From Brachycybe producta (lineage: Eukaryota; Arthropoda; Diplopoda; Playtdesmida; Andrognathidae): a stretch of DNA of 64,000 nt. Numbering within the stretch: the first letter of the stretch is position 1; every line of letters starts with the position of its first letter. The position numbers were made by a program, and so were the translations under genes. The notes beneath the pieces are model-generated. The model searched no databases, was not told the origin of the DNA, and worked only from the letters and a program-made list of their open reading frames with translations. Of this stretch, positions 1 through 64,000 are shown piece by piece. Location of the stretch: the NCBI GenBank assembly GCA_036925085.1, contig JAUPFP010000012.1, positions 4,835,460 through 4,899,459 on the forward strand, in the 5' to 3' direction.

Positions 1-1044
1 CATCTGGAGACAACTGAAGACTTAGTTGCAGAAACCTGTTGAAAGTCGGAATTTCTCCACTTGTTGTATTTTGTGTGGACTAAGTTTTATACATATCAAA
101 TTAAAGGTTTTAATTAGATGCAATTAAAACAAATGGAAGGCCTTGCAAGTATTAGAAAAATTGATAGCCATCAAAAACATAAACTTGGTTTTAACAAGAA
201 ATGAAAGCCGTGTTTGCAAAAGTCAGCTGTCTGTTTGGTAACTTTTTAAGATCAGACCACATAATATTATAAGCTGTATGGCACTACATATCGAACGTAG
301 TAGTTATAGTTGAATTACCGTTTGTCTTATTTTTATTAATGATTGGCTGAATGCAAAGGGACTAGCAACTGTCACCTGAAATATCTGCCAGTTCAGAAGC
401 TACAAATTCGCTGTAACAACTTGCGTCATTACTGACAATCGGTCCTTCGTCGCATGCATTGAAATCGCAGGTTTAATTTGTGGGGCTGGGCTTTATGGTT
501 TCATTTTGTGCAATTTGCACTCTATACAGTGGTTTATAAACCGTGGTCTTGAGCGGATCTGTTGCCAAACATCCAGTAGGTCTAATGCAGTTCTGACTTC
601 AAAGAAGTCTCAATCTTTCAAGTACCGGTTATCATTAATTCGTTGTAATGTTATACCCCTAAAACGAGACATGTTACGCATGACTTATTCCGGCAGTAGC
701 CAATAGTTATCGGGTTAAGACGGTCGGACAGTCGGTCAGTTCAACCAAATTATTATATTCGATAGTAACACTTTTTAACAATGGAACGTGTCACACGAAA
801 TGACTTAAGCTTGCCGCATATACTACATCTGATCGGAATGGAACAGTCAGGATGGAAATCCTTACGAACGCCCATCCGCCCATTAGATCGGAACTGGCGA
901 TCGGAATTCAGCAGAGCACGTATCTAAAATTGAGTGATGCAATGGTGAGGAGAGTTTGCACACTCTGAGCCAGCGCATTCACATAGTTTCGGAATCAGAC
1001 AAAATATTTATTCTCTGTCCAAGCTAGTGTGCGGGACGAGCGAC
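1..1044. other. Intergenic, no gene seen
   Basis: AT-rich sequence with no reading frame that resembles a protein family. Short open frames here lack a recognisable motif. Nothing repetitive was matched elsewhere in the window. Confidence 0.5.
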
Positions 1045-1323
1045 CTACCTCGAGTGAGCGTCAGCGCACATACGCGTCTTCGTACACCATATACAAGCAA
1101 CTATTAGCGACTTGTCAAAGCATCGCTACCCAACAACCAATCAGAGACCAGATTTTGTTGCATATGGCGTCTTCAACGCCATTTTTATGACATCACACAC
1201 CATGAAGACACGCCCAAAACGCTTGTAGGTGCAGCACATATGTAGTGTGTGCCAGCGACTTGCTACTTCAAGTCGCTATGCTAGTCACTAGTCGGTAGTC
1301 GCAGACGCTACGCTCAAGGGTAG
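1045..1323. repeat. TIR repeat, copy 1 (sister at 61.5 kb)
   Basis: A ~280-bp element whose two ends are imperfect inverted repeats (left CTACCTCGAGTGAGCGTC, right the complement of CTACCCTTGAGCGTAGC). A closely similar copy in the same orientation lies at 61529-61880. Shared internal landmarks include the stretch around CAACCAATCAGAGACCAG and the CTTCAACGCC/CTTCGACGCC segment. It is non-coding and is best called a MITE; the superfamily is not determined. Confidence 0.65.
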
Positions 1324-1537
1324 CAGGTATGAAGTTCCAGCTTTAGGTGCGTTTTTTATGGTGTTGTTTAAAAGCAGTGACTTAATTCTGGTGCAGTGAC
1401 TTAATTTTTTTCTTTTCTTTCTGCACATTTTTTTATGAAGAAAAACATGAGGTTTTTGCTCTTTTCTAGCGGGCACTTGGAACAGGGGGCCCTTAAACAA
1501 TTTGGATGGCTTTTGCACCATTTTTTGTGTCTGTTAA

Positions 1538-1893
1538 GGTATGTTTCCACACTCGGACACATGAGTATACGTATATGTATACATGAGTATATTGTATACG
1601 TGAGTCTAAAACATGACTTTTGACAAAAAAAAAACTGCATTCACAGACTCAATAAACGTTAAAGGAGGTTGTGTGTTGTTGAGGTTATGTTGCAGACTCA
1701 TTACTTATTATTATAAGTGAAAACAACGCTAAAGTGTAGGCTACGTTTCCACTTGAACTCATGAGTCTGCAACAGGGGACCTCGGCAACAAAAACTTCAT
1801 TTACAGACATAAAAAAAACAAGAGGTTTTTGTTGTCCAGTTCCTGTTGCAGACTCATGTACACAAAACGCATGAGTCTGAGAGGAAACGAACC
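1538..1893. mobile_element. piggyBac-like MITE flanked by TTAA
   Basis: A 356-bp non-coding element with inverted ends: left GGTATGTTTCCACACTCGG, right the complement of GGTTCGTTTCCTCTCAGAC. It is flanked on both sides by TTAA (1534-1537 and 1894-1897), the target duplication of the piggyBac superfamily. An internal segment near 1741 again carries a GTTTCCAC...CATGAGTCTGCAAC motif, so it may hold a partial internal duplication. It ends 15 bp downstream of the stop codon of the secreted-protein frame at 1909-2391 and may supply that gene's 3' region. Confidence 0.7.
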
Positions 1894-1908
1894 TTAACTA
1901 TTGTGTTT

Positions 1909-2391
1909 TTAGCTTTCGTCTCCGTGTTGGCCGTTTTTCGGAGGCACTGGTGGTTCTTTCGGAGGCACTTGAGGTGGTATGCCATTATTATCATCAACAC
2001 CATCAGCATCATCATCATCAACAACAAAGCTTTGATGGTCGTTTCTTTGTCCACTGAAAGCGATGCTAGATCTAAACGTTGGAAAACGTCCAGTCATGAC
2101 TGCATTTATATCAGAGTCAATTCCGTCTATATAAGACGCATAATCTGCGTTTCTCGGGTGGTCGTCGGAGCTTAAGGAACCGTCAGAGTGGTTGTTCTTC
2201 CTGAGATTTTTTTTCCAGTTTGTTAAAAATGACGGCGTCCTAAATTTTGAAAATCTTATCCTAGCTGGCCATTTGAGTTTAAAAAAACGTTCATCGTTTT
2301 CTTCTTTTTTGTTGTTCACTATTTTTATTGTCCAACAACCACAACATGTTGCAATTAATGCAACCAACATGAAAACTAGCAAAAACCTCAT
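1909..2391 (-). CDS. Putative secreted protein A, acidic Pro-rich tail
   Basis: A 160-residue frame of unrecognised family. Residues 1-19 form a typical signal peptide (MRFLL start, hydrophobic core, Cys-rich end), so the product is probably secreted. Residues 36-66 are basic and aromatic (FFKLKWPARIRF, then NWKKNLRKN). The second half is acidic, with an Asp cluster at 125-134, and ends in Pro-rich repeats (IPPQVPPKEPPVPPK, 138-152). The layout of signal, cationic aromatic stretch and acidic or Pro-rich tail matches the frames at 4392-4691 and 14790-15188. The untranslated bases upstream also share a TTGATTTAACAAAAAA stretch with the 4.4-kb frame. Similarity to those two is architectural rather than residue-by-residue, so paralogy is an inference. 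It could be one exon of a longer gene. Function is unknown; a host-defence or signalling peptide precursor is one possibility suggested only by composition. Confidence 0.5.
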   Translation of the reverse strand: MRFLLVFMLVALIATCCGCWTIKIVNNKKEENDERFFKLKWPARIRFSKFRTPSFLTNWKKNLRKNNHSDGSLSSDDHPRNADYASYIDGIDSDINAVMTGRFPTFRSSIAFSGQRNDHQSFVVDDDDADGVDDNNGIPPQVPPKEPPVPPKNGQHGDES

Positions 2392-2843
2392 AATTTTAGT
2401 TAGATTTTACTGTTTTTTTTTTTAAACTTTTGATTTAACAAAAAATGGAAAACAAAAATAATTCAGTATCTGGTATACAAAATGTTAAATTGCCGTCAGT
2501 CGTAAGCTTCGTTTGGGCAAATGTGTCCTGACTACATAAAATGGGATCTAAATTTAATATGACGACTTTTCCATTTTTTTTTTTTCTTCCTCAACATAAA
2601 ATAACCAATTTTCAATTCAGTTTTCCTTCAATTTTTTCTTTTAAAAATTCTAACAAAAAGTTAACGTCATGTATTATGACATTACCTTTTCTACTCTCAT
2701 ATTTGAATAAAAATAAATGTGTCTGTCATGATAACAATAACGCTTCCTTCAATTACGTCATTTTTAATTTCTTAAACGGAGAACAGTACAGGTGGCTAAT
2801 ATTCGAAACTAGTGGTAGACATGCTGCACACTGCAGTATTATT
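2392..2843. other. Upstream region of secreted protein A
   Basis: AT-rich with long T-runs. It would contain the promoter and 5' UTR of the minus-strand frame at 1909-2391. No TATA box stands out from the A/T background. Confidence 0.3.
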
Positions 2844-4164
2844 CAGGGGCGTAGCTAGGGAACCTCAAGACCCGCAACTGCGGGAGGGGGGGGGGGGGGA
2901 AGGGGCACAGGAGGTTTGGGGCGCAAAAAAAGAAATGAAAAGTCGATATATTTTTTAAAAATAATTAAATAAATTAAGCTAGTGATTCGGAATCACTCAC
3001 TTAATTTATTCAGTTATTTTCGAAAATTTGAATATTTGCCTTTGAATATTGCAAAAAAAAAAAAAAAACGGCCTTTAATACCTGGCCACAATATTCATAG
3101 AAGAGATTAAAACGTTAATTATCGTTAAAAAATCAACTTAAAGGTGCTAAGGTGGCTAGAATCGAAACCATGTTTTCGGAAATACAAAGTTTCGATTAAC
3201 ACGTCGTGCAGCACGTGCAGGCTGAGTTGTCTCGGTTCTTAATTCAACAACACATTGCAGCAATTAATCTTGTTTTTAAATGTTGATATTAGAATCGCTG
3301 CTTAAAATGAACTTTTAAAGACAGAATTTAAAAATAAAAATATGGTATGCTTCAAAGCCCCGTTTTCACGATGATAGTTGTCATGATAGTTGCTATCATG
3401 AGAACTATCATCGTGAAAACCACATGATAGTCACTATCGCGATAGCACTATCACAAGTATCTCGTTTGACTAGATAGTTGACAGTACTCTCCAGTGGCGT
3501 AGCTAGGCTTGGTTGCGTCCCCCCCTCCCGCCACTTAAAACTTTGCGCCCCCTTACCTCCCTCTTCAAATAGCCCTCATACTGGGTGGGGTGCTTTTTTG
3601 ATGAACGGCAGAACCGATCTGAACAACAATAGGAACAGTCGGAAGGTCAGGAAAGGTTAGGAAGTTAAGCTTGTTGCAGGGGGTCTGGTGGGCACACGGC
3701 CCCCCAGTTTTTAAAGAATTATTAAAACAAATTTGTCCATTGTTCCGACCGTTCCTCCCGTTAATCAAATTAGGAAACAGTCGAACTATGGACTAATGTG
3801 ATTTAATAATTCTTTAAAAACTAGAGGCCGCGCCCCCAACCACCCTGCAACAAGCTTAATTTAACTAAACCTAACCTTCCGACTGTCCCTACTATTTTTC
3901 CGACTATTCCTACCGTTGTTCCGCTGTGCCCATTGATCTCTATGAAGATTAACTGGTGCAAGTATGTAGTTTTTCGAAGTAAATATTAAATGAAAGTCGA
4001 TTTATTTTCGAAATTAACTGAATAAATTAAGCAAGCAATTCGGAATCACTCGCTTAATTTATTCAATTATTTTTTTGCGCCTCTAAACCTACTGCGCTCC
4101 TAAACCTCTTGCGCCCCCCCCCCCCCGCAGTTGCGGGTCTTGCGGTTGCATAGCTACGCCCCTG
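2844..4164. mobile_element. hAT-type non-autonomous element, composite
   Basis: It starts with CAGGGGCGTAGCTAGG and ends with GCTACGCCCCTG, the inverted ends of a hAT-type family whose intact sister lies at 7140-7743. Just inside each end sit complementary CCCGCAACTGCGGG / CCCGCAGTTGCGGG tracts. A second start of the same family (CAGTGGCGTAGCTAGGC) occurs at about 3492, so this is probably one copy inserted in or recombined with another. No clean 8-bp target duplication is visible, which suggests age. It encodes nothing recognisable. Confidence 0.65.
3363..3419. repeat. 57-bp near-perfect palindrome
   Basis: Two 27-bp arms separated by 3 bp. The outer arms are TTTTCACGATGATAGTT and its exact complement; one mismatch lies further in. 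It lies inside the hAT composite and is followed by more ATGATAGT/ACTATC motifs up to about 3480. It would form a stable hairpin or cruciform. Confidence 0.85.
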
Positions 4165-4391
4165 AGTAGAGTTAATTTAAAACTCGCATAAAAAGTTTAT
4201 TTTGGAGGGGAAAAAATATCAAGATGAAAATAACCTTAAGGGATTGTACGACCTCTTAATTTTGTCCCTGAAAGATAGAATAATGAAGAGTTCGTGGGGT
4301 CGTTTATACTTTAATACCCCCGAAGGAAAATCCTTAAAATCGTCATCACGAATGGCGCTGTGGCCTCGATTTCTCGGTCTCGATGCTGTTC

Positions 4392-4691
4392 TCATTCTTC
4401 TACTAAAACAGTCGCTGGATAACGTGAAAACGCTTGAGACGATCGTTGGTCGGTTCCGGGTAATTCCATACCCGGCGGCATTTCCTCGCTATAGGTAGGC
4501 CGATTGCCAACGGTATTTTTGTGGTGTTTTTTTTGTCTTAAATTTGATAGCCATTTCCATTTTTTTAAATTCAGCCAATCTGGTATTAGCTTCATACGTT
4601 CAGTGTCTTGTTCTGTATCGTTCATTGGTTTGAATGACCAACTAGGACATATAATTATTGCAAGCAACGTCAACAATAGCAACAACCTCAT
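4392..4691 (-). CDS. Putative secreted protein B, WK-rich
   Basis: A 99-residue frame of unrecognised family, paralogous to the frame at 14790-15188. Residues 1-19 are a clear signal peptide (MRLLLLLTLLAIIICPSWS), followed by an acidic spacer (NDTEQDTE), then a Trp/Lys-rich segment at 38-56 (PDWLNLKKWKW...RQKKHHK) and a Met/Pro-Gly segment (EEMPPGMELPG). The DNA similarity to the paralogue covers the whole frame plus both flanks. The C-terminus is shorter and different from that of the paralogue, so this copy may be decayed. Among the first ~55 codons the two copies differ by about 3 silent codons and about 13 replacing ones. The product is probably exported; a basic amphipathic peptide released from an acidic precursor is a possible reading, based only on composition. 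Confidence 0.5.
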   Translation of the reverse strand: MRLLLLLTLLAIIICPSWSFKPMNDTEQDTERMKLIPDWLNLKKWKWLSNLRQKKHHKNTVGNRPTYSEEMPPGMELPGTDQRSSQAFSRYPATVLVEE

Positions 4692-5566
4692 ATTTTAGGT
4701 AAAAACCGTTCTGTACGTTGATTTAACAAAAAAAAAAAAAACCGTTAAAAAAATGTTGCTAATCGTAAAAAATTCGAGACAAAAATTTGGATTAACTATT
4801 TAAATTTTGTTCGACCGATCACAGGCACACAGTTTTTATTCACCTGGAGAAATCGTGGCAAATCTAGCAAAACTCACTGGCACAGTAAAGTTTCCCCACA
4901 GCACACCCTTTTGTTAACAACTGGTTTAGTGGTTTAGTATGTAGGTATAGGAAAATTTCCTATAAGTTTAAACTGTTTATTTGAAAATTTTAAAATATAT
5001 TATTAGCACATTCAAAACTTAGTGGCACACCCTTTGAAAATCACTGAACACCAAAGATGTAATATCACCATGAACAAAATAGGTCTAATTAGGGTGTCTT
5101 TGAAAAGGACAACATATGATGTTCCAATTGTAAAATTCTAGTTGAAGATGAATTTGTTTCTACCAACAGCAAACACATTCAGAATACAACAAAACACGAA
5201 AAATTGGTGTAACCTTATAGAGAGAATATACTTGCGTCAATCTCCAAAATGTGCGTCACTTCAGAGAGACACAATCGTTGTACACATTTGGTTTTCACAC
5301 ATCTGCTGCTGTTACGAATTGTCTGTTTCTCCTACACCTCATTTCGGTTTATCTGTCATTGTTTGGGCTCGGATTTGCATGCAATATCAAAGCAAATGTT
5401 TCTCAATTTGTGACCAAAGTGCTAATTGTGAAGTAATCAAAAAGGCACGTTAGAGGCTAGATAAATGTCTTGATTACTATCAGTTGTCAACTGAAGTTCT
5501 AAACTGCATTGTTATTTCACAATTAGCCCTTTGGGGGCCACAGATTGAGAAACGTTTGCTTGATAT

Positions 5567-6230
5567 TGTAACAATCTGCCCTGGGTTGCTCACAGTACCC
5601 TGGAAGTTTTCCCGAAACTTACCAGTCCTGATTCCACTTTGGGTTGGGATCGCAGTCGTGGTTGCCTTAAAAAGAACCGTTTGGTTACGCTGGCCACCAC
5701 GGAGTCACCCCCACCGCATGTCGACGGTGGCACCACACACCAGCGCGAGTAACCGGCCGACGAGACAGATGAAGGACAGCAGAAACACCTCCCTGGAGTC
5801 ACACCCTCATTGCAGTAACTCCCCAGAAAGTAGACACGACACACAGGTGTACGGTAAAAATAAATAAGATTTATTTAACACCTAGTTGTAAAATACAATA
5901 ACTGCTGGCCAACTTGACCAGCAGGCAAAACTGTTAAACAATGAAATGAAAAAATCACAAATGACCTGGAGGCTGGCCTGGCCTCCAGCAGCAGGTTGTT
6001 TTCGGGTTTCTTGTCCACTGTACACTGTCCAGAATAATGGCCGACTTGACCATTATATCCCCTAGGCAACTTCACCTGGAAGAAGACAGTGACACCATCT
6101 GATCTCTCATCCATTGAACCCAATGGTGAGAGGTCTGCTGGCACCAATATGGCGTCCACCAGGCCACCTACCATCAGGAGTTTTAGTCTGCTCCTTCAAA
6201 TACATGAAGGAACCGTACTGGTTCGTCAGA
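5567..6230 (-). mobile_element. Solo LTR, Ty3/Gypsy-like fossil
   Basis: A 664-bp LTR-like unit on the minus strand. It is related along its length to the one at 13279-14057 (shared GAGCAGAC start, GTGAGAGGTC-type segment, AATAAA poly-A signal, and GGTAAGTTT near the end). A matching 4-bp duplication ATAT flanks it (5563-5566 and 6231-6234). No internal coding region accompanies it, so it is a solo LTR left by LTR-LTR recombination. Divergence from its sister suggests an old family. Confidence 0.7.
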
Positions 6231-6571
6231 ATATTGCATAAAAATCCTAGCCCTAGACACTGTAGGTCTGCTGCAGTTATTAGTAAACAAAAATTACCGA
6301 CATTTTCAAATACCTCCTAATTATGTTGTTAGTTTTTATTATTTTCAAATGAACCCGTATAAATTGTATGCTATATGCACTTCCTTAAAGTTATAGACAT
6401 TATGGAATAGAATATCAAAACCAGCCAATCTGACACAAATTGATCTACAGTAACTACAATGTCACTCTGGGTGAAGAATGAGCCATTGGAAACGCACATG
6501 TTATTCTACCTAGTTGTGTGATGAGGCTTCCAAGTGATTGCATGCAAACCAAAATAAAAACACGACACCAC

Positions 6572-6572
<1 letters not shown>

Positions 6573-6605
<33 letters not shown>
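6573..6605. repeat. (CA)n microsatellite
   Basis: About 15 CA dinucleotides in a row; simple slippage repeat. Confidence 0.9.
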
Positions 6606-6607
<2 letters not shown>

Positions 6608-6706
6608 GAAAGATTATTTCAGAAATTAACTCAACATTTTAATTTTTAATCCACATGTGTATACATGTAATTAAGATTTGTCTTAATTAAAACAATTATT
6701 TTCTTA

Positions 6707-6810
6707 CTAGAATGAAAGCCCGTCTTCGATGGTTGTGACAGTCTTTCATAATATCTCAGATTGATAACATATCGCGATATACAACATTTCGAGTAAATAC
6801 TTTGCTTGAT
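6707..6810 (-). mobile_element. Helitron-like 3' terminus
   Basis: Read on the minus strand, the end is a short GC hairpin (CCATCGAAGACGGG), then CTTTCATT, then the terminal CTAG followed by T in the flank. This is the standard Helitron 3' layout. The ~95 bp before it match the plus-strand copy ending at 61425. The 5' end was not found. Confidence 0.55.
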
Positions 6811-7139
6811 CCTGGTATAAGCCTGTCTTGCGTTGAAAAAATTAATTCACAAAAACTCCAGCCAGAACTTAAACCAAGGACCTCTCTCACTTATCTGCCA
6901 GAGACATAACCAATTTCGCTACCAATGTAAATTGCGAGATAAAAGGTGACCTTTACCATAACCCAATTGAGTTAATTTATTTTTTTGAAAAAACATGAAT
7001 ACAATAGAACAAGTTTTCCTGGCTGCCAACTTTATAAGTTTAGGGGTTCTGGTGAAATTTGATGATTTTTCACAAAAATGAGGTAAACGGAGGAAAATTG
7101 AAAATTCTAATGTAGCCTACAAAGAAATCCATCTAAAGA

Positions 7140-7743
7140 CAGTGGCGTAGCTATGACTTGGTTGCGCCCCCGCCGCGTAAAACTTTGTGCCCCCCTGGGA
7201 TGCTTAAAACGTTGCGCTCCCTTTAAGTTCCCCTCCACTTATCCTCATATTGGTGGGGGAGGTGCTATTTTGATGAACGGCGGATCAGTAGTAACAGTCG
7301 GAAGGTTAGGTTTAGTAAAATGAAGCTTGTTGCTGGGGGCCTAGGGAGCACAGCCCCCCATTTTTTAGCGTTATTAAATCAAATTTGTCCATTTTTCCGA
7401 TCATTCCTCCCCGAACAAATTACGGAACAGTCAGAACAATGGACTAATTTGATTTAATAAGACCTCAGACCCCTGCAACAACTTAATTTTACTGAACAAA
7501 ACCTTTGGACTGTTCCTACTATTTTTCCGACTGTTCGTACCGTTGTTCGGACCGTTCCGCTGTTCATCAAAATAGTACCCCCTAAAAAAAATTTCTATGC
7601 ACAATAAACGAAATGAAATTCGATTTATTCAATTATTTTTGAAAATACATCGACTTTCATTTCTTTTTTTGCGCCCCCAAACCTCCTGCGCCCCCCCCCC
7701 GCCCCGCAGTTGCGAGTCTGGCGGGTCCCTAGCTACGCCACTG
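7140..7743. mobile_element. hAT-type MITE with perfect 8-bp TSD
   Basis: A 604-bp non-coding element with inverted ends CAGTGGCGTAGCTA / TAGCTACGCCACTG. It is flanked by a perfect 8-bp duplication TCTAAAGA (7132-7139 and 7744-7751), which fixes both boundaries and supports the hAT superfamily. The interior resembles the element at 2844-4164. Confidence 0.9.
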
Positions 7744-7751
7744 TCTAAAGA

Positions 7752-8599
7752 TGTGTATACTGGTTAATTTTCACGATTCTAGAGTGTGTAGTTTCCAAGA
7801 ACATTCATGCACAAAGGGCTGGAGTGAAGGAGAGATAGAGAAAGTCAGCCATTAGAAAACTGGATGCGGTGCAGTTGCTTCAAGGTTAACACGGCTCTGA
7901 TTCTAAAACAATATCTGAGTTGATTTTCATGTGATGCAAAGAATGCCTCAGATGGTAGATTGCAGTTGGATATTTTTTTGGTTCAGATTATTAGAATTAA
8001 AAGGGTTTTTATCGAAAAACAAATTCATTTATTGTAACACTTAGGCCATATTCTATAACATTGCATAAGTCAAAGTGAAACTTAAACAAAGCTAAACTTA
8101 AAAGCTCTTCATAATCTTATTATCGAGTTTTGTCTTGCGTCATGGTTTAAGCTTAACTTTTATTTTAAAGAACGTTTTTGAATATGGCGGTTTATACGGT
8201 CGTCTGATTGTTAAGTATATAAAAATTAATGAGTTTAGCACAAGCTTTGACTTAAAAATCGCTAAGAAGACGACCTATGAAACGAATAGCCTGACAGGGT
8301 CGCTTTAAATTGCCATCTGCCATATGTAGTCTAACCAGGATGTGAAATTCGATGTTAACTTTACAGTTGTTGTTTCGTTGGCAACTAATCTACATATATC
8401 CCTGCTGTTAACTAGGTAATTTTCACTGTCTGAAAAGTGGTGACGGTCTAAGGTCTGTTGATGGTAAGGTATCGGGTGTCGGCAACCCGTGCCCAGATCC
8501 GACCCGTGTGGTTTTTAAGGGCGCGCAACGGGGCTGAACTTGGACACCCGTCTTCAATAGAACCTCGTTTTAAACTTGACTGTAAAAAGTTTTACACCC
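7752..8599. other. Intergenic with repeat fragments
   Basis: Weak traces only: a CCATATTCTATAAC / GAATATGG pair at about 8046-8185 that may be the ends of a small MITE, and a hAT-like GTGTCGGCAACCCG start at about 8479. No gene seen. Confidence 0.35.
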
Positions 8600-8910
8600 T
8601 CAGGAAGTAAACTCTTGGCGTACTTTCTTGCACCTTCCACTGCTTCCGTAAGTATGTACAGTATGTGACAATAGGTAACGTGATGAGCAGCAAGCATGGG
8701 GAACAAGGAAGAGTGTGTGTGAAATATTATTCAAATGAAGTTTTAAAAAAGTGAACTGCATATTATTTCCCCATATATATATATATAACAGAAGCAGAAC
8801 TAGTGGGAGGAGAGTGAGGCACTTGTTTCAGGCCGCACAAAGCTTACTGGCGTTTGGCGGAGAAATGAAATGCTTCCTTACATGTATGCTTACATTAATT
8901 GATTTTATTT
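8600..8910. repeat. Dispersed repeat (inverted copy at 18.03-18.47 kb)
   Basis: The segment reading CTAGTGGGAGGAGAGTGA, GGCCGCACAA and ACATGTATGCTTACATTA reappears in reverse complement at 18030-18470. A TACAGTA/TGACAA segment and the AGCAGCAAGCAT segment match as well. It is non-coding and the family is unknown. Confidence 0.7.
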
Positions 8911-9062
8911 AAGAGCCTAGATACATGCAGACGACAATGAGACAAATGAGTGTTCTTATATGGTGTTACTAAAATTGCAAGAAATCGCCTCACAATCCCT
9001 CCATTAAAATACAGGAAAGCGCAAAATACAATAAAAAGTATTGTTCTTTACGTGTTCGATTT

Positions 9063-9645
9063 ACATCATTTTTCAAAAGGTCCTTCTATTTTTAAACAAG
9101 GTTCAAAATCGTTCGTTTTTTAACCCCATGTTAAATCCCTTTGGATCAAAAACCGTTCCACAAACATTTGAAAAACCCTCGTTAAAACGATTTAGAACAA
9201 TAACAAATAATTAGCATATACTTTCATCTATTGGCTTCACGATGTTTTCTTTTTATAAATTTTGAAAAAGTCCTTCTATATTTTAATAACGTTTAAAATC
9301 GTACATTTTTAACTCCATGTTAAGTCCCATAGGAGCAAAACACCGTCCCACAAACGTTAGAAGAACTCATTAAAATGATTTAGAACATCCAAAAAAAAAT
9401 TAGCACGTACTTACACATGTCTATTGCCTTCACGGTGATTCTCTTTTTCTAAATTCTGAAAGGTCCTTTAATTTTTAAACAAGGTTCAAAATCGATCGTT
9501 TTTTAACTCCACGTTAAGTCCCGTAGGACTAGAAAACCGTCCCCCAAACATTTGACGAACTCCCATTAAAAACGACTTAGAACAATCACATGAAAATTAG
9601 CACGTGCATTAATCTATTGGCTTCACGATGTTTTCTTTTTATAAG
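9063..9645. repeat. ~190-bp tandem repeat, about 3 units
   Basis: Three successive units each carry, in order: AAGGTCCTT-type start, CAAAATCGTTCGTTTTTTAA-type core, CCATGTTAA/CCACGTTAA, CCGTCCCACAAAC-type segment, GATTTAGAACA and GGCTTCACGATGTTTTCT. The units are clearly diverged from each other, so the array is old. It may be a satellite fragment or an internal part of a larger transposon. Confidence 0.75.
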
Positions 9646-10086
9646 CTTAGCACGTGAACTTATTTTTCTTTTAATTATTATGTGACTTGAAACCTGGAGA
9701 AAAAAACGTTAAAAAACCGTTGTTCAATCAAAAACGATCGCAGCGCTTACATTCGGAGAAATCTTGAACTAAATGCTGTATCAAGCCTCTTTATAAATTG
9801 TAATATTATTTTTCTTGTTGCTTGCTTATTTCAATTTTTTAACAAAATAAATAGATTGATAAGAAGGCACTGTATTGGGTAAATTGGGCGGCCGCAGATA
9901 CTGGTAAGAGAGCGCTTTGCCCCTCTTTCAGAAAATTGATGTTTGGCTAAAACCCTAGCTGAGACATAAGATAAAATTAAATTTTATGAAACAATGGCTA
10001 AGCCTGGGTGGTTTTAAGGCTATTTTTGTCCAAAGTAGTTATTTATAAATTTAGTGTTTGTCACTCGCCCCCTATCAAGATAGAAG
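9646..10086. other. Intergenic, no gene seen
   Basis: AT-rich with nothing recognisable on either strand. Confidence 0.4.
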
Positions 10087-11417
10087 ATAATATCTTAAAC
10101 CATTACCCTTGGGGACTGGCAACTGTGAAAATTAGTGTTTAGATATAGTGGTAACAATAGCATCAGCAGCGCCACTTTAGTGGGAAAAGTTTGTACAATA
10201 ATACTGTACAGCATGTGACACCACCCACACATGTGCCAGCTGCACACCATAACAACTCCTTTCACTGGATGGCACCCTGTGGTGTCTAAAACTGCCTTGT
10301 TTTGAAAGATATCAAATTCGATGAGAATTCAGTCCAAATTCTCACAAATTTGGACACTTTAAACAATTCTAGAAAAAAAAGTTTCTAAAAATAGAAACTT
10401 CTAAAGAGAAATTTTGAAGTTTCTCACAATTGAAAATAGCCTAATTTTCTGGCATTAATCAAATTCATCTAAGAATTTGCTACCAACTAAGGAGATATTT
10501 GGGAATCTGGACTCACCATTAGTCAGTCAGACCTGTGGGTAAGTCCTGGGTGACAGTGACCCCTCCTAAGGGGCCAAATAATAAAAGCACCTGCACAGGG
10601 CAGGTTCGTGGCACTCAAATATAATATTTTACAATGTTAAGTCAATGGAAACATGTAAATTGTGTGTCAAGAGAGTTTCGGAGGCTCAGAAGTAGTCTTC
10701 ATAAGGGCTGATCGTTGTTGTGCTGATTGCTTTTGGACTAATCTTTCGGGATTATGTTTACCATACATAGTGCAATCAAAGTCCCAGTTGATACTATTTG
10801 GGACTTTTGAAGTAGAAATCAATCGCTTGTATTTTACATCACTTATAATGTACCGCATTATCATGTAAAATAAATCAGTTTAATCGCTTACAAAGAGTTT
10901 TTCTTGTTCGCGAAGACACCTCTGGGAGGTGTAGAGTCATCGCTGTTTTTTTTAAATTGTGGGAACTAGGGAGTCTCGTCTACACGGAAACCCCAAAAAG
11001 ATCGACAACGCCAGGGAGTCCGACTCCAATCAGAAGCAGAGGCACGACCAAGGGCCACGCATCCAGGTCAACAAGTAGACCTGCATCACCCGGCAGGTCA
11101 AAGAGCCTGAGCTCGGAGAGTGTGGAATGTTGCACCACCCGAACTCAACCGGCTGGTCTGAGACCAGCCACCCAACAAAAAAACAGTCGAAATCGAGAAA
11201 AACAGACTGGAGGGGGTCCAGGCATATTACAAAATGCTGGATGGGGTCCAGCTCTGCTGCAAGTATGAAAGGTAGGGCAACGATTGCACTTACGGGCTTT
11301 TGCAATTAAGTCACTGGAAGGCACTGTTGTAGTTTTCACCAGGCCATGCGAGAACATCCTTTGCCATTCAATACATTACGAGTTGCCAGTCCTGGAGAGT
11401 AATGGTCACAGATAATA
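10087..11417. mobile_element. TIR element, family K copy 1
   Basis: Inverted ends of ~36 bp: left AAACCATTACCCTTGGGG then ACTGGCAACT; right complement GTGACCATTACTCTCCAG then GACTGGCAACT. A second member with the same ends spans 39436-40470. The interior holds a GC-richer island (10930-11270) unlike the flanks. No transposase is recognisable. Confidence 0.6.
10990..11269 (+). other. GC-rich coding-like island, possibly a captured exon
   Basis: This island inside the family K element is richer in GC than its surroundings. One forward frame gives a Ser/Thr/Arg/Pro-rich stretch (around SRSTSRPASPGRSKS). Another frame, open for ~38 codons after a stop near 11159, gives VQAYYKMLDGVQLCCKYER and then meets a donor-like AAAG|GTAGGG at 11266-11275. 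That combination looks exon-like, but no acceptor with a pyrimidine tract is clear and I do not recognise the protein. It could equally be repeat DNA that happens to be open. Confidence 0.25.
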
Positions 11418-11599
11418 TATCTATAGAAGATAACGTTGTTTAACTTTGAAGATTTTTACAAATTTAACAGATTTGTAAAAAAAGTTTCATTTGCTGTGCT
11501 TGTGAAGTTGAGAGAAGACTTATTTATTACAATGCATCAACAAAATAATGCATGCACTACACAACTCCATTGATTTTCAGTGTTATGAACATGCTGGAT

Positions 11600-11745
11600 A
11601 GATCTCAGAGAAGAAGAAAATGAATACCGTAATTAATCAAAAACAGAACTGAGAAATAACATGAAGTTTATGTATTTGAGGCTATTTTCTAACCTATTTA
11701 GGATTCTAGTTCTTTATCAAACTTAGTCTATGTCATTCTCACTTG
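11600..11745. repeat. Dispersed repeat (inverted copy at 17.63-17.79 kb)
   Basis: The segment including AATAACATGAAGTTTATGTA, GAGGCTATTTTCTAA and TATCAAACTTAGTCT returns in reverse complement at 17630-17790. Non-coding. Confidence 0.65.
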
Positions 11746-11798
11746 CCATATTCTCATCCTACGATTCTTACTTCTAACGCAAAAAAGTCACGAATAGT

Positions 11799-12390
11799 GC
11801 TGCAAGATTGGTAGACAGGTGCAGTTAAATTTACGTCTAGGGCCATGCTGGCCTAAGACACTCTGTTTCCGCCTTCATTTTATATCCACAGCCTGGGGGT
11901 TCACTTGTACCCCAAATGAATATTTCCGCCCTCTCCTCTTCCAGAGGAGATGCCAAAGCACAAACCAAATCCTTGTTTTGGTGTTGGCAGATGGAAACCC
12001 ATCTAGGCACACGGTCTCTTGGGCATGGGTACACCTGTGTAGGTGCACACAGGCCCAAGGTATAAAGGACCGTGTCTTGATTGATTCAGGGTCAATTCTC
12101 TGATATTGAAATATGAAATAAGTCATTCAATGGTCTGGTGGCTAAGCAACACCGCAGTCATAACTTTTTTCTGTTTGTTGTATGTCTCTGGTTGTGTGCA
12201 ATAAATACGTAACTCGTCAACCTGCATTCGTCTTGCCTGTTATCATTCTTTCTCTTCTCGCCAATTGAATCTATCGGAAGTACCAAAGGGAATGACCCCT
12301 GCACCATTTGGAATCAGGCCTAAATCACTCACACTTTCAGTGAAAGGGATCTAGACCTGAGTCTCCCGTAACAGGGGCTCTACACTATTA
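11799..12390 (+). mobile_element. LTR-like fossil related to the 50-60 kb Gypsy LTR
   Basis: It carries an LTR-style promoter and poly-A arrangement. The segment GGTGCACACAGGCCCAAGG followed by TATAAAGGACC (about 12040-12071) closely matches the TATA region of the LTRs at 50189-50876 and 59552-60239. An AATAAA signal follows at 12200. No internal coding sequence is present, so it is read as a solo LTR. The ends are approximate because no target duplication was found. Older and diverged. Confidence 0.5.
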
Positions 12391-13005
12391 CATTCTCATG
12401 CTGGGTGAACTTCAATGGGAAACACTAACAAACCGAAGAGCTGAGCATTGCCTTGTCCTTCTGGAACGCTTGCTAGCTCCAGAGACCAAAGCATTGTACA
12501 TAACTGTTAATATAAACACCTTATAAGTAGACATGGTCATCCGATGCTTATTAAAGAAATAAAAGCAAGAACTGATTCATATTTGTCGTCTTTCTTTCCA
12601 AATGTGTTAAGACTTATGGAATTCTAGACCTTCCAGCAATTAGTTCTGTTTTAGGATGAATTCAATTTGTTGGTGATTTGTCTAAACCTTATCTAAATTA
12701 CAACAAGTTATTATATAACTGAGTTGAATTGAATGGTTGTCAATAGCACATTGTGGTGAACTTGTTCTTCAAGTGTTTATTCAATTAGTTATCAATTGCA
12801 ATAAATATAGTGCTATAAATAGTATAACTCTTTCAAAAGACATTTATTTAGTTGATGATTATGTTACATATACAATACTACAGTGATAAATACATTCATG
12901 AAATTGGTTACCATGTATAGATTGATTGTAATTCACCTTGGTTTTTTTGGGGGGGAGGGGGAAAAACTGTAAAGTGTTTTAGAAACTTGCAGGGTAGCTC
13001 AATCA
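12391..13005. other. Intergenic, no gene seen
   Basis: AT-rich; a short G-run at about 12948-12960. Nothing else recognised. Confidence 0.4.
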
Positions 13006-13278
13006 CTTAAAGAGACAATTACCTCCTGAAATTTCTTGTGTAAATATTGTCAAGACTTATTCAATGATTACCAAAACGATTTTTCTAAAATTTAAAATAA
13101 GTGATTAATATGATTTAAAAAAATTAAAAATCAGTTGACTTCATGTAAATGAACTTTTATCAGATAGATGGGCCACGAAACAACAGACATTGGCAACAAA
13201 ACACCCAAAAAATGTACTCCTCTACTGAAATTCCGATGTGTTGCGATCACCTGACATTACTTCATTTGAATGTACCAT

Positions 13279-14057
13279 TGTGGCAACCTGGTCTGCTCAA
13301 TTTTAATTTTTGATTGAGCAGACGAATTTCCCTATGGTGTTCTGCCTGACAGCTACAGTAGGCTGTTGGGACGGACGCCATTTTGGTGCCAGCAGACCTC
13401 TCACCATGAAGTCTATGGGTGAGAGGTCAGATGTGACCACTGTCCCCTCCAGGTGGAGTTGCCTGGAGGTTTTCTGTGGCCTAGTCAGCCACAGGATCTG
13501 GGCAGTTGGTTGTAGGGAGCTGGTGTGACTAGACCTGTGGGTGGAGGTCAAGTGGACCTCCACTGTCCGGCATTTGGGTCTCTCTTCCTTTGTGCCTTGT
13601 TGGCCTGTTGGCCTTCCGTTTTGTATAGTGCCTGGCTGGTCGAAGTTGACCAGCCAGTTCTGTAAATATTACTGCCAATCGTCGTAAGTGTAATAAAAAC
13701 ACTGTTCATCGTTTTATACTTTGTGTTGTGTCTTTTTATTTGGGGAGTACCGCAGAGGGTGGGTTGTCCAGTGGGGGGTCAACGCCACAAGCACCGGCCG
13801 AAACAAGACGGTAAACCGTCTTGTTTCGGCCGGTGCTTGTGTCGGCTCGCGGTAGAACAAATTCTCGGCGTCGCGGCGTGGTTTTCGACCGTGTCTGTCG
13901 AGGGTGGCTCCAGGGAGCTGACACGTCTCCAGGAACACCGTGTGGAGGCGGCTATGGGTACGGTCCTGTCCCCGTGAGGAGCCGATTGACGGTAAGTTTT
14001 TACGTCCATTTCGAGATTCAATTTACCGGTATTGTAATGGTCCGTCGGGACGTTACA
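13279..14057 (+). mobile_element. Solo LTR, Ty3/Gypsy-like fossil (sister of 5567-6230)
   Basis: A 779-bp LTR-like unit starting TGTGGC and ending GTTACA, flanked by CCAT on both sides (13275-13278 and 14058-14061). It shares the family landmarks of 5567-6230: GAGCAGAC near the start, GTGCCAGCAGACCTCTCACC, a poly-A signal (AATAAAAACACTG at about 13690) and GGTAAGTTTTT near the end. A GC-rich hairpin at 13787-13840 is present here but not in the sister. Confidence 0.7.
13787..13840. repeat. Perfect 26-bp inverted repeat, 2-nt loop
   Basis: The left arm (GCACCGGCCGAAACAAGACG within it) is the exact complement of the right arm, with only AA between. It is very GC-rich compared with the window and lies just after the poly-A signal of the solo LTR. 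Confidence 0.9.
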
Positions 14058-14359
14058 CCATGGATTTAATATTTGAATTATTCTACATGGAAGGTCATAT
14101 TGAGATGAATATGAATAGGGAATACATGTATTTGATTAAGGAATTCTGGAAATGTGAGGTGACAACTTTTGCCACAAACATTGGGGTGACTAGACTTTCT
14201 TTTTTGGAAATTTAAAATGGTGTCGTTTGGTGACTCAGGAAAAGTCACTTCATTTTTTTATGTACTTTTAAATTTTAAAAATCGTTTTTGTTATCTTTAG
14301 GTAAGTCTTGACAATACTTGTGAAAATATATTTCTGGAGGTAATGGTGGTCTCTTTAAG

Positions 14360-14654
14360 GCTAATTTTTCATGTTGATTTCTTTCCAAATCAACTTTTTG
14401 TAGGCAAAAATTTAAATAATACATCGACTTCTAAACGTCTTGAACTTAAAACTCTCTGTTTTTCTTACAAGATTCAGTACAAGAATTATAAGTAATAATA
14501 TTGCTGTGAATTTTGCACAGTTTCTTGCAACAAAAAAAAAGACAAAGATTAGGGTTTTATGTAAGACGGTGTCCAAAAACTACTTTAAAGCTCTCGTTAT
14601 ATTTATATGTGACTACTAACGCAATGCATGCGACAATATGGAACAGTGACGTCA
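14360..14654. other. Intergenic, no gene seen
   Basis: AT-rich, nothing recognised before the duplicated block begins. Confidence 0.4.
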
Positions 14655-14789
14655 AAAAAAATATCAACATGAAAATAACCATTTATAAGTGCTTGTGCGA
14701 CCCCTCTAGTTTCTAAAATAAATTAAAATTTCTTTATTTTTTGTAACTGAAAACTAGAATAATCAAGAGTTTGAGGGTCGTTTACACTT

Positions 14790-15188
14790 TTAATTCGCCA
14801 AATTATAGTCCTGAAAAGCATCACCAATGACGCTGTGGTGTGGATCATGTCTACTTGGTAACGGGTACCCAATGATGTTCGGATCCCTAGGCTCAGTCTT
14901 TGGATATCGTGAATATATGTGGTATGTTTGTCTGTTGATTCCAGGTAATTCTATACCCGGCGGCATTTCTATACCCGTCGGCATTTCCTCGATATGGGAA
15001 TTCCTGACGTTTTCGTGGTGTTTCTTTTTTCGTTTTAAAAGTGATGGCCATTTCCAGTTTTTAAAATTCAGCCAATCTGGCATTAGCTTCGTGCGTTCAG
15101 TGTCTTGTTCGAAATCGTTCACTGGTTTGATTGACCAACTGGGACACATAATTATTGTAAGCAACGTCAACAATAGTAACAACCTCAT
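14790..15188 (-). CDS. Putative secreted protein C, WK-rich
   Basis: A 132-residue frame, the fullest member of the small family. Residues 1-19 form a signal peptide (MRLLLLLTLLTIIMCPSWS). An acidic spacer (NDFEQDTE) follows, then a Trp/Lys-rich segment (PDWLNFKNWKW at 37-47, LKRKKKHHE at 51-59), then two near-repeats of MPTGIEMPPGIELPG (69-83), a Tyr-rich SRYPKTEPRDPN segment and a His/Asp tail. There are no Cys pairs beyond the signal, so a disulfide-stabilised fold is unlikely. The poly-basic KRKKK run at 52-56 could be a processing site. The start Met is fixed by the signal peptide and by DNA alignment to the 4.4-kb paralogue. The family is unrecognised; secretion is well supported, the role is not. 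It may be a single-exon gene, as no splice signals interrupt the similarity. Confidence 0.55.
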   Translation of the reverse strand: MRLLLLLTLLTIIMCPSWSIKPVNDFEQDTERTKLMPDWLNFKNWKWPSLLKRKKKHHENVRNSHIEEMPTGIEMPPGIELPGINRQTYHIYSRYPKTEPRDPNIIGYPLPSRHDPHHSVIGDAFQDYNLAN

Positions 15189-15660
15189 ATTTTAAAAACC
15201 GTTTTTTAACAAAAAATGAATTTTTTTTTAAAAAAAAAAAACACCTTAGTTCAATGTTTTCAATTTAAAACAAAATATTGCGAGTCGTAAAATTTGAGAC
15301 AAAAATTTCGGTGAACTATTTAAATTTTACAATTACAATTAGTACTCTGCTAGCAGCCAAATAGGCATATGACAGAGGAACATAAAAGTCCACGTGCAGC
15401 ATTAAGCATTTTCAACCACACAATACATGCACATATATATATATATTAAAAAAAAATGAATATACAATTATCAATCCCACAAATCTCCACGCGCAACTTT
15501 TAAAACGATTCTAGTCTATATAACAATTGTACAGATGTTTCAACAAAAAAAAATCTGTCTTGATTTAATGAAATGCAAAAAACGTCACACATTTACTGTA
15601 CGTCATTTTCAATTTGGTGAATATAGACCCCCCATTGGCAGATAATATTATTAGGAACTT

Positions 15661-15874
15661 ATACTTTGTACACACATGAGTTACAGGAATTCAAATTAAA
15701 TGTGTTTATAGGTGAATTATACGGAATCCAGTTAAGGACATGAACCAAATAAAAATTGACTTTTATTATTAATATTTTAAATTGAAATACTAAATCAATA
15801 TTTTGTCAATAGTTTATTTATTATATTTAAGTATTAACTCAATATTTTAAGAGATTATTAACTGAATAAACTTA
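15661..15874. mobile_element. MITE family M, copy 1 (truncated)
   Basis: It carries the TTGTACACACATGAGTTA end and the ACGGAATCCAGTTAAGGACA, AATAAAAATTGAC and ATTTTGTCAATAGTTTAT segments of a family with five other copies here. It stops inside the ATTAACTGAATAAA segment, so the distal end is missing. It lies in the insert within the duplicated block. Confidence 0.8.
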
Positions 15875-16410
15875 AGGCAGGATTTTGTGGAGGTCAATGA
15901 ACTTGTGGTCAACTATCGAACTAGAGATTTTCAATTAAAATTTAATGTATTTTTTTTAAAAATTGGCATTCACACTGACAATCATGTTTTTTTTTATAAA
16001 AAAAATAACTGTGTGTGTTGATCTGATAGTGTGACATCGGCTTTTAATCAGTGCAACGTTTATACTAATAATTATTTGTGTAGTTTGTTTAAAAAAAAGT
16101 ATCGAACAATAATTGAAATAATTGAAAAGTGGAATTTAAAAATTAAACAACGAAAATCCATACAGTAGTAATTAGTTTTTGTGAACTCCACCTATATTTT
16201 TTTTTTCAAAAGTTGCTTTTGGAATAACGCTTTTCAATTTTTGAACATAATAGCCAAATATGGAAAAGATCTCCTGGGCTAGAAGACGATGGTCAATGCA
16301 AGTCGATTCCATCCAAAAATAAAAGAGAAAACAAATACATTCTAGCTCCAAAATCGGGAATCGAATTCAGGAACTCTGGTATGGTTTTACAGTTGTAAAT
16401 TCGGCGGTGG

Positions 16411-16475
16411 TTAGTGGTGGTGGCAAGCTTGTAAAAACAACGAACACCTCATTTTAGCGACTTCGTAAAAAAAAA
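16411..16475 (-). pseudogene. Possible remnant of another family start
   Basis: On the minus strand a CTAAAATGAGGT context with a preceding T-rich run resembles the start region of genes B and C (CTAAAATATGAGGTTG). Only the first few codons could correspond. It is adjacent to the point where duplicated-block homology resumes. This may be an old partial copy or chance. Confidence 0.2.
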
Positions 16476-17310
16476 ACATGAACAGGAAAACAAACGTGGC
16501 AACCGTCCTGCTGGAGAAATCGTGGTACACTTAACAAAACTCACGGCACAGTTGAGTGTCACCACAGCACAGCCTTTTTAAACAACTGGTTTAGTGTGTT
16601 TTTCCAATGAAATTCAAATTTATTTGAATATATTAAAAATATATTAGCACATTCAGTATAACATTCAAAATTTGGTGTCCCAACTTAACAACACTCACGG
16701 GCACACTTTTTGAAAAGCACCTCTTGAGCACTAAAGATGTGATATCACCATAAACAAAATAGGTCTAATTAAGGTGTCTTTGAAAAGGACACCATATTAT
16801 GTTGCAATTGTACAATTATAGCGGAAGATGAATTTGTTTCTACAAAAAACACAAAAAAAAAAATGATGACACCTTATAGAGAATATACTTGCATGAGTCT
16901 CCAAACTGAAACATATGCGTCACCACCTCAGACACCCAATCGTTGTTCTCATTTGGTTTTCATTCATCTGCTGCTGTTACAATTCGTCTGTTTCTCCTAC
17001 GCTTCCTTTTGGTTTTTATCTGTCATTGTTAGGGTTCGGTTCTCAACTTATGGCCAAGGTGCCAATTGTGAAGTAATAATCATCACCAGAAGTACAACTG
17101 CAATTATGCTTTTTTTTGTAATCAAATGGCGCGTTAGAGGCTAGATGTCTTGGTTAATATCAGTTGTTTGCTATGCACATTTCCTTAAAGTTATAGACAT
17201 TATTGAATGGGAATATCAAAACCAGCCAATGGGACACAAACTTAATCTAATTTGGGTTGAAGAATGAGTCAATGGAAACGCACGTGTTATTCTATCGAGT
17301 TCCGTGGGGA

Positions 17311-17629
17311 GGCTATAAAAATAAGAGTGAAAGAAAATGGGTATCACCTAAGTACGATCAGGGTTCATATTAAAAAAGTGCAAAAGTGATCAGAGTCCAA
17401 ACCCATGTAACCTTCCCTTTCTGTTCTCTAGTCAATTGGAAAACATAAGGTTGTGAAACAATATTTGCACTTTGTTCTCACAATTTTGGACAACCCTGAG
17501 GCAAGGATATTTTACCCATTCCCAACAACTTAAAACCTGTAAACTAAGTAGAAAGTGCAGACAAATTTGTGGGAAGGGGGGTATCAAACCCTCCCCCTCC
17601 CTCTCTTACTACTGCCATGATTGTTATTT
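17311..17629. other. Intergenic, no gene seen
   Basis: Contains a C-rich CCCTCCCCCTCCCTCTC tract at about 17590. Nothing else recognised. Confidence 0.4.
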
Positions 17630-17790
17630 AGGTGTAAGTTGTAACTAGCGCCCGAGGTAATGGCAAGTGACACAGACTAAGTTTGATAATAATGAACTAT
17701 AATTCTGCATACTAGATTAGAAAATAGCCTCAAATACATAAACTTCATGTTATTTCTCTGTTCTGTTTTTGATTAATTATTAATTTTCTT
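17630..17790. repeat. Dispersed repeat (inverted copy of 11.60-11.75 kb)
   Basis: Reverse complement of the 11600-11745 segment; AGACTAAGTTTGATA and TTAGAAAATAGCCTC are shared. Non-coding. Confidence 0.65.
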
Positions 17791-18029
17791 CTTCATTGAG
17801 GTATCCAGCCTGAAAATACACTGAACAAGCTTATGAAGAGGAACGTAGATGGGGGATCTGCAGCCCCCGCGCCTACAGTGGGCACAGAAGATTTGCAGGG
17901 CGCATTTTGTGGGTGCAAATGGGGCAGACTATTCACCCAATCCAGTACAGTGTCTTACCCATTCTAGTTATTTTGTTAAAAAAATGAAATAAGCAAGTAG
18001 TAAGAAAAATAATATTGCAATTTATAAAA

Positions 18030-18470
18030 TTCAATCAACTAATGTAAGCATACATGTAGGGAAGCATTTTATTTCTGGGCCAAACACCAATAAGCTTAAT
18101 TGTGCGGCCTGAAACACGTGCATCACTCTCCTCCCACTAGGTCTGTCGCTGCTATACATATGGGCAAGTGATATGCAGTTCACTTTTTGAAAACTTTATT
18201 TGAATAAAATGTCACCCACACCATTCTCTTCCTTCTTTTGTTCACTCTTCATTTGTTCTTTCTATGCTTGCTGCTCATCACGATGCCTACATGTGTAAGG
18301 TATCAAAGTAAGCGGACGCTGCTGCGTGCATAGACAGACGCCAGTAGGTCTATTTGGTTTCATTTGCAGCAGCAAGACACGTTGCTCATCACGTTGTCTG
18401 TTGTCACATATACAGTACATTATATGTTTGTGGTATGGAAGCAGTAGAAGCAGTGGAAGTATGGTTTTTT
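18030..18470. repeat. Dispersed repeat (inverted copy of 8.6-8.9 kb)
   Basis: Reverse complement of 8600-8910, with TAATGTAAGCATACATGTA and TCACTCTCCTCCCACTAG as anchors; it extends through GCTCATCACG...TACAGTACAT to the GAAGCAGTGGAAG segment. Confidence 0.7.
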
Positions 18471-18508
18471 TTCTTTACGTGATTCTGTTACTTTTCTAGT
18501 GTCTAAGT

Positions 18509-18738
18509 CTGGCTCTAGACGTAACATTTAGTTGCGCAAATTTAACTGCACATGTCTACTGCTATATACGCTGCGCTGTTCTTGTCAAAAAATACTCCGA
18601 ATTAGTGTTATCACTAATTTTATGTTGATCTTAATTCAAATAGTGGTATCACTAATGTGGAGTATTTTTGACATGAACGGCGCGGCATACATGTGGCAGT
18701 TAAACTTGCACAGTTAAATGTTATGTCTAGGGCCGGTC
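18509..18738. repeat. Foldback element
   Basis: Inverted arms of about 90 bp: the left (GTAACATTTAGTTG..., TTAACTGCACATG, AAAAAATACTCC) is matched in complement by the right (GGAGTATTTTTGACATGAAC, CATGTGGCAGTTAAAC, GTTAAATGTTATG). The spacer itself contains repeated ATCACTAAT. Non-coding. Confidence 0.75.
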
Positions 18739-18945
18739 TAAGACAATTTCAATCATTCACCGCCCCCACCCCTCCCCCTCCCCCCCCCGAACAAGGCACT
18801 GTTCATATTAGAAAATGTGACATGCCTGGATCTCGGTAAGAAAATCCAGGCAGTTTGTTTTCTCTTATTTGTTCTTAGTGTTCTTGGGTCCTCGGATTGG
18901 AAATTAGTATGGAAAGGGATAGTGATGAAACTTGTTCTTAGCAAT

Positions 18946-19024
18946 CAGTTTGGCGTTTATTCAGTTTGGCGTTTGTTCAATTTGGCGCTTATTCAATTTG
19001 GCGCTTGTTCAATTTGGCGCTTGA
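18946..19024. repeat. 16-bp minisatellite, ~5 units
   Basis: Tandem TTCAATTTGGCGCTTA-type units with TTTATTCAGTTTGGCG variants at the left edge. Confidence 0.85.
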
Positions 19025-19039
19025 TCAGCGCCACCGTTT

Positions 19040-19532
19040 GCAAACTAAGTTAATTACTCTGAATGTACCTTGAACCAAGCATGCTGAATAAAAATTGCTG
19101 TCTGGTTGAAACGTGAAGTCAGATGACATTTCACATTGAACTGCTTCTTTTAATTGCTGTTAGTCATTTGCTACCAGCTGTGGAGAGTCATTTTGAATTC
19201 AATTTTTAACGTTAATTGGCATAATTTCGATTTGATTTCCCATTGGAAATATTTGATACAGTGTTTTTGTTTTTTTACTTTCATCATTGAACACTAAGGA
19301 AACATTAAGAAATCATCAGATTGAAATTGTGTAACCATTAATCAAAAAACTTCATAATAAAGAGACGTGTTATTCCCATTACTTTTATGTGATTACTTAT
19401 GCTTGTGTGTGTGTCATCCAGTAATATTCCATCAACTGAAAGAGGCAATAAAGGGTTGTTTTTGCATCTAATTAAATAGCTTGGAAATGATTTGCTTAAA
19501 AGACGTTTAGATCTATTGTAATACATGTATAA
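19040..19532. other. Intergenic, no gene seen
   Basis: AT-rich without recognisable features. Confidence 0.4.
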
Positions 19533-19836
19533 TACCTTGTACACACATGATTTAAATGAATTCAAATTAAATGTGTTTAGGTTGAATTATACGGAATCCA
19601 GTTAAGGACATGAACCAAATAAAAATTGACTATATTACTAATATTTTAAATTAAAACACTAAATCAATATTTTGTCAATAGTTTCTATATTATATTTAAG
19701 TTTTAACTCAATGTTTTCAGATTATTAACTGAATAAATTGAATTCGATATTTTGTTTGTTTGTCCTTCACAGGGCTCTGTAGAACACGTTTATTATTTAA
19801 ATGCATTTAAATTATCAGGTGTGTGTACTAGGTATA
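19533..19836. mobile_element. MITE family M, copy 2 (full length)
   Basis: A 304-bp element with ends TACCTTGTACACACATGA and the complement of TACCTAGTACACACACCTGA. It contains the family order: GAATCCAGTTAAGGACATGA, TTTTGTCAATAGTTT, ATTATTAACTGAATAAATTG, GTCCTTCACAGGGCTCTGTA, TTATTTAAATGCATTTAAA. No coding capacity. Confidence 0.85.
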
Positions 19837-20077
19837 AGAAAAGATCTTGCAATCGTAAAGAGCAGAAAATAGAAATAGAAAATAAAAAAATGTGAAAAAA
19901 AGTTTCCGCTACATTTCTGCTTTGTTTTGCATTGTTACGTACGCATTTTTGGCAGATTAAATGTAATTCAGTGTACTAGAATAGAAAAAAGTTGAAACAA
20001 TTTCAGTTTTTTTGTTGCTAACTTTCTGCAAAATGGAATAGAATTATTTAAATTAGATACATTAAATTGTGACCTTA

Positions 20078-20731
20078 TACCTAGTATACATCTGATAATT
20101 TAAATGCATTTAAATAATAATCGTGTTCTGCAGAGCCCTGTGAAGGACAAACAAACAATATATCGAATTCATTTTATTCAGTTAATAATTATATATATAA
20201 TATCCCAGGTCTGTGTTGGTATCTATCTATCTATCTATCTGTCTCTAAAGTAACGCTGTACAGTCATTGAAGCACGTCGGAATTTATATAAATTTGAATA
20301 AATGAACTTTTTTTCTCAAGGTCAACTATATGTTGCACACTCACCATCCAAGAACCCCACAATATTAAATTAGAGAGAGGAAAAGGTTGGAAAGTGTAGA
20401 GGGGGAGAGAAACGTGGAGGGAGGGAAAAAGGGGGAGGGGTGACTGAAATTGAAATGAAAGGAGTAAAAAAGGAAAAATCGACGCGCATGCGCACAATTG
20501 CCTGTGAATTTTGCTCCCGTCATTTATGACGGGTTACCCCACTAGTCTGAAAATATTGAGTTAATAATTAAATATAATAAAACAAAATATTGACAAAATA
20601 TTGGTTTAGTATTTCAATTTAAAATAATAATAAAGTCAATTTTTATTTGGTTCATGTCTTTAACTGGATTCCGTATAAATTCACCTAAACACATTTAATT
20701 TGAATTCATTTAACTCATGTGTGTACAAGGA
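20078..20731. mobile_element. MITE family M, copy 3, split by a Helitron-like insert
   Basis: Opposite orientation to copy 2. The left half ends in GTTAATAATT and the right half resumes at TCTGAAAATATTGAGTTAAT. The Helitron-like element 20203-20545 sits between them, inserted between A and T. Confidence 0.85.
20203..20545 (+). mobile_element. Non-autonomous Helitron-like element H1
   Basis: A 343-bp element starting TCCCAGGTCTGTG after a flanking A. It ends with the hairpin CCCGTCATTTATGACGGG, then TTACCCCA and CTAG, followed by T. These are Helitron hallmarks (5' TC, 3' hairpin plus CTAG, A/T target, no target duplication). It includes a GATA-type (ATCT)n stretch and a GCGCATGCGC motif before the hairpin. 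It encodes no Rep or helicase. Confidence 0.85.
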
Positions 20732-20832
20732 ATTAGGCTAAAAGCAAAATTCTAAGAAAGTTGAAACTATTTTGTTCTAAAGGACATTTTACACTGGAGA
20801 TAACATTGTTGAAAACACGTGTTATTAAGACA

Positions 20833-21214
20833 CTAGTGGGGTAACCCGTCATAAATGACGGGAGCAAAATTCACAGGCAATTGTGCGCATGCGCGTCGTT
20901 TTTTACTCCTTTCATTTCAATTCAATTTCAGTCACCCCCTCCCACGTTTTTCTCTCTCCCCCTCTACACTTTCCAACCTTTTCCCCTCTCCAATTTCAGT
21001 CACCCCCTCCACGTTTCTCTCTCTTTCTCCCCCTCTACACTTTCCAACCTTTCCCTTCCTCTCCATTTTAATATCATGGGGTTCTTGGATGTGGAGTGTG
21101 CAACATATAGTTGACCTTGAGAAAAAAAGAGGTTCATTTCTTCATTTATTTAAATTTATATAAATTTCGACACAGTGTTAGTCCACACACACACATACAT
21201 ACACAGATCTGGGA
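20833..21214 (-). mobile_element. Non-autonomous Helitron-like element H2
   Basis: Same family as H1 on the other strand: 5' TCCCAGATCTGTG at 21214, 3' hairpin ATGACGGG.../CCCGTCAT and CTAG at 20833. Flanks are A and T as expected. A pyrimidine-rich CTCTCTCCCC segment is duplicated inside. Confidence 0.85.
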
Positions 21215-21441
21215 TATTATATATAATATATAATATTAATAATAATAATAATAATGTTTTTAACAAATATTAAAAATCGCCCTATAAAATGTTATAACTA
21301 CTTTTATCAACATTTGTTGATAACATTTGCTATTAGCATTGTTAAAAGTCCCTAGAAATGTTAATAACATTTTTTCTATTAACTTTTGTCAATAACATTT
21401 GCTTTCAGCATTTATTTTTTTCAATTAACATTTTATATATA
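21215..21441. repeat. AT-rich spacer with (ATA)n/(AAT)n and TTAATAACA repeats
   Basis: Short AAT repeats at about 21235-21255, then a series of loosely repeated AACATTTG and GTTAATAACAT motifs. Confidence 0.5.
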
Positions 21442-22028
21442 CAGGGTGGGCCAAAAAAAGTGACAACATCGCATAAAAAGTAATATAATTACATCAAAAT
21501 TTGTTTAACTGTATCCATAACAGCTTAAATTGTTTACTCATTTACTTACTTACCTATTTAGCTCTATGATGTCTTTATTTCGACAATTTCCGGGCGCCAT
21601 CTTTGGTTTTAATATGCGAATTGTTTACATCAGCAGGTTAAATTTTTTTACCAAGAATGACAAAAATTACCGCGGAAGACCGTATTCTGATTAAACATTT
21701 GCGAATTAAAAAACAGTGGGGTGCTAGGAGAATGACCACTGAGTTTCCAAACAAAGTCTGGAGCATAGCTAGTGTTAGTCGGGTTATCAATAAAATTGAC
21801 AACGACGGTACAACAGAACGTAAACCCAGAAGTGGTAGACCAAAATCTGCCAGAACACAACAGACTATTGAGCGGGTGAGTGGGCTGATCTGCAGTCAAG
21901 ATGATGATCCTCACAGTCACAAAAGTCCACGGGAAATACAAACAAAATTACATGAAACAATATAACTAAGTTATATTTTTAAAGAACTCGTATGCTACAA
22001 AATGTTCTCATTTTTTTGGCCCACCCTG
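21442..22028 (+). mobile_element. mariner/Tc1-type element, internally deleted
   Basis: A 587-bp element with inverted ends CAGGGTGGGCCAAAAAAA / TTTTTTTGGCCCACCCTG, flanked by TA on both sides (21440-21441 and 22029-22030). Its only coding sequence is the N-terminal part of a transposase at 21657-21965; the catalytic half is missing, so it is non-autonomous. Confidence 0.9.
21657..21965 (+). pseudogene. mariner-type transposase, DNA-binding domain only
   Basis: 102 residues. Residues 5-50 fit the first helix-turn-helix of Tc1/mariner transposases (TAEDRILIKHLRIKKQWGAR ... SVSRVINKIDNDGT). The linker SGRPKSARTQQT at 59-70 corresponds to the GRPR-like linker, and the beginning of the second helix-turn-helix follows (PREIQTKLHET). 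The D,D,D/E catalytic domain, normally about 200 further residues, is absent, and the frame runs directly into a few AT-rich bases and the right inverted end. The open frame still covers nearly all of the domain, which may mean a fairly recent deletion or retention of a DNA-binding, possibly repressor-like, product. Translation as a host protein is not shown. Confidence 0.8.
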
Positions 22029-22032
22029 TATA

Positions 22033-22293
22033 TTAAGCCAAGTCTGTCTGTCTATAAGTAACGCTGTAAGAACAAGGACAAAAACCTTTAAGCAAACACA
22101 TGTGAGGGCGGTGGGGGAGAGGGGAGAAGGAAACGGCCTTCATAGAGTCACCTTCAGAATTTGAATAAAATAGTTAAACTAGAATGTCCCATCATACATC
22201 ACGGGACACAGGTTACCCACGTCATGTATGACGGTTTACCCCCGTCATTTATGACGTGTTACCCCCGTCATTTATGACGTGTTACCTCACTAG
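22033..22293 (+). mobile_element. Helitron-like element H3 with repeated 3' hairpins
   Basis: It starts with GCCAAGTCTGTCTGTC directly after the mariner element's TA and ends CCCGTCATTTATGACGTG, TTACCTCA, CTAG, then T. The terminal hairpin motif is present three times in a row (about 22215-22280). A second, minus-strand CTAG terminus with its own hairpin (CCCATCATACATCACGGG) lies inside at 22179. Confidence 0.7.
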
Positions 22294-22360
22294 TGTCTTT
22301 AATATTGTTGCTAACTTTGTCAATAGATGAAATTTTGCGACCGCTCTGGAAGCACAGTCC

Positions 22361-22910
22361 TGATCGGGTCAGGATAAAAAGATGAAGGAATGAACGGGAT
22401 GAACATTGGGGGAACTCTAAAACCCGACACAGAATGCCTATAGAATAAGATGAACACTATCATGGATGAACACACATTTTAAAAGGACGAACAGAGAGAA
22501 ATAAAAGGATGAACATACTTTAAAGGGATGAACATGGTCTTCAGGGGGATGAACATCGTTTTAGGGGGGGATGAACATGGTTTTAGAGGGGATGAGCATG
22601 GTTTTAGTTTAGGTTAGGTTAGGTTAGGTAACCGAACCTAACCTAACCGAATTGAACCTAACCTAACCGAACCGAACCAAACCTAACCTAACACCATAAA
22701 ACCATGTTCAGCCCCCTAAAACCATGTTCATCCCTTTAAAGTATGTTCATCCTTTTATTTCTCTCTGTTCATCCCTTTAAAATGTGTGTTCATTAATTAA
22801 AATATAGTGTTCATCTAATTATATATGCATTCTGTGTCGGATTTTAGAGGTTACCCCAATGTTCATCCCGTTCATTCGTTCATCTTTTTTATCCTGATTC
22901 GTCCTGATCA
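22361..22910. repeat. 550-bp foldback element
   Basis: The two halves are inverted copies: TGATCGGGTCAGGATAAAA at the left, and the right end reads the complement of TGATCAGGACGAATCAGGAT. Arms carry repeated GGATGAACAT motifs; the centre (about 22608-22695) is GGTTAGGTTAGG opposing CCTAACCTAACC. Non-coding, non-telomeric. Confidence 0.85.
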
Positions 22911-23946
22911 TATAAATGTGTTGATAACAAAATGTTTACTATCAAGTTATTTCTGTTGTCAACACTGTTAATAACAATGTACTAGTGGATCAGTTTCTTG
23001 CCAACATGCTACTCCCATTTTTTTTGTCAAAAACATTCTTATTAACAGTGGTACGAACAATGGTTTTGCTATTTCTTTGGTCTAAATAAACCTTAAGAGA
23101 ATTTTCGTACAAATACTGCCATTGTCGATGACATAAGTTGGTTTCTGGCTTATTTCCATTGCTTTTCCATTTATTTACTTTTTATTTTTCTCTTGGAGAG
23201 CTCGATTCCTGAATTTGACAGTAATGAATCCCATATTACATATTCGTATGTGTCAACAAACTTGAAGATGGAAAAAAAAACTCCACATATTTTGATTTTA
23301 AAGAAGAAAAGTTCAAAGAAGCAGAAAATAAAAGAAGAATCCTAAATTTTGCAAGTGGAAGAAGTGGGTTTACATTTTCATTAATCGGAATCGGATTGGA
23401 TCAGTTGAGAAGTTGGGGGGTATTAAGTGGAAATTGTTCACATAATATGAGCCTCAGCTTTTCATTTCGTATTAAAACTATGCCAAAAAAAAACTTTTTT
23501 TTGGTTTGAATGAGATTTAAATTGGCAGCCTCTGAGGAGAAAAGAAAGGTTCATATAGGCATAATATTCTATTTTGCACTTTGATAGCGGTCATCAAAGT
23601 GTGGCACGCGTGAGAAACTTTGGATCATGTTGACACAAATCAGGTGTTGATGTTGTCCATCAAAAACAGCAAAATAAAATTGGATTAATGATGGTCATTT
23701 CTAGGCAGTAGGCTACTTTACATAAAATTTCATTGTGCCAATGATAAGGCTAGGTTTATACTCCAAATGTTGCAAAGCTTTGCAAGCTTTTGAAGCTCCT
23801 AAAAAGGAGCTACCCAGTGCTTAGCTTGTTCATACAAACATGTGGTCTTGCAAGCTTCAAAATATTTTCTAATCTTTTATTTCCTATATAAAACAGATAT
23901 ACAAAACAATAGAACCTTTCTCCTCTTGGAGAAAAGCCTTCGAGGT
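22911..23946. other. Intergenic, no gene seen
   Basis: AT-rich. Near 23770 a run of AAGCTT-like words (GCAAAGCTTTGCAAGCTTTT) is locally palindromic. No gene recognised. Confidence 0.4.
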
Positions 23947-24656
23947 CAGTGGCATAGGCAAGGGGGAGGGGGCCCATGGGTCTGAACCCCCACTCCCAAA
24001 ATTCTTCCTACATGCCAAACAGAGCTGTGTTTACATTTGATAATTTTTTCTCTATCTTTTTTTTTCTTTCTCTTAACCTGTACCTTCAGAGCTCATTTTC
24101 TGTCCCACCGTCATGATAGATGCTCAACTAAGCAACTTTTAAGTTAGTCGCCTGCTATGGCGCATAGGGCTGTGCAGGCCCAAACCGCCATGTCAAACAT
24201 TCCATCCGAGGCTCCGACCATAGAAACGTGCCACTACAACTCTGCCACTTATTGAAGACAACGCTCACACTTCACAATACAAATGAACACGTGCTGTCGT
24301 TTACAACAAGGTATACTGGCAAACGAATACACCTGAGTGGTGTTCAAATGTCACTTGAGCGCGCTTTTCTGGTCACAGGCGCATCGCTGTGTGCTGTTTC
24401 TTTTGCTGCAGCGAAAAAAAAAATGCTTCTCGGTTCTCCTCGAGACTTCTAGCGTGGAAGTTCTGCAAGCCTGTTTTGCATGTCGCAGCATGCCGCCTTG
24501 TAGCAGATGTTGCACCATTCGATTTCATATGACGCATACAATGGAAAGTTCTTCTAGGTGGCGTGGTGCAGCACTGCACGTGAGTGGGCAACTAGCTTTA
24601 TTCTGAAGAAAAAATTTCGGACCCCCCCCATAACAAAAATCCTGGCTATGCCACTG
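23947..24656. mobile_element. hAT-type non-autonomous element
   Basis: A 710-bp element with ends CAGTGGCATAGGC and GCTATGCCACTG. The 8-bp flanks (TTCGAGGT and CTTTAGGT) agree at five positions, compatible with an old insertion. The interior is GC-richer than its surroundings but shows no transposase. Confidence 0.65.
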
Positions 24657-25518
24657 CTTTAGGTTTTACATTAACGTGAAGGAAAGCTAAATTAAGTTTC
24701 TATTTTCTACTTTTTTCCACACATGTGGGATCCAGGCGTTATTTTGGAATATAATTTATGATTTGACATACGTGCTTGGCACTTTTTTTTTTGTAAAAAT
24801 GTTTGAATATCTCTCTCTCTCTCTCTCTCTCTGTACTGAGTGAGGCAATCGAAACATAAGCCTATGATATTTGTTGAGTTGCCGTCGGGTAGGCGCTTTT
24901 GGTCGTCAACATCTGTCAGTTCCGTTTTGTGTAGCCCTTTAGATCTTATTCCAATCATGCACAGCAATGAAAATGAAAGATGTAAGAAAGTGAAAGAAAG
25001 GAAGAAAGGGAAGGGACAAAAAAAAACTGAGAGCTAGAAATTAGACGCTTGCAAGTGATCTTGCTTTTACCATCAATGTCTAAGACTCTAGTTGAATATA
25101 TTTTTTTATTCTAACTGGCATTGGTTTTTTTGTTGTTTTTCGTTTCAACTTCCTAATGTGTTGCCAAGACACTTCCACATTTTTTTTTTCTTTCTATTTC
25201 TCTTTCAAAGCTGTCAGTGTCATTAATGATAGCCATCAATAACAAAAATATGATTGTCTATGTGCTGGTAAATTTCAGTAGTACACTGAAACTGTACACT
25301 TGTACACTTAAACCAACCACGAGGAAAAAGAAATAGGTTCAAAACTGATTTTCTGGAACACAAAAGTGGCAATCTTAATGTACTTATTCGTAATTAATTA
25401 AGACCAATTCAATAAGACCAATAAAATAATTTTTTGTGGTTATAACTTATAAGAATAACAATATGCAAACTTTTTTTTAAAATAATACCTTGAAGGATTT
25501 TCTGTTTTTATTGTCAAA
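24657..25518. other. Intergenic with (TC)n
   Basis: A (CT)n run at about 24811-24832 and T-runs. No gene seen. Confidence 0.4.
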
Positions 25519-25620
25519 CTAGAAGCGTGCCCATCATAAGACGAGAATTTTGGGGAAATTAGGGATGTTGCCCGTCTTAGTGCGTCAACCTTAACCGTTG
25601 ACCTCGATTATCCGAGTCCC
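25519..25620 (-). mobile_element. Possible Helitron-like 3' terminus
   Basis: On the minus strand CTCGTCTTATGATGGG can pair through G-U, followed by CACGCTT and CTAG, then T. It resembles the end at 6707 and 61425 but the hairpin is weak. Confidence 0.3.
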
Positions 25621-26639
25621 AACTATATAAAAGTCGCCTACTTTTTGATTGGACTAAACAAAATTAAGATTGTTTCACGATCTCATACGTAAAAGAAAAT
25701 ATATTTTCTGGTTGGTTCCATGGCATCACTAAGGTCAACAGTTTTATGCAAATAAAAAATTCTAAATATAAAATTAATGGAAAATTAATTTTCAAAAATG
25801 CGTGCCTTTGATGCAAATAAAATAAAAAAGAATTTATTTAATCTCATTTACTTCATCATTTTCACAATTGAAAACTTGGCGTTTGAAAGCCGGCTGTAGA
25901 TGCACTCTTGATCGAGATACGCTTCAGTAAGTTAAAGTTCCTTTTCTACATCACAGCTACTGGGTGGAACACACAGGGCATATAGTGCCAATTAAACTCG
26001 GTACAGGCAGATCTTTGGTGTGTTTATTCCAGAACTGTACAAAAACTTCATCGCAGTCTCATTTTTCAAAGTTTTTCACTGGATGAGAAAATAATATAGA
26101 ATTGCACAATACCACGGAGGGGGGCAGTTTTGCAATTATTTTTTAAGATTTCTTTCAAAAGTCACTGTCAAAATAACCTAGCCATTGATACCTTGCATAG
26201 ACCAAATAGCACAATTATGAATTACCCAAAATATAGGTTGCTTCCCCATGTATATAACATCCTCTGGAGGGAATGTGTCAATGCTTTTCCTACTCTACAA
26301 ATAAAAATTGATATTTGGTGGGGGTTGGGGGAACCTTGTGAAAAAAGTAAAACGAGCTGTCAATGTATTTTTTCTTGTTGTTAAAAATTTTGATTTTCAG
26401 CCCAACATTGAACTAAACAGCCTCGTGAATGTTTGATTTACTTGGTCTAAATCAAATATTCAGTACTTTTATCTCTACATGTATATAAATGCAGTAGAAA
26501 AACTAGCTTTCCGGAAAGGGCGTCTAGATTCGTTCAGATTTCTAGAGGAAATAGCTGTAGCTTTGATTTCTCATGTTTTTTGAGCTAGAATCTTTTTTAA
26601 GATTCACTACAGCTACCAAACTAGTATTCTTGTTCGTAT
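25621..26639. other. Intergenic, no gene seen
   Basis: AT-rich; nothing recognised. Confidence 0.4.
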
Positions 26640-27227
26640 ACTGTGTTCAGACTGCAATAAGAATTGAATACCGCAGTACTAAATATGGCATTGAAGCCAC
26701 TACACTACTGTGTCCAGTCACAGGCAAGTGTGCTCAGCACAATACAGTCGTTTGCCCCGCTCTTTTATGAGGAATGGCAACTTATAATTGGTTTGTTAGT
26801 TGGTCTGATGTCACATTCCCCACCCTTTTTCAGTTTCTAATTGGTTGGTATTTGGTCTGACGCTAATAAAAGAGTGGAGCAAACGATTGTATTGTGCTGA
26901 GCACACTTGTCTGTGTCCAGACAGCATCTTTCAATCTCGTTTTCATGCTACATTGTTAGCTAGAGCAATATTCGTGAAAATAAACCACACACATTCTTTA
27001 TTCCTGTTCATTACCATGTTAAATTTTAATTTTAGTTGGGTTTTTAACAAAAGTTCTTTGTTTGCAAACCTTGATGGGTATGTGTACTTAGTTTAATCTG
27101 GTATTTAATCCACCTCAGGAGGTGGACCTGCTATTCTAGAATTGAATACTAGACTGGTGTGTGATTAGACATTCTGTGGTATTAAGTAAGGTATTCAATA
27201 CCACATTAAGTGCCAGTCTGAACACAG
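26640..27227. mobile_element. TIR element carrying a palindromic MITE
   Basis: Ends ACTGTGTTCAGACTGCA... and, in complement, ACTGTGTTCAGACTGGCAC..., both followed by GAATACC-type words. The palindromic element 26718-26913 is inserted in it. Confidence 0.65.
26718..26913. mobile_element. Palindromic MITE family P, copy 1
   Basis: A ~196-bp element: CAGGCAAGTGTGCTCAGCAC on the left and GTGCTGAGCACACTTG on the right. CTGTGTCCAG occurs on both sides as a likely 9-10 bp target duplication (to 26717 and from 26911). It has internal CCAATTATAA/TTGGTTTGTTA-type and GTCTGATGTCAC segments shared by the family. Confidence 0.8.
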
Positions 27228-28041
27228 TTTTAGATTGCCACCTGGGGAGGTAGATATTCGATCATTGGCAAATAAAGTGAGTCTGCACCACCGTTTCTAA
27301 CACAAGGATCAACAGACCCTTACTGCCAACCATTGGGGACAAATTTCTAGCTCAAAACATGTTTCTGTGTCCTGGCAAACTATTGTGACTGAAGGTACAT
27401 ATATAAATAAAAAATAACCCACAACAAACTCCTTCCTTATGATTCCTTTAATCAATTATTACAGGCATTATTACAATTAGATCTATGCCTTCAATTATGG
27501 AAATACTCATAGGTTCAAACCTTCATTTAAAACAAGACAAATAAGCCTAAGCCTTTATTTAATGTTGCATTTCTGTGATACAACTCTCAATAATCTCCAA
27601 CATTTATCCTTTTATAGGCTGTATTTCATATCTAAACACTAACTGCCATTCTGCAAAAACCAATTAGCTGGCTAATTTTGAATGTGACTGTTACAACAAT
27701 CATCTGAAATTATATGAATATTTGAATTCAAATAATTCCATCAACTGCCATAACGGTCCTCAAAAATAAATAACTAAAAGAAACGAAGAAAGGAGTTGGT
27801 GACCTCAGGTTACCAAGACTGATGTTTATAAAGCTGTCATCACCTAATGGTTTCCTAAAAACAATAAATTACCAGTATTGCATCATAGTTAAAAGAGAAA
27901 ATTTAAAAATGTTAAGATGATGTTTCATCTATGTCATCTGAGCTGTATTTTCTGCTACATGTATGTACTTTTTTTTGGTACAAGGATTGAGTGGGGAACC
28001 CTACTGCAATGTTGCACATAATAGTGGTTATCTATTTCTGT

Positions 28042-28110
<69 letters not shown>

Positions 28111-28776
28111 TAAAAGATAGGAGAAATATAGGAGAATAAAAGATGCTATCACTGTACATGTACATGTATAGTATATATAGTGACTACACAAGGAGAAGAA
28201 CCCCAGAAACTTTGTATTCTTTACATTACGTCTACAGTATTCAACTCGGTTTTCTCTCATTTCAATCTCTATTTTTTATCATTTGACCATATCATGGGAT
28301 CTTTCTCTCATCCATCCCATTTGCTTTCCGGAGTTGAAATTTTTTTTTTCATTTCATTTTGTTTCAACCGATGACTTTGACTCATGTTGGAATATTGCCA
28401 AACTTGCCATGATAAGAAGAGGAACTTGAGAGAATGTTTGGTTCCAGGCGAACAAGAATTGACCAGAAAGAAAATTAATTATTTGAATTTTTTTTTACTG
28501 TTATTGAATTATTTATTTAAAAAAAAATAATTCATGTTTCTAAAAAAAAATATTTGAAGATTTTTTTTTAAAAAAAAAATTGGTCATCATGGGTTTTGGA
28601 GGGCAAAAATGTGGTTTTTAACAGTGCCCAAACATTTGGGCGCTCATAGTTTTTTTCCCCTGTATTGGGAGGATGCACATTTTTTTTCTACTGGCCAGGT
28701 CAATCTTGGAGTTAACTGAGGTCGAGGAGGATAATTTGGTCTCGTATTCGAAGGGCCAAAACCTTCAGCACTTTTA
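27228..28776. other. Intergenic with (AT)n and (AG)n
   Basis: An (AT)n run at about 28046-28088 is followed at once by (AG)n to about 28109. Long A and T runs occur near 28490-28580. No gene seen. Confidence 0.5.
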
Positions 28777-29083
28777 TACCTTGTAAACACCTGATAATTT
28801 AAATACATTTAAATAATAAACGTGTTCTACAGAGTCCTGTGAAGGGCAAACAAACAATATGTTGAATTCAATTTATTCAGTTAATAATCTGAAAATATTG
28901 AGTTAATACTGAAATATAATATCTAAACTATTGACAAAATATTGATTTATTATTTAAATTTAAAATATTAATAAAAAAGTCAATTTTTATTTGGTTCTTG
29001 TCCTTAACTGGATTCCGTATAATTCACCCTAAACACATTTAATTTCAATTCATTTAACTCATGTGTGTGTGTGTGTACAAGGT
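28777..29083. mobile_element. MITE family M, copy 4 (full length)
   Basis: A 307-bp element with TACCTTGTAAACACCTGA at the left and TGTGTGTACAAGGTA at the right. The GT run near the right end is expanded relative to other copies. All family segments are present. Confidence 0.85.
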
Positions 29084-29688
29084 ATTAGGTAATCTCTTGA
29101 TAGCCGGCTAGCCTCTGCCTCCAACCTCTTCTCTCTTGGGCCCATAGAAGATAGTATCGATAGAGATGGATACTGCATTGCTGATAATGTGGCTCGTCGG
29201 TCTCCTTCTCTCCCCACCTTTGATTTGACAAGTACGGCAACACCCCCTGCCTGCCTGTAGGCATTCATATTGGCAATCTAGGCCTACTTCATAATTATGT
29301 TTCACTGCAATTCTGTTAGAATGCAATCTTAATATATTTAATCATCACATTGACACATAGTTAGTTCTCTTTGCGTTCCGATCTACGGGATGTGTGAACT
29401 AGGATTAGATTAAACGAGAACTTGGGTTGGCTAACTTTAGAATTTTTTTTAACGCTTTAGATTAAAAATTCTGTTATCTAAAAAGAGAACGAAAAGAAGA
29501 CAAAAAAAAAATATATCGAAAAAAAGATCAATAAATCAAGTAGTGTATAATCATTTTATGACACAAAATTTGACAAAAAAATAAATAACAAAAAAAATGT
29601 ACAAAAGTTTACTTAATTTTGTTTAATTAGTTGTTAACTTTCAAATTCCGAAATTATTTCAATTTTATGTTTTTTTTTTAACTTTTTT
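29084..29688. other. Intergenic, no gene seen
   Basis: AT-rich with A-runs; nothing recognised. Confidence 0.4.
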
Positions 29689-30108
29689 TAGAGGTGGGAC
29701 GAATCCTAAATTTTATCGAATCCGAATCCGAATCGGTTCTCGAATCTCTCGAATCTCGAATTTCTCATATAAGAATCCTACTGTATATTATTCATTAAGA
29801 AGATACAAAATAAATGAAATAATATTAAATATTAAATTATTAATAATAAATAACACACTCAAGGTGGCAACAAGGTGATATTGGTGATCCCCGGGTACCA
29901 TCGAAATTGCAACAATCGCCGGGGTTTTTTTTGTTAGTCAACGCTTCTATTGGACGTCAATGGAGTTAAAACTAATTTTACCAAAGTTTTGAACAGCTTT
30001 TTTTAGGTTAGGATTCAAAAGACGAAAACAGCGCGAAGATTCCAGTTTTTGAATCTCGAATATTTGTCAAGATTCGCGGTATTCGAGGATTCGAATGGCT
30101 CATTCCTA
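29689..30108 (+). mobile_element. MITE family D, copy 1
   Basis: Ends TAGAGGTGGGACGAATCC and the complement of TAGGAATGAGCCATTCGAAT. Repeated GAATC/GATTC words mark both ends; the middle holds GGTACCATCGAAATTGCAAC and ATTGGACGTCAATGGAGTTA. Confidence 0.8.
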
Positions 30109-30280
30109 CTTTTTTTAATACATTTTGGGGAAGAAAAAAAAACTTTAAAAGTATGTTGAAACATTGATAAGACCTGATCCACGAACACAAACAAAGCAGA
30201 AACTCAAGTGTTTCAAGACAAAATTGGCGACAATTCTAGGGTGTAAATTCTTTTGGTGTAAATGCTCAGGTGTAAAAATT

Positions 30281-30749
30281 AAGGATGGGCCATTCGAATC
30301 CTCTAATCTCGTGAATCTTGAAAAATTTTCGAGATTCGAAAACTGGAATTTTCGCGCTTTTTTCGTCTTTCGAATCTTTCGAATCCTAACCTCAAAAAAC
30401 CTGTTCAAAACGTTGGTAAAAATTAGTTTTAACTCCATTGACGTCCAATAGAAGCATTGACTAACGAAAAAAAAAAACCGGCGGTTGTTGCAATTCCAGT
30501 GGTACCCGAATCACCAATATCATCACCTTGTGGCGACCCTGAGTGCCACACTTGTTTTTTTATTATTAATAGTTTAATATTTAATATTATTTCATTTATT
30601 TGTATCACATCTTAATGAATAATATAGGATTCTTAGATGAAGGATTCGAGAGATTCGTGAGATTCAAGGGATTCGAGAGATTCGTGAGATTCAAGGGATT
30701 CGAGAAACGATTCGGATTCGAGAAAATTTAGGATTCGTCCCATCTCTAG
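30281..30749 (-). mobile_element. MITE family D, copy 2 (inverted)
   Basis: Same family as 29689-30108 in opposite orientation, only ~170 bp away; the pair makes a ~1-kb inverted repeat. The right end reads GGATTCGTCCCATCTCTA. Reiterated GAGATTCGTGAGATTCAAGG occurs near the right end. Confidence 0.8.
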
Positions 30750-32220
30750 TAAAAATGCTTTACAAAGTGGGATTCAGTGGAGATTTTTTTTTTCAACGTG
30801 TGTGATCTATCTTTTTATTTTTCAAACTCAAAATCAATATTATGATTCTAAGGTTTGTTTTAACTTAAAAGTGAAAAGTTAAAAATTTTCAAATTTTTTT
30901 TGTGTGTTTTGAAAGAAAAAACAAAACTTTTTTTGTCATTTCGAATTTTAATTTGAAACAAGAAAAATGTGGATCGCAATATTCCAAAAAATAAAAATAA
31001 AATGAATGAATGAATGAATACTTTAGTGAGATTTTCAACAAAGCACTTGGTTTTGACGTATCGGTTTTTATTTAAAAGGCTTTACAGGTTCGATGGTTTT
31101 GATTCACGGTTATATTGCTATGAACATGAGTTTTTAAAAATATATATTATATTATATATATCGAGTGATATTTGCCAGACATTACCAATCTATCATCAGC
31201 AAACACGCACACATACACACAATATTCCTGGCAGAAATGATCCATAGCCCCTATTTTATACAAGAAGATTATTCCCCCCCCCCCTTTCTCTTTCTCTCTC
31301 TCTCTCTCTCTCCACCATCTACTCTTTTTCCATTGATTTGTTGAAAGAAGCTGTATATATCTAAGTGTCTGTGTGTTTTAGGTTAAAGGGAAAAGAGAAA
31401 GAGATTGAGGGGATGAGAAAAGGGAGGGAGGGGGAAGAGGGGCGGATGGTGATGGTTATGACATACAACCTCCGAACAAACGCACTCTTATTTCCCCCTT
31501 CCCCCCCACTATTTTCTTTATTCTCCAATACCTTCTATTTGAATTTGACCTCATATGAACCTTTGTCTACAATCAACACACCCCAGCTTCTCTCTTTTTC
31601 TCTCTCTCTCTCTCTCGCTCCCTCCCTCCCTCTCTCACTCACATGTTTCTAACACAAAAAAGCAATGTAATGATTTTTAACATAGAATTTCAGTTATTGT
31701 TGAAGGCAGCGTTTTAACTATTCGATTTAGTTTCTATTTATCATCATCATCATCATCATCATCATTATTATTATTAATATTGGAAGCTGTAGAATTTTTT
31801 TTCCTTCATTTTTTTTTCTTGTTGAAACCTTTGTTCATATTTTTTTTTATCTTGAGATCTTTTTTTTTTTGCATGATAAAGAGACTCAACATCCAAAATC
31901 ATGTTCAGAAATGTTTTTTTGTTTATCAATAATCACTGTTTAGTGAAGTTGTTTTTTTATATTCAAAATTATAGATTTATATTTTCTATAAAAAAAATGT
32001 TCGATTTGTATGTGACATTTATGTAGGAACAGTGGTATTCAATTTGCAATACTTGTTTGACAAGTGTACATAGTATCGTCTGGAGCCACCTTATATGTGG
32101 AGTTGTTAGTAGTGATTGCGGTTCTTCAGGGGGGAAAAAAAAAGGTGGCTTCTTCCAAATTGTCTCTTAAAACAATGATGGTTTTTTAATCAAGAACAGA
32201 AATGTATTTTTATGGGTATA
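30750..32220. other. Intergenic, simple repeats
   Basis: (CT)n at about 31288-31312 and 31590-31640, (CATCAT)n/(ATT)n at 31740-31778, and T-runs. No gene seen. Confidence 0.55.
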
Positions 32221-32471
32221 CTTGCCCTCACAATAAGTTAAAGCTTGTGACGTCAGAGGGGTTGACAAATTATTTAGGTGTGTGCCATTTTGTCTGATAA
32301 AAGGGGGGGAAGGTACATTATAATTATTTACAAAAAATGCAAGAAGCCTTTTTGTTTAATCTGTTGAGAATGTTTGCTCTAATCTCTATTGTTATCAGAC
32401 TAGAAGACACATTACTAAACTTTTTGTCAACCTCTCTGACGTCACAAGCTTGATCTCATGGTGAGGCACCT
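32221..32471. mobile_element. Long-TIR MITE
   Basis: Inverted ends of ~75 bp anchored by AAGCTTGTGACGTCAGAG at left and CTCTGACGTCACAAGCTT at right, with GTCTGATAA/TTATCAGAC further in. Confidence 0.75.
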
Positions 32472-32919
32472 GTAGTTTTTGATGGCACGGAGTGGATACA
32501 ATTTGATATTTTTTGTAGAAATCTTTGTAGAGCTTTAAATAATGTTAACTGATGACACTTAATTGTGTAGTAATAAGCTTTACTTTTTTATATAATTGCA
32601 AATTGCATTTTGTAACATATGAAACAAAGATTTAACTATTCATTATGTCGTGTTTTTAAAAAATGTTGAAAAAACTTTAAAAAAAAAAAGAACATGACAT
32701 TAACTATAACGTTTTCAGTGTTTTTCTCCTCCTGTTAAGCAAAATAAACATTTCAAGGTAGTTAAATCATATTGACTTGAATTAACAAAATAATAGTAGC
32801 TCTGTCGATACTTTTAATATGACAACTATTTAGTCTTAAAACAATTAAGGTAATAATTAATAGATTTTAAGTATTTTAGAATTTCTTTCAGTTGATAGTT
32901 AATCGAAATGGGATTATAG
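32472..32919. other. Intergenic, no gene seen
   Basis: AT-rich; nothing recognised. Confidence 0.4.
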
Positions 32920-33207
32920 CTTGTACAGTGTACACACATGAGTTAAATGAATTCAAATTAAATATACTGTATTTAAGTGATTTATACGGAATCCAGTTAA
33001 GGACATAAACCAAATAAAAAATTGACTTTATTATTAATATTTTAAAGTGAAATACTAAATCAGTATTTTGTCAATAGTTTATGTATTATATTTAAGTATT
33101 AACTCAATATTTTCAGATTATTAACTGAATAAATTGAGTTCGACATAATGTTTCTTTGTCCTTCGCAGGACTCTGTAGACCACGTTTATTATTTAAATGC
33201 TTTTAAA
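32920..33207. mobile_element. MITE family M, copy 5 (right end lost)
   Basis: It begins with TACACACATGAGTTAAATGA and holds the family segments up to TTATTTAAATGCTTTTAAA; the terminal TAGTACACAC-type end is missing. Confidence 0.8.
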
Positions 33208-34101
33208 CGAACAAAACCAGATTTGAAAGAGATTGTAAAATATTAGGCTAATAATTGAGTGAGACTTTTGCCATTGATTGTATTTTTTTTTTAAATCTGC
33301 TCTGTTGCAGGTGCCATCTACTGGCAGCATACGGAGTTAATATTAAAAGACCTTTTTTATTGTTTCTGTTGAACAAAGACAATTAGATAATCAAATTACA
33401 CAATACATGTTATAACAATATTTGCGTACAATTCAAATTCAATAGAAATCAATCAAATTAATTGCAATGTGGATGACACAAAACATATATATTTCAAGCT
33501 GCGATTTAAACTCATGATGACACAGCTAGCAAGCTTAAGAATTAGCCACTGAAATAGTTTGCATAACAAGATGGCCGCCATGTAGAAATCCAAGAATAGA
33601 AAGAAAAAAATTATCAGAAAATAGAAATGGAAACAAAAAAAAATCAGTATTATGCCCAATCCACACCGAGCTGATAAAGCAAGCAACAGAAACAGTGCTT
33701 CGAGACATTTTTTTATATTTACTTGTTTTGTTTTTTAATGAATTATGTTCATTGTATTTTAATGAAAACATATGGAGACGCGGCTGTTCTTACGTTTTAT
33801 TATGACTTTTGCGATTTTTCCGGTGCTTTTTTTTCTAGTGTTTTCAGGTAGATCAGTTGGAAAGCTTTAATTTTGTATATTATGTTGTATCGAAGTTTGT
33901 TTTTGTATAGGCGCAATTGAAATTTGAATATAGTGTATAAACAAAATAAATTATTCAAATACATTTTTCTGTGGTATTTTCTTTTTCAGCAAGTGTTTAT
34001 TCTTCTGGTTATTTAAAATTTTAATTATATGTATCAACATAATTATAAAACTTTATCAAACTCATGTGGCTCAAATATTTTTTTGCAATATAGTTTGGAT
34101 T
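33208..34101. other. Intergenic, no gene seen
   Basis: AT-rich; a GCGCCATCTACTGGCAG-like word at about 33313. No gene seen. Confidence 0.4.
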
Positions 34102-34167
34102 CTCAGCCAAGCATTACAATTAATTAAACTAATTTAATAAGTTTAATTATTTGTAATGCTTGGCTGA
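34102..34167. repeat. 66-bp hairpin
   Basis: TCAGCCAAGCATTACAA at the left and its exact complement at the right, with further A/T pairing inside. Possibly a small foldback. Confidence 0.75.
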
Positions 34168-34276
34168 CAATTCAAACTCTATGTAATTCTCTGACTCATC
34201 AGTTGAATCTACTATATGTCTGTGGACCATGGCCAAATCAACTTTTGAATCAACATTGACCAATTTATATAAAATG

Positions 34277-34651
34277 TCTCTAAAGCCTGGAACACACACA
34301 CACGGAATGCCGCCAAGGAAAAAGAAAATAGGAAAAGCAAAAAAAAAAGTCATTTTTTTTTTCGGTATCTGTGTGTTGTTCACACACAGAAACAGAAAAG
34401 TAATGAGAAAAGTTGTGTGCGCCCTCTATTGAGCAAGAAAAGAAACAGTATATTTAGATCTAATGCCAAAATCGGCTTCTTTCTGATTAGTGAAAATTTG
34501 AATGGAATATTTTGAGAATGGAAAAATTTGAGCTTTAGTTCAACTCAGTTTGAATGAATTTTCCTTTCACTTTTTAAGGAAAATTTTCACATTTCAATAT
34601 TCTGTTGTGATTTTCTGAGCGGAATTTCTTGTGTGTTCCAGGCTTTAGAGA
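34277..34651. mobile_element. TIR element
   Basis: Exact inverted ends TCTCTAAAGCCTGGAACACA / TGTGTTCCAGGCTTTAGAGA; 375 bp, non-coding. Superfamily not determined. Confidence 0.75.
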
Positions 34652-35405
34652 AATACTTTTGTGTATTTTTGGCAGTTGGTGCGGGGCGGGGCGGGGGAGG
34701 GAGTGAGTGTTACTTTAAAATTATTTCACTTTACTTTTGTGCATTGAAGTGTAATGATTTTTAGTGTTTTTAATAAGTGTTTTTTCTTGGAAGTTCAAAG
34801 CAGAAAAAAAATTTTTTTTTCAAAGGGGTTTTTCTTTTATATTTTGTGGGTGATTGGGTTCATCCCATGAGGAAAATTTGCTTTTTTTTACTGTTAACAT
34901 TGATTCTGTTTGAAGCCCCTTAACGTTTCTTCTGTCCAGTGGGATACATTTATTTCTCTTTGGTGGTTTTTTTCTTTCTTTCTTTCTTTCTCTTTTCTTT
35001 AGCTTGTTATGTTTCATTTGCAGGAATAAAAGAAAGAAAGAAAGAAAAAGCTTAAATTTGTCCTCTTTTCTGGTTTTTTTCCTTCTTCTTCTTCTTCTTC
35101 TAGCCTTCAACATACAAAATATCATACAGTTCTTTACTTTCGAGTTTTGTCCATCTCTGTGAATTGAGATGAGATTGTTGGCTACTCTAACCCCATGAGT
35201 GTCATAATCTATGAGAAAAAAATACATATAGAAAATAAATTATTCTACGCAAAAAAACAAACTCTTCACCAAATCTCGGTCTAACTTAGTATATTTTTTT
35301 TCTCTTTTCTCTCTCTCTCTTATTTCCAAAGAACCAAGAGACAAATCACCTTTTTTTTCACAACCCACCCACTTGTTGTAAAAAAAAAAAAAGTTGCCTT
35401 TAGAC
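34652..35405. other. Intergenic, (TTTC)n/(GAAA)n and (TTC)n
   Basis: A TTTC run at about 34972-34996 faces a GAAA run at about 35030-35047 as a short inverted pair; (CTT)n at about 35083-35100. No gene seen. Confidence 0.5.
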
Positions 35406-35738
35406 CAAGCATGTCAAACTCGCGGCCCACAGCGAATATTTTTGCGGCCCAGCCAAGAATAAGTTTATGTAACAAAAGGTTTAATAAAAATTTGGTAGCT
35501 TTTCATTTTTAAAATTTCTAATTTTACATTATATATTGATTCATTTTCGACTTTTTGTCACCTTTTGAAATCTATATAATATTTCTCCTTTTGTGCTGCC
35601 GTTATTACATTTCTAAAGTAACAACAATCTATTGTCCTTTTTCTTTTTTATGACTGTACTTTTCGTTTTTTTTGCGGCCCACATAATATTAGACCTTGTT
35701 TATTTGGCCCTTGCTAGCTTTTGAGTTTGGCATGCTTG
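35406..35738. mobile_element. hAT-type MITE with perfect 8-bp TSD
   Basis: A 333-bp element, CAAGCATGTCAAACTCGCGG at left and GAGTTTGGCATGCTTG at right, flanked by CTTTAGAC on both sides (35398-35405 and 35739-35746). The GCGGCCCA-type subterminal words are typical of hAT elements with CARRCATGTCAAACTC ends. Confidence 0.9.
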
Positions 35739-36194
35739 CTTTAGACAATACCGGAAGTAAAAACCATGTCAATGGTCAGTCACACAGTTGATACCATAAT
35801 TCAGTTCCAAAAAAAAATCTTTCAGTGAAGAATATAAACTACACATAAAAGATACCAATAGTTTTATATTGGTGGTCCTCATTCCCCTTTCCCCCCCCCC
35901 CCCCCCCCCTCTCTCTCTCTCTTCCAAAAAGAGGGTCAGTTTTTGATTTCTACTTAGAAAGTGTGGCTATTTGGTCAATGTTATATGTACACGTACCGGG
36001 TATGTGGACAATGAATTGACATCATCTCCTTTTTTTTTGTGTGGATGGTTTTGTCAAACAAGCGGAAATGTGTATTAGGTTGCAGTATTCTTATTATCTT
36101 CTTAACCGGAAATGTCTTACATGTCTATTTATCTCTTGTTTGGACGCCCTGTGAAGAAATCAGTGTTGTAAAATGTTGTGATTTTATATAAAAA
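35739..36194. other. Intergenic, C-run
   Basis: A long C tract at about 35888-35909 followed by CTCTCT. No gene seen. Confidence 0.4.
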
Positions 36195-36774
36195 CTAGTG
36201 GGGTAACCCGTCATAAATGACGGGAGTAAAATTCACAGGCAATTGTGCCCAGCATTAGAATTTATTTTCCTCCGCCCTTGTATGACGTCAGACCAAGTAA
36301 CAAACCAATTAGAAATTGATGACGTTCATAAAAGGGCGGAGCAAAAGAAATTCTAATGCTGGGCACAGTTGCCTGTGATCAACTGTAGTTTAATTTTGCT
36401 ACTATTATCCCCTCCCCTTTTTTATATTTGAAAAAGAAAATGAGATTTTCATTTTCTCTGGTGTGCGCATGCGCGTCGTTTGTTCCTTTTTTTACTCCTT
36501 TCATTTCAATTTCAGTCCCCCCTCCCACTTTTTCCCCCTCCACGTTTCTCTCTCTCCCCCTTCTACACTTTCCAACCTTTTCCCCCCTCCAATTTACTGT
36601 CATGGGGTTCTTGGATGGGAAGAGTGCAACATATAGTTGACATTGAGGAAAAAAGCGGTTCATTTATTCATTTAAATTTAAATTTATATAAATTCCGACG
36701 TGCTTCAAGGTTTTTGTCTTTGTTTGTACAGCGTTAGATCACAGACACCCACACACACACACACAGACCTGGCT
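36195..36774 (-). mobile_element. Helitron-like element H4 with palindromic insert
   Basis: Minus-strand member of the H1/H2 family: CTAG at 36195, hairpin CCCGTCATTTATGACGGG, 5' end GCCAGGTCTGTGTG near 36774. A palindromic MITE (36234-36377) interrupts it next to the hairpin. Confidence 0.8.
36234..36377. mobile_element. Palindromic MITE family P, copy 2
   Basis: TGCCCAGCATTAGAATTT at left, AAATTCTAATGCTGGGCA at right, with GTATGACGTCAGACC and AACAAACCAATTAGAA between. It is inserted in H4; the Helitron's own CACAGGCAATTGTG merges with the element's end. Confidence 0.75.
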
Positions 36775-37133
36775 TAATAGATTTTGAACTTACAGCTCAG
36801 TTATATTGTGATATTGTGACATATTGTGTACTCCATTCTGAGAACGGAGAACCGATGTATAATACGCCTCTATAGCTAAATGGCAGGAGGGTCTTTAACA
36901 CTTATTCGAGTGTCTTTTGTTCAGCTGTTTGGTCAAGTAAAACACTTTTCAATAGTTTCGATTAAAAAAATGTTTATGGGGTGGACTGATTCCCATGATG
37001 CAGTCTGGCTCTCAAACGTATCACCTTTTTAATTTGTGTACAAGAACTACAAGTGCACTGGGATTGCTTAAAGTCTAAATTGAAAACTCCTCTAATTTTT
37101 GCTTATTTTTTTCCCTTCAAAAGAGTTTGGCTC
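36775..37133. other. Intergenic, no gene seen
   Basis: Nothing recognised. Confidence 0.4.
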
Positions 37134-37793
37134 CTAATGCTAGTTCTCACAACCTTCTTGTAGCTCGGGCTAAAATAGCCTTGGCTAAACGACTGTGTTC
37201 ACATGTGAGCAGCTACATATGGGCTTCGTGACCTACCTAAAGGTGGCGCTCACTACAGCATATTTATTTCATTTTTACAAATTTGGCACTGGCCATTATG
37301 TGTGGAGATTGTGCTGTGTATAGCCTGCATAATGTATACATAATTGGAGGGAAAATGGCTGATATTGTCCATACTAACAAAAGTGAATTGCATGAGTCTT
37401 CATTGAACACACTAAATGCAACATATTTTAATTGTAGGTAGGTTGATGATTTAGAGTTTATGGAAATAAGTAATTATTAAATAAAGATCAATTGATAATT
37501 TTAAATTATTTTAATAAATTAACAAATAGACTGAAACATCTAACAATGGAAATAGAAAATGAATGACGCCATTTTCTATTCAGATTTATGACCACCAGGT
37601 GGCGTACGATCAAGTTAACTTTGTTTTGCATTCACACTAAATAATGTGTAGGCAACATATGGGTAACCAAGGCTAACTAACCAAAGCTAACATTTGACAT
37701 TGACCACCATCTAGTGTGTGTTCTCACAACCCTTATACATAGGCTAAGTCCTTAGCCTGAGCTACATGAAGGTTATGAGAACTAGGCATTAGG
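37134..37793. mobile_element. TIR element, 660 bp
   Basis: Ends CCTAATGCTAGTTCTCACAA and, in complement, CCTAATGCCTAGTTCTCATA, each followed by CCTTC(A/T)TGTAGCTC. Non-coding. Confidence 0.75.
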
Positions 37794-37839
37794 CACTGAA
37801 TTCATCTACTGTTTTTAGGATTCGTTGAAACAACTCATG

Positions 37840-38200
37840 CTCGTACTCTGGCTCGGGTTTGTGCTTTTGTTGACTTGTTGGATTCGGGCTCGTGCTCTTG
37901 TCAAGTGAGGGTTGAGAGTTCAGTTACTCGAGATGTTTCGACTCATGCGGATTCGTTTAGCGATGACGAAGTTTTGATTACCAGTGCAAGTTTTATTAGT
38001 ATGCACTCATTGTTGGGAGAAACGCCACGAGCACAGCAAGTCAAACTAAACTGTACCTCGTTTATGTTTTTGTGCCGAACGGAGCCAGACGAGCCCCTGG
38101 CTTGCGTTACTTGTGCTACTTGCATTGCTGCTCGCGAGTTCGTCAACATTACTCGGGCTTGTCAACAAGTCACCTCACCAAGCCCGAGTACGAGCAAGAA
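37840..38200. repeat. GCTCG-rich TIR repeat
   Basis: TGCTCGTACTCTGGCTCGG with TTGTTGACTTGTTGG at left, complement CTTGCTCGTACTCGGGCTTG and TTGTTGACAAG at right. A 135-codon forward frame crosses it but has no protein-like signature. Another GCTCG-rich stretch is at 49440-49770. Confidence 0.5.
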
Positions 38201-38667
38201 TAGTCTGAACGCACCAGGCTCGTCTGGATCCACTTGGTGTCTGTACATTAAAGAGGTGCTTATCAAGACTTGCAAGTCATAGGGCGGAGACGAGCACAGT
38301 TTAGTTGACTCGCTGTGCTCGCAGTGCATACACATTGCAACTGATATTCAACTATAAATTTGACCAACTAATGAGTTTGTGTTTTTATCGCCGCAATCGA
38401 TGAGATTGTGCAAACTTGAGTAAGCGATTTGTGTGGTACACGGTCGAACACGTCTGAGCCCAGTTTCTGGGAGGAGGAAGCAGCTGGGTCAGTCACGTGT
38501 TGTTGCTAGTGACGTGATTGGCTGTACTCGATATCGCTTCGTTCCTCTCATTTTCTTCCTTCTCAGCTCTGATGAAAAGCACACATCACAGCCAACACAA
38601 ACTGACACATAAAGCCCCCGCGTTCCGACTGTTCCGCCGTTCGTCAAAATAGTACCCTCGATCACCA

Positions 38668-38870
38668 CGGGCAATTAGAAAACGGGACGAACAGAAGTTG
38701 GCTCCGCCCTTTTTATGACAAACGCAACTTCTAATTGGTTGGTTATGTAGTCTGACGTCACATGCTCCGCCCATTTCAGCGTCAAACCACACAACAAACC
38801 AATAAGAATTTGCCGTTCGTCATAAAAAGGGCGGAGCCAACGTCTGTTTGTCCCGTTTTCTAATTGCTTG
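38668..38870. mobile_element. Palindromic MITE family P, copy 3
   Basis: GCAATTAGAAAACGGGACGA at left, TCCCGTTTTCTAATTGC at right, with TAGTCTGACGTCACATG inside. Confidence 0.8.
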
Positions 38871-39435
38871 TCCCTCACCCACTTTTTTTTCTGAAACACT
38901 TTGTACAGGGGCAAAAATACTCCTATGTTGTGTGTGGGGGGGTACTTTTTGATTATTGCAATAAAAGAAGTACGCCTACTCACTGATTATGTTTATTTCA
39001 AAAAGTAATTTCCTGTAAACTTCATCATTTTTTTTTCTTCTAGAAAGTAATTCTCATTCGAAAAAAAATATATATATACTAAAATGTTATGTTGTTGATA
39101 AGCCAAAGTTACCAAAGGCAGTTTTCCTTTTTGACTTTCGTTGTTGTTTTTTTTAAAAAAATAGATGTGGAAGTTGTGCCAAAATGTTTTCCAAATTATA
39201 CTTAACTTTTTTTTTTTCTTGTCATTTTTTTTTTGCATGGTAAAAAAAAACTTACTGTAATTGCTTTGAATTTTCTTCTGAAAATTTTTATTTGAAATAT
39301 TAGTTCAGCAGAAGTTTATTTTATTAAGGGCCAATTCTGCATTTAAGTTTTTTTTTACTCAAACAGGTGATTATCGCTGAGACTATAGGGGTACACTGTT
39401 TGATGTACAAAGTAAAGTTTCGTAAGAAAACGAAA
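38871..39435. other. Intergenic, no gene seen
   Basis: T-runs; nothing recognised. Confidence 0.4.
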
Positions 39436-39612
39436 TATTACCTTAGACTATTAACTTACTTGGACTGGCAACTCCCGAAATTTTGTGTTTGACTGATATG
39501 CGGCGTCGCTTTAGAAACGGCCCTTAGTCTAGCGGGACTTATGGTATATGAAATTTAGAGAACATGTCAAGTTTAGGACGAGTTCATTTTGTAGTTATAG
39601 AGGGTGTATTTC

Positions 39613-40320
39613 AAGGGGGGCAAACATTGAAGAAAAAAATCATGTACGAGATTCACTAAGATTTGCAAAGATTCATCCAGATTCACTAAGATTTGCAAAG
39701 ATTCATCCAGATTCACTAAGATTTGCAAAGATTCATCCAGATTCACTAAGATTTGCAAAGATCCATCCAGGTTCACTAAGATTTGCAAAGATTCATCCAG
39801 ATTCACTAAGATTTGCAAAGATTCATCCAGATTCACTAAGATTTGCAAAGATTCATCCAGATTCACTAAGATTTGCAAAGATTCATCCAGATTCACTAAG
39901 ATTTGCAAAGATTCATCCAGATTCACTAAGATTTGCAAAGATTTATCCAGATTCACTAAGATTTGCAAAGTTTCATCCAGATTCACTAAGATTTGCAAAG
40001 ATTCATCCAGATTCACTAAGATTTGCAAAGATTCATCCAGATTCACTAAGATTTGCAAAGATTCATCCAGATTCACTAAGATTTGCAAAGATTCATCCGA
40101 TTCACTAAGATTTGCAAAGATTCATCCAGATTCACTAAGATTTGCAAAGATTCATCCAGATTCACAACAGATCGTACATATAAAAAGTCATTTTACTCTT
40201 TTATCCGCGTTTTACTGGATTCCCAAAATAGGCTGAAAATCTGAAAATCCAGTAAAACGTGGAAAAACTAAAATGCCTTGCCATACAGTACATGATTCAT
40301 CCCCCAATGTCTTCCCCTTT
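39613..40320. mobile_element. MITE family Q, copy 1 (expanded)
   Basis: Left AAGGGGGGCAAACATTGAAG; right, in complement, AAGGGGAAGACATTGGGGG. The downstream half (AAAGTCATTTTACT..., CAGTAAAACG) matches the copy at 63774-63979. The copy is inflated by the 30-bp array. Confidence 0.75.
39650..40164. repeat. 30-bp minisatellite, 17 units
   Basis: The unit is GATTCACTAAG ATTTGCAAAG ATTCATCCA, repeated about 17 times with few differences. 30 is a multiple of three, so it opens long artificial frames on both strands. Confidence 0.95.
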
Positions 40321-40470
40321 GCAAAAACGAGACTTTCACTCCGATGTTACGTACAAATATTGCCACCAGATGGAGCTGGCTTGCCTTTTGCCTTAGACCA
40401 GGCATTCAACGCTTTAACATTGAGAAGATAGGAAGTCGCCAGTCCAGGAAGGTAATAGTCTAAGATATTA

Positions 40471-41005
40471 CATTTTTTGAAAGCAGCATATTAAGCATTG
40501 TATATCCTACTTAAAAGCCAATCACATGTGGTTTCAAGCTTATTTGAATTCCACAAATTGAAATTTTTTTTATGAAGAAGAAAATAAATTGATTAGCATA
40601 AATTGTGGGATGTTCTTTTTTTTTTTTTCATACTGAGGGAAACGAAATAACTTTCCTGTTTACTAACTGTAATTGTCTCTTTTTTATATATAAAAACTTC
40701 CCATTTGTTTCAATAGCATTTTTTGGGTTTGTGCCAGCATATTATTTATATAAATATAAACTGAATGAGAATGTTTTCTTTGACAGAAGAAGGATGTTGG
40801 GGAAATATTTCTTTTTTGGGCTATTTTAAAATCAAATTTAAGAATGAAAACTGGTTTTCTTGTATAGGGTAAATAATTATTAATTACAAAGACAAAAGTT
40901 TCTTATTTCTGATGAGAATTTAAACAACAACAAAAAAATTGTTTATTAAAGCTAGGTGAAAGCCTTCTGGTTTCACTTATTGATCTTTTTCTGGTATAAT
41001 CAAGA
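40471..41005. other. Intergenic, no gene seen
   Basis: AT-rich; nothing recognised. Confidence 0.4.
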
Positions 41006-41276
41006 AACCTTGAAGCACGTCGGAATTTATATTAATTTAAATGAATAAATGAACCGCTTTTTTTTCCTCAAGGTCAACTATATGACCATGATATTAAATA
41101 GGAGAGGGGGAAGGTTGGAAAGTGTAGAGGGGGAGAGAGAAACGTGAAGGGAGAAAAAGTGGAAGGGGGAAACTGAAATTAAATTGAAAGGAGTAAAAAA
41201 AGGAAAAAAACGACGCGCATGCGCACAACTGCCTGTGAATTTTGCTCCCGTCATTTATGACGGGTTACCCCACTAT
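41006..41276 (+). mobile_element. Helitron-like element H5 (5' truncated)
   Basis: It starts within the family at CCTTGAAGCACGTCGGAATT and ends CCCGTCATTTATGACGGG, TTACCCCA, CTAT, so the final G of CTAG is changed. The GCGCATGCGC word is retained. Confidence 0.75.
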
Positions 41277-41401
41277 AGTATATTGATAAAAATGGAAACA
41301 ATAATATTAGGAAAGAACAACACATTTTTATTAATATTCATCAAACCTTGGATGAAGAGTTATTCGTCTATCATCAAACCAAATGAATACCTCCATGGAT
41401 A

Positions 41402-41608
41402 AGAGGCAATTAGAAAACGGGATGAACAGAAGTTGGCTCCGACCTTTTTATGACGAATGGCAACTTCTGATTGGTTTGTTGTGTGGTTCGACATTGAAAA
41501 GGGCGGAGCATGTGACGTCAGACTACATAACCAACCAATCAGAAGTTGCCGTTCGTCATAAAAAAAAGTCGGAGCCAACTTCCGTTCATCCCGTTTTCTA
41601 ATTGTCTG
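41402..41608. mobile_element. Palindromic MITE family P, copy 4
   Basis: A 207-bp element, GCAATTAGAAAACGGGATGA / TCATCCCGTTTTCTAATTG, flanked by TCCATGGATA on both sides (41392-41401 and 41609-41618). The 9-10 bp duplication points to a Mutator-like mechanism. Confidence 0.85.
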
Positions 41609-42358
41609 TCCATGGATATCGATAAAACAATGGCAATCACAGTTTTTTTTTTACTAAATGGTAACATACTGTTCGCAGCTACTTTAATTGGGGGAGAGGG
41701 ATACTGCGTTCCTATTGGCCAAAATCAAATTGACCAAAGCTATCGCCAACGGCTGTCCTTTTTTTTTTTTTTTAAAGAAAGTTAGATGTTAGATTTGAAC
41801 ACAAATAATGCAGTAATGACTTCTTTGCTTGAAATTGTAAAACAAAATCAAACAAGCAGCTTTTAAAGCTACAGAAAGCAAATGTGCAGTTTAAGCTTTA
41901 TTCGTTAAGAATATAGTTGTATAGTATAGGTATTATTATCCTGCATACAAGCAGGAATTTCAAAGTATAAGCTGTTTTCTAATCTCTCTTTTGCTGAATC
42001 TATCTATCTGCAGAGTTGCCTGTGTTTACATTGGCTTTGAATCAATGTTTGTCTCCAATTGGTAAAACTTAACCATTTTTCTTTCTCTTTTGAGTTTGTG
42101 CATAAGCTTTTTTTCTTCTTCTCTTTGTTTATGTGATTCATTGCAGGTCAACACCTATGGGTTACACTTAGCTTTCAAGAAGATTTAGAATAAGGAAGAC
42201 AAATTCTAATTTTATTCTGAAGTTTATTGATCGAATGCGATAGTTTGTCACAGTCAAATGTTTTTTTTTAAACAATTGTTTTGTTTCACTTTTTGTCATT
42301 TTTTTTTCTTCTTCTTCTTCATATATTTAAATATGGATTTTTTTTCTTTATTATTTTG
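41609..42358. other. Intergenic, no gene seen
   Basis: AT-rich; nothing recognised. Confidence 0.4.
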
Positions 42359-42823
42359 TAGGAATAGGGCATTCGATTCCTCGAATCCTGCGAATCTTGA
42401 AAAAATATTCGAGATTCGAAAACTCGAATCTTTGCGCTTTTTTGTCGTTTGAATCTTTCGAATCCTAACCTAAAAAAAAACTGTTAAAAACTTCGGTAAA
42501 CTTAGTTTTAACTCCATTGACGTCCAATAGAAGCGTTTAATAACCCCAAAAAAACCGGCGATTGTTGCAATTTCGGTGGTACCCGGATCACCAATATCAC
42601 CGGATCACCTTGTGACGAGGCTTCGTGCCACACTTAGTTTTTTTTTTATTATTAATAAATTAATATTCAATATCATTTCATTTATTTTGTATCTTGTTAA
42701 TGAATAATATAGGATTCTTATATGAAGGAGATTCGAGATTCGTGAGATTCGAGGGATTTGGAGAACCTTTTAGGATTCGGATTCAGAATCGAGAAAATTT
42801 TAGGATTCGTCCCCCACCTCTTA
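42359..42823 (-). mobile_element. MITE family D, copy 3
   Basis: TAGGAATAGGGCATTCGATT at left, complement of TAAGAGGTGGGGGACGAATC at right; same interior as 29689-30108, including TTGACGTCCAATAGAAGCG. Confidence 0.8.
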
Positions 42824-43574
42824 ATTTTTTTGTAATGGGGAAGGGCGATTCATATGAGGGTAAGTAAATATATGAAACAAAGAAAACAAACAAACAGCTG
42901 GAAAATATGTTTTAGCTGATGTTGCATTTTGATTCATATTTGTTTTGTTGTTTAATCAGCTGTTCGATTTGCAGAAATTTATATTAAAAAAAAAAAAAGA
43001 AAATGTTGCATGAAGATATGAAAACAATTCATCGTTATTTTTTTGTTTCTTTTACTGATTAATGTAAAAGAATGTGTGTTTTACTCATGTGAAAAAATTG
43101 AGATTTTTAGAAGCGCGACTTGATGGTGTTGTGATGCGGAAGTTCTAGTTTGATTCCAGACTGCTGAAAGACACAGCTAAAATGTTGACCCCGCAATGAG
43201 AATTCTGAATCTCTTTTTTTTTAAAAAAAACAACAAACAATTGAATAGAAAGCTCTGGTTGTTGTAAATTTCGGAAAGAAATATTAAATAAGAAATTAAA
43301 AATTGTTTTAGGAACTAGAAGAGTACTCATTTAACTTCTTGGAAATTGTATGTTGACATATTTAAAACTAAACTGGCTATTTTGTTCTTTCAAATTCTAA
43401 TTTTCATTTTTTTTACCTCAATTTCTAACTTCTACAAACTAAATGTGATTCTTTCTTTTAAAATTACAACAAAGGAGTTTTATTTATTTTTAAACATATC
43501 AAAAGATAAAAATCTTACCAAGATTCAATTAGTCTTCTAGTTTCTAAAACTCTTAAATTTGTTAATGTTCTTTT
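42824..43574. other. Intergenic, no gene seen
   Basis: AT-rich; nothing recognised. Confidence 0.4.
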
Positions 43575-44075
43575 AAAGATTATGGTGACAGGAAGATGCC
43601 AATAAAACTAAAGGGCAAGTTTTATAGGACAGTGGTTAGACCAGTTATGTTGTATGGGTCAGAATGTTGGGCAGCCAAGAAGAAGCAAGAGGATAGACTG
43701 CAGGTGGCAGAAATGCGAATGCTAAGGTTTATGTGTGAAGTAACAAGAAAGAATAGGATCAGAAATGACATTACCAGAGGGAGTGTAGAGATAGCAAGCA
43801 TACTAGAAAAGATGCAGGAAAATAAGGTTGATATGGTTTGAGCATGTAACAGGGAGTGGGGAAGGATGAGCTGCTTAAACAGGAGATGGGGTTGGACCTG
43901 GGGATTAAAAGGGGTAGATGAAGGCCTGAACAAGCTTGGAATGTGGTGATAAAACGGGATATGGGGCATGTTGGGTCTCTGGGAGTTGGGCAGAAAATTG
44001 AAAGGAGTGGAGAGATAGAACCCGTAAGGCCGACCCAGCATACTGCGGGAAATGGTGCAGGAAATAATGATGATC
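43575..44075 (+). mobile_element. RTE-like LINE, 3' end only
   Basis: The 5'-truncated tail of a LINE. The frame at 43596-43841 encodes KGKFYRTVVRPVMLYGSECW, then QVAEMRMLRFMC and RKNRIRNDITRGSVEIASI, the diagnostic region just after the reverse-transcriptase core of RTE-type elements. Homology continues past the stop in other frames (WFEHVTGSGEG, then RKADPAYCGKWC near the end), so the copy has lost its frame. It finishes with a short ATGATGATC-type tail, typical of RTE 3' ends. The RT catalytic core and endonuclease are absent. Confidence 0.85.
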
Positions 44076-44614
44076 ATGACGAAAGAGTTCTAATGACGTG
44101 TTGATCTGAAATTATTCTCCGCATAACTAGGATATGTAAATATCAAGCAAATGTTTCCAACTCTGTGGCCCCAAGTATCATTTGTGAAGTAACAATCCCA
44201 TTTAAATCAATCAACAATATAATGGTTTTTTTTTCAATCGTAAACACTGGTTGGAGGCTAGAACTCTAGTGTACAACTGATAAGTAACCAGGAGCCTCAT
44301 TACACGATTAAAATAAGACTCATAAGACAGTAAATTGTCACATCTTGCTCATAACCTTATATCGAGCACAAAAGCAAATTACAAAATATTTTGATGACAA
44401 ATATTGTCATATGACTGCCACTGACTGATGTACGGCATTAATATATGACAGTTATAAAATAATAGTGCACAAGCAGTGACATCATATGGTACGATTGTCA
44501 CAATTTTATAATGTTTTTTTTTTTTCTATATGAGGCCTCGTTTATCTAGCCTCTAACCAGCCTTTTTTGATTAGAAATAAACCGTAATTGCAGTTTCTCT
44601 AATGATGATGTTGA

Positions 44615-44715
44615 TGATTACTTAACGCCTCGGTAGTGCAATAGGGAATGTGTCTGATTGTGGTGCTGGGGGTCCCGGGTTGGAATCCTTGCGAGGGCAT
44701 GTATAATTGTGTTGT
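44615..44715 (+). mobile_element. tRNA-derived SINE head
   Basis: CGGTAGTGCAATAGG fits a pol III A box and CGGGTTGGAATCC a B box (consensus GGTTCGANTCC) about 50 bp downstream. The stems do not pair well enough for a working tRNA. An unrelated AT-rich body follows to about 44890. Confidence 0.6.
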
Positions 44716-44893
44716 CCTGATTAGATTTTGTTTGACTTGTAATGAATATTGACTTGGAATGGAAAAAAAGACTTGTGTTTGATACTAAATTGTATTTGAA
44801 TTTTGCTATTGTGTTGATACTTTGACTTGTTTGAAAATTGCCATTGAATTGTCTTGTATGTCTCTGAAATGACCTCGATCTTGATTCGGACCT

Positions 44894-44994
44894 AATACCT
44901 GGTACAACCCTGATATTTGAAATGCATTTGAGCCCTGTGAAGGGCTATGTCGAATTCAATTTATTCAGTTAATGATCTGAAAATATTGAGTTTT
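44894..44994. mobile_element. MITE family M, copy 6 (fragment)
   Basis: TACCTGGTACAACCCTGATA, AGCCCTGTGAAGGGC, ATTCAATTTATTCAGTTAAT and GATCTGAAAATATTGAG are the left-hand segments of the family; the rest is missing. Confidence 0.7.
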
Positions 44995-45196
44995 AAAATA
45001 CACAACAACAAACTTCACAATTGGCACTTGGGCCACAGATTGAGAAACATTTGTTTTAATATTTTACATAAAAAATCCGACCACAACTAGTAACTCTGAC
45101 TAACTAATTTGAATAAGTGAGAAGGCAAAGTTAAGAAGATCCCGCGACATCAAATGGCCTTGAATGAACAATTTCACTCTCACTCATAGTGTGATA

Positions 45197-45363
45197 CTCT
45201 CGTTACGTTCATGCACCTAATGCACTGCATTACAGCGTTACAGACAATATGACGTCAGAGTACCACATTGCAATGTGGTACGTTATGGTGGTGATGTCAT
45301 TTTTTGGTCCTTTTTTCTGTAATGCTGTATGCGGTGGATTAGCTGCATGAACCATAACGAGAG
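45197..45363. mobile_element. Long-TIR MITE with central palindrome
   Basis: Ends CTCTCGTTACGTTCATGCA and complement CTCTCGTTATGGTTCATGCA, inverted over ~50 bp. The centre is the perfect 20-bp palindrome TACCACATTGCAATGTGGTA. Confidence 0.8.
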
Positions 45364-46068
45364 CATTACATTAACTTTTCCGTTTCTGTTATTCAGCTTC
45401 TCGATATGACTCGGTTTTTAAAGTTGATTTTCACATTCAAGGTTATATTTGACATTAAAAAAAATTAGAGGTGGTTAGTTAATTAATCTACTATAATTAT
45501 TATTGCGTCTGTAATTAAAAGCTGAACACATTATTTAACCACTGTATTTTGATTTAAATTCCATTTTTAATTTATGCAAAAATAGGAATGGTTCAGAATG
45601 GAAGCTTTAAGCTTTCTTGTATTAAAACTTCAGCTTATTGTTCAATGATACATATATTCCTGTGATTGTTTACTACTATCCAGTTAAATGTATATTGAAT
45701 ACTCTTTTTTTTATATACGTGTATTACCTTCAATTTGAACATTCAATAAGTAAGAAAACTATTTGTCAAAGTAACCTCCCCCCACTCCTTCTCCAAAAAA
45801 AAAAATAGTCACTGCAGAACGTTTTTCTCAAGGAATTATTGTTCAGTCATGCAGTGAAGGACACATCCTGTGGATTGTGCCACATTCACGTATACACACA
45901 CATCACTGAATTATTCACATTTAACCGGGAATGTGTATTTCAAGTACAGCTGCAGTACAAATCAATATAGCTTTTGTGTGTCTGCCTTGGCATTAAACCT
46001 TTTCAAAGACATTTTGTGGTGGAATACAATTTCTTGTGAGTATAAATATGGTACAGTCAGCTAAATTT

Positions 46069-46101
<33 letters not shown>

Positions 46102-46854
46102 GAGTTTCTGCAAAGACAATGTGAGGGTGGGGTGGTAGTGTCAGTTCAATTGGGAGATAGTGGGAGGTGAAATCAATGAAGTGTCACCATTTTCCAATTT
46201 CTTTATTTTGATACCAATATATTATAACTTTATATTTATGTTTTTCTTGTTCAAGTGTATTTGTGTTTGAACTGGGGTATAATTCATTGTTTTATCATTT
46301 TATAGATGAATTGTGAATACAGTAAGTTTTTTTTATTGTGTATTCTGTGTAGGCTTTATATAAATCGATGGATATCTTGTCACCTTTGAAATAAGTAATG
46401 CGATTTTAATTATGTAAGTTATACGCAGATGGATTTTTTTTTAAAAAAAAAATTATGTTCTCTAGGCGTGTATTTAATATGTCTCATTTGTGTTTTCCAA
46501 CAAGCAGGTTTGCAATTAAGCAACGCAATATAGTAATATGTTGTATAATGTGGCATACCACAGCGCGCAATAGAGAACCGCATCTTGTTTCAGTGTTTTG
46601 CATAAATTAAGAGCTGTGTGGGATTTTTTGTTGTTGTTGTTGTTGTTTGTTATACATGATAAGATATATTGTAGCCATGTTGATGTATTCAGGATTGTTG
46701 CTCTTCAAGGTAACAAAAATATTGATATAAATTGGTCAGTGTCCAAAATAAATTGAACCACTACGGGCTGTTAAAAGTGGGTGGTTTTCATGCTCGCTTT
46801 GAGCTTTCAAATTCATGCTCTTAATTGAGTTGTGTGTTGTGGGCAAGTCTTGAG
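45364..46854. other. Intergenic with (GT)n
   Basis: A (TG)n run at about 46073-46102 and a (GTT)n run at about 46630. No gene seen. Confidence 0.5.
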
Positions 46855-46999
46855 ACAGGCATGTGTGCCCTAGCACTAAAACTTTGTTTGCCCCCACCCT
46901 TTTATGAGCGCCATCAATTTCTAATTGGTTTGTTACTTTATCTGATGTCGTAAAAGGGTGGGGCAAACGAAATTTTAGCGCTGGGCACACTTGCCTGTG
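46855..46999. mobile_element. Palindromic MITE family P, copy 5
   Basis: AGGCATGTGTGCCCTAGCAC at left, GCGCTGGGCACACTTGCCTG at right. A 22-bp direct repeat TTGAGTTGTGTGTTGTGGGC-AA flanks it (46824-46845 and 47003-47024). Confidence 0.75.
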
Positions 47000-47130
47000 C
47001 TCTTGAGTTGTGTGTTGTGGGCAAAACACAGCAGACAACTCATTGCGCGTGCGTTTGTCATGTTAAGAGTCGGGCAGCAGCTTTCAACTGTGCAACATAA
47101 ACAGGGCACACAGCTCTGAGCTGTCTTTTG

Positions 47131-47327
47131 AACAGACAAGTGTGCTCAGCAGAATACTGTCGTTTGCCCCGCCCTTCTTATGAGCATCAGACCAAATATC
47201 AACCAATTATAAATTGAAAAGGGCGGGGCATGTGACGTCTGACCAAATAACAAACCAAGTAGAAGTTGTTATTCCTCATAAAAGGGCAGGGCAAACGACT
47301 GCATGCTGCTGAGCACACTTGCCTGTC
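47131..47327. mobile_element. Palindromic MITE family P, copy 6
   Basis: CAGACAAGTGTGCTCAGCAG at left, CTGCTGAGCACACTTGCCTG at right, with GGCATGTGACGTCTGACC inside. TCTTTTG occurs on both sides (47124-47130 and 47328-47334). Confidence 0.8.
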
Positions 47328-47334
47328 TCTTTTG

Positions 47335-49069
47335 GTGGATATATTTTACTGTGTTGCTGTGCCGATGTGTGTTTTTACTTATGTGACATTATCTTTTTTT
47401 TTAGCCAATGGGAGTGTCGCAAAATAGTACAGGTAACATTTTCTTACCTTGTAAGGGAGAAAAGGCATCGAAACTTACAGTACAAAGCCTTTGCGCACCC
47501 ATAATGCGCCCTCCAAACAACCTGTTCCCACCCTTCCATAGTCGCTGGTCCCCATCTACGTTCCTGGTGCCACATGATTTTTCTGCAGGGCATTGCTGCG
47601 CCAGTTTTGCTTAATTGCGCGGCGTTGACACGAATGTTGCTTGGGGAGGTTGTCTTCAGCACCACCTTTCGAGATTAACGGCAAAGAAGTTGTTTGAACA
47701 GTTAATGTGTATTTAAACATTTCCTTAAATGGTCAGACCGTGTCTTTTTTGTATGCCTTGACACGTGCAACATTTAAAAAATGATATGTGCTACTAAACT
47801 TGTCGAGCAATTTGCACAAAATGAAAATGATAAATATCCAAAGTGTTGTATACTGATCTACACTCCTAAGTTATAAGCTATACAGAAATGTAGACACTAG
47901 TTTTCTCTAATTTCTATTGAAATCTCCCTTTGTGTGTTAATGAAACAGGTTGCTCACTTTGCATGCTTTCAAGATGGCGGATTTTTCTTTAGGAGAGTTT
48001 CAGAGTTGCAATCTTTAGTAGCCTGCATTAACAATTTTAGTGTTCTACAAATCAGAACTACATATACTGTACATTACTTTTATGACATCACTGGACAATG
48101 TAGAAAAGTAAAAAAAATATTGCAGATCACTCTAAAAAAAATACTGATTATTGGCTTAGTTTTATTAAGAGTGCTCTGCAAACCTGATATTAGGTGGTAG
48201 CACGCTCCTACCACCATTTGCATCTAAAAGTGGTAGTTTTCAAATATAGCTTACTGACTTAGTAGCAATGTGTATTATCAATTTAGCTTCTCTCATTACT
48301 AAACTTGAACTAGGGCTTAATCCTTGCAATATACCGACATATTCTTTGTTTTTTTTTCTCTTAGACTTCTTTCTTCTTCTAGAAGCAAAGTTGTTTTCTG
48401 TCTCACTGATGTAGTTTTGTGCTTTACTAAAAGAACATGAAAAAAGGGTCATGAAATTTAACATCTCGAAAGTGCAAGCCGTTTTTATGCGCCTCTTATT
48501 TTAATCAGTATTGTTTTGACTGTAATAGCAAGTTGTAAAAAAACGCATAACTTCAGATTTAATTTGATTCTTCGAGATTTTTGTGTCTGAATCTAGCTGG
48601 TTGTAATGTTTTCCAATTTTAGGTTAGGTATATAGCTATATAATACATAGAAATATACTATATATATATAGAAAGGGAGAGAGTAGTAAGAGCACACAGC
48701 ATGGTTTTAACGTTAAAAGTTTCTTGAACGTAAGAAGAACTTATAGAAAAGAGTCATAATGAAACTGTTACAACTTTAGGTTTGATTATTGTTGGTGGAT
48801 TTGTTAGTACTCAATGCAGTCTCTTAAGACTTTCTGCAGATTTTTAAGGTCTAATATTAGTACTTGATAGAGAAAGAAACAAGAAGGTAAAATTAGGCCA
48901 CAAAAATAGATTTGGGCAACATTTATTTTTAGCTTTCTTTTATTTTAGCTTCTACTTGAGATAGCAAAAAGTTGTTGGTGATTTTGTTGCAACTCCTCAA
49001 GATAAAGAAAAGAAGGATTCTTCGTGTTGTTTTTTTATTACTGGTGTTTAGAATCAATTCGGCATGTTT
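47335..49069. other. Intergenic, no gene seen
   Basis: No frame with a recognisable motif. GTGGTAG/CTACCAC words pair near 48195-48236. Confidence 0.4.
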
Positions 49070-49190
49070 TTAACCGTTTTTGTTAAGGTTAGGAATCGAA
49101 AAATTCGAAAGACGAAAAATTCGCGAAGTTTCGAGTTTTCGAATGTCGAATATTTTAAAAGATTCGCATGATTTGAATGTCGCATCCCTA
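49070..49190 (-). mobile_element. MITE family D, copy 4 (fragment)
   Basis: Only one terminal part: TTAGGAATCGAAAAATTCGA-type body and ATGTCGCATCCCTA end. Confidence 0.6.
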
Positions 49191-50077
49191 GTGACAATTT
49201 TTAATTTCATTTTTTTTAAACCGTTTGTTTTATTTACATTTTTTTAATATAAAAAAATATAAATTCTTGCTAAGAAATTAAAAATTCTGAAATTTTTGTT
49301 TATCAAATAACGTAAATTATTCATTTTTATATTTTTTTTATGAAAATGTTTTTTTTTTGTTAAAAAAACAACAACTAAATTTTCGATGAAACTGAAGGTT
49401 TTAAGAAGGTAATTCTAGGGTACATAAGCTGGGGAGCAAGAGCACAAAGCATTTGCTCGTGCTCGCCGATGTTTGCTCGTGTTTTTTTGAAATGCTATAA
49501 ATTTGCATCCATACCAGAGCGAACATGTTCTTGTTCGCAGTTAATGGTCCATCGTTTACAGCGAGCACTTGAACTGCACCGCACCACAGGCATTTCAAAA
49601 ATACAATAATCACTGTCCACAATACACAAGCAAGAAAGAATCTTTTTCTTTGTTTATGTACCGCCATCCGTCCAGTGTTTTTTGAACACGAACGAGCGAA
49701 TCTTTGCTTGCTCGCTAACCCAGTGCTCACCAGACGATTATTGGGTGAGAATGCTCGCTCGCTCGCTTTTGTGGTGAATACCTAGCTATAGACAATAAAA
49801 TTAAATTTTCTCACAAATCTTGTCATTTGTAGTAAATGGGATTTTGTGTGTCTTTTTTCAGTGGTGTTCATTTGATATTCATGCAACTTAAATCTCTTAC
49901 TAGATTGAAGTCTTTGTTTTCATTCAATTGTTTTTTTTTGTATTTCCCAATAGTGTTGTTCGCTACGATTTCTCATTAACTTTTACATATATAGACGGGT
50001 TATGGTTCAAATATGATGGAGTAGTGACTCGAGCAACCATTAAAGTAGTGACTCTAGACTTTAAAACACAATCCATT
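49191..50077. other. Intergenic, GCTCG-rich patch
   Basis: AT-rich apart from 49440-49770, where TTGCTCGTGCTCGC and GCTCGCTCGCTCGC words recur; possibly another degraded TIR element. No gene. Confidence 0.4.
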
Positions 50078-50188
50078 CAATGCACCTTCGCGTATATAGT
50101 AGAGTGTTGACTATCGAACAATTTGGAACAAATGAGAAATTTACTTCCTCAGAAAAAAAAAATGCTTGAGTCGCAATGCTCCACTATG
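50078..50188. repeat. 111-bp direct repeat, left copy
   Basis: Reads CAATGCACCTTCGCGTATAT at its start and GCTCCACTATG at its end. It abuts the left LTR of the Gypsy element and is identical to 60240-60350, which abuts the right LTR. Confidence 0.95.
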
Positions 50189-50876
50189 TGTGAGCTTTTG
50201 ACATCAACCAATATTTTATTACCAACCTTTAGATGACATTTTCTACTTTTCGTTTCTTCTCTGAGCAGTATGACACCTGCACAGAGAAGATCCGAGCTGT
50301 AGAGAGAGCTGGATGGAGATAGATTGAAGTCACTCTTCTGCATGGGGGTGAAATCAATGCAGGAGAGTGGCGGCCATCTCTCTCTCTTCCGGTTGATGCT
50401 GATATACATCTTCTCCATCGGTATTCCGACTAGAGAAGATGTTGTAGCTGCTGAGAATCGTATAGCTCCTGCCCTATGAAACCTCCGGCCTCTGAAGAGA
50501 AGTTATTAGCATAAAGACATAGAGACAACGCTACTTCTTATTACAACACTTTTATTCATTCCTTGTAAGAAGTACAGATACAAGGGTGAATAGTAAAATA
50601 CTAACTGGAAATCCTCAGGCCCATGATTTGGAATGTATCGCAAAAACAGGCAAAGGAAAGAACTGAGGAACAAAGAGGAACATGGTCCTTTTATACCTTG
50701 GACCTGTGTACACCTGCGAGGCGTAACCAGGTCCAAGTGACCATGGTCCTTTACGTATCAATCCGCCACTTGGGCATGAGTCAGAAAGGTGAGTCAGAGA
50801 GGAGGGAGGGACGGTTGAGAGTTGTTTACCCCCCAGGCTATGGTTTTGGCGGGATCACGATTTACAGGGTGTTACA
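50189..50876 (-). mobile_element. 3' LTR of the Gypsy element
   Basis: Starts TGTAACACC and ends GCTCACA in the element's sense. It contains a TATAAAAGG box (about 50690-50698) and an AATAAAAGTG poly-A signal (about 50550). The inner edge is a purine-rich AAAGTTGGAGGGTA (50877-50890), a plausible polypurine tract. Confidence 0.9.
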
Positions 50877-51215
50877 TACCCTCCAACTTTGCTTGGAGTA
50901 CGTCCTCGTACTCCAGCCAAGGGTGGAAGGTTTTCAAGTTACGCAGCGGGGAGACATGGGTGGCTGAGGACTTACCGTGTACAGAGGTGGTTATGGAAAG
51001 GCACTGGCACCGAAGTGTCAGCGCCCTTAAAAATGCAAATTCTGAAAATAAAAAGGCAAACACAATTAATACTCGCTGGGTGGCGAGTTCCTATGGAAAT
51101 TTACAAGAAATACTTATTTATACATAAAGCAGTTATAACAGAATTCTTTTCTTTTTTTTTTTTATATTTTTCGAGCTCACCACCCCAATGGGCGGTGACC
51201 ACACGGTTTTCTAAT

Positions 51216-52454
51216 CTATACCCACGTCGGTTGATTGCATGCACATGTACATGCAGAAACATATCCGTGAAGTGCTTGTAGGGGGTCTGACGGTGAGTGG
51301 AGGAGGTGGCTCCGCAGCCAGGGATGATAGGATTCCCAGGCGGCGACGATCCATCCGTTGTCGAAGCCCCGGAGACTTTCCATGAAACTTCGGTGGACGG
51401 TGGCGTCGGCGGCGATCAGTCGGCCCGGTGGTTGCCCGGTGAGGACACCGTAAACGGCGTCCCACAGGATGGCGGCCTGGTAAGTGGCGCGGGTCCTCCA
51501 AACGATCATTCGAGCAATGCTGTATGCTCCGTTAAGTGGGACTCCCAGGAGACTGTTAAAGAAAGCCTGCTGAAGGGCGCCCAATGCTGGAGTGATGGGC
51601 TGCTCGGCAAACTGGTATATTTCGATGTACCGGGTGGACGGAATTAGGACGGCCATAGAGAGTTGCAGGTAGTATGACATTCCTACAACGTAGCGCCCTT
51701 CCTCCGGTATGTAGAGGCGCGGAAATCCCTCCATCAGGTCATAGTGACCGATGTAATAGGTGTTTGCGGGCCGCACCTGTCGTTGCCAGAGTGCCCAGCA
51801 ATTATTTAGCAGTCTTTCACATCGTGCTTCCTGACGAAGCGGTCGATATACCGGTAGTCTCCTGGTAGTGACTGTTGGTATGCGAAAAGGTTGTGTCACT
51901 TGTGGCAAAGTTAGTACGGGGGTTGCTGAGGCTGCGGCGATATGGCGAGACGAGGCAGTTGACGTCGTTAGGTCAATGGCACGCGCTGTGTCGTCCCCGA
52001 CTTCCTCGATGCCGAGTTGCTGCGTTGTCGTGTCATCCGAGTCCATCCTAGTAGATGGGTCAGGGATGGCATCGTCCTGGCTTCCCGTTGTTTCGTTGCA
52101 CTGTGACATCCTTGTTCTTCCAGAATTGTTTCCGAAGTGCTGGTGACCAGCCTGGCGTTGGCTATATACTTGTGTTTCCCGACTTCCCCATCGAGGTGTG
52201 AAATTCCAGGGTCCCATGGAAATCGTATAATTCCACGAAGCTGGCTGGAACTCCAATAAGCCACCCAATTTGTTTGTTATTGGAGGCTCGCGGGGTGTCG
52301 GTTTCTGAGTATTAAACGCCGTTCTTCCACTGTTGTTTGTTATTGTTGTCAGACGACCTGGTCCCCAAACGCAGTGTACGAAAGTTTCCCCATTGGAATC
52401 AGATTCGAGTGGTGAAATGTGGGCAGGGGTGTGTGAATGTTTGTGGTCACACAC
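51216..52454 (-). CDS. Gypsy element downstream ORF, function unassigned
   Basis: 412 residues, starting about 110 bp after the pol stop in the element's sense. The first ~200 residues are Thr/Ser/Pro-rich and look unstructured. The second half is compact and rich in aromatic and helical segments (LLNNCWALWQRQVRPANTYY, GYLMEGFPRLYIPEE-like region, PALGALQQAFFNSLLG, WIVAAWESYHPWL). There is no signal peptide and no C-terminal membrane helix, so it does not look like an envelope protein. In position it matches the third frame of some Gypsy lineages. A displaced structural protein or an accessory protein are both open possibilities. Confidence 0.6.
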   Translation of the reverse strand: MCDHKHSHTPAHISPLESDSNGETFVHCVWGPGRLTTITNNSGRTAFNTQKPTPREPPITNKLGGLLEFQPASWNYTISMGPWNFTPRWGSRETQVYSQRQAGHQHFGNNSGRTRMSQCNETTGSQDDAIPDPSTRMDSDDTTTQQLGIEEVGDDTARAIDLTTSTASSRHIAAASATPVLTLPQVTQPFRIPTVTTRRLPVYRPLRQEARCERLLNNCWALWQRQVRPANTYYIGHYDLMEGFPRLYIPEEGRYVVGMSYYLQLSMAVLIPSTRYIEIYQFAEQPITPALGALQQAFFNSLLGVPLNGAYSIARMIVWRTRATYQAAILWDAVYGVLTGQPPGRLIAADATVHRSFMESLRGFDNGWIVAAWESYHPWLRSHLLHSPSDPLQALHGYVSACTCACNQPTWV

Positions 52455-52561
52455 GTTGTTGTTTGTTTATATTGGTGTGTGTCATCAAGTGACCAATGTG
52501 ATGATATAAACAACCGAAAGAAAAAATTTAGGTTGTGTGGGTTGTTGATAGGGTTATTGGT

Positions 52562-55500
52562 TTATTGTGGTGAGGAGGTAGGTTCCTCTTGTTGTGGGGA
52601 GCTGGATTTGTCTTCCCCCTCCAACCCTTGAACAACTGTCCTCAGTTGTTTTGGCTTGATATGCACAATGTTCACCGTGTCTCGAATCAATCTTCCAAAT
52701 GTATCTTCGTGCTCCAGCTCGAGCACCGTGTCGCTGATGATTTTGGTTACCGTGTAACCATCCCTGTACGAGTAACGTAGTTTCTTGGTCTCATCAGGTA
52801 CGATGCGTTGGTCTCGAACGAGTACTGGGTCTCCGATTTTATACGTGTGTGGAGTTTTCCGTCTTGCGTCATAGTACTTCTTCTGTCGCAGATGGGCCTC
52901 GTGCAGGTTGGCCCTTGCGATCTCGACCTCTTCCGTGGCAACCACAGAAGGTGCTGCAGGGTTTGAATCCATAACCTTCGGTAGGAGAGGTGCCCGATTG
53001 TCGATTCGTAGTCGGGCCTCTCTTCCAAACATTAAGCGGTATGGCGAGAACTTCGTTGACGTATGGGTCGCGGTGTTGTAAGCGAAGGTGGCGGCTTGGA
53101 GATGGAAATACCAATCCCGCTGTCCTTTTTCAGGCGTCAGGAGTCTCTTGACGGTCTGCATTATAGTTTTGTTGGTCCTTTCCGCAAGACCGTCTCCTTG
53201 CGGAAAGTACGCTGTCGTGGTGGCGTGCTTTATTCCCAGCTCGTCACACAGCGCTTGTGTGTCTTTAGCTGTAAAAGGTGTTCCCCGGTCGGTGATTATC
53301 CTCCTGGGCATCCCGATAAGATACACGATCGTATCTTGGAGGAAATTCTTAGTTGTTTTGGCCGACTGGCTGTGCACAGCTCGTGCGAAACAGAATCTGG
53401 TGGCGTAATCCACTGCCAGGATGATGTGCTTGACACCACCCAGTGATTTTGGCAGGGGACCGATGTAATCGATTCCCCAGCATTCACCTGGGTCTCCAAT
53501 TTCCATTTCATGGAGGAACCCGGGCAGCTTGGACTGTGGTGTCTTGCACTTTTGGCATATCTCGCACGTGCGCACATACTCGATGGTATCCTGCTTCCAG
53601 GTTGGCCAAAAGAACCGTTGGCACACCTTTTCTAATGTCTTATCCTGGCCGAAATGTCCGGCTTCAGGACTATCGTGTAAGAGTCTCAGAACTTCGGGTA
53701 CCAGATGTTTGGGTACCACCGTCACGAGCTTGGGTGTTATGCTGCCCTGGTAGACAAGGGCACACAAAACCTCGTCTATGATGACATAGGTATGGTGAAG
53801 CTCGGTACTTGGATTGTTGCGAAGTTCGGTCTTAATCTGTGTCACGTTCGGGTCTCTTGTTTGTTCAACCGACCAATCCCAACGCAAAGTGACTGCGTAA
53901 ACCACGCTGTCGTCGAGGTCATCTGGGGTAGCCTGCAGCTTCCAGTCTTCAGGAACGTCCACCGGACTCCGTGAAATGCAATCTGCATCCACGTGAGTGA
54001 TGCCGGCTTTGTAGACTACGGTGTAGTCGTATTCCTGGAGCAGTAGCTGCCAGCGACCCAGGCGTCCTTGGAGTCGCTGTGCGGTTTTTAAGTAGCACAG
54101 TGCATGATGGTCGGTGACGATGACAAAGGCTTTGTTAAAGAGATAAGGTCTAAACTTGACGATGCCGTACACCACTGCGAGGCACTCTTTATCTGTTGTT
54201 GAATAGTTTAATTCGGCGTCTCGGAGCACTCGAGAGACACCACCCAGGATCTGCAGTTCCTTAGATGGTGACTGTTGGTAGAGGATAGCTCCGATGCCGT
54301 AAGCAGAGGCGTCGGTGTGCATTTTGATTTCGGCATCTGGGTCGTAAATGGCCAATATTGGCGCGGTGACAAGTTTAGTCTTTAACAGAGTGAATGCTGC
54401 TTCTCTGTCGATCGTCCATAAAAAGGGCAGCCCCTTTTTGGTCATATCCGTGAGTGGTTTAGCGATGTGGGCAAAGTTAACAATAAATCGCCGGTAGAAA
54501 CCGGCCATGCCCAGAAATCGCTTCACCTCCTTGACATTAGTAGGCGCCGCTAAGTCGGAGATGGCAACCACTTTCCTCGGGTCTGGACGCACTCCTTCTT
54601 TGGAGATGATGTGTCCCAGGTAGAGGACTTCGTCGTAGCCGAAGAAGCTCTTTTCGGGGTGAAGCTTCAACCCCGCCTCTCTTAGGAGTCCTAGGACGCA
54701 GTCCAACCTTTCCATAAACTGTTCAAAAGTCGCGCCGAATACGATGATGTCGTCTAGGTAGACTAGACAAGTCTCCCATTTGTGGCCAGCCAAAAGGATG
54801 TCCAGGGCACGCTGCATAGTAGCAGGAGCGTTACGCAGACCAAAGGGCATCCGATTGAATTCGAACAGCCCACCGGGTGTGATGAACGCGGTCTTCTCCC
54901 TATCCTCTTTGGCGACCTCAAATTGCCAATAGCCGGAGATCATGTCGAGGGTCGCGAAGATTCTCGACCCCCGAAGCGAGTCTAAAGCATCATCGATTCG
55001 GGGTAGTGGGTAATTGTCTGGTTTGGTGATATCGTTCAGGCGTCTATAGTCGACGCAGAAACGCCACTGTCCATCCTTCTTCTTCACCAGGACTACTGCT
55101 GAAGCATAAGGAGACTTGGATTCGCTGGCTACTCCGGATTTGAGCATTTCCTCGACTGTCTTCCGGATGATCTCCCGCTGCTCGGGGCCACTCCTTCGGA
55201 GGGGTTCCCGCACGGGTGCATGATCGCCAGTATCGATTCGGTGTTCCGTGAGGTTGGTACATCCAAGTTCCGACGTTTCTAGCGCGAAGACATCTCGATA
55301 GGATCTCAAAAGATCCATTAGAATGCGCCTCTGGCCATTACGTAATCGAGGCCCGAGTTGCATTGCTTCATCGAATTTAGCGCCTGACTCTTTTGTCATG
55401 ATCGGGTCAGCGTTTGAAGTGGTCTTTACTTCAACCGTTTCGAAACAGTAGTCTTTTTGTACGTGGGCTATCACTTCGCCGGAGGCCAGGGTCAATGGCC

Positions 55501-57283
55501 CCGTAGTAGTGTTCAGGACCTCGACTAGGAAGCTGTTGCTGTTACGGCCTTGCATAATGCCGGGGGCCACCCAGACCCCCCTCGAGGCGCGTAGCTTCTC
55601 GTCAGGAGAGACCACGAAAAGATCCTGATCTGTGAGGATCCCAGAGGCCTCTACCTCCACTAGTGTTGTCCCATGGCCAGTGAGCTGTGTTAGCCCTTTG
55701 ACTACTAGGTATTCGTTCGGTTGCTGCATAAGCTTGACTTCAATGGGAGCGGTGTCCGACTCCCCAAGAGTGGCTGGCGTGATTTCTTCCAGGGCACTCT
55801 TGACGTACGCCTGAATACTCTGCCTTCGGAGTGCTGATTCAAAAAGGTCGTCTTCTAAGTAGACTTTATTGGTCTGCATAGACACAAGGAGCTTCAGTGC
55901 CCTACCCAGGTCTCGGCCTAAGATGGCGTCGGGTGGGCCAGTGATAACCAGCAGGCGGCCCGTGGCAGATTGTTTGGCAATTTCCACAGTAGCGGAGACT
56001 TGCCCTGCCACGGCGATGGTGTTTCCTCCAACTCCCTCAATCCTTGGCGGATGGGCCATAGGCTTGATGTTGAGTTGGAGCTGCTTTGCAAGTGCCTTGG
56101 ATATTACACTACCATGAGCTCCGGTGTCTACGAGCATGCGGACCTCTTTGCCATTGATAGTGACAGTGATTTTCGGACTGTCATCACTGACACTATGATC
56201 TCCTATCTCTTGGGGCATGCAAGTATTCTTCAGTTGTCTATATAGGTCTTTCAGCATCCGGCGGCAGCAGGGGCGCCCTTGGAGTGACGTCCCACCACCT
56301 GGGGCCAAGATGGCGACCACCTCATTGGCGGTGCAACCCAAGGCGGCGGTGGCGAGGTTAATGACCTCAAGGGTACCATGCCAGTTAGTTAGGTCATCCA
56401 TTCCCCAGGTTAATTCCGGGATGTAGTCGACCATCATTATTGGCATGCCGGCCGGTGCTCTGTCATAATTGGTTGTCTCAGGAGGCATATCCGGTACCAT
56501 GACCACACTACGGTGGTCCGTATCGGAGGCCTCCCTTGTGAAATCGTAGATCGGGTGCGCGTACTGATGTTCTGTACGCTCATAGTTTGTATAGCGCGGT
56601 ACATAGTACGCGCGCTCTTCAGGTGTCGTATATGGACCTGGTACATGTCGTCTGTAGTATGAATCGTAGCCGGACTCGTACGGCTCTCGGTGCCCGACAG
56701 CGTACGGCGGAGAGTTGTCTGATTCGCTACGATATTGGCGATATTGTGGTGTTGTAGTACATGTAGTCGGTAGTGGTGGCGCAGGCGGCGGTTGGGTGCC
56801 ATTATGAATAATCATCATGTGAGTGATCTGTATTTTTAGTTCATTAAGTTGATGCATGATGGTGTTGAGTTTACAGCCATCACACGACTGTGTGGGAAGT
56901 GGATCTGGTAGTAGCGGAGGTCGCTCCTGTTGATATCTGGAGTAACATGTGGACGACATTAGGCGTCGAAATGTACTATTGTTTGTGGGCCGAGCCGTGC
57001 GCCGTGTAGACTGTTGATGCACATCATTACTTTGGGTGCCGCCACTTCGTGGCACCCACCAGGTCCCAGGTTGAATAACTGGATCTATGGTGGGTCCGAG
57101 TGGGACAGCCACACGTGATGATGCGGCGTATTGTGTATCGTATGTCTGTGATGTTGCATAGGCCCTCCATAATGCTGATGGATATATGCTTCCCCTGGAG
57201 TGCGGAAGAGCTCTCCGGGCGGTCCCAGTTAGTCGTGGGTGAGCATCCATTATGTTAAGGCTTGTGTAACACGTAGTGATCAA
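52562..57283 (-). CDS. pol: Gypsy pol polyprotein (PR-RT-RH-IN)
   Basis: A single 1573-residue frame. The first ~370 residues are Pro/Tyr/Arg-rich without a recognised domain. The aspartic protease motif MLVDTGAHGSV lies near residue 384. Reverse transcriptase follows, with FCVDYRRLNDITKPDNYPLP, MPFGLRNAPATMQR and the catalytic YLDD near 842. RNase H is marked by HTDASAYGIGAILYQQ near 989. Integrase has a zinc-binding H-H-C-C region (CEICQKC near 1241) and the D,D,E residues within WGIDYIGPLP (about 1270), DRGTPF (about 1331) and QGDGLAERTNK (about 1368). The PR-RT-RH-IN order assigns the element to Ty3/Gypsy. Codon use is visibly GC-richer than the surrounding genome. The frame is open throughout. 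Confidence 0.95.
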   Translation of the reverse strand: MITTCYTSLNIMDAHPRLTGTARRALPHSRGSIYPSALWRAYATSQTYDTQYAASSRVAVPLGPTIDPVIQPGTWWVPRSGGTQSNDVHQQSTRRTARPTNNSTFRRLMSSTCYSRYQQERPPLLPDPLPTQSCDGCKLNTIMHQLNELKIQITHMMIIHNGTQPPPAPPLPTTCTTTPQYRQYRSESDNSPPYAVGHREPYESGYDSYYRRHVPGPYTTPEERAYYVPRYTNYERTEHQYAHPIYDFTREASDTDHRSVVMVPDMPPETTNYDRAPAGMPIMMVDYIPELTWGMDDLTNWHGTLEVINLATAALGCTANEVVAILAPGGGTSLQGRPCCRRMLKDLYRQLKNTCMPQEIGDHSVSDDSPKITVTINGKEVRMLVDTGAHGSVISKALAKQLQLNIKPMAHPPRIEGVGGNTIAVAGQVSATVEIAKQSATGRLLVITGPPDAILGRDLGRALKLLVSMQTNKVYLEDDLFESALRRQSIQAYVKSALEEITPATLGESDTAPIEVKLMQQPNEYLVVKGLTQLTGHGTTLVEVEASGILTDQDLFVVSPDEKLRASRGVWVAPGIMQGRNSNSFLVEVLNTTTGPLTLASGEVIAHVQKDYCFETVEVKTTSNADPIMTKESGAKFDEAMQLGPRLRNGQRRILMDLLRSYRDVFALETSELGCTNLTEHRIDTGDHAPVREPLRRSGPEQREIIRKTVEEMLKSGVASESKSPYASAVVLVKKKDGQWRFCVDYRRLNDITKPDNYPLPRIDDALDSLRGSRIFATLDMISGYWQFEVAKEDREKTAFITPGGLFEFNRMPFGLRNAPATMQRALDILLAGHKWETCLVYLDDIIVFGATFEQFMERLDCVLGLLREAGLKLHPEKSFFGYDEVLYLGHIISKEGVRPDPRKVVAISDLAAPTNVKEVKRFLGMAGFYRRFIVNFAHIAKPLTDMTKKGLPFLWTIDREAAFTLLKTKLVTAPILAIYDPDAEIKMHTDASAYGIGAILYQQSPSKELQILGGVSRVLRDAELNYSTTDKECLAVVYGIVKFRPYLFNKAFVIVTDHHALCYLKTAQRLQGRLGRWQLLLQEYDYTVVYKAGITHVDADCISRSPVDVPEDWKLQATPDDLDDSVVYAVTLRWDWSVEQTRDPNVTQIKTELRNNPSTELHHTYVIIDEVLCALVYQGSITPKLVTVVPKHLVPEVLRLLHDSPEAGHFGQDKTLEKVCQRFFWPTWKQDTIEYVRTCEICQKCKTPQSKLPGFLHEMEIGDPGECWGIDYIGPLPKSLGGVKHIILAVDYATRFCFARAVHSQSAKTTKNFLQDTIVYLIGMPRRIITDRGTPFTAKDTQALCDELGIKHATTTAYFPQGDGLAERTNKTIMQTVKRLLTPEKGQRDWYFHLQAATFAYNTATHTSTKFSPYRLMFGREARLRIDNRAPLLPKVMDSNPAAPSVVATEEVEIARANLHEAHLRQKKYYDARRKTPHTYKIGDPVLVRDQRIVPDETKKLRYSYRDGYTVTKIISDTVLELEHEDTFGRLIRDTVNIVHIKPKQLRTVVQGLEGEDKSSSPQQEEPTSSPQ

Positions 57284-59096
57284 TGTAAGTCGGTGTTATG
57301 TAGGTTTGGCCGTTGATCTCGCTGTAGATTGCAGTCTTTTCGTCGGCAACCGACACTATCGTACCCTTATACACTGAGTGACGATAGTTTCCCTACGTTT
57401 AATAAAGATGGTATCGTTGTTTAAGTGGCTGTGTTGGTGTTGGCGTTGTTCTTCAGTTGGGTGTGACGATCCCAACTGGTACAGTGTGTTTGTAAATTCT
57501 TTATTGAGTATCAATTTTGGTAAGATCTCTCTCTACACGTGGTATTTGGTGACCACGTGGAGGTTATAAGAATCCCCAAAAGTCTCGATGAAGAAACAAC
57601 AGATGTACAATGCAATTGCGAGCGTGGTACACCACCCAATCGAAATTGCACTGCGGAAAGTGAATTAGAAATGGAAGTGTATTGCAGTTGCCTGATGAAG
57701 AGTAAAGCTAGAGCGCGGTGCCCGCACTTTTAGTTTTACTTAGAAACAAGAATGAAGAGTGTGTGTGTGAAGAACACACAAAGAACAAAAAGTTCAAGAT
57801 GGCTGAACTTTTTAAATGCACAAACAAAGGAGAAGTTCAAGATGGCTGAACTCTCCAAAGAAGCAAGAAAAGAAAGCTGTTTTACTTTGAAAGTTTAAAA
57901 CTTAGGTGCGGTGCCCGCACATCAAAAGTTTCAATTTAGTTTTATTAAAACAGTAAAACAGTGTAGAAATTGAAGTGTGTTCAACAAGATAAATACTTGG
58001 TGAACCAGAAGAAATGTTCAGACTGGAGAAATTTTGAGTCCTCACTGCTGGATGGCTCTGGATGAAAAGACAGAGTCAGTGCCCAGTGAGGGACTATGTT
58101 GAGTAGAAGGAAGAAGTCCGTAGGTGGCGCTGAGGTGGCTACTTCCGGTTCAGTTTATTGCAATGTCCAAAAATTGATGATTGAAAAGTTCCTCCGGGGC
58201 ACGTTTTTATGGTGGCCAGGAGAAAGACACAAAAAGAGAGAAAATTCAAAGAAAAAGAGAAGTTTTCTCTAACAAGAGGAACTCCGCCAGGGGGCGCGTG
58301 AGTGCAATCCTCCGGAAGAGAAGAGAAGAGAAGAGAACACAAAAAGATGAGAGAAGGTACAACAATGAGTCACATGGAGCGAAAAACCGCTCCGTTGGCG
58401 CTTTTTGAAGAGTGTCCGGTCGATCCAAGATGGCGGCCGGGCTTCAGTGTTGTCCAATGGAGAAAGTTCATGTGATGATGCATTGAGGTGATGATGATGA
58501 AGAAATTGAAGAACATGACTTGGGACATAGAGGGTCCCAAGGGAAACACAAGTGTAAAAACAAAGAACAAAGAAAAGGGGGGACAAGAAAGTCCCACGTG
58601 GCTAGAAAAAGTGTGTTTTAAGCTTGTAAGCCCCCTAACAATGAAATAGAGCTAGGGAGAATCTTGCTTGAAAATTAAAGATGAAGAGTGAAGATAATAG
58701 GACATTTTAAAAGACACACACGTCCTTTAAAAGCCTATTACTAGATGAATAGATTAGTAGATGAGATTTGTTTGCTCATCTCATAATGAGACTGCAAACT
58801 CCTCTCGGAGAGTAAGAAGAATTTGTTTAAAGTGTTGCCCACGTGGTGTGGGTTTCACTTTGAAAATTAAAGAAGAGTGAAGGTGACAGTGGGTGATTGT
58901 AATGGAAACATGAAATACAAAAACACGGACGGAAACACGTGTGTCCAAACGGTTGTCCACTTTCCGAGTGCTAAGCGGTCAGCAGACAAAAGTTCGTTCC
59001 CACGTGTCTCTAAGGACAGGACACAGAATCGCGCGGTCGACACGTGGTGTGTGTAGCCACAAGTCTCTTTCGCGATTCCACAAAAACGGTACCATG

Positions 59097-59452
59097 CGGT
59101 TGGCTTTGACGTGATCGAGGGCCTCCATACATGATCCCAACATAAAAAGGCGCCACGCGGTTGGCTTTGACGCTATCGAGGGCCTCCATACGTGGTTCCA
59201 ACACAAAGGACGCCGCGCGGTTGGCTTTGACGTGATCGAGGGCCTCCATACGCGGTTTTACAAAGGCGCCACGTGGTCGACTTTGACGCTATCGAGGGTC
59301 TCCACACGTGGTTCCAACACAAAGGACGCCGCGCGGTTGACTTTGACGTGATCGAGGGTCTCCATACGCGGTTTTACAGACAGGCGCCACGCGGTTGACT
59401 TTGACGCTATCGAGGGTCTCCATACGTGGCTCCAACATAGAAAGGACGGACG
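59097..59452. repeat. ~59-bp tandem array, 6 units in alternating pairs
   Basis: Units begin GGTTGRCTTTGACG; odd units continue TGATCGAGGG, even units CTATCGAGGG, giving three ~118-bp dimers. It lies in the leader of the Gypsy element, close to the primer-binding site. Confidence 0.85.
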
Positions 59453-59533
59453 AAGCCTCGTGAGGCACAATCACGAGACTTAGGACAAAGGACGGCTTCT
59501 GTTTACAGGTCGGAGAAGGCAGATGGAGCTATA

Positions 59534-59549
59534 CCCCGCACCTCCACCA
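59534..59549 (-). promoter_or_regulatory. Primer-binding site, tRNA-Ala type
   Basis: Two bases inside the 5' LTR, the element's sense strand reads TGGTGGAGGTGCGGGG. Its first 12 bases complement the usual animal tRNA-Ala 3' end (GCACCUCCACCA). Confidence 0.7.
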
Positions 59550-59551
59550 AA

Positions 59552-60239
59552 TGTGAGCTTTTGACATCAACCAATATTTTATTACCAACCTTTAGATGAC
59601 ATTTTCTACTTTTCGTTTCTTCTCTGAGCAGTATGACACCTGCACAGAGAAGATCCGAGCTGTAGAGAGAGCTGGATGGAGATAGATTGAAGTCACTCTT
59701 CTGCATGGGGGTGAAATCAATGCAGGAGAGTGGCGGCCATCTCTCTCTCTTCCGGTTGATGCTGATATACATCTTCTCCATCGGTATTCCGACTAGAGAA
59801 GATGTTGTAGCTGCTGAGAATCGTATAGCTCCTGCCCTATGAAACCTCCGGCCTCTGAAGAGAAGTTATTAGCATAAAGACATAGAGACAACGCTACTTC
59901 TTATTACAACACTTTTATTCATTCCTTGTAAGAAGTACAGATACAAGGGTGAATAGTAAAATACTAACTGGAAATCCTCAGGCCCATGATTTGGAATGTA
60001 TCGCAAAAACAGGCAAAGGAAAGAACTGAGGAACAAAGAGGAACATGGTCCTTTTATACCTTGGACCTGTGTACACCTGCGAGGCGTAACCAGGTCCAAG
60101 TGACCATGGTCCTTTACGTATCAATCCGCCACTTGGGCATGAGTCAGAAAGGTGAGTCAGAGAGGAGGGAGGGACGGTTGAGAGTTGTTTACCCCCCAGG
60201 CTATGGTTTTGGCGGGATCACGATTTACAGGGTGTTACA
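59552..60239 (-). mobile_element. 5' LTR of the Gypsy element
   Basis: 688 bp, identical on reading to 50189-50876, including the TATA box (about 60050-60058) and the poly-A signal. It would drive transcription leftwards across the element. Confidence 0.9.
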
Positions 60240-60350
60240 CAATGCACCTTCGCGTATATAGTAGAGTGTTGACTATCGAACAATTTGGAACAAATGAGAA
60301 ATTTACTTCCTCAGAAAAAAAAAATGCTTGAGTCGCAATGCTCCACTATG
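60240..60350. repeat. 111-bp direct repeat, right copy
   Basis: Identical to 50078-50188, including the run of ten A. The sequence continues TGTGCTGTAATGC, so the unoccupied site presumably read ...CACTATGTGTGCTG.... Confidence 0.95.
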
Positions 60351-60626
60351 TGTGCTGTAATGCAACTTCAGAATGGTAGCTCGAGTAGATGTTTTAGTCC
60401 AGACCTGGCAAACTCGCGAGTCGCATGTGACTCGCCACATTTTTGCGAGCAAGCATGCTACCATTTTTCAGAACTCGCAAGTAGAAAATGTTTGAGATAT
60501 TTTGTTCTCTTATTTCACGTTGACGTTTCCACTGTCTAGAAAACTTTGCAAATGGAAGTAGTTGATCTCCAGTGCAGCAATGAATTAAAACCATCAAAAT
60601 TAAACTTACAGCACGTACATTGCCTG

Positions 60627-60875
60627 TAGGGCAAGTGGTTTTAGGGTTAATGTCCTTTTAAGGCAAGTGGTTTTAGGGTTAATGTCCTTTTAAGGCAAGT
60701 GGTTTCAGGGCAAGTGTCCCTTTAGGGCAAGTGTCCCTTTAGGGCAAGTGTCCCTTTAGGGCAAGTGTCCCTTTAGGGCAAATGTCCCTTTAGGGCAAAT
60801 GGTTTTAATGCAAATATCCCTTAAGGGTAAATGGTTTTAGTGCAAACATTTTTTAAGGGCAAATGGTTTTAGGGA
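60627..60875. repeat. ~19-bp minisatellite with higher-order variants
   Basis: Begins with ~37-bp units (AAGTGGTTTTAGGGTTAATG...), then five or more GGGCAAGTGTCCCTTTA units, then decayed AAATGGTTTTA forms. Confidence 0.85.
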
Positions 60876-61339
60876 ATGTCTATATCCTCAATGAACTCAA
60901 TACTCAAACTACTAATACCTAGTTTCTGTTATAAGTAACAACTGCAGTTAAAATGATAACCAAAGTTGATTTTTAGTGGAAACAAATACATCAATGCATT
61001 TGTTTCCACTTTCCCTTTCCATCACCAGTCAGGCAGGGCATGCCACTCATAGTCACCAATTTTGATGAAAATTAAATTGTGTGTAGTGATTACAAAATAA
61101 TTAGACTTTTATTTTTTATTTTGCCATATGACTATTTTTTGTTGAGAAAAAAATTCCCAAAGTTTGGGTATCTGATGCAAAAATGCATTTTTCTGTAAAA
61201 TTTTAATTTAATTTTAATTAAAATTTTAATTTTCTCGTAAACCGTAAGACAGATTTGTATGAGATTTTCAGGTTGTTAAAATATTTTCTATACTTTGCTT
61301 ATGATGCTATGATCAAGAGAGTCATATTTACTCGTAATG
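60876..61339. other. Intergenic, no gene seen
   Basis: AT-rich; a palindromic TTTTAATTTAATTTTAATTA tract near 61200. Confidence 0.4.
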
Positions 61340-61425
61340 TATATTGCATAGTGTTCCCAATTTGAGATATTATACTGTGTAAGGCTATCACTATCACACC
61401 CGTCGAAGACGGGCTTTCGTTCTAG
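61340..61425 (+). mobile_element. Helitron-like 3' terminus
   Basis: The hairpin CCCGTCGAAGACGGG, then CTTTCGTT and CTAG, followed by T. The preceding ~90 bp match the minus-strand terminus at 6707. The 5' end was not found. Confidence 0.65.
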
Positions 61426-61528
61426 TACAACACAATTTACAGCATTATTGACTGGTTAAAATTTCCTTTCCTGATTTAAACAACAATTTTTCTTAAGCTT
61501 TAACTTCATTCACGCGACGTGGAGCGAT

Positions 61529-61880
61529 CTACCTCGAGCGACCGTCAGCGCACAGGCGCGTCTTCATACCATATGCAAGCAAATATTAGCAACTTGTCAA
61601 AGTGTCGCGACTTGCTACTCAGTCGCCATGCTTCTGTTCAAACAGAAGCTTCAGGTCGCAAACGTTTCAAGTCGCTACCCAACAACCAATCAGAGACCAG
61701 ATTTTTTTGCATATGGCGTCTTCGACGCCATTTTTTATGACATCACATACACCATAAAGACACGCCCAAAACGTTTGTAGGTGCAGCACATATGTGGTGT
61801 GTACCAGTGACTAGCAGCTTCCTACTTCAAGTCGCTATGCTAGTCACTAGTTGTATTCGCAGATGCTACGCTCAAGGTAG
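61529..61880. repeat. TIR repeat, copy 2 (sister at 1.0 kb)
   Basis: CTACCTCGAGCGACCGTCAG at left and complement CTACCTTGAGCGTAGCATCT at right. It has an extra ~65 bp relative to copy 1, centred on GCTTCTGTTCAAACAGAAGC, a perfect small hairpin. Confidence 0.65.
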
Positions 61881-61894
61881 CAGGTATTATTAAT

Positions 61895-62495
61895 ATTATT
61901 GTTACGATGGCAAAAGGCGCAAGCGCCCATGACGCCAACGGGGGAGGGGAAACAATACAAAAATAGGAACACAATTAATCCTTGTAGTGGATCTAACCAA
62001 CACATTAAATGCTAAATAAATTAATAATTAATAAATTACACTATGTATATAAAAATAGAAAACAATATAGTACAATACATGAATGATAGCGAGCTAAAAA
62101 CCCAATAATAAGCAATAACAGTACATGGCAAGATCACTTCTGAAAAGAGTACCCTCAAATAAGAAGAAAAAAAATAGAATAAGCACATGTTAAACAGATA
62201 TGAGGATAAAGCAATTAAATTATACGTAAATATATCCCAACCAGATAACAACAATACAAAAATAAATACCATCAATATTTCTCTAACATACATGTATATA
62301 AATCTAAAAGCTCTAACGAACAAAACGGCCAGACAATAACTGGGAATACGAGGAAGATCATAAGGAGGAGACCCATTTAAATCCCGGACAGTTTGAACAA
62401 AAAACGAGAAGAAATATGGGTTAGTTTTGGCAAAAGGGACTTTGTAACAGAGATAGGATGGACTACGTCGTGATGTTCCAGCTTTACACAACATG
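61895..62495 (-). mobile_element. LINE 3' end (CR1/L2-type)
   Basis: On the minus strand, the frame from 62494 begins TSRRSPSYLCYKVPFAKTNP then FFSFFVQTVRDLNGSP, which fits the conserved last segment of CR1/L2-group reverse transcriptases (R-T--Y--SFFPRTI--WN-LP). The following ~100 codons are a hydrophobic translation of an AT-rich 3' UTR. The element ends near 61900 in GCGCTTGCGCCTTTTGCCAT and a TAATATTA tail. Strongly 5'-truncated. Confidence 0.5.
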
Positions 62496-62499
62496 GTGG

Positions 62500-63773
62500 C
62501 TAGTGAAAGCAGTCTTATTTTATTTTACTTAATGAGGGATGAATACTTTACAAGATGTAGCATTGCCGAACTGAAAGAGATTCAAAATCATTTAAACCAA
62601 GTTAAATATTTTAAAAATGGAAACACTAAAGCACACTTTCTAACTTGACTACAGTATAGTTAACTGTAAAATTGGTATAAGATAAGACGTTGCGTTGCAC
62701 CTGCATGGCTAATTCAAAGCAAATGGTTTATTCTTATATTATTACAGCTGTCTGGCGTTTGCAATGCCTTTTAGCACTTACTAGGTATTAACTAGATTGT
62801 TGTAAGGGGGGTTGGTGGGGGCCCTTTAGCATTCACTTTTATCTGACATAGGCCTATAATGGTATATGGCTTCTTACTCTCCTACTTGACAGACCGAGTT
62901 TTTAAGAGAGACAGAGAGGAAGAGAGAGAGCTTTCTTTCCAAGTAGATGCAACTATTTCCAGTTCATAAAGCAAGCTTTCGAAAGAAAGTACCACTATTT
63001 TTAAATCAATTTTATTCACTCTTCTTTGTCTGGCTTTTTTTTTTTTCTTCTTCAAGTAGCCTGATGTTTTGGTGTTTCGTCTTTTTTTATTGTGTTAACT
63101 TTTTCGGATAGAGTTGAGTTGTGTATGAAAGAGAAAAAAAAGAGAAACACAACACAAAGTGAAAATGTGGAAGTTCTATGCTGTAAAGCTTAACCACTTT
63201 AACATTTACACTTTTTTTTAACAAAAAATAAAGTCTAATGCAGTCTACTTCTGCATGGAGGCTATATGCTGCTTTGGCAAAAGTGTTACAACTCGCTAGA
63301 ATTTTTTTGTTTGTTTGTACTATGCATTGCAATATGTTACATTTATGTCATTGGTATTTTAGTACAGCCCATGTTTTTTTATTTTATGAAAACAAAAATA
63401 TGAAGTTGGTTGTTTGTTGGATACGGATGAGTAGGCCTACCGCGTTTAACAGCTGAGCTTTTTTTATTCTTAAAGCCGCTATTACACTAGCAACTTTTGA
63501 TGCAAGAAAACTTGCAATGTGACATGCAACTTCAATGTTTATAGTGTGATATGACATGCAACTTGATGAAACTTAACTTTAACTAGTGCGAGACTTAGTC
63601 TAACCGAGTTGAACAGGTTCAACTTCTGATGGACTTTTCATGTAACTTTCTGACAAACAACCAATCAGGCCGTTTGCCGGAAATAACATATGTAACATTG
63701 AACGAATTCCCGGTTTCATGACTTTCGGTTTACGAACTTCCTGTTAGTTGATCACAATGTGGACACAAACCGA
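62500..63773. other. Intergenic, no gene seen
   Basis: (GA)n-like patch near 62910; a GCTATTACACTAGCAACTTTTG stretch near 63478 looks like the edge of another MITE, whose partner end was not found. Confidence 0.4.
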
Positions 63774-63979
63774 GGGGGCAGACATTGAAGAAAATTATGT
63801 ACGATTTTCACTAAGATTCACAGCAGAATCGTGTGGATGCAAAGTCATTTTACTTTTTAACTGCATTTTACTTGGATATCCAGAATAGAATTGAAATTTT
63901 AAAATTCAGTAAAACGCGGATTAAAAGTAAAATGGCTTCCGATACCTTACGAGATTCACCCGAATGTGTCGGCCCCTTG
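63774..63979. mobile_element. MITE family Q, copy 2 (no array)
   Basis: GGGGGCAGACATTGAAGAAA at left, AATGTGTCGGCCCCTTG at right, 206 bp. Its centre has one GATTTTCACTAAGATTCAC where copy 1 has 17 tandem units; the rest aligns with 39613-40320. Confidence 0.8.
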
Positions 63980-64000
63980 AAATAAACGAAGTTTTAAAAA

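Follow-up and report, generated by a model that had tools for sequence, protein, structure and literature searches.

Three clustered reading frames as a candidate family of secreted cationic peptide precursors

Introduction

Secreted precursors of cationic peptides have been described in spiders and ascidians, and their layouts are the closest available comparison for the locus reported here. In spiders, precursors of linear cytolytic or antimicrobial peptides begin with leaders of 18-24 residues, and the processing quadruplet motif (PQM) of their propeptides has arginine at position -1 and at least one glutamate at -2 to -4, with the XXER form making up 31% of 133 examples. Precursors of linear cationic alpha-helical peptides from Ciona contain a signal, a cationic region and an anionic region in that order, and the leader is conserved within a family. 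Botryllin is 158 aa long, of which 23 residues form the signal and 37 the mature peptide. Clavanin precursors are small secreted pre-propeptides with a basic core.

We analyzed a 64-kb window, meaning the whole stretch of DNA under study, for which a preliminary description had reported three minus-strand frames sharing an MRxLL start. All three were found in the places given and with that start: A at 1909-2391 (160 aa), B at 4392-4691 (99 aa) and C at 14790-15188 (132 aa). These frames most likely represent a small, lineage-restricted family of secreted cationic peptides, perhaps antimicrobial, and we regard them as a good candidate family rather than a demonstrated one.

Layout of the three frames

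The frames have a common layout on the minus strand, with borders set by eye: a leader, a propiece with a Glu-Arg end, a Trp/Phe-rich cationic core and an acidic or Pro-rich tail. In A, a putative leader (residues ~1-19, 2335-2391) is followed by a propiece of net charge 0 ending in NDER (residues 20-35, 2287-2334), a core of net charge +10 (residues 36-66, 2194-2286) and an acidic, Pro-rich tail of net charge -12 (residues 67-160, 1912-2193). The putative leader of B (residues 1-19, 4635-4691) precedes an acidic propiece of net charge -2 ending in DTER (residues 20-32, 4596-4634), a Trp-rich core of +7 (residues 33-60, 4512-4595) and a tail of -3 (residues 61-99, 4395-4511), which is shorter than that of C after a 4-base indel. 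The corresponding parts of C are a putative leader (residues 1-19, 15132-15188), an acidic propiece of -2, also ending in DTER (residues 20-32, 15093-15131), a Trp-rich core of +6 (residues 33-60, 15009-15092) and a Pro-rich tail of -3 (residues 61-132, 14793-15008). Measured from stop to stop, the frames span 165 aa (A), 100 aa (B) and 133 aa (C), with open sequence ahead of the ATG limited to five codons in A and a single codon in each of B and C.

Among the motifs previously listed as common to B and C, MRLLLLLTLL, CPSWS, EQDTER and PDWLN are present in both, whereas KWKW occurs in B only; C reads NWKW at this position, leaving WKW as the common part. Basic clusters are found in each frame (KRKKK in C, RQKK in B and KK in A), and C carries repeated MP-x-G-I-E-like units, in part as an 18-bp tandem repeat at 14949-14987.

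Compared by motif and layout, the three frames resemble spider precursors of the latarcin and cupiennin type in having a short leader, an X-X-E-R propiece end and a Cys-free cationic linear segment. With borders placed by eye, NDER in A and DTER in B and C agree with the spider motif rule and lie directly ahead of the cationic core. Unlike the spider precursors, the frames have an acidic or Pro-rich tail after the core and, by eye, no linker leading to a second cationic peptide; their propieces are short (13-16 residues), and that of A is charge-neutral where the spider propeptide is acidic. The order of signal, cationic and anionic segments recalls Ci-MAM, Ci-PAP and their relatives from Ciona, again by layout, but the extra propiece before the core, the Pro-rich tail, weak amphipathicity and a non-ascidian mitochondrial code set the frames apart. 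Styelins, botryllin and clavanins, which come from another animal group (ascidians), share with them a layout in which a basic core sits in a small secreted pre-propeptide. An ascidian origin of the DNA itself, considered on account of the precursor style, was rejected: COX1 carries AGA at serine positions, which the ascidian code would translate as glycine. The code of COX1 supports an invertebrate, and the mitochondrial genes make an arthropod probable.

Leader-like N-termini

Signal peptides had been proposed for all three proteins, and their N-termini are indeed signal-like in hydrophobicity and early arginine. Of 27 ATG frames of at least 90 aa in the window, three were leader-like, and these were exactly A, B and C, compared with an average of 0.05 per window, and never more than 1, in 20 simulated second-order Markov windows. 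Because the criterion, hydrophobicity plus an early arginine, was fixed after the three proteins were known, this enrichment is a post hoc count. Simulated windows contained 9.95 ATG frames of at least 90 aa on average.

Relatedness and duplication

B and C sit in a broken segmental duplication on the minus strand; neither this nor the DNA-level relation of A to B was part of the preliminary description. The copy with B (4211-5487) includes the gene, a short 3' flank and the upstream region, and its far end (~5353-5439) is also a genome-wide repeat. The copy with C (14656-17167) is interrupted by an insertion of ~1.2 kb (15329-16510) that is absent from copy B and splits the 5' region of C; a repeat inside this insertion (~15661-15888) recurs at 19532-19755 and within the 40-kb left flank. 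An additional duplicated piece at 6358-6528 matches 17158-17314. We also considered a fourth, decayed copy starting at ~16456 and rejected it, as its local score was 24 and shuffles averaged 22.

A is a more distant relative. The related stretch (2253-2450, minus strand) covers the 5' leader, signal peptide and propiece, and the DNA alignment of A with B begins in the 5' leader and extends to approximately codon 32. Its local score was 60, and none of 300 shuffles scored above 38, whereas the A-C score was 48, with shuffles reaching up to 54. The nhmmer score of A is not independent, A itself being part of the model. With the leader included, protein z scores were 9.1 for A-B and 9.9 for A-C. 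Without it, they fell to 1.7-1.9, with the observed scores reached by 137 and 116 of 2000 shuffles, indicating that the leader accounts for the likeness of A to B and C. The comparison of the A and C tails gave a z score of 1.0.

Searches for further copies and homologs

Genome searches with B or C returned only B and C as significant, those with A returned only A, and no further credible copies were found in the 295-Mb genome, at a sensitivity limited enough that the A query missed B and C. The family had been described as unrecognized, and this held: no Pfam family matched these proteins above its cutoff, a large protein search returned no relatives of A and C, and the best E values in a PDB sequence search with C were only 0.24 and 0.4. 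In a pattern search, controls gave as many matches as the real set.

These results bear on whether the three are open by chance within duplicated non-coding DNA or belong to a transposon, the latter an objection that the preliminary description had raised against itself. The region is repeat-rich and its long frames are commoner than simulated, which would suit such an origin, but leader-like frames are rare in the simulations, and A was found once and B/C twice genome-wide, unlike the surrounding repeats. That the frames were not seen as genome repeats argues against a transposon, and we consider chance or transposon frames very unlikely.

Coding signals in B and C

The coding signals of B and C are modest. 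Across codons 1-51, 17 of 153 bases differ (11%) and there is no indel, compared with 5.4 indels expected at the rate of the upstream flank (Poisson P = 0.0045). Codons 52-90 differ at 28% of bases, and their indels of 3, 3, 5 and 7 bases jointly preserve the frame. An argument that B and C are far more conserved than their flank rested on a BLAST identity of 72% for the upstream flank that counts gaps (binomial P = 2.9e-5); without gaps, the flank diverges by 13-15%, close enough to 11% that we dropped the conservation argument and retained the one from indels.

Substitution patterns were less decisive. Over 82 aligned codons, we counted 25 amino-acid changes compared with 30.0 expected (P = 0.044), while codons 1-51 had 11 compared with 11.8 expected under neutrality (P = 0.43). 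Estimates of dN/dS ranged from 0.39 to 0.62 by stretch with NG86 and from 0.83 to 1.12 with YN00. Over approximately the first 60 codons, NG86 gave 0.58 for the real frame and 0.66-1.25 for four wrong frames, but a fifth wrong frame, on the reverse strand, also reached 0.58, a point in favor of chance frames. In neutral simulations over the 82 codons, 88% acquired a stop.

Past the frame-keeping changes, the 4-base indel shortens the tail of B relative to that of C. Most of the B tail is thereby lost, the B tail being frameshifted, so it is not certain that all three genes are intact. This apart, the earlier picture of clustered, related precursors of secreted type that combine a cationic segment with acidic extensions is supported. 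Together with the insertion upstream of C, the tail loss makes decay possible, such that at least one of the frames would be a former coding frame, now a pseudogene that happens to stay open. The YN00 values near 1 fit such a history, as does the probability of 0.12 that no stop arises over 82 codons under neutrality, which is not negligible. Against it stand the indel-free codons 1-51, the frame-keeping length changes and leaders intact in three of three frames, and we judge decay to be quite unlikely.

Charge, predicted structure and processing

In A, the best 28-residue charge exceeded that of composition shuffles (P = 0.0014), as it did in B (P = 0.028); the signal was weaker in C (P = 0.080). 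None of the cationic cores is a clear amphipathic helix, and helical amphipathicity is low. In a published Ciona helix screen, windows from the proteins fell within the limits, but with moments of 0.11-0.42 and often with proline; 13 of 24 control frames also had a passing window, and the screen does not separate the proteins from controls. The design of a cationic segment with an acidic extension, as first proposed, is seen in these frames and in the Ciona layout. An AlphaFold2 model of C had a mean pLDDT of 54.5, with helices of at least four residues only at 2-14 and 26-32 and a tail without structure; the model was too uncertain for its fold to be compared with structure libraries.

An unstructured tail in C and Pro-rich tails generally would also be at home in other secreted proteins, such as venom, salivary, silk, cuticle or tube components. 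The E-R propiece end, as in spider linear-peptide precursors, and an arthropod host, suggested by mitochondrial genes, point the same way; with no Pfam match above a family cutoff on the other side, this explanation seems unlikely. A signaling peptide or neuropeptide-like hormone released at basic sites is rather unlikely. The basic clusters of the three frames could serve as convertase sites and the repeat units of C would fit such a precursor, but inspection by eye revealed no repeated unit that the three share and that has an amidation-type end, and the core has strongly diverged between A and B/C, whereas peptide hormones usually conserve the mature peptide best.

We tentatively favor reading the frames as tandem secreted-precursor genes in which cleavage at Glu-Arg would free a basic core, likely a defense peptide. 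They would form a small, intronless-looking tandem family, so far seen only at one locus. The signal peptide would be removed first, and the acidic or charge-neutral propiece would then be cut after the Glu-Arg kept in three of three frames, releasing a basic Trp/Phe-rich peptide of ~28-31 residues. Until its own removal, the acidic or Pro-rich tail may balance the charge and hold the precursor harmless; the freed peptide would most likely act on microbial or other membranes in host defense. Evolution may have followed the course of other secreted defense peptides, slow in the leader and propiece and fast in the core end and tail, with the tail of B mostly lost.

If expressed, the frames would be orphan secreted peptides missed by homology searches, and cationic peptides from precursors built in this way may be new antimicrobial or membrane-active molecules. 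Expression would also make the locus an example of gene birth and decay through local duplication amid repeats. A bolder proposal, which we hold to be somewhat unlikely, is a new, lineage-restricted arthropod 'charge sandwich' family of secreted cationic peptides, in which a propiece with a Glu-Arg end and an acidic, Pro-rich tail flank a Trp-rich basic core, with spider-like Glu-Arg processing in another kind of animal and three copies that record birth, divergence and tail loss at a single locus.

As a separate observation, the 5' leader of B contains a donor-like site near 4842 and an acceptor-like site near 4713, by sequence a candidate intron.

Three putative secreted-peptide precursors

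The preliminary description had placed three frames for secreted peptides on the minus strand of this window, which lies on contig C12 of a 295.3-Mb genome assembly comprising 442 contigs. All three were confirmed: ORF A (1909–2391; 160 aa), ORF B (4392–4691; 99 aa) and ORF C (14790–15188; 132 aa). Their stop-to-stop frames span 165, 100 and 133 aa, respectively, with just five, one and one open codons upstream of the ATG. Of the window's 27 ATG frames with a length of 90 aa or more, only A, B and C had leader-like starts by our own criterion, set post hoc; 20 control windows simulated with a second-order Markov model contained a mean of 0.05 such frames (maximum of 1).

With segment borders placed by eye, each protein was divided into a leader (residues 1–19), a propiece ending in Glu-Arg, a cationic Trp/Phe-rich core and an acidic or Pro-rich tail. 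The propiece has a charge of 0 in A and −2 in B and C, and ends in NDER, DTER and DTER, respectively. Core charges are +10, +7 and +6 for A, B and C (with 2, 3 and 3 Trp), and tail charges are −12, −3 and −3 (with 10, 5 and 10 Pro). The largest charge over 28 residues was higher than in composition-shuffled sequences for A (P = 0.0014) and for B (P = 0.028), with a weaker signal in C (P = 0.080). Helical moments were low. Windows of A, B and C all passed published helix limits (PMC7387483), but 13 of 24 other frames also had passing windows, making these limits uninformative here. For C, AlphaFold2 with an input of two sequences gave an uncertain model (mean pLDDT of 54.5) with helices at residues 2–14 and 26–32.

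Duplication and kinship

Self-comparison of the first 20 kb of the window placed B and C in two copies of one segment, located at 4211–5487 (copy B) and at 14656–15328 plus 16511–17167 (copy C), with an additional matching piece at 6358–6528 versus 17158–17314. Copy C holds ~1.2 kb of extra sequence between 15328 and 16511, including a repeat (about 15661–15888) that recurs at 19532–19755 and within the 40 kb left of the window. The far end of the duplicated segment is also a genome-wide repeat.

A is a more distant relative of the B/C pair. The A–B DNA alignment extends from the 5' leader as far as roughly codon 32 of B and scored 60 versus a maximum of 38 in 300 shuffles, while the A–C alignment (score of 48) fell below its shuffle maximum of 54. 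At the protein level, z scores were 9.1 for A–B and 9.9 for A–C, each unmatched in 2,000 shuffles. After removal of the leader these fell to 1.7 and 1.9, with the score reached in 137 and 116 of 2,000 shuffles, indicating that the relation of A to B and C depends on the leader.

Coding evidence from the B/C pair

With gaps left out of the count, the B/C pair shows 75 differences in 569 bases of the distal upstream region (13%), 17 in 111 of the proximal 5' region (15%), 17 in 153 of codons 1–51 (11%), 32 in 114 of codons 52–90 (28%) and 38 in 176 downstream (22%), so the frame is not marked out by substitution rate alone. Indels, unlike substitution rate, do mark the frame: codons 1–51 contain none compared to 5.4 expected (Poisson P = 0.0045), and those in codons 52–90 (3, 3, 5 and 7 bases) preserve the frame in sum. 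Past this region, a 4-base indel puts B out of frame, and B ends 33 residues short of C.

Support for selection on the protein was modest. Over 82 aligned codons we counted 25 amino-acid differences versus 30.0 expected under neutrality (P = 0.044), and 11 versus 11.8 for codons 1–51 alone (P = 0.43). By stretch, dN/dS was 0.39–0.62 with NG86 and 0.83–1.12 with YN00. As a control, NG86 was also applied to five wrong frames across roughly the first 60 codons, with results of 0.58, 0.66, 0.97, 1.12 and 1.25, the lowest of which equals the 0.58 of the real frame. A truncation of B and the loss of C's former promoter are both possible; part of the cluster may therefore be in decay.

Search for relatives

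Searching A and C against 5.8 billion predicted proteins, a set of uncertain animal coverage, by a method requiring exact shared words yielded no relative at E-values up to 1 (nine and two candidates scored, respectively). No Pfam family exceeded its cutoff: C had no row, A gave a permease family at E = 0.31, and B gave Imm17 over residues 3–33 at E = 0.0029, with 17.9 bits versus a cutoff of 25. Among PDB sequences C had no credible match, and six words taken from the sequences of A, B and C occurred in none of the papers searched.

Within the genome itself, C matched B and C; B matched both plus three places at E = 0.12–2.4; and A matched itself plus one place at E = 2.4. Leader-region DNA recovered the same places and no others. 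Because the search with A missed B and C, members as remote as A could escape detection. A profile of the three leader regions revealed no extra copy either within the window, where the best E beyond A, B and C was 0.082, or in the adjoining 40 kb on the left (best E = 0.27).

Possible processing and function

The layout of A, B and C agrees in part with that of Ciona precursors, described as a signal, a cationic region and an anionic region (PMC7387483). The Glu-Arg-ended propiece agrees in part with spider linear peptides, whose propeptide ends in a processing quadruplet motif with R at −1 and E at −2 to −4, the XXER form accounting for 31% of 133 propeptides (PMC8290080; PMC7889660). We assign A, B and C to neither family, as the searches showed no sequence relation and the helix limits were uninformative. 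Cleavage at Glu-Arg would release the core, and the tail could act as a charge shield. Host defence appears the likeliest function, but the products may instead be venom or another gland secretion, or signalling peptides.

Other elements in the window and genome

On contig C442 (stretch L049), COX1 contains ten TGA codons and no other stop, with AGA at positions we take to be Ser and AAA at presumed Lys positions; this codon use fits the invertebrate mitochondrial code. The protein looks arthropod. Leaving out one low-scoring tRNA call inside cox1, and with gene names assigned by eye, the order is trnY, trnP, a nad1-like frame, trnI, trnM, trnC, trnW, cox1, cox2, trnK and trnD, followed by frames read by eye as atp8 and atp6; no tRNA was found between cox1 and cox2. 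This order looks rearranged. Further COX1 matches on contigs C1 and C17 may be nuclear insertions. In the window, an interstitial TAACC (TTAGG-type) array at 22629–22692 (12.8 copies, 81% matches) resembles arthropod telomere repeats, in agreement with the arthropod look of COX1.

On contig C57 (stretch L040), an SSU rRNA match at 68–2798 is 2,731 bases long, the Rfam model having 1,831 positions. The adjoining ITS1 stretch (2799–5025) contains degenerate SSU pieces (seven matches, 71–81% identity). The 18S start occurs at 51 places in the genome, spaced 28–50 kb apart on C57.

Elsewhere in the window, 21642–21962 holds a frame resembling, by eye, a transposase fragment, and 39649–40165 a tandem array of a 30-base unit (17.3 copies, 97% matches) with several frames open. 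An LTR-retrotransposon-like element at 50078–60354 has direct repeats (50179–50876 and 59542–60239) that are 99.6% identical over 698 bases, between which minus-strand open frames of 416 and 1,577 codons have, by eye, the look of protease, reverse transcriptase and integrase.
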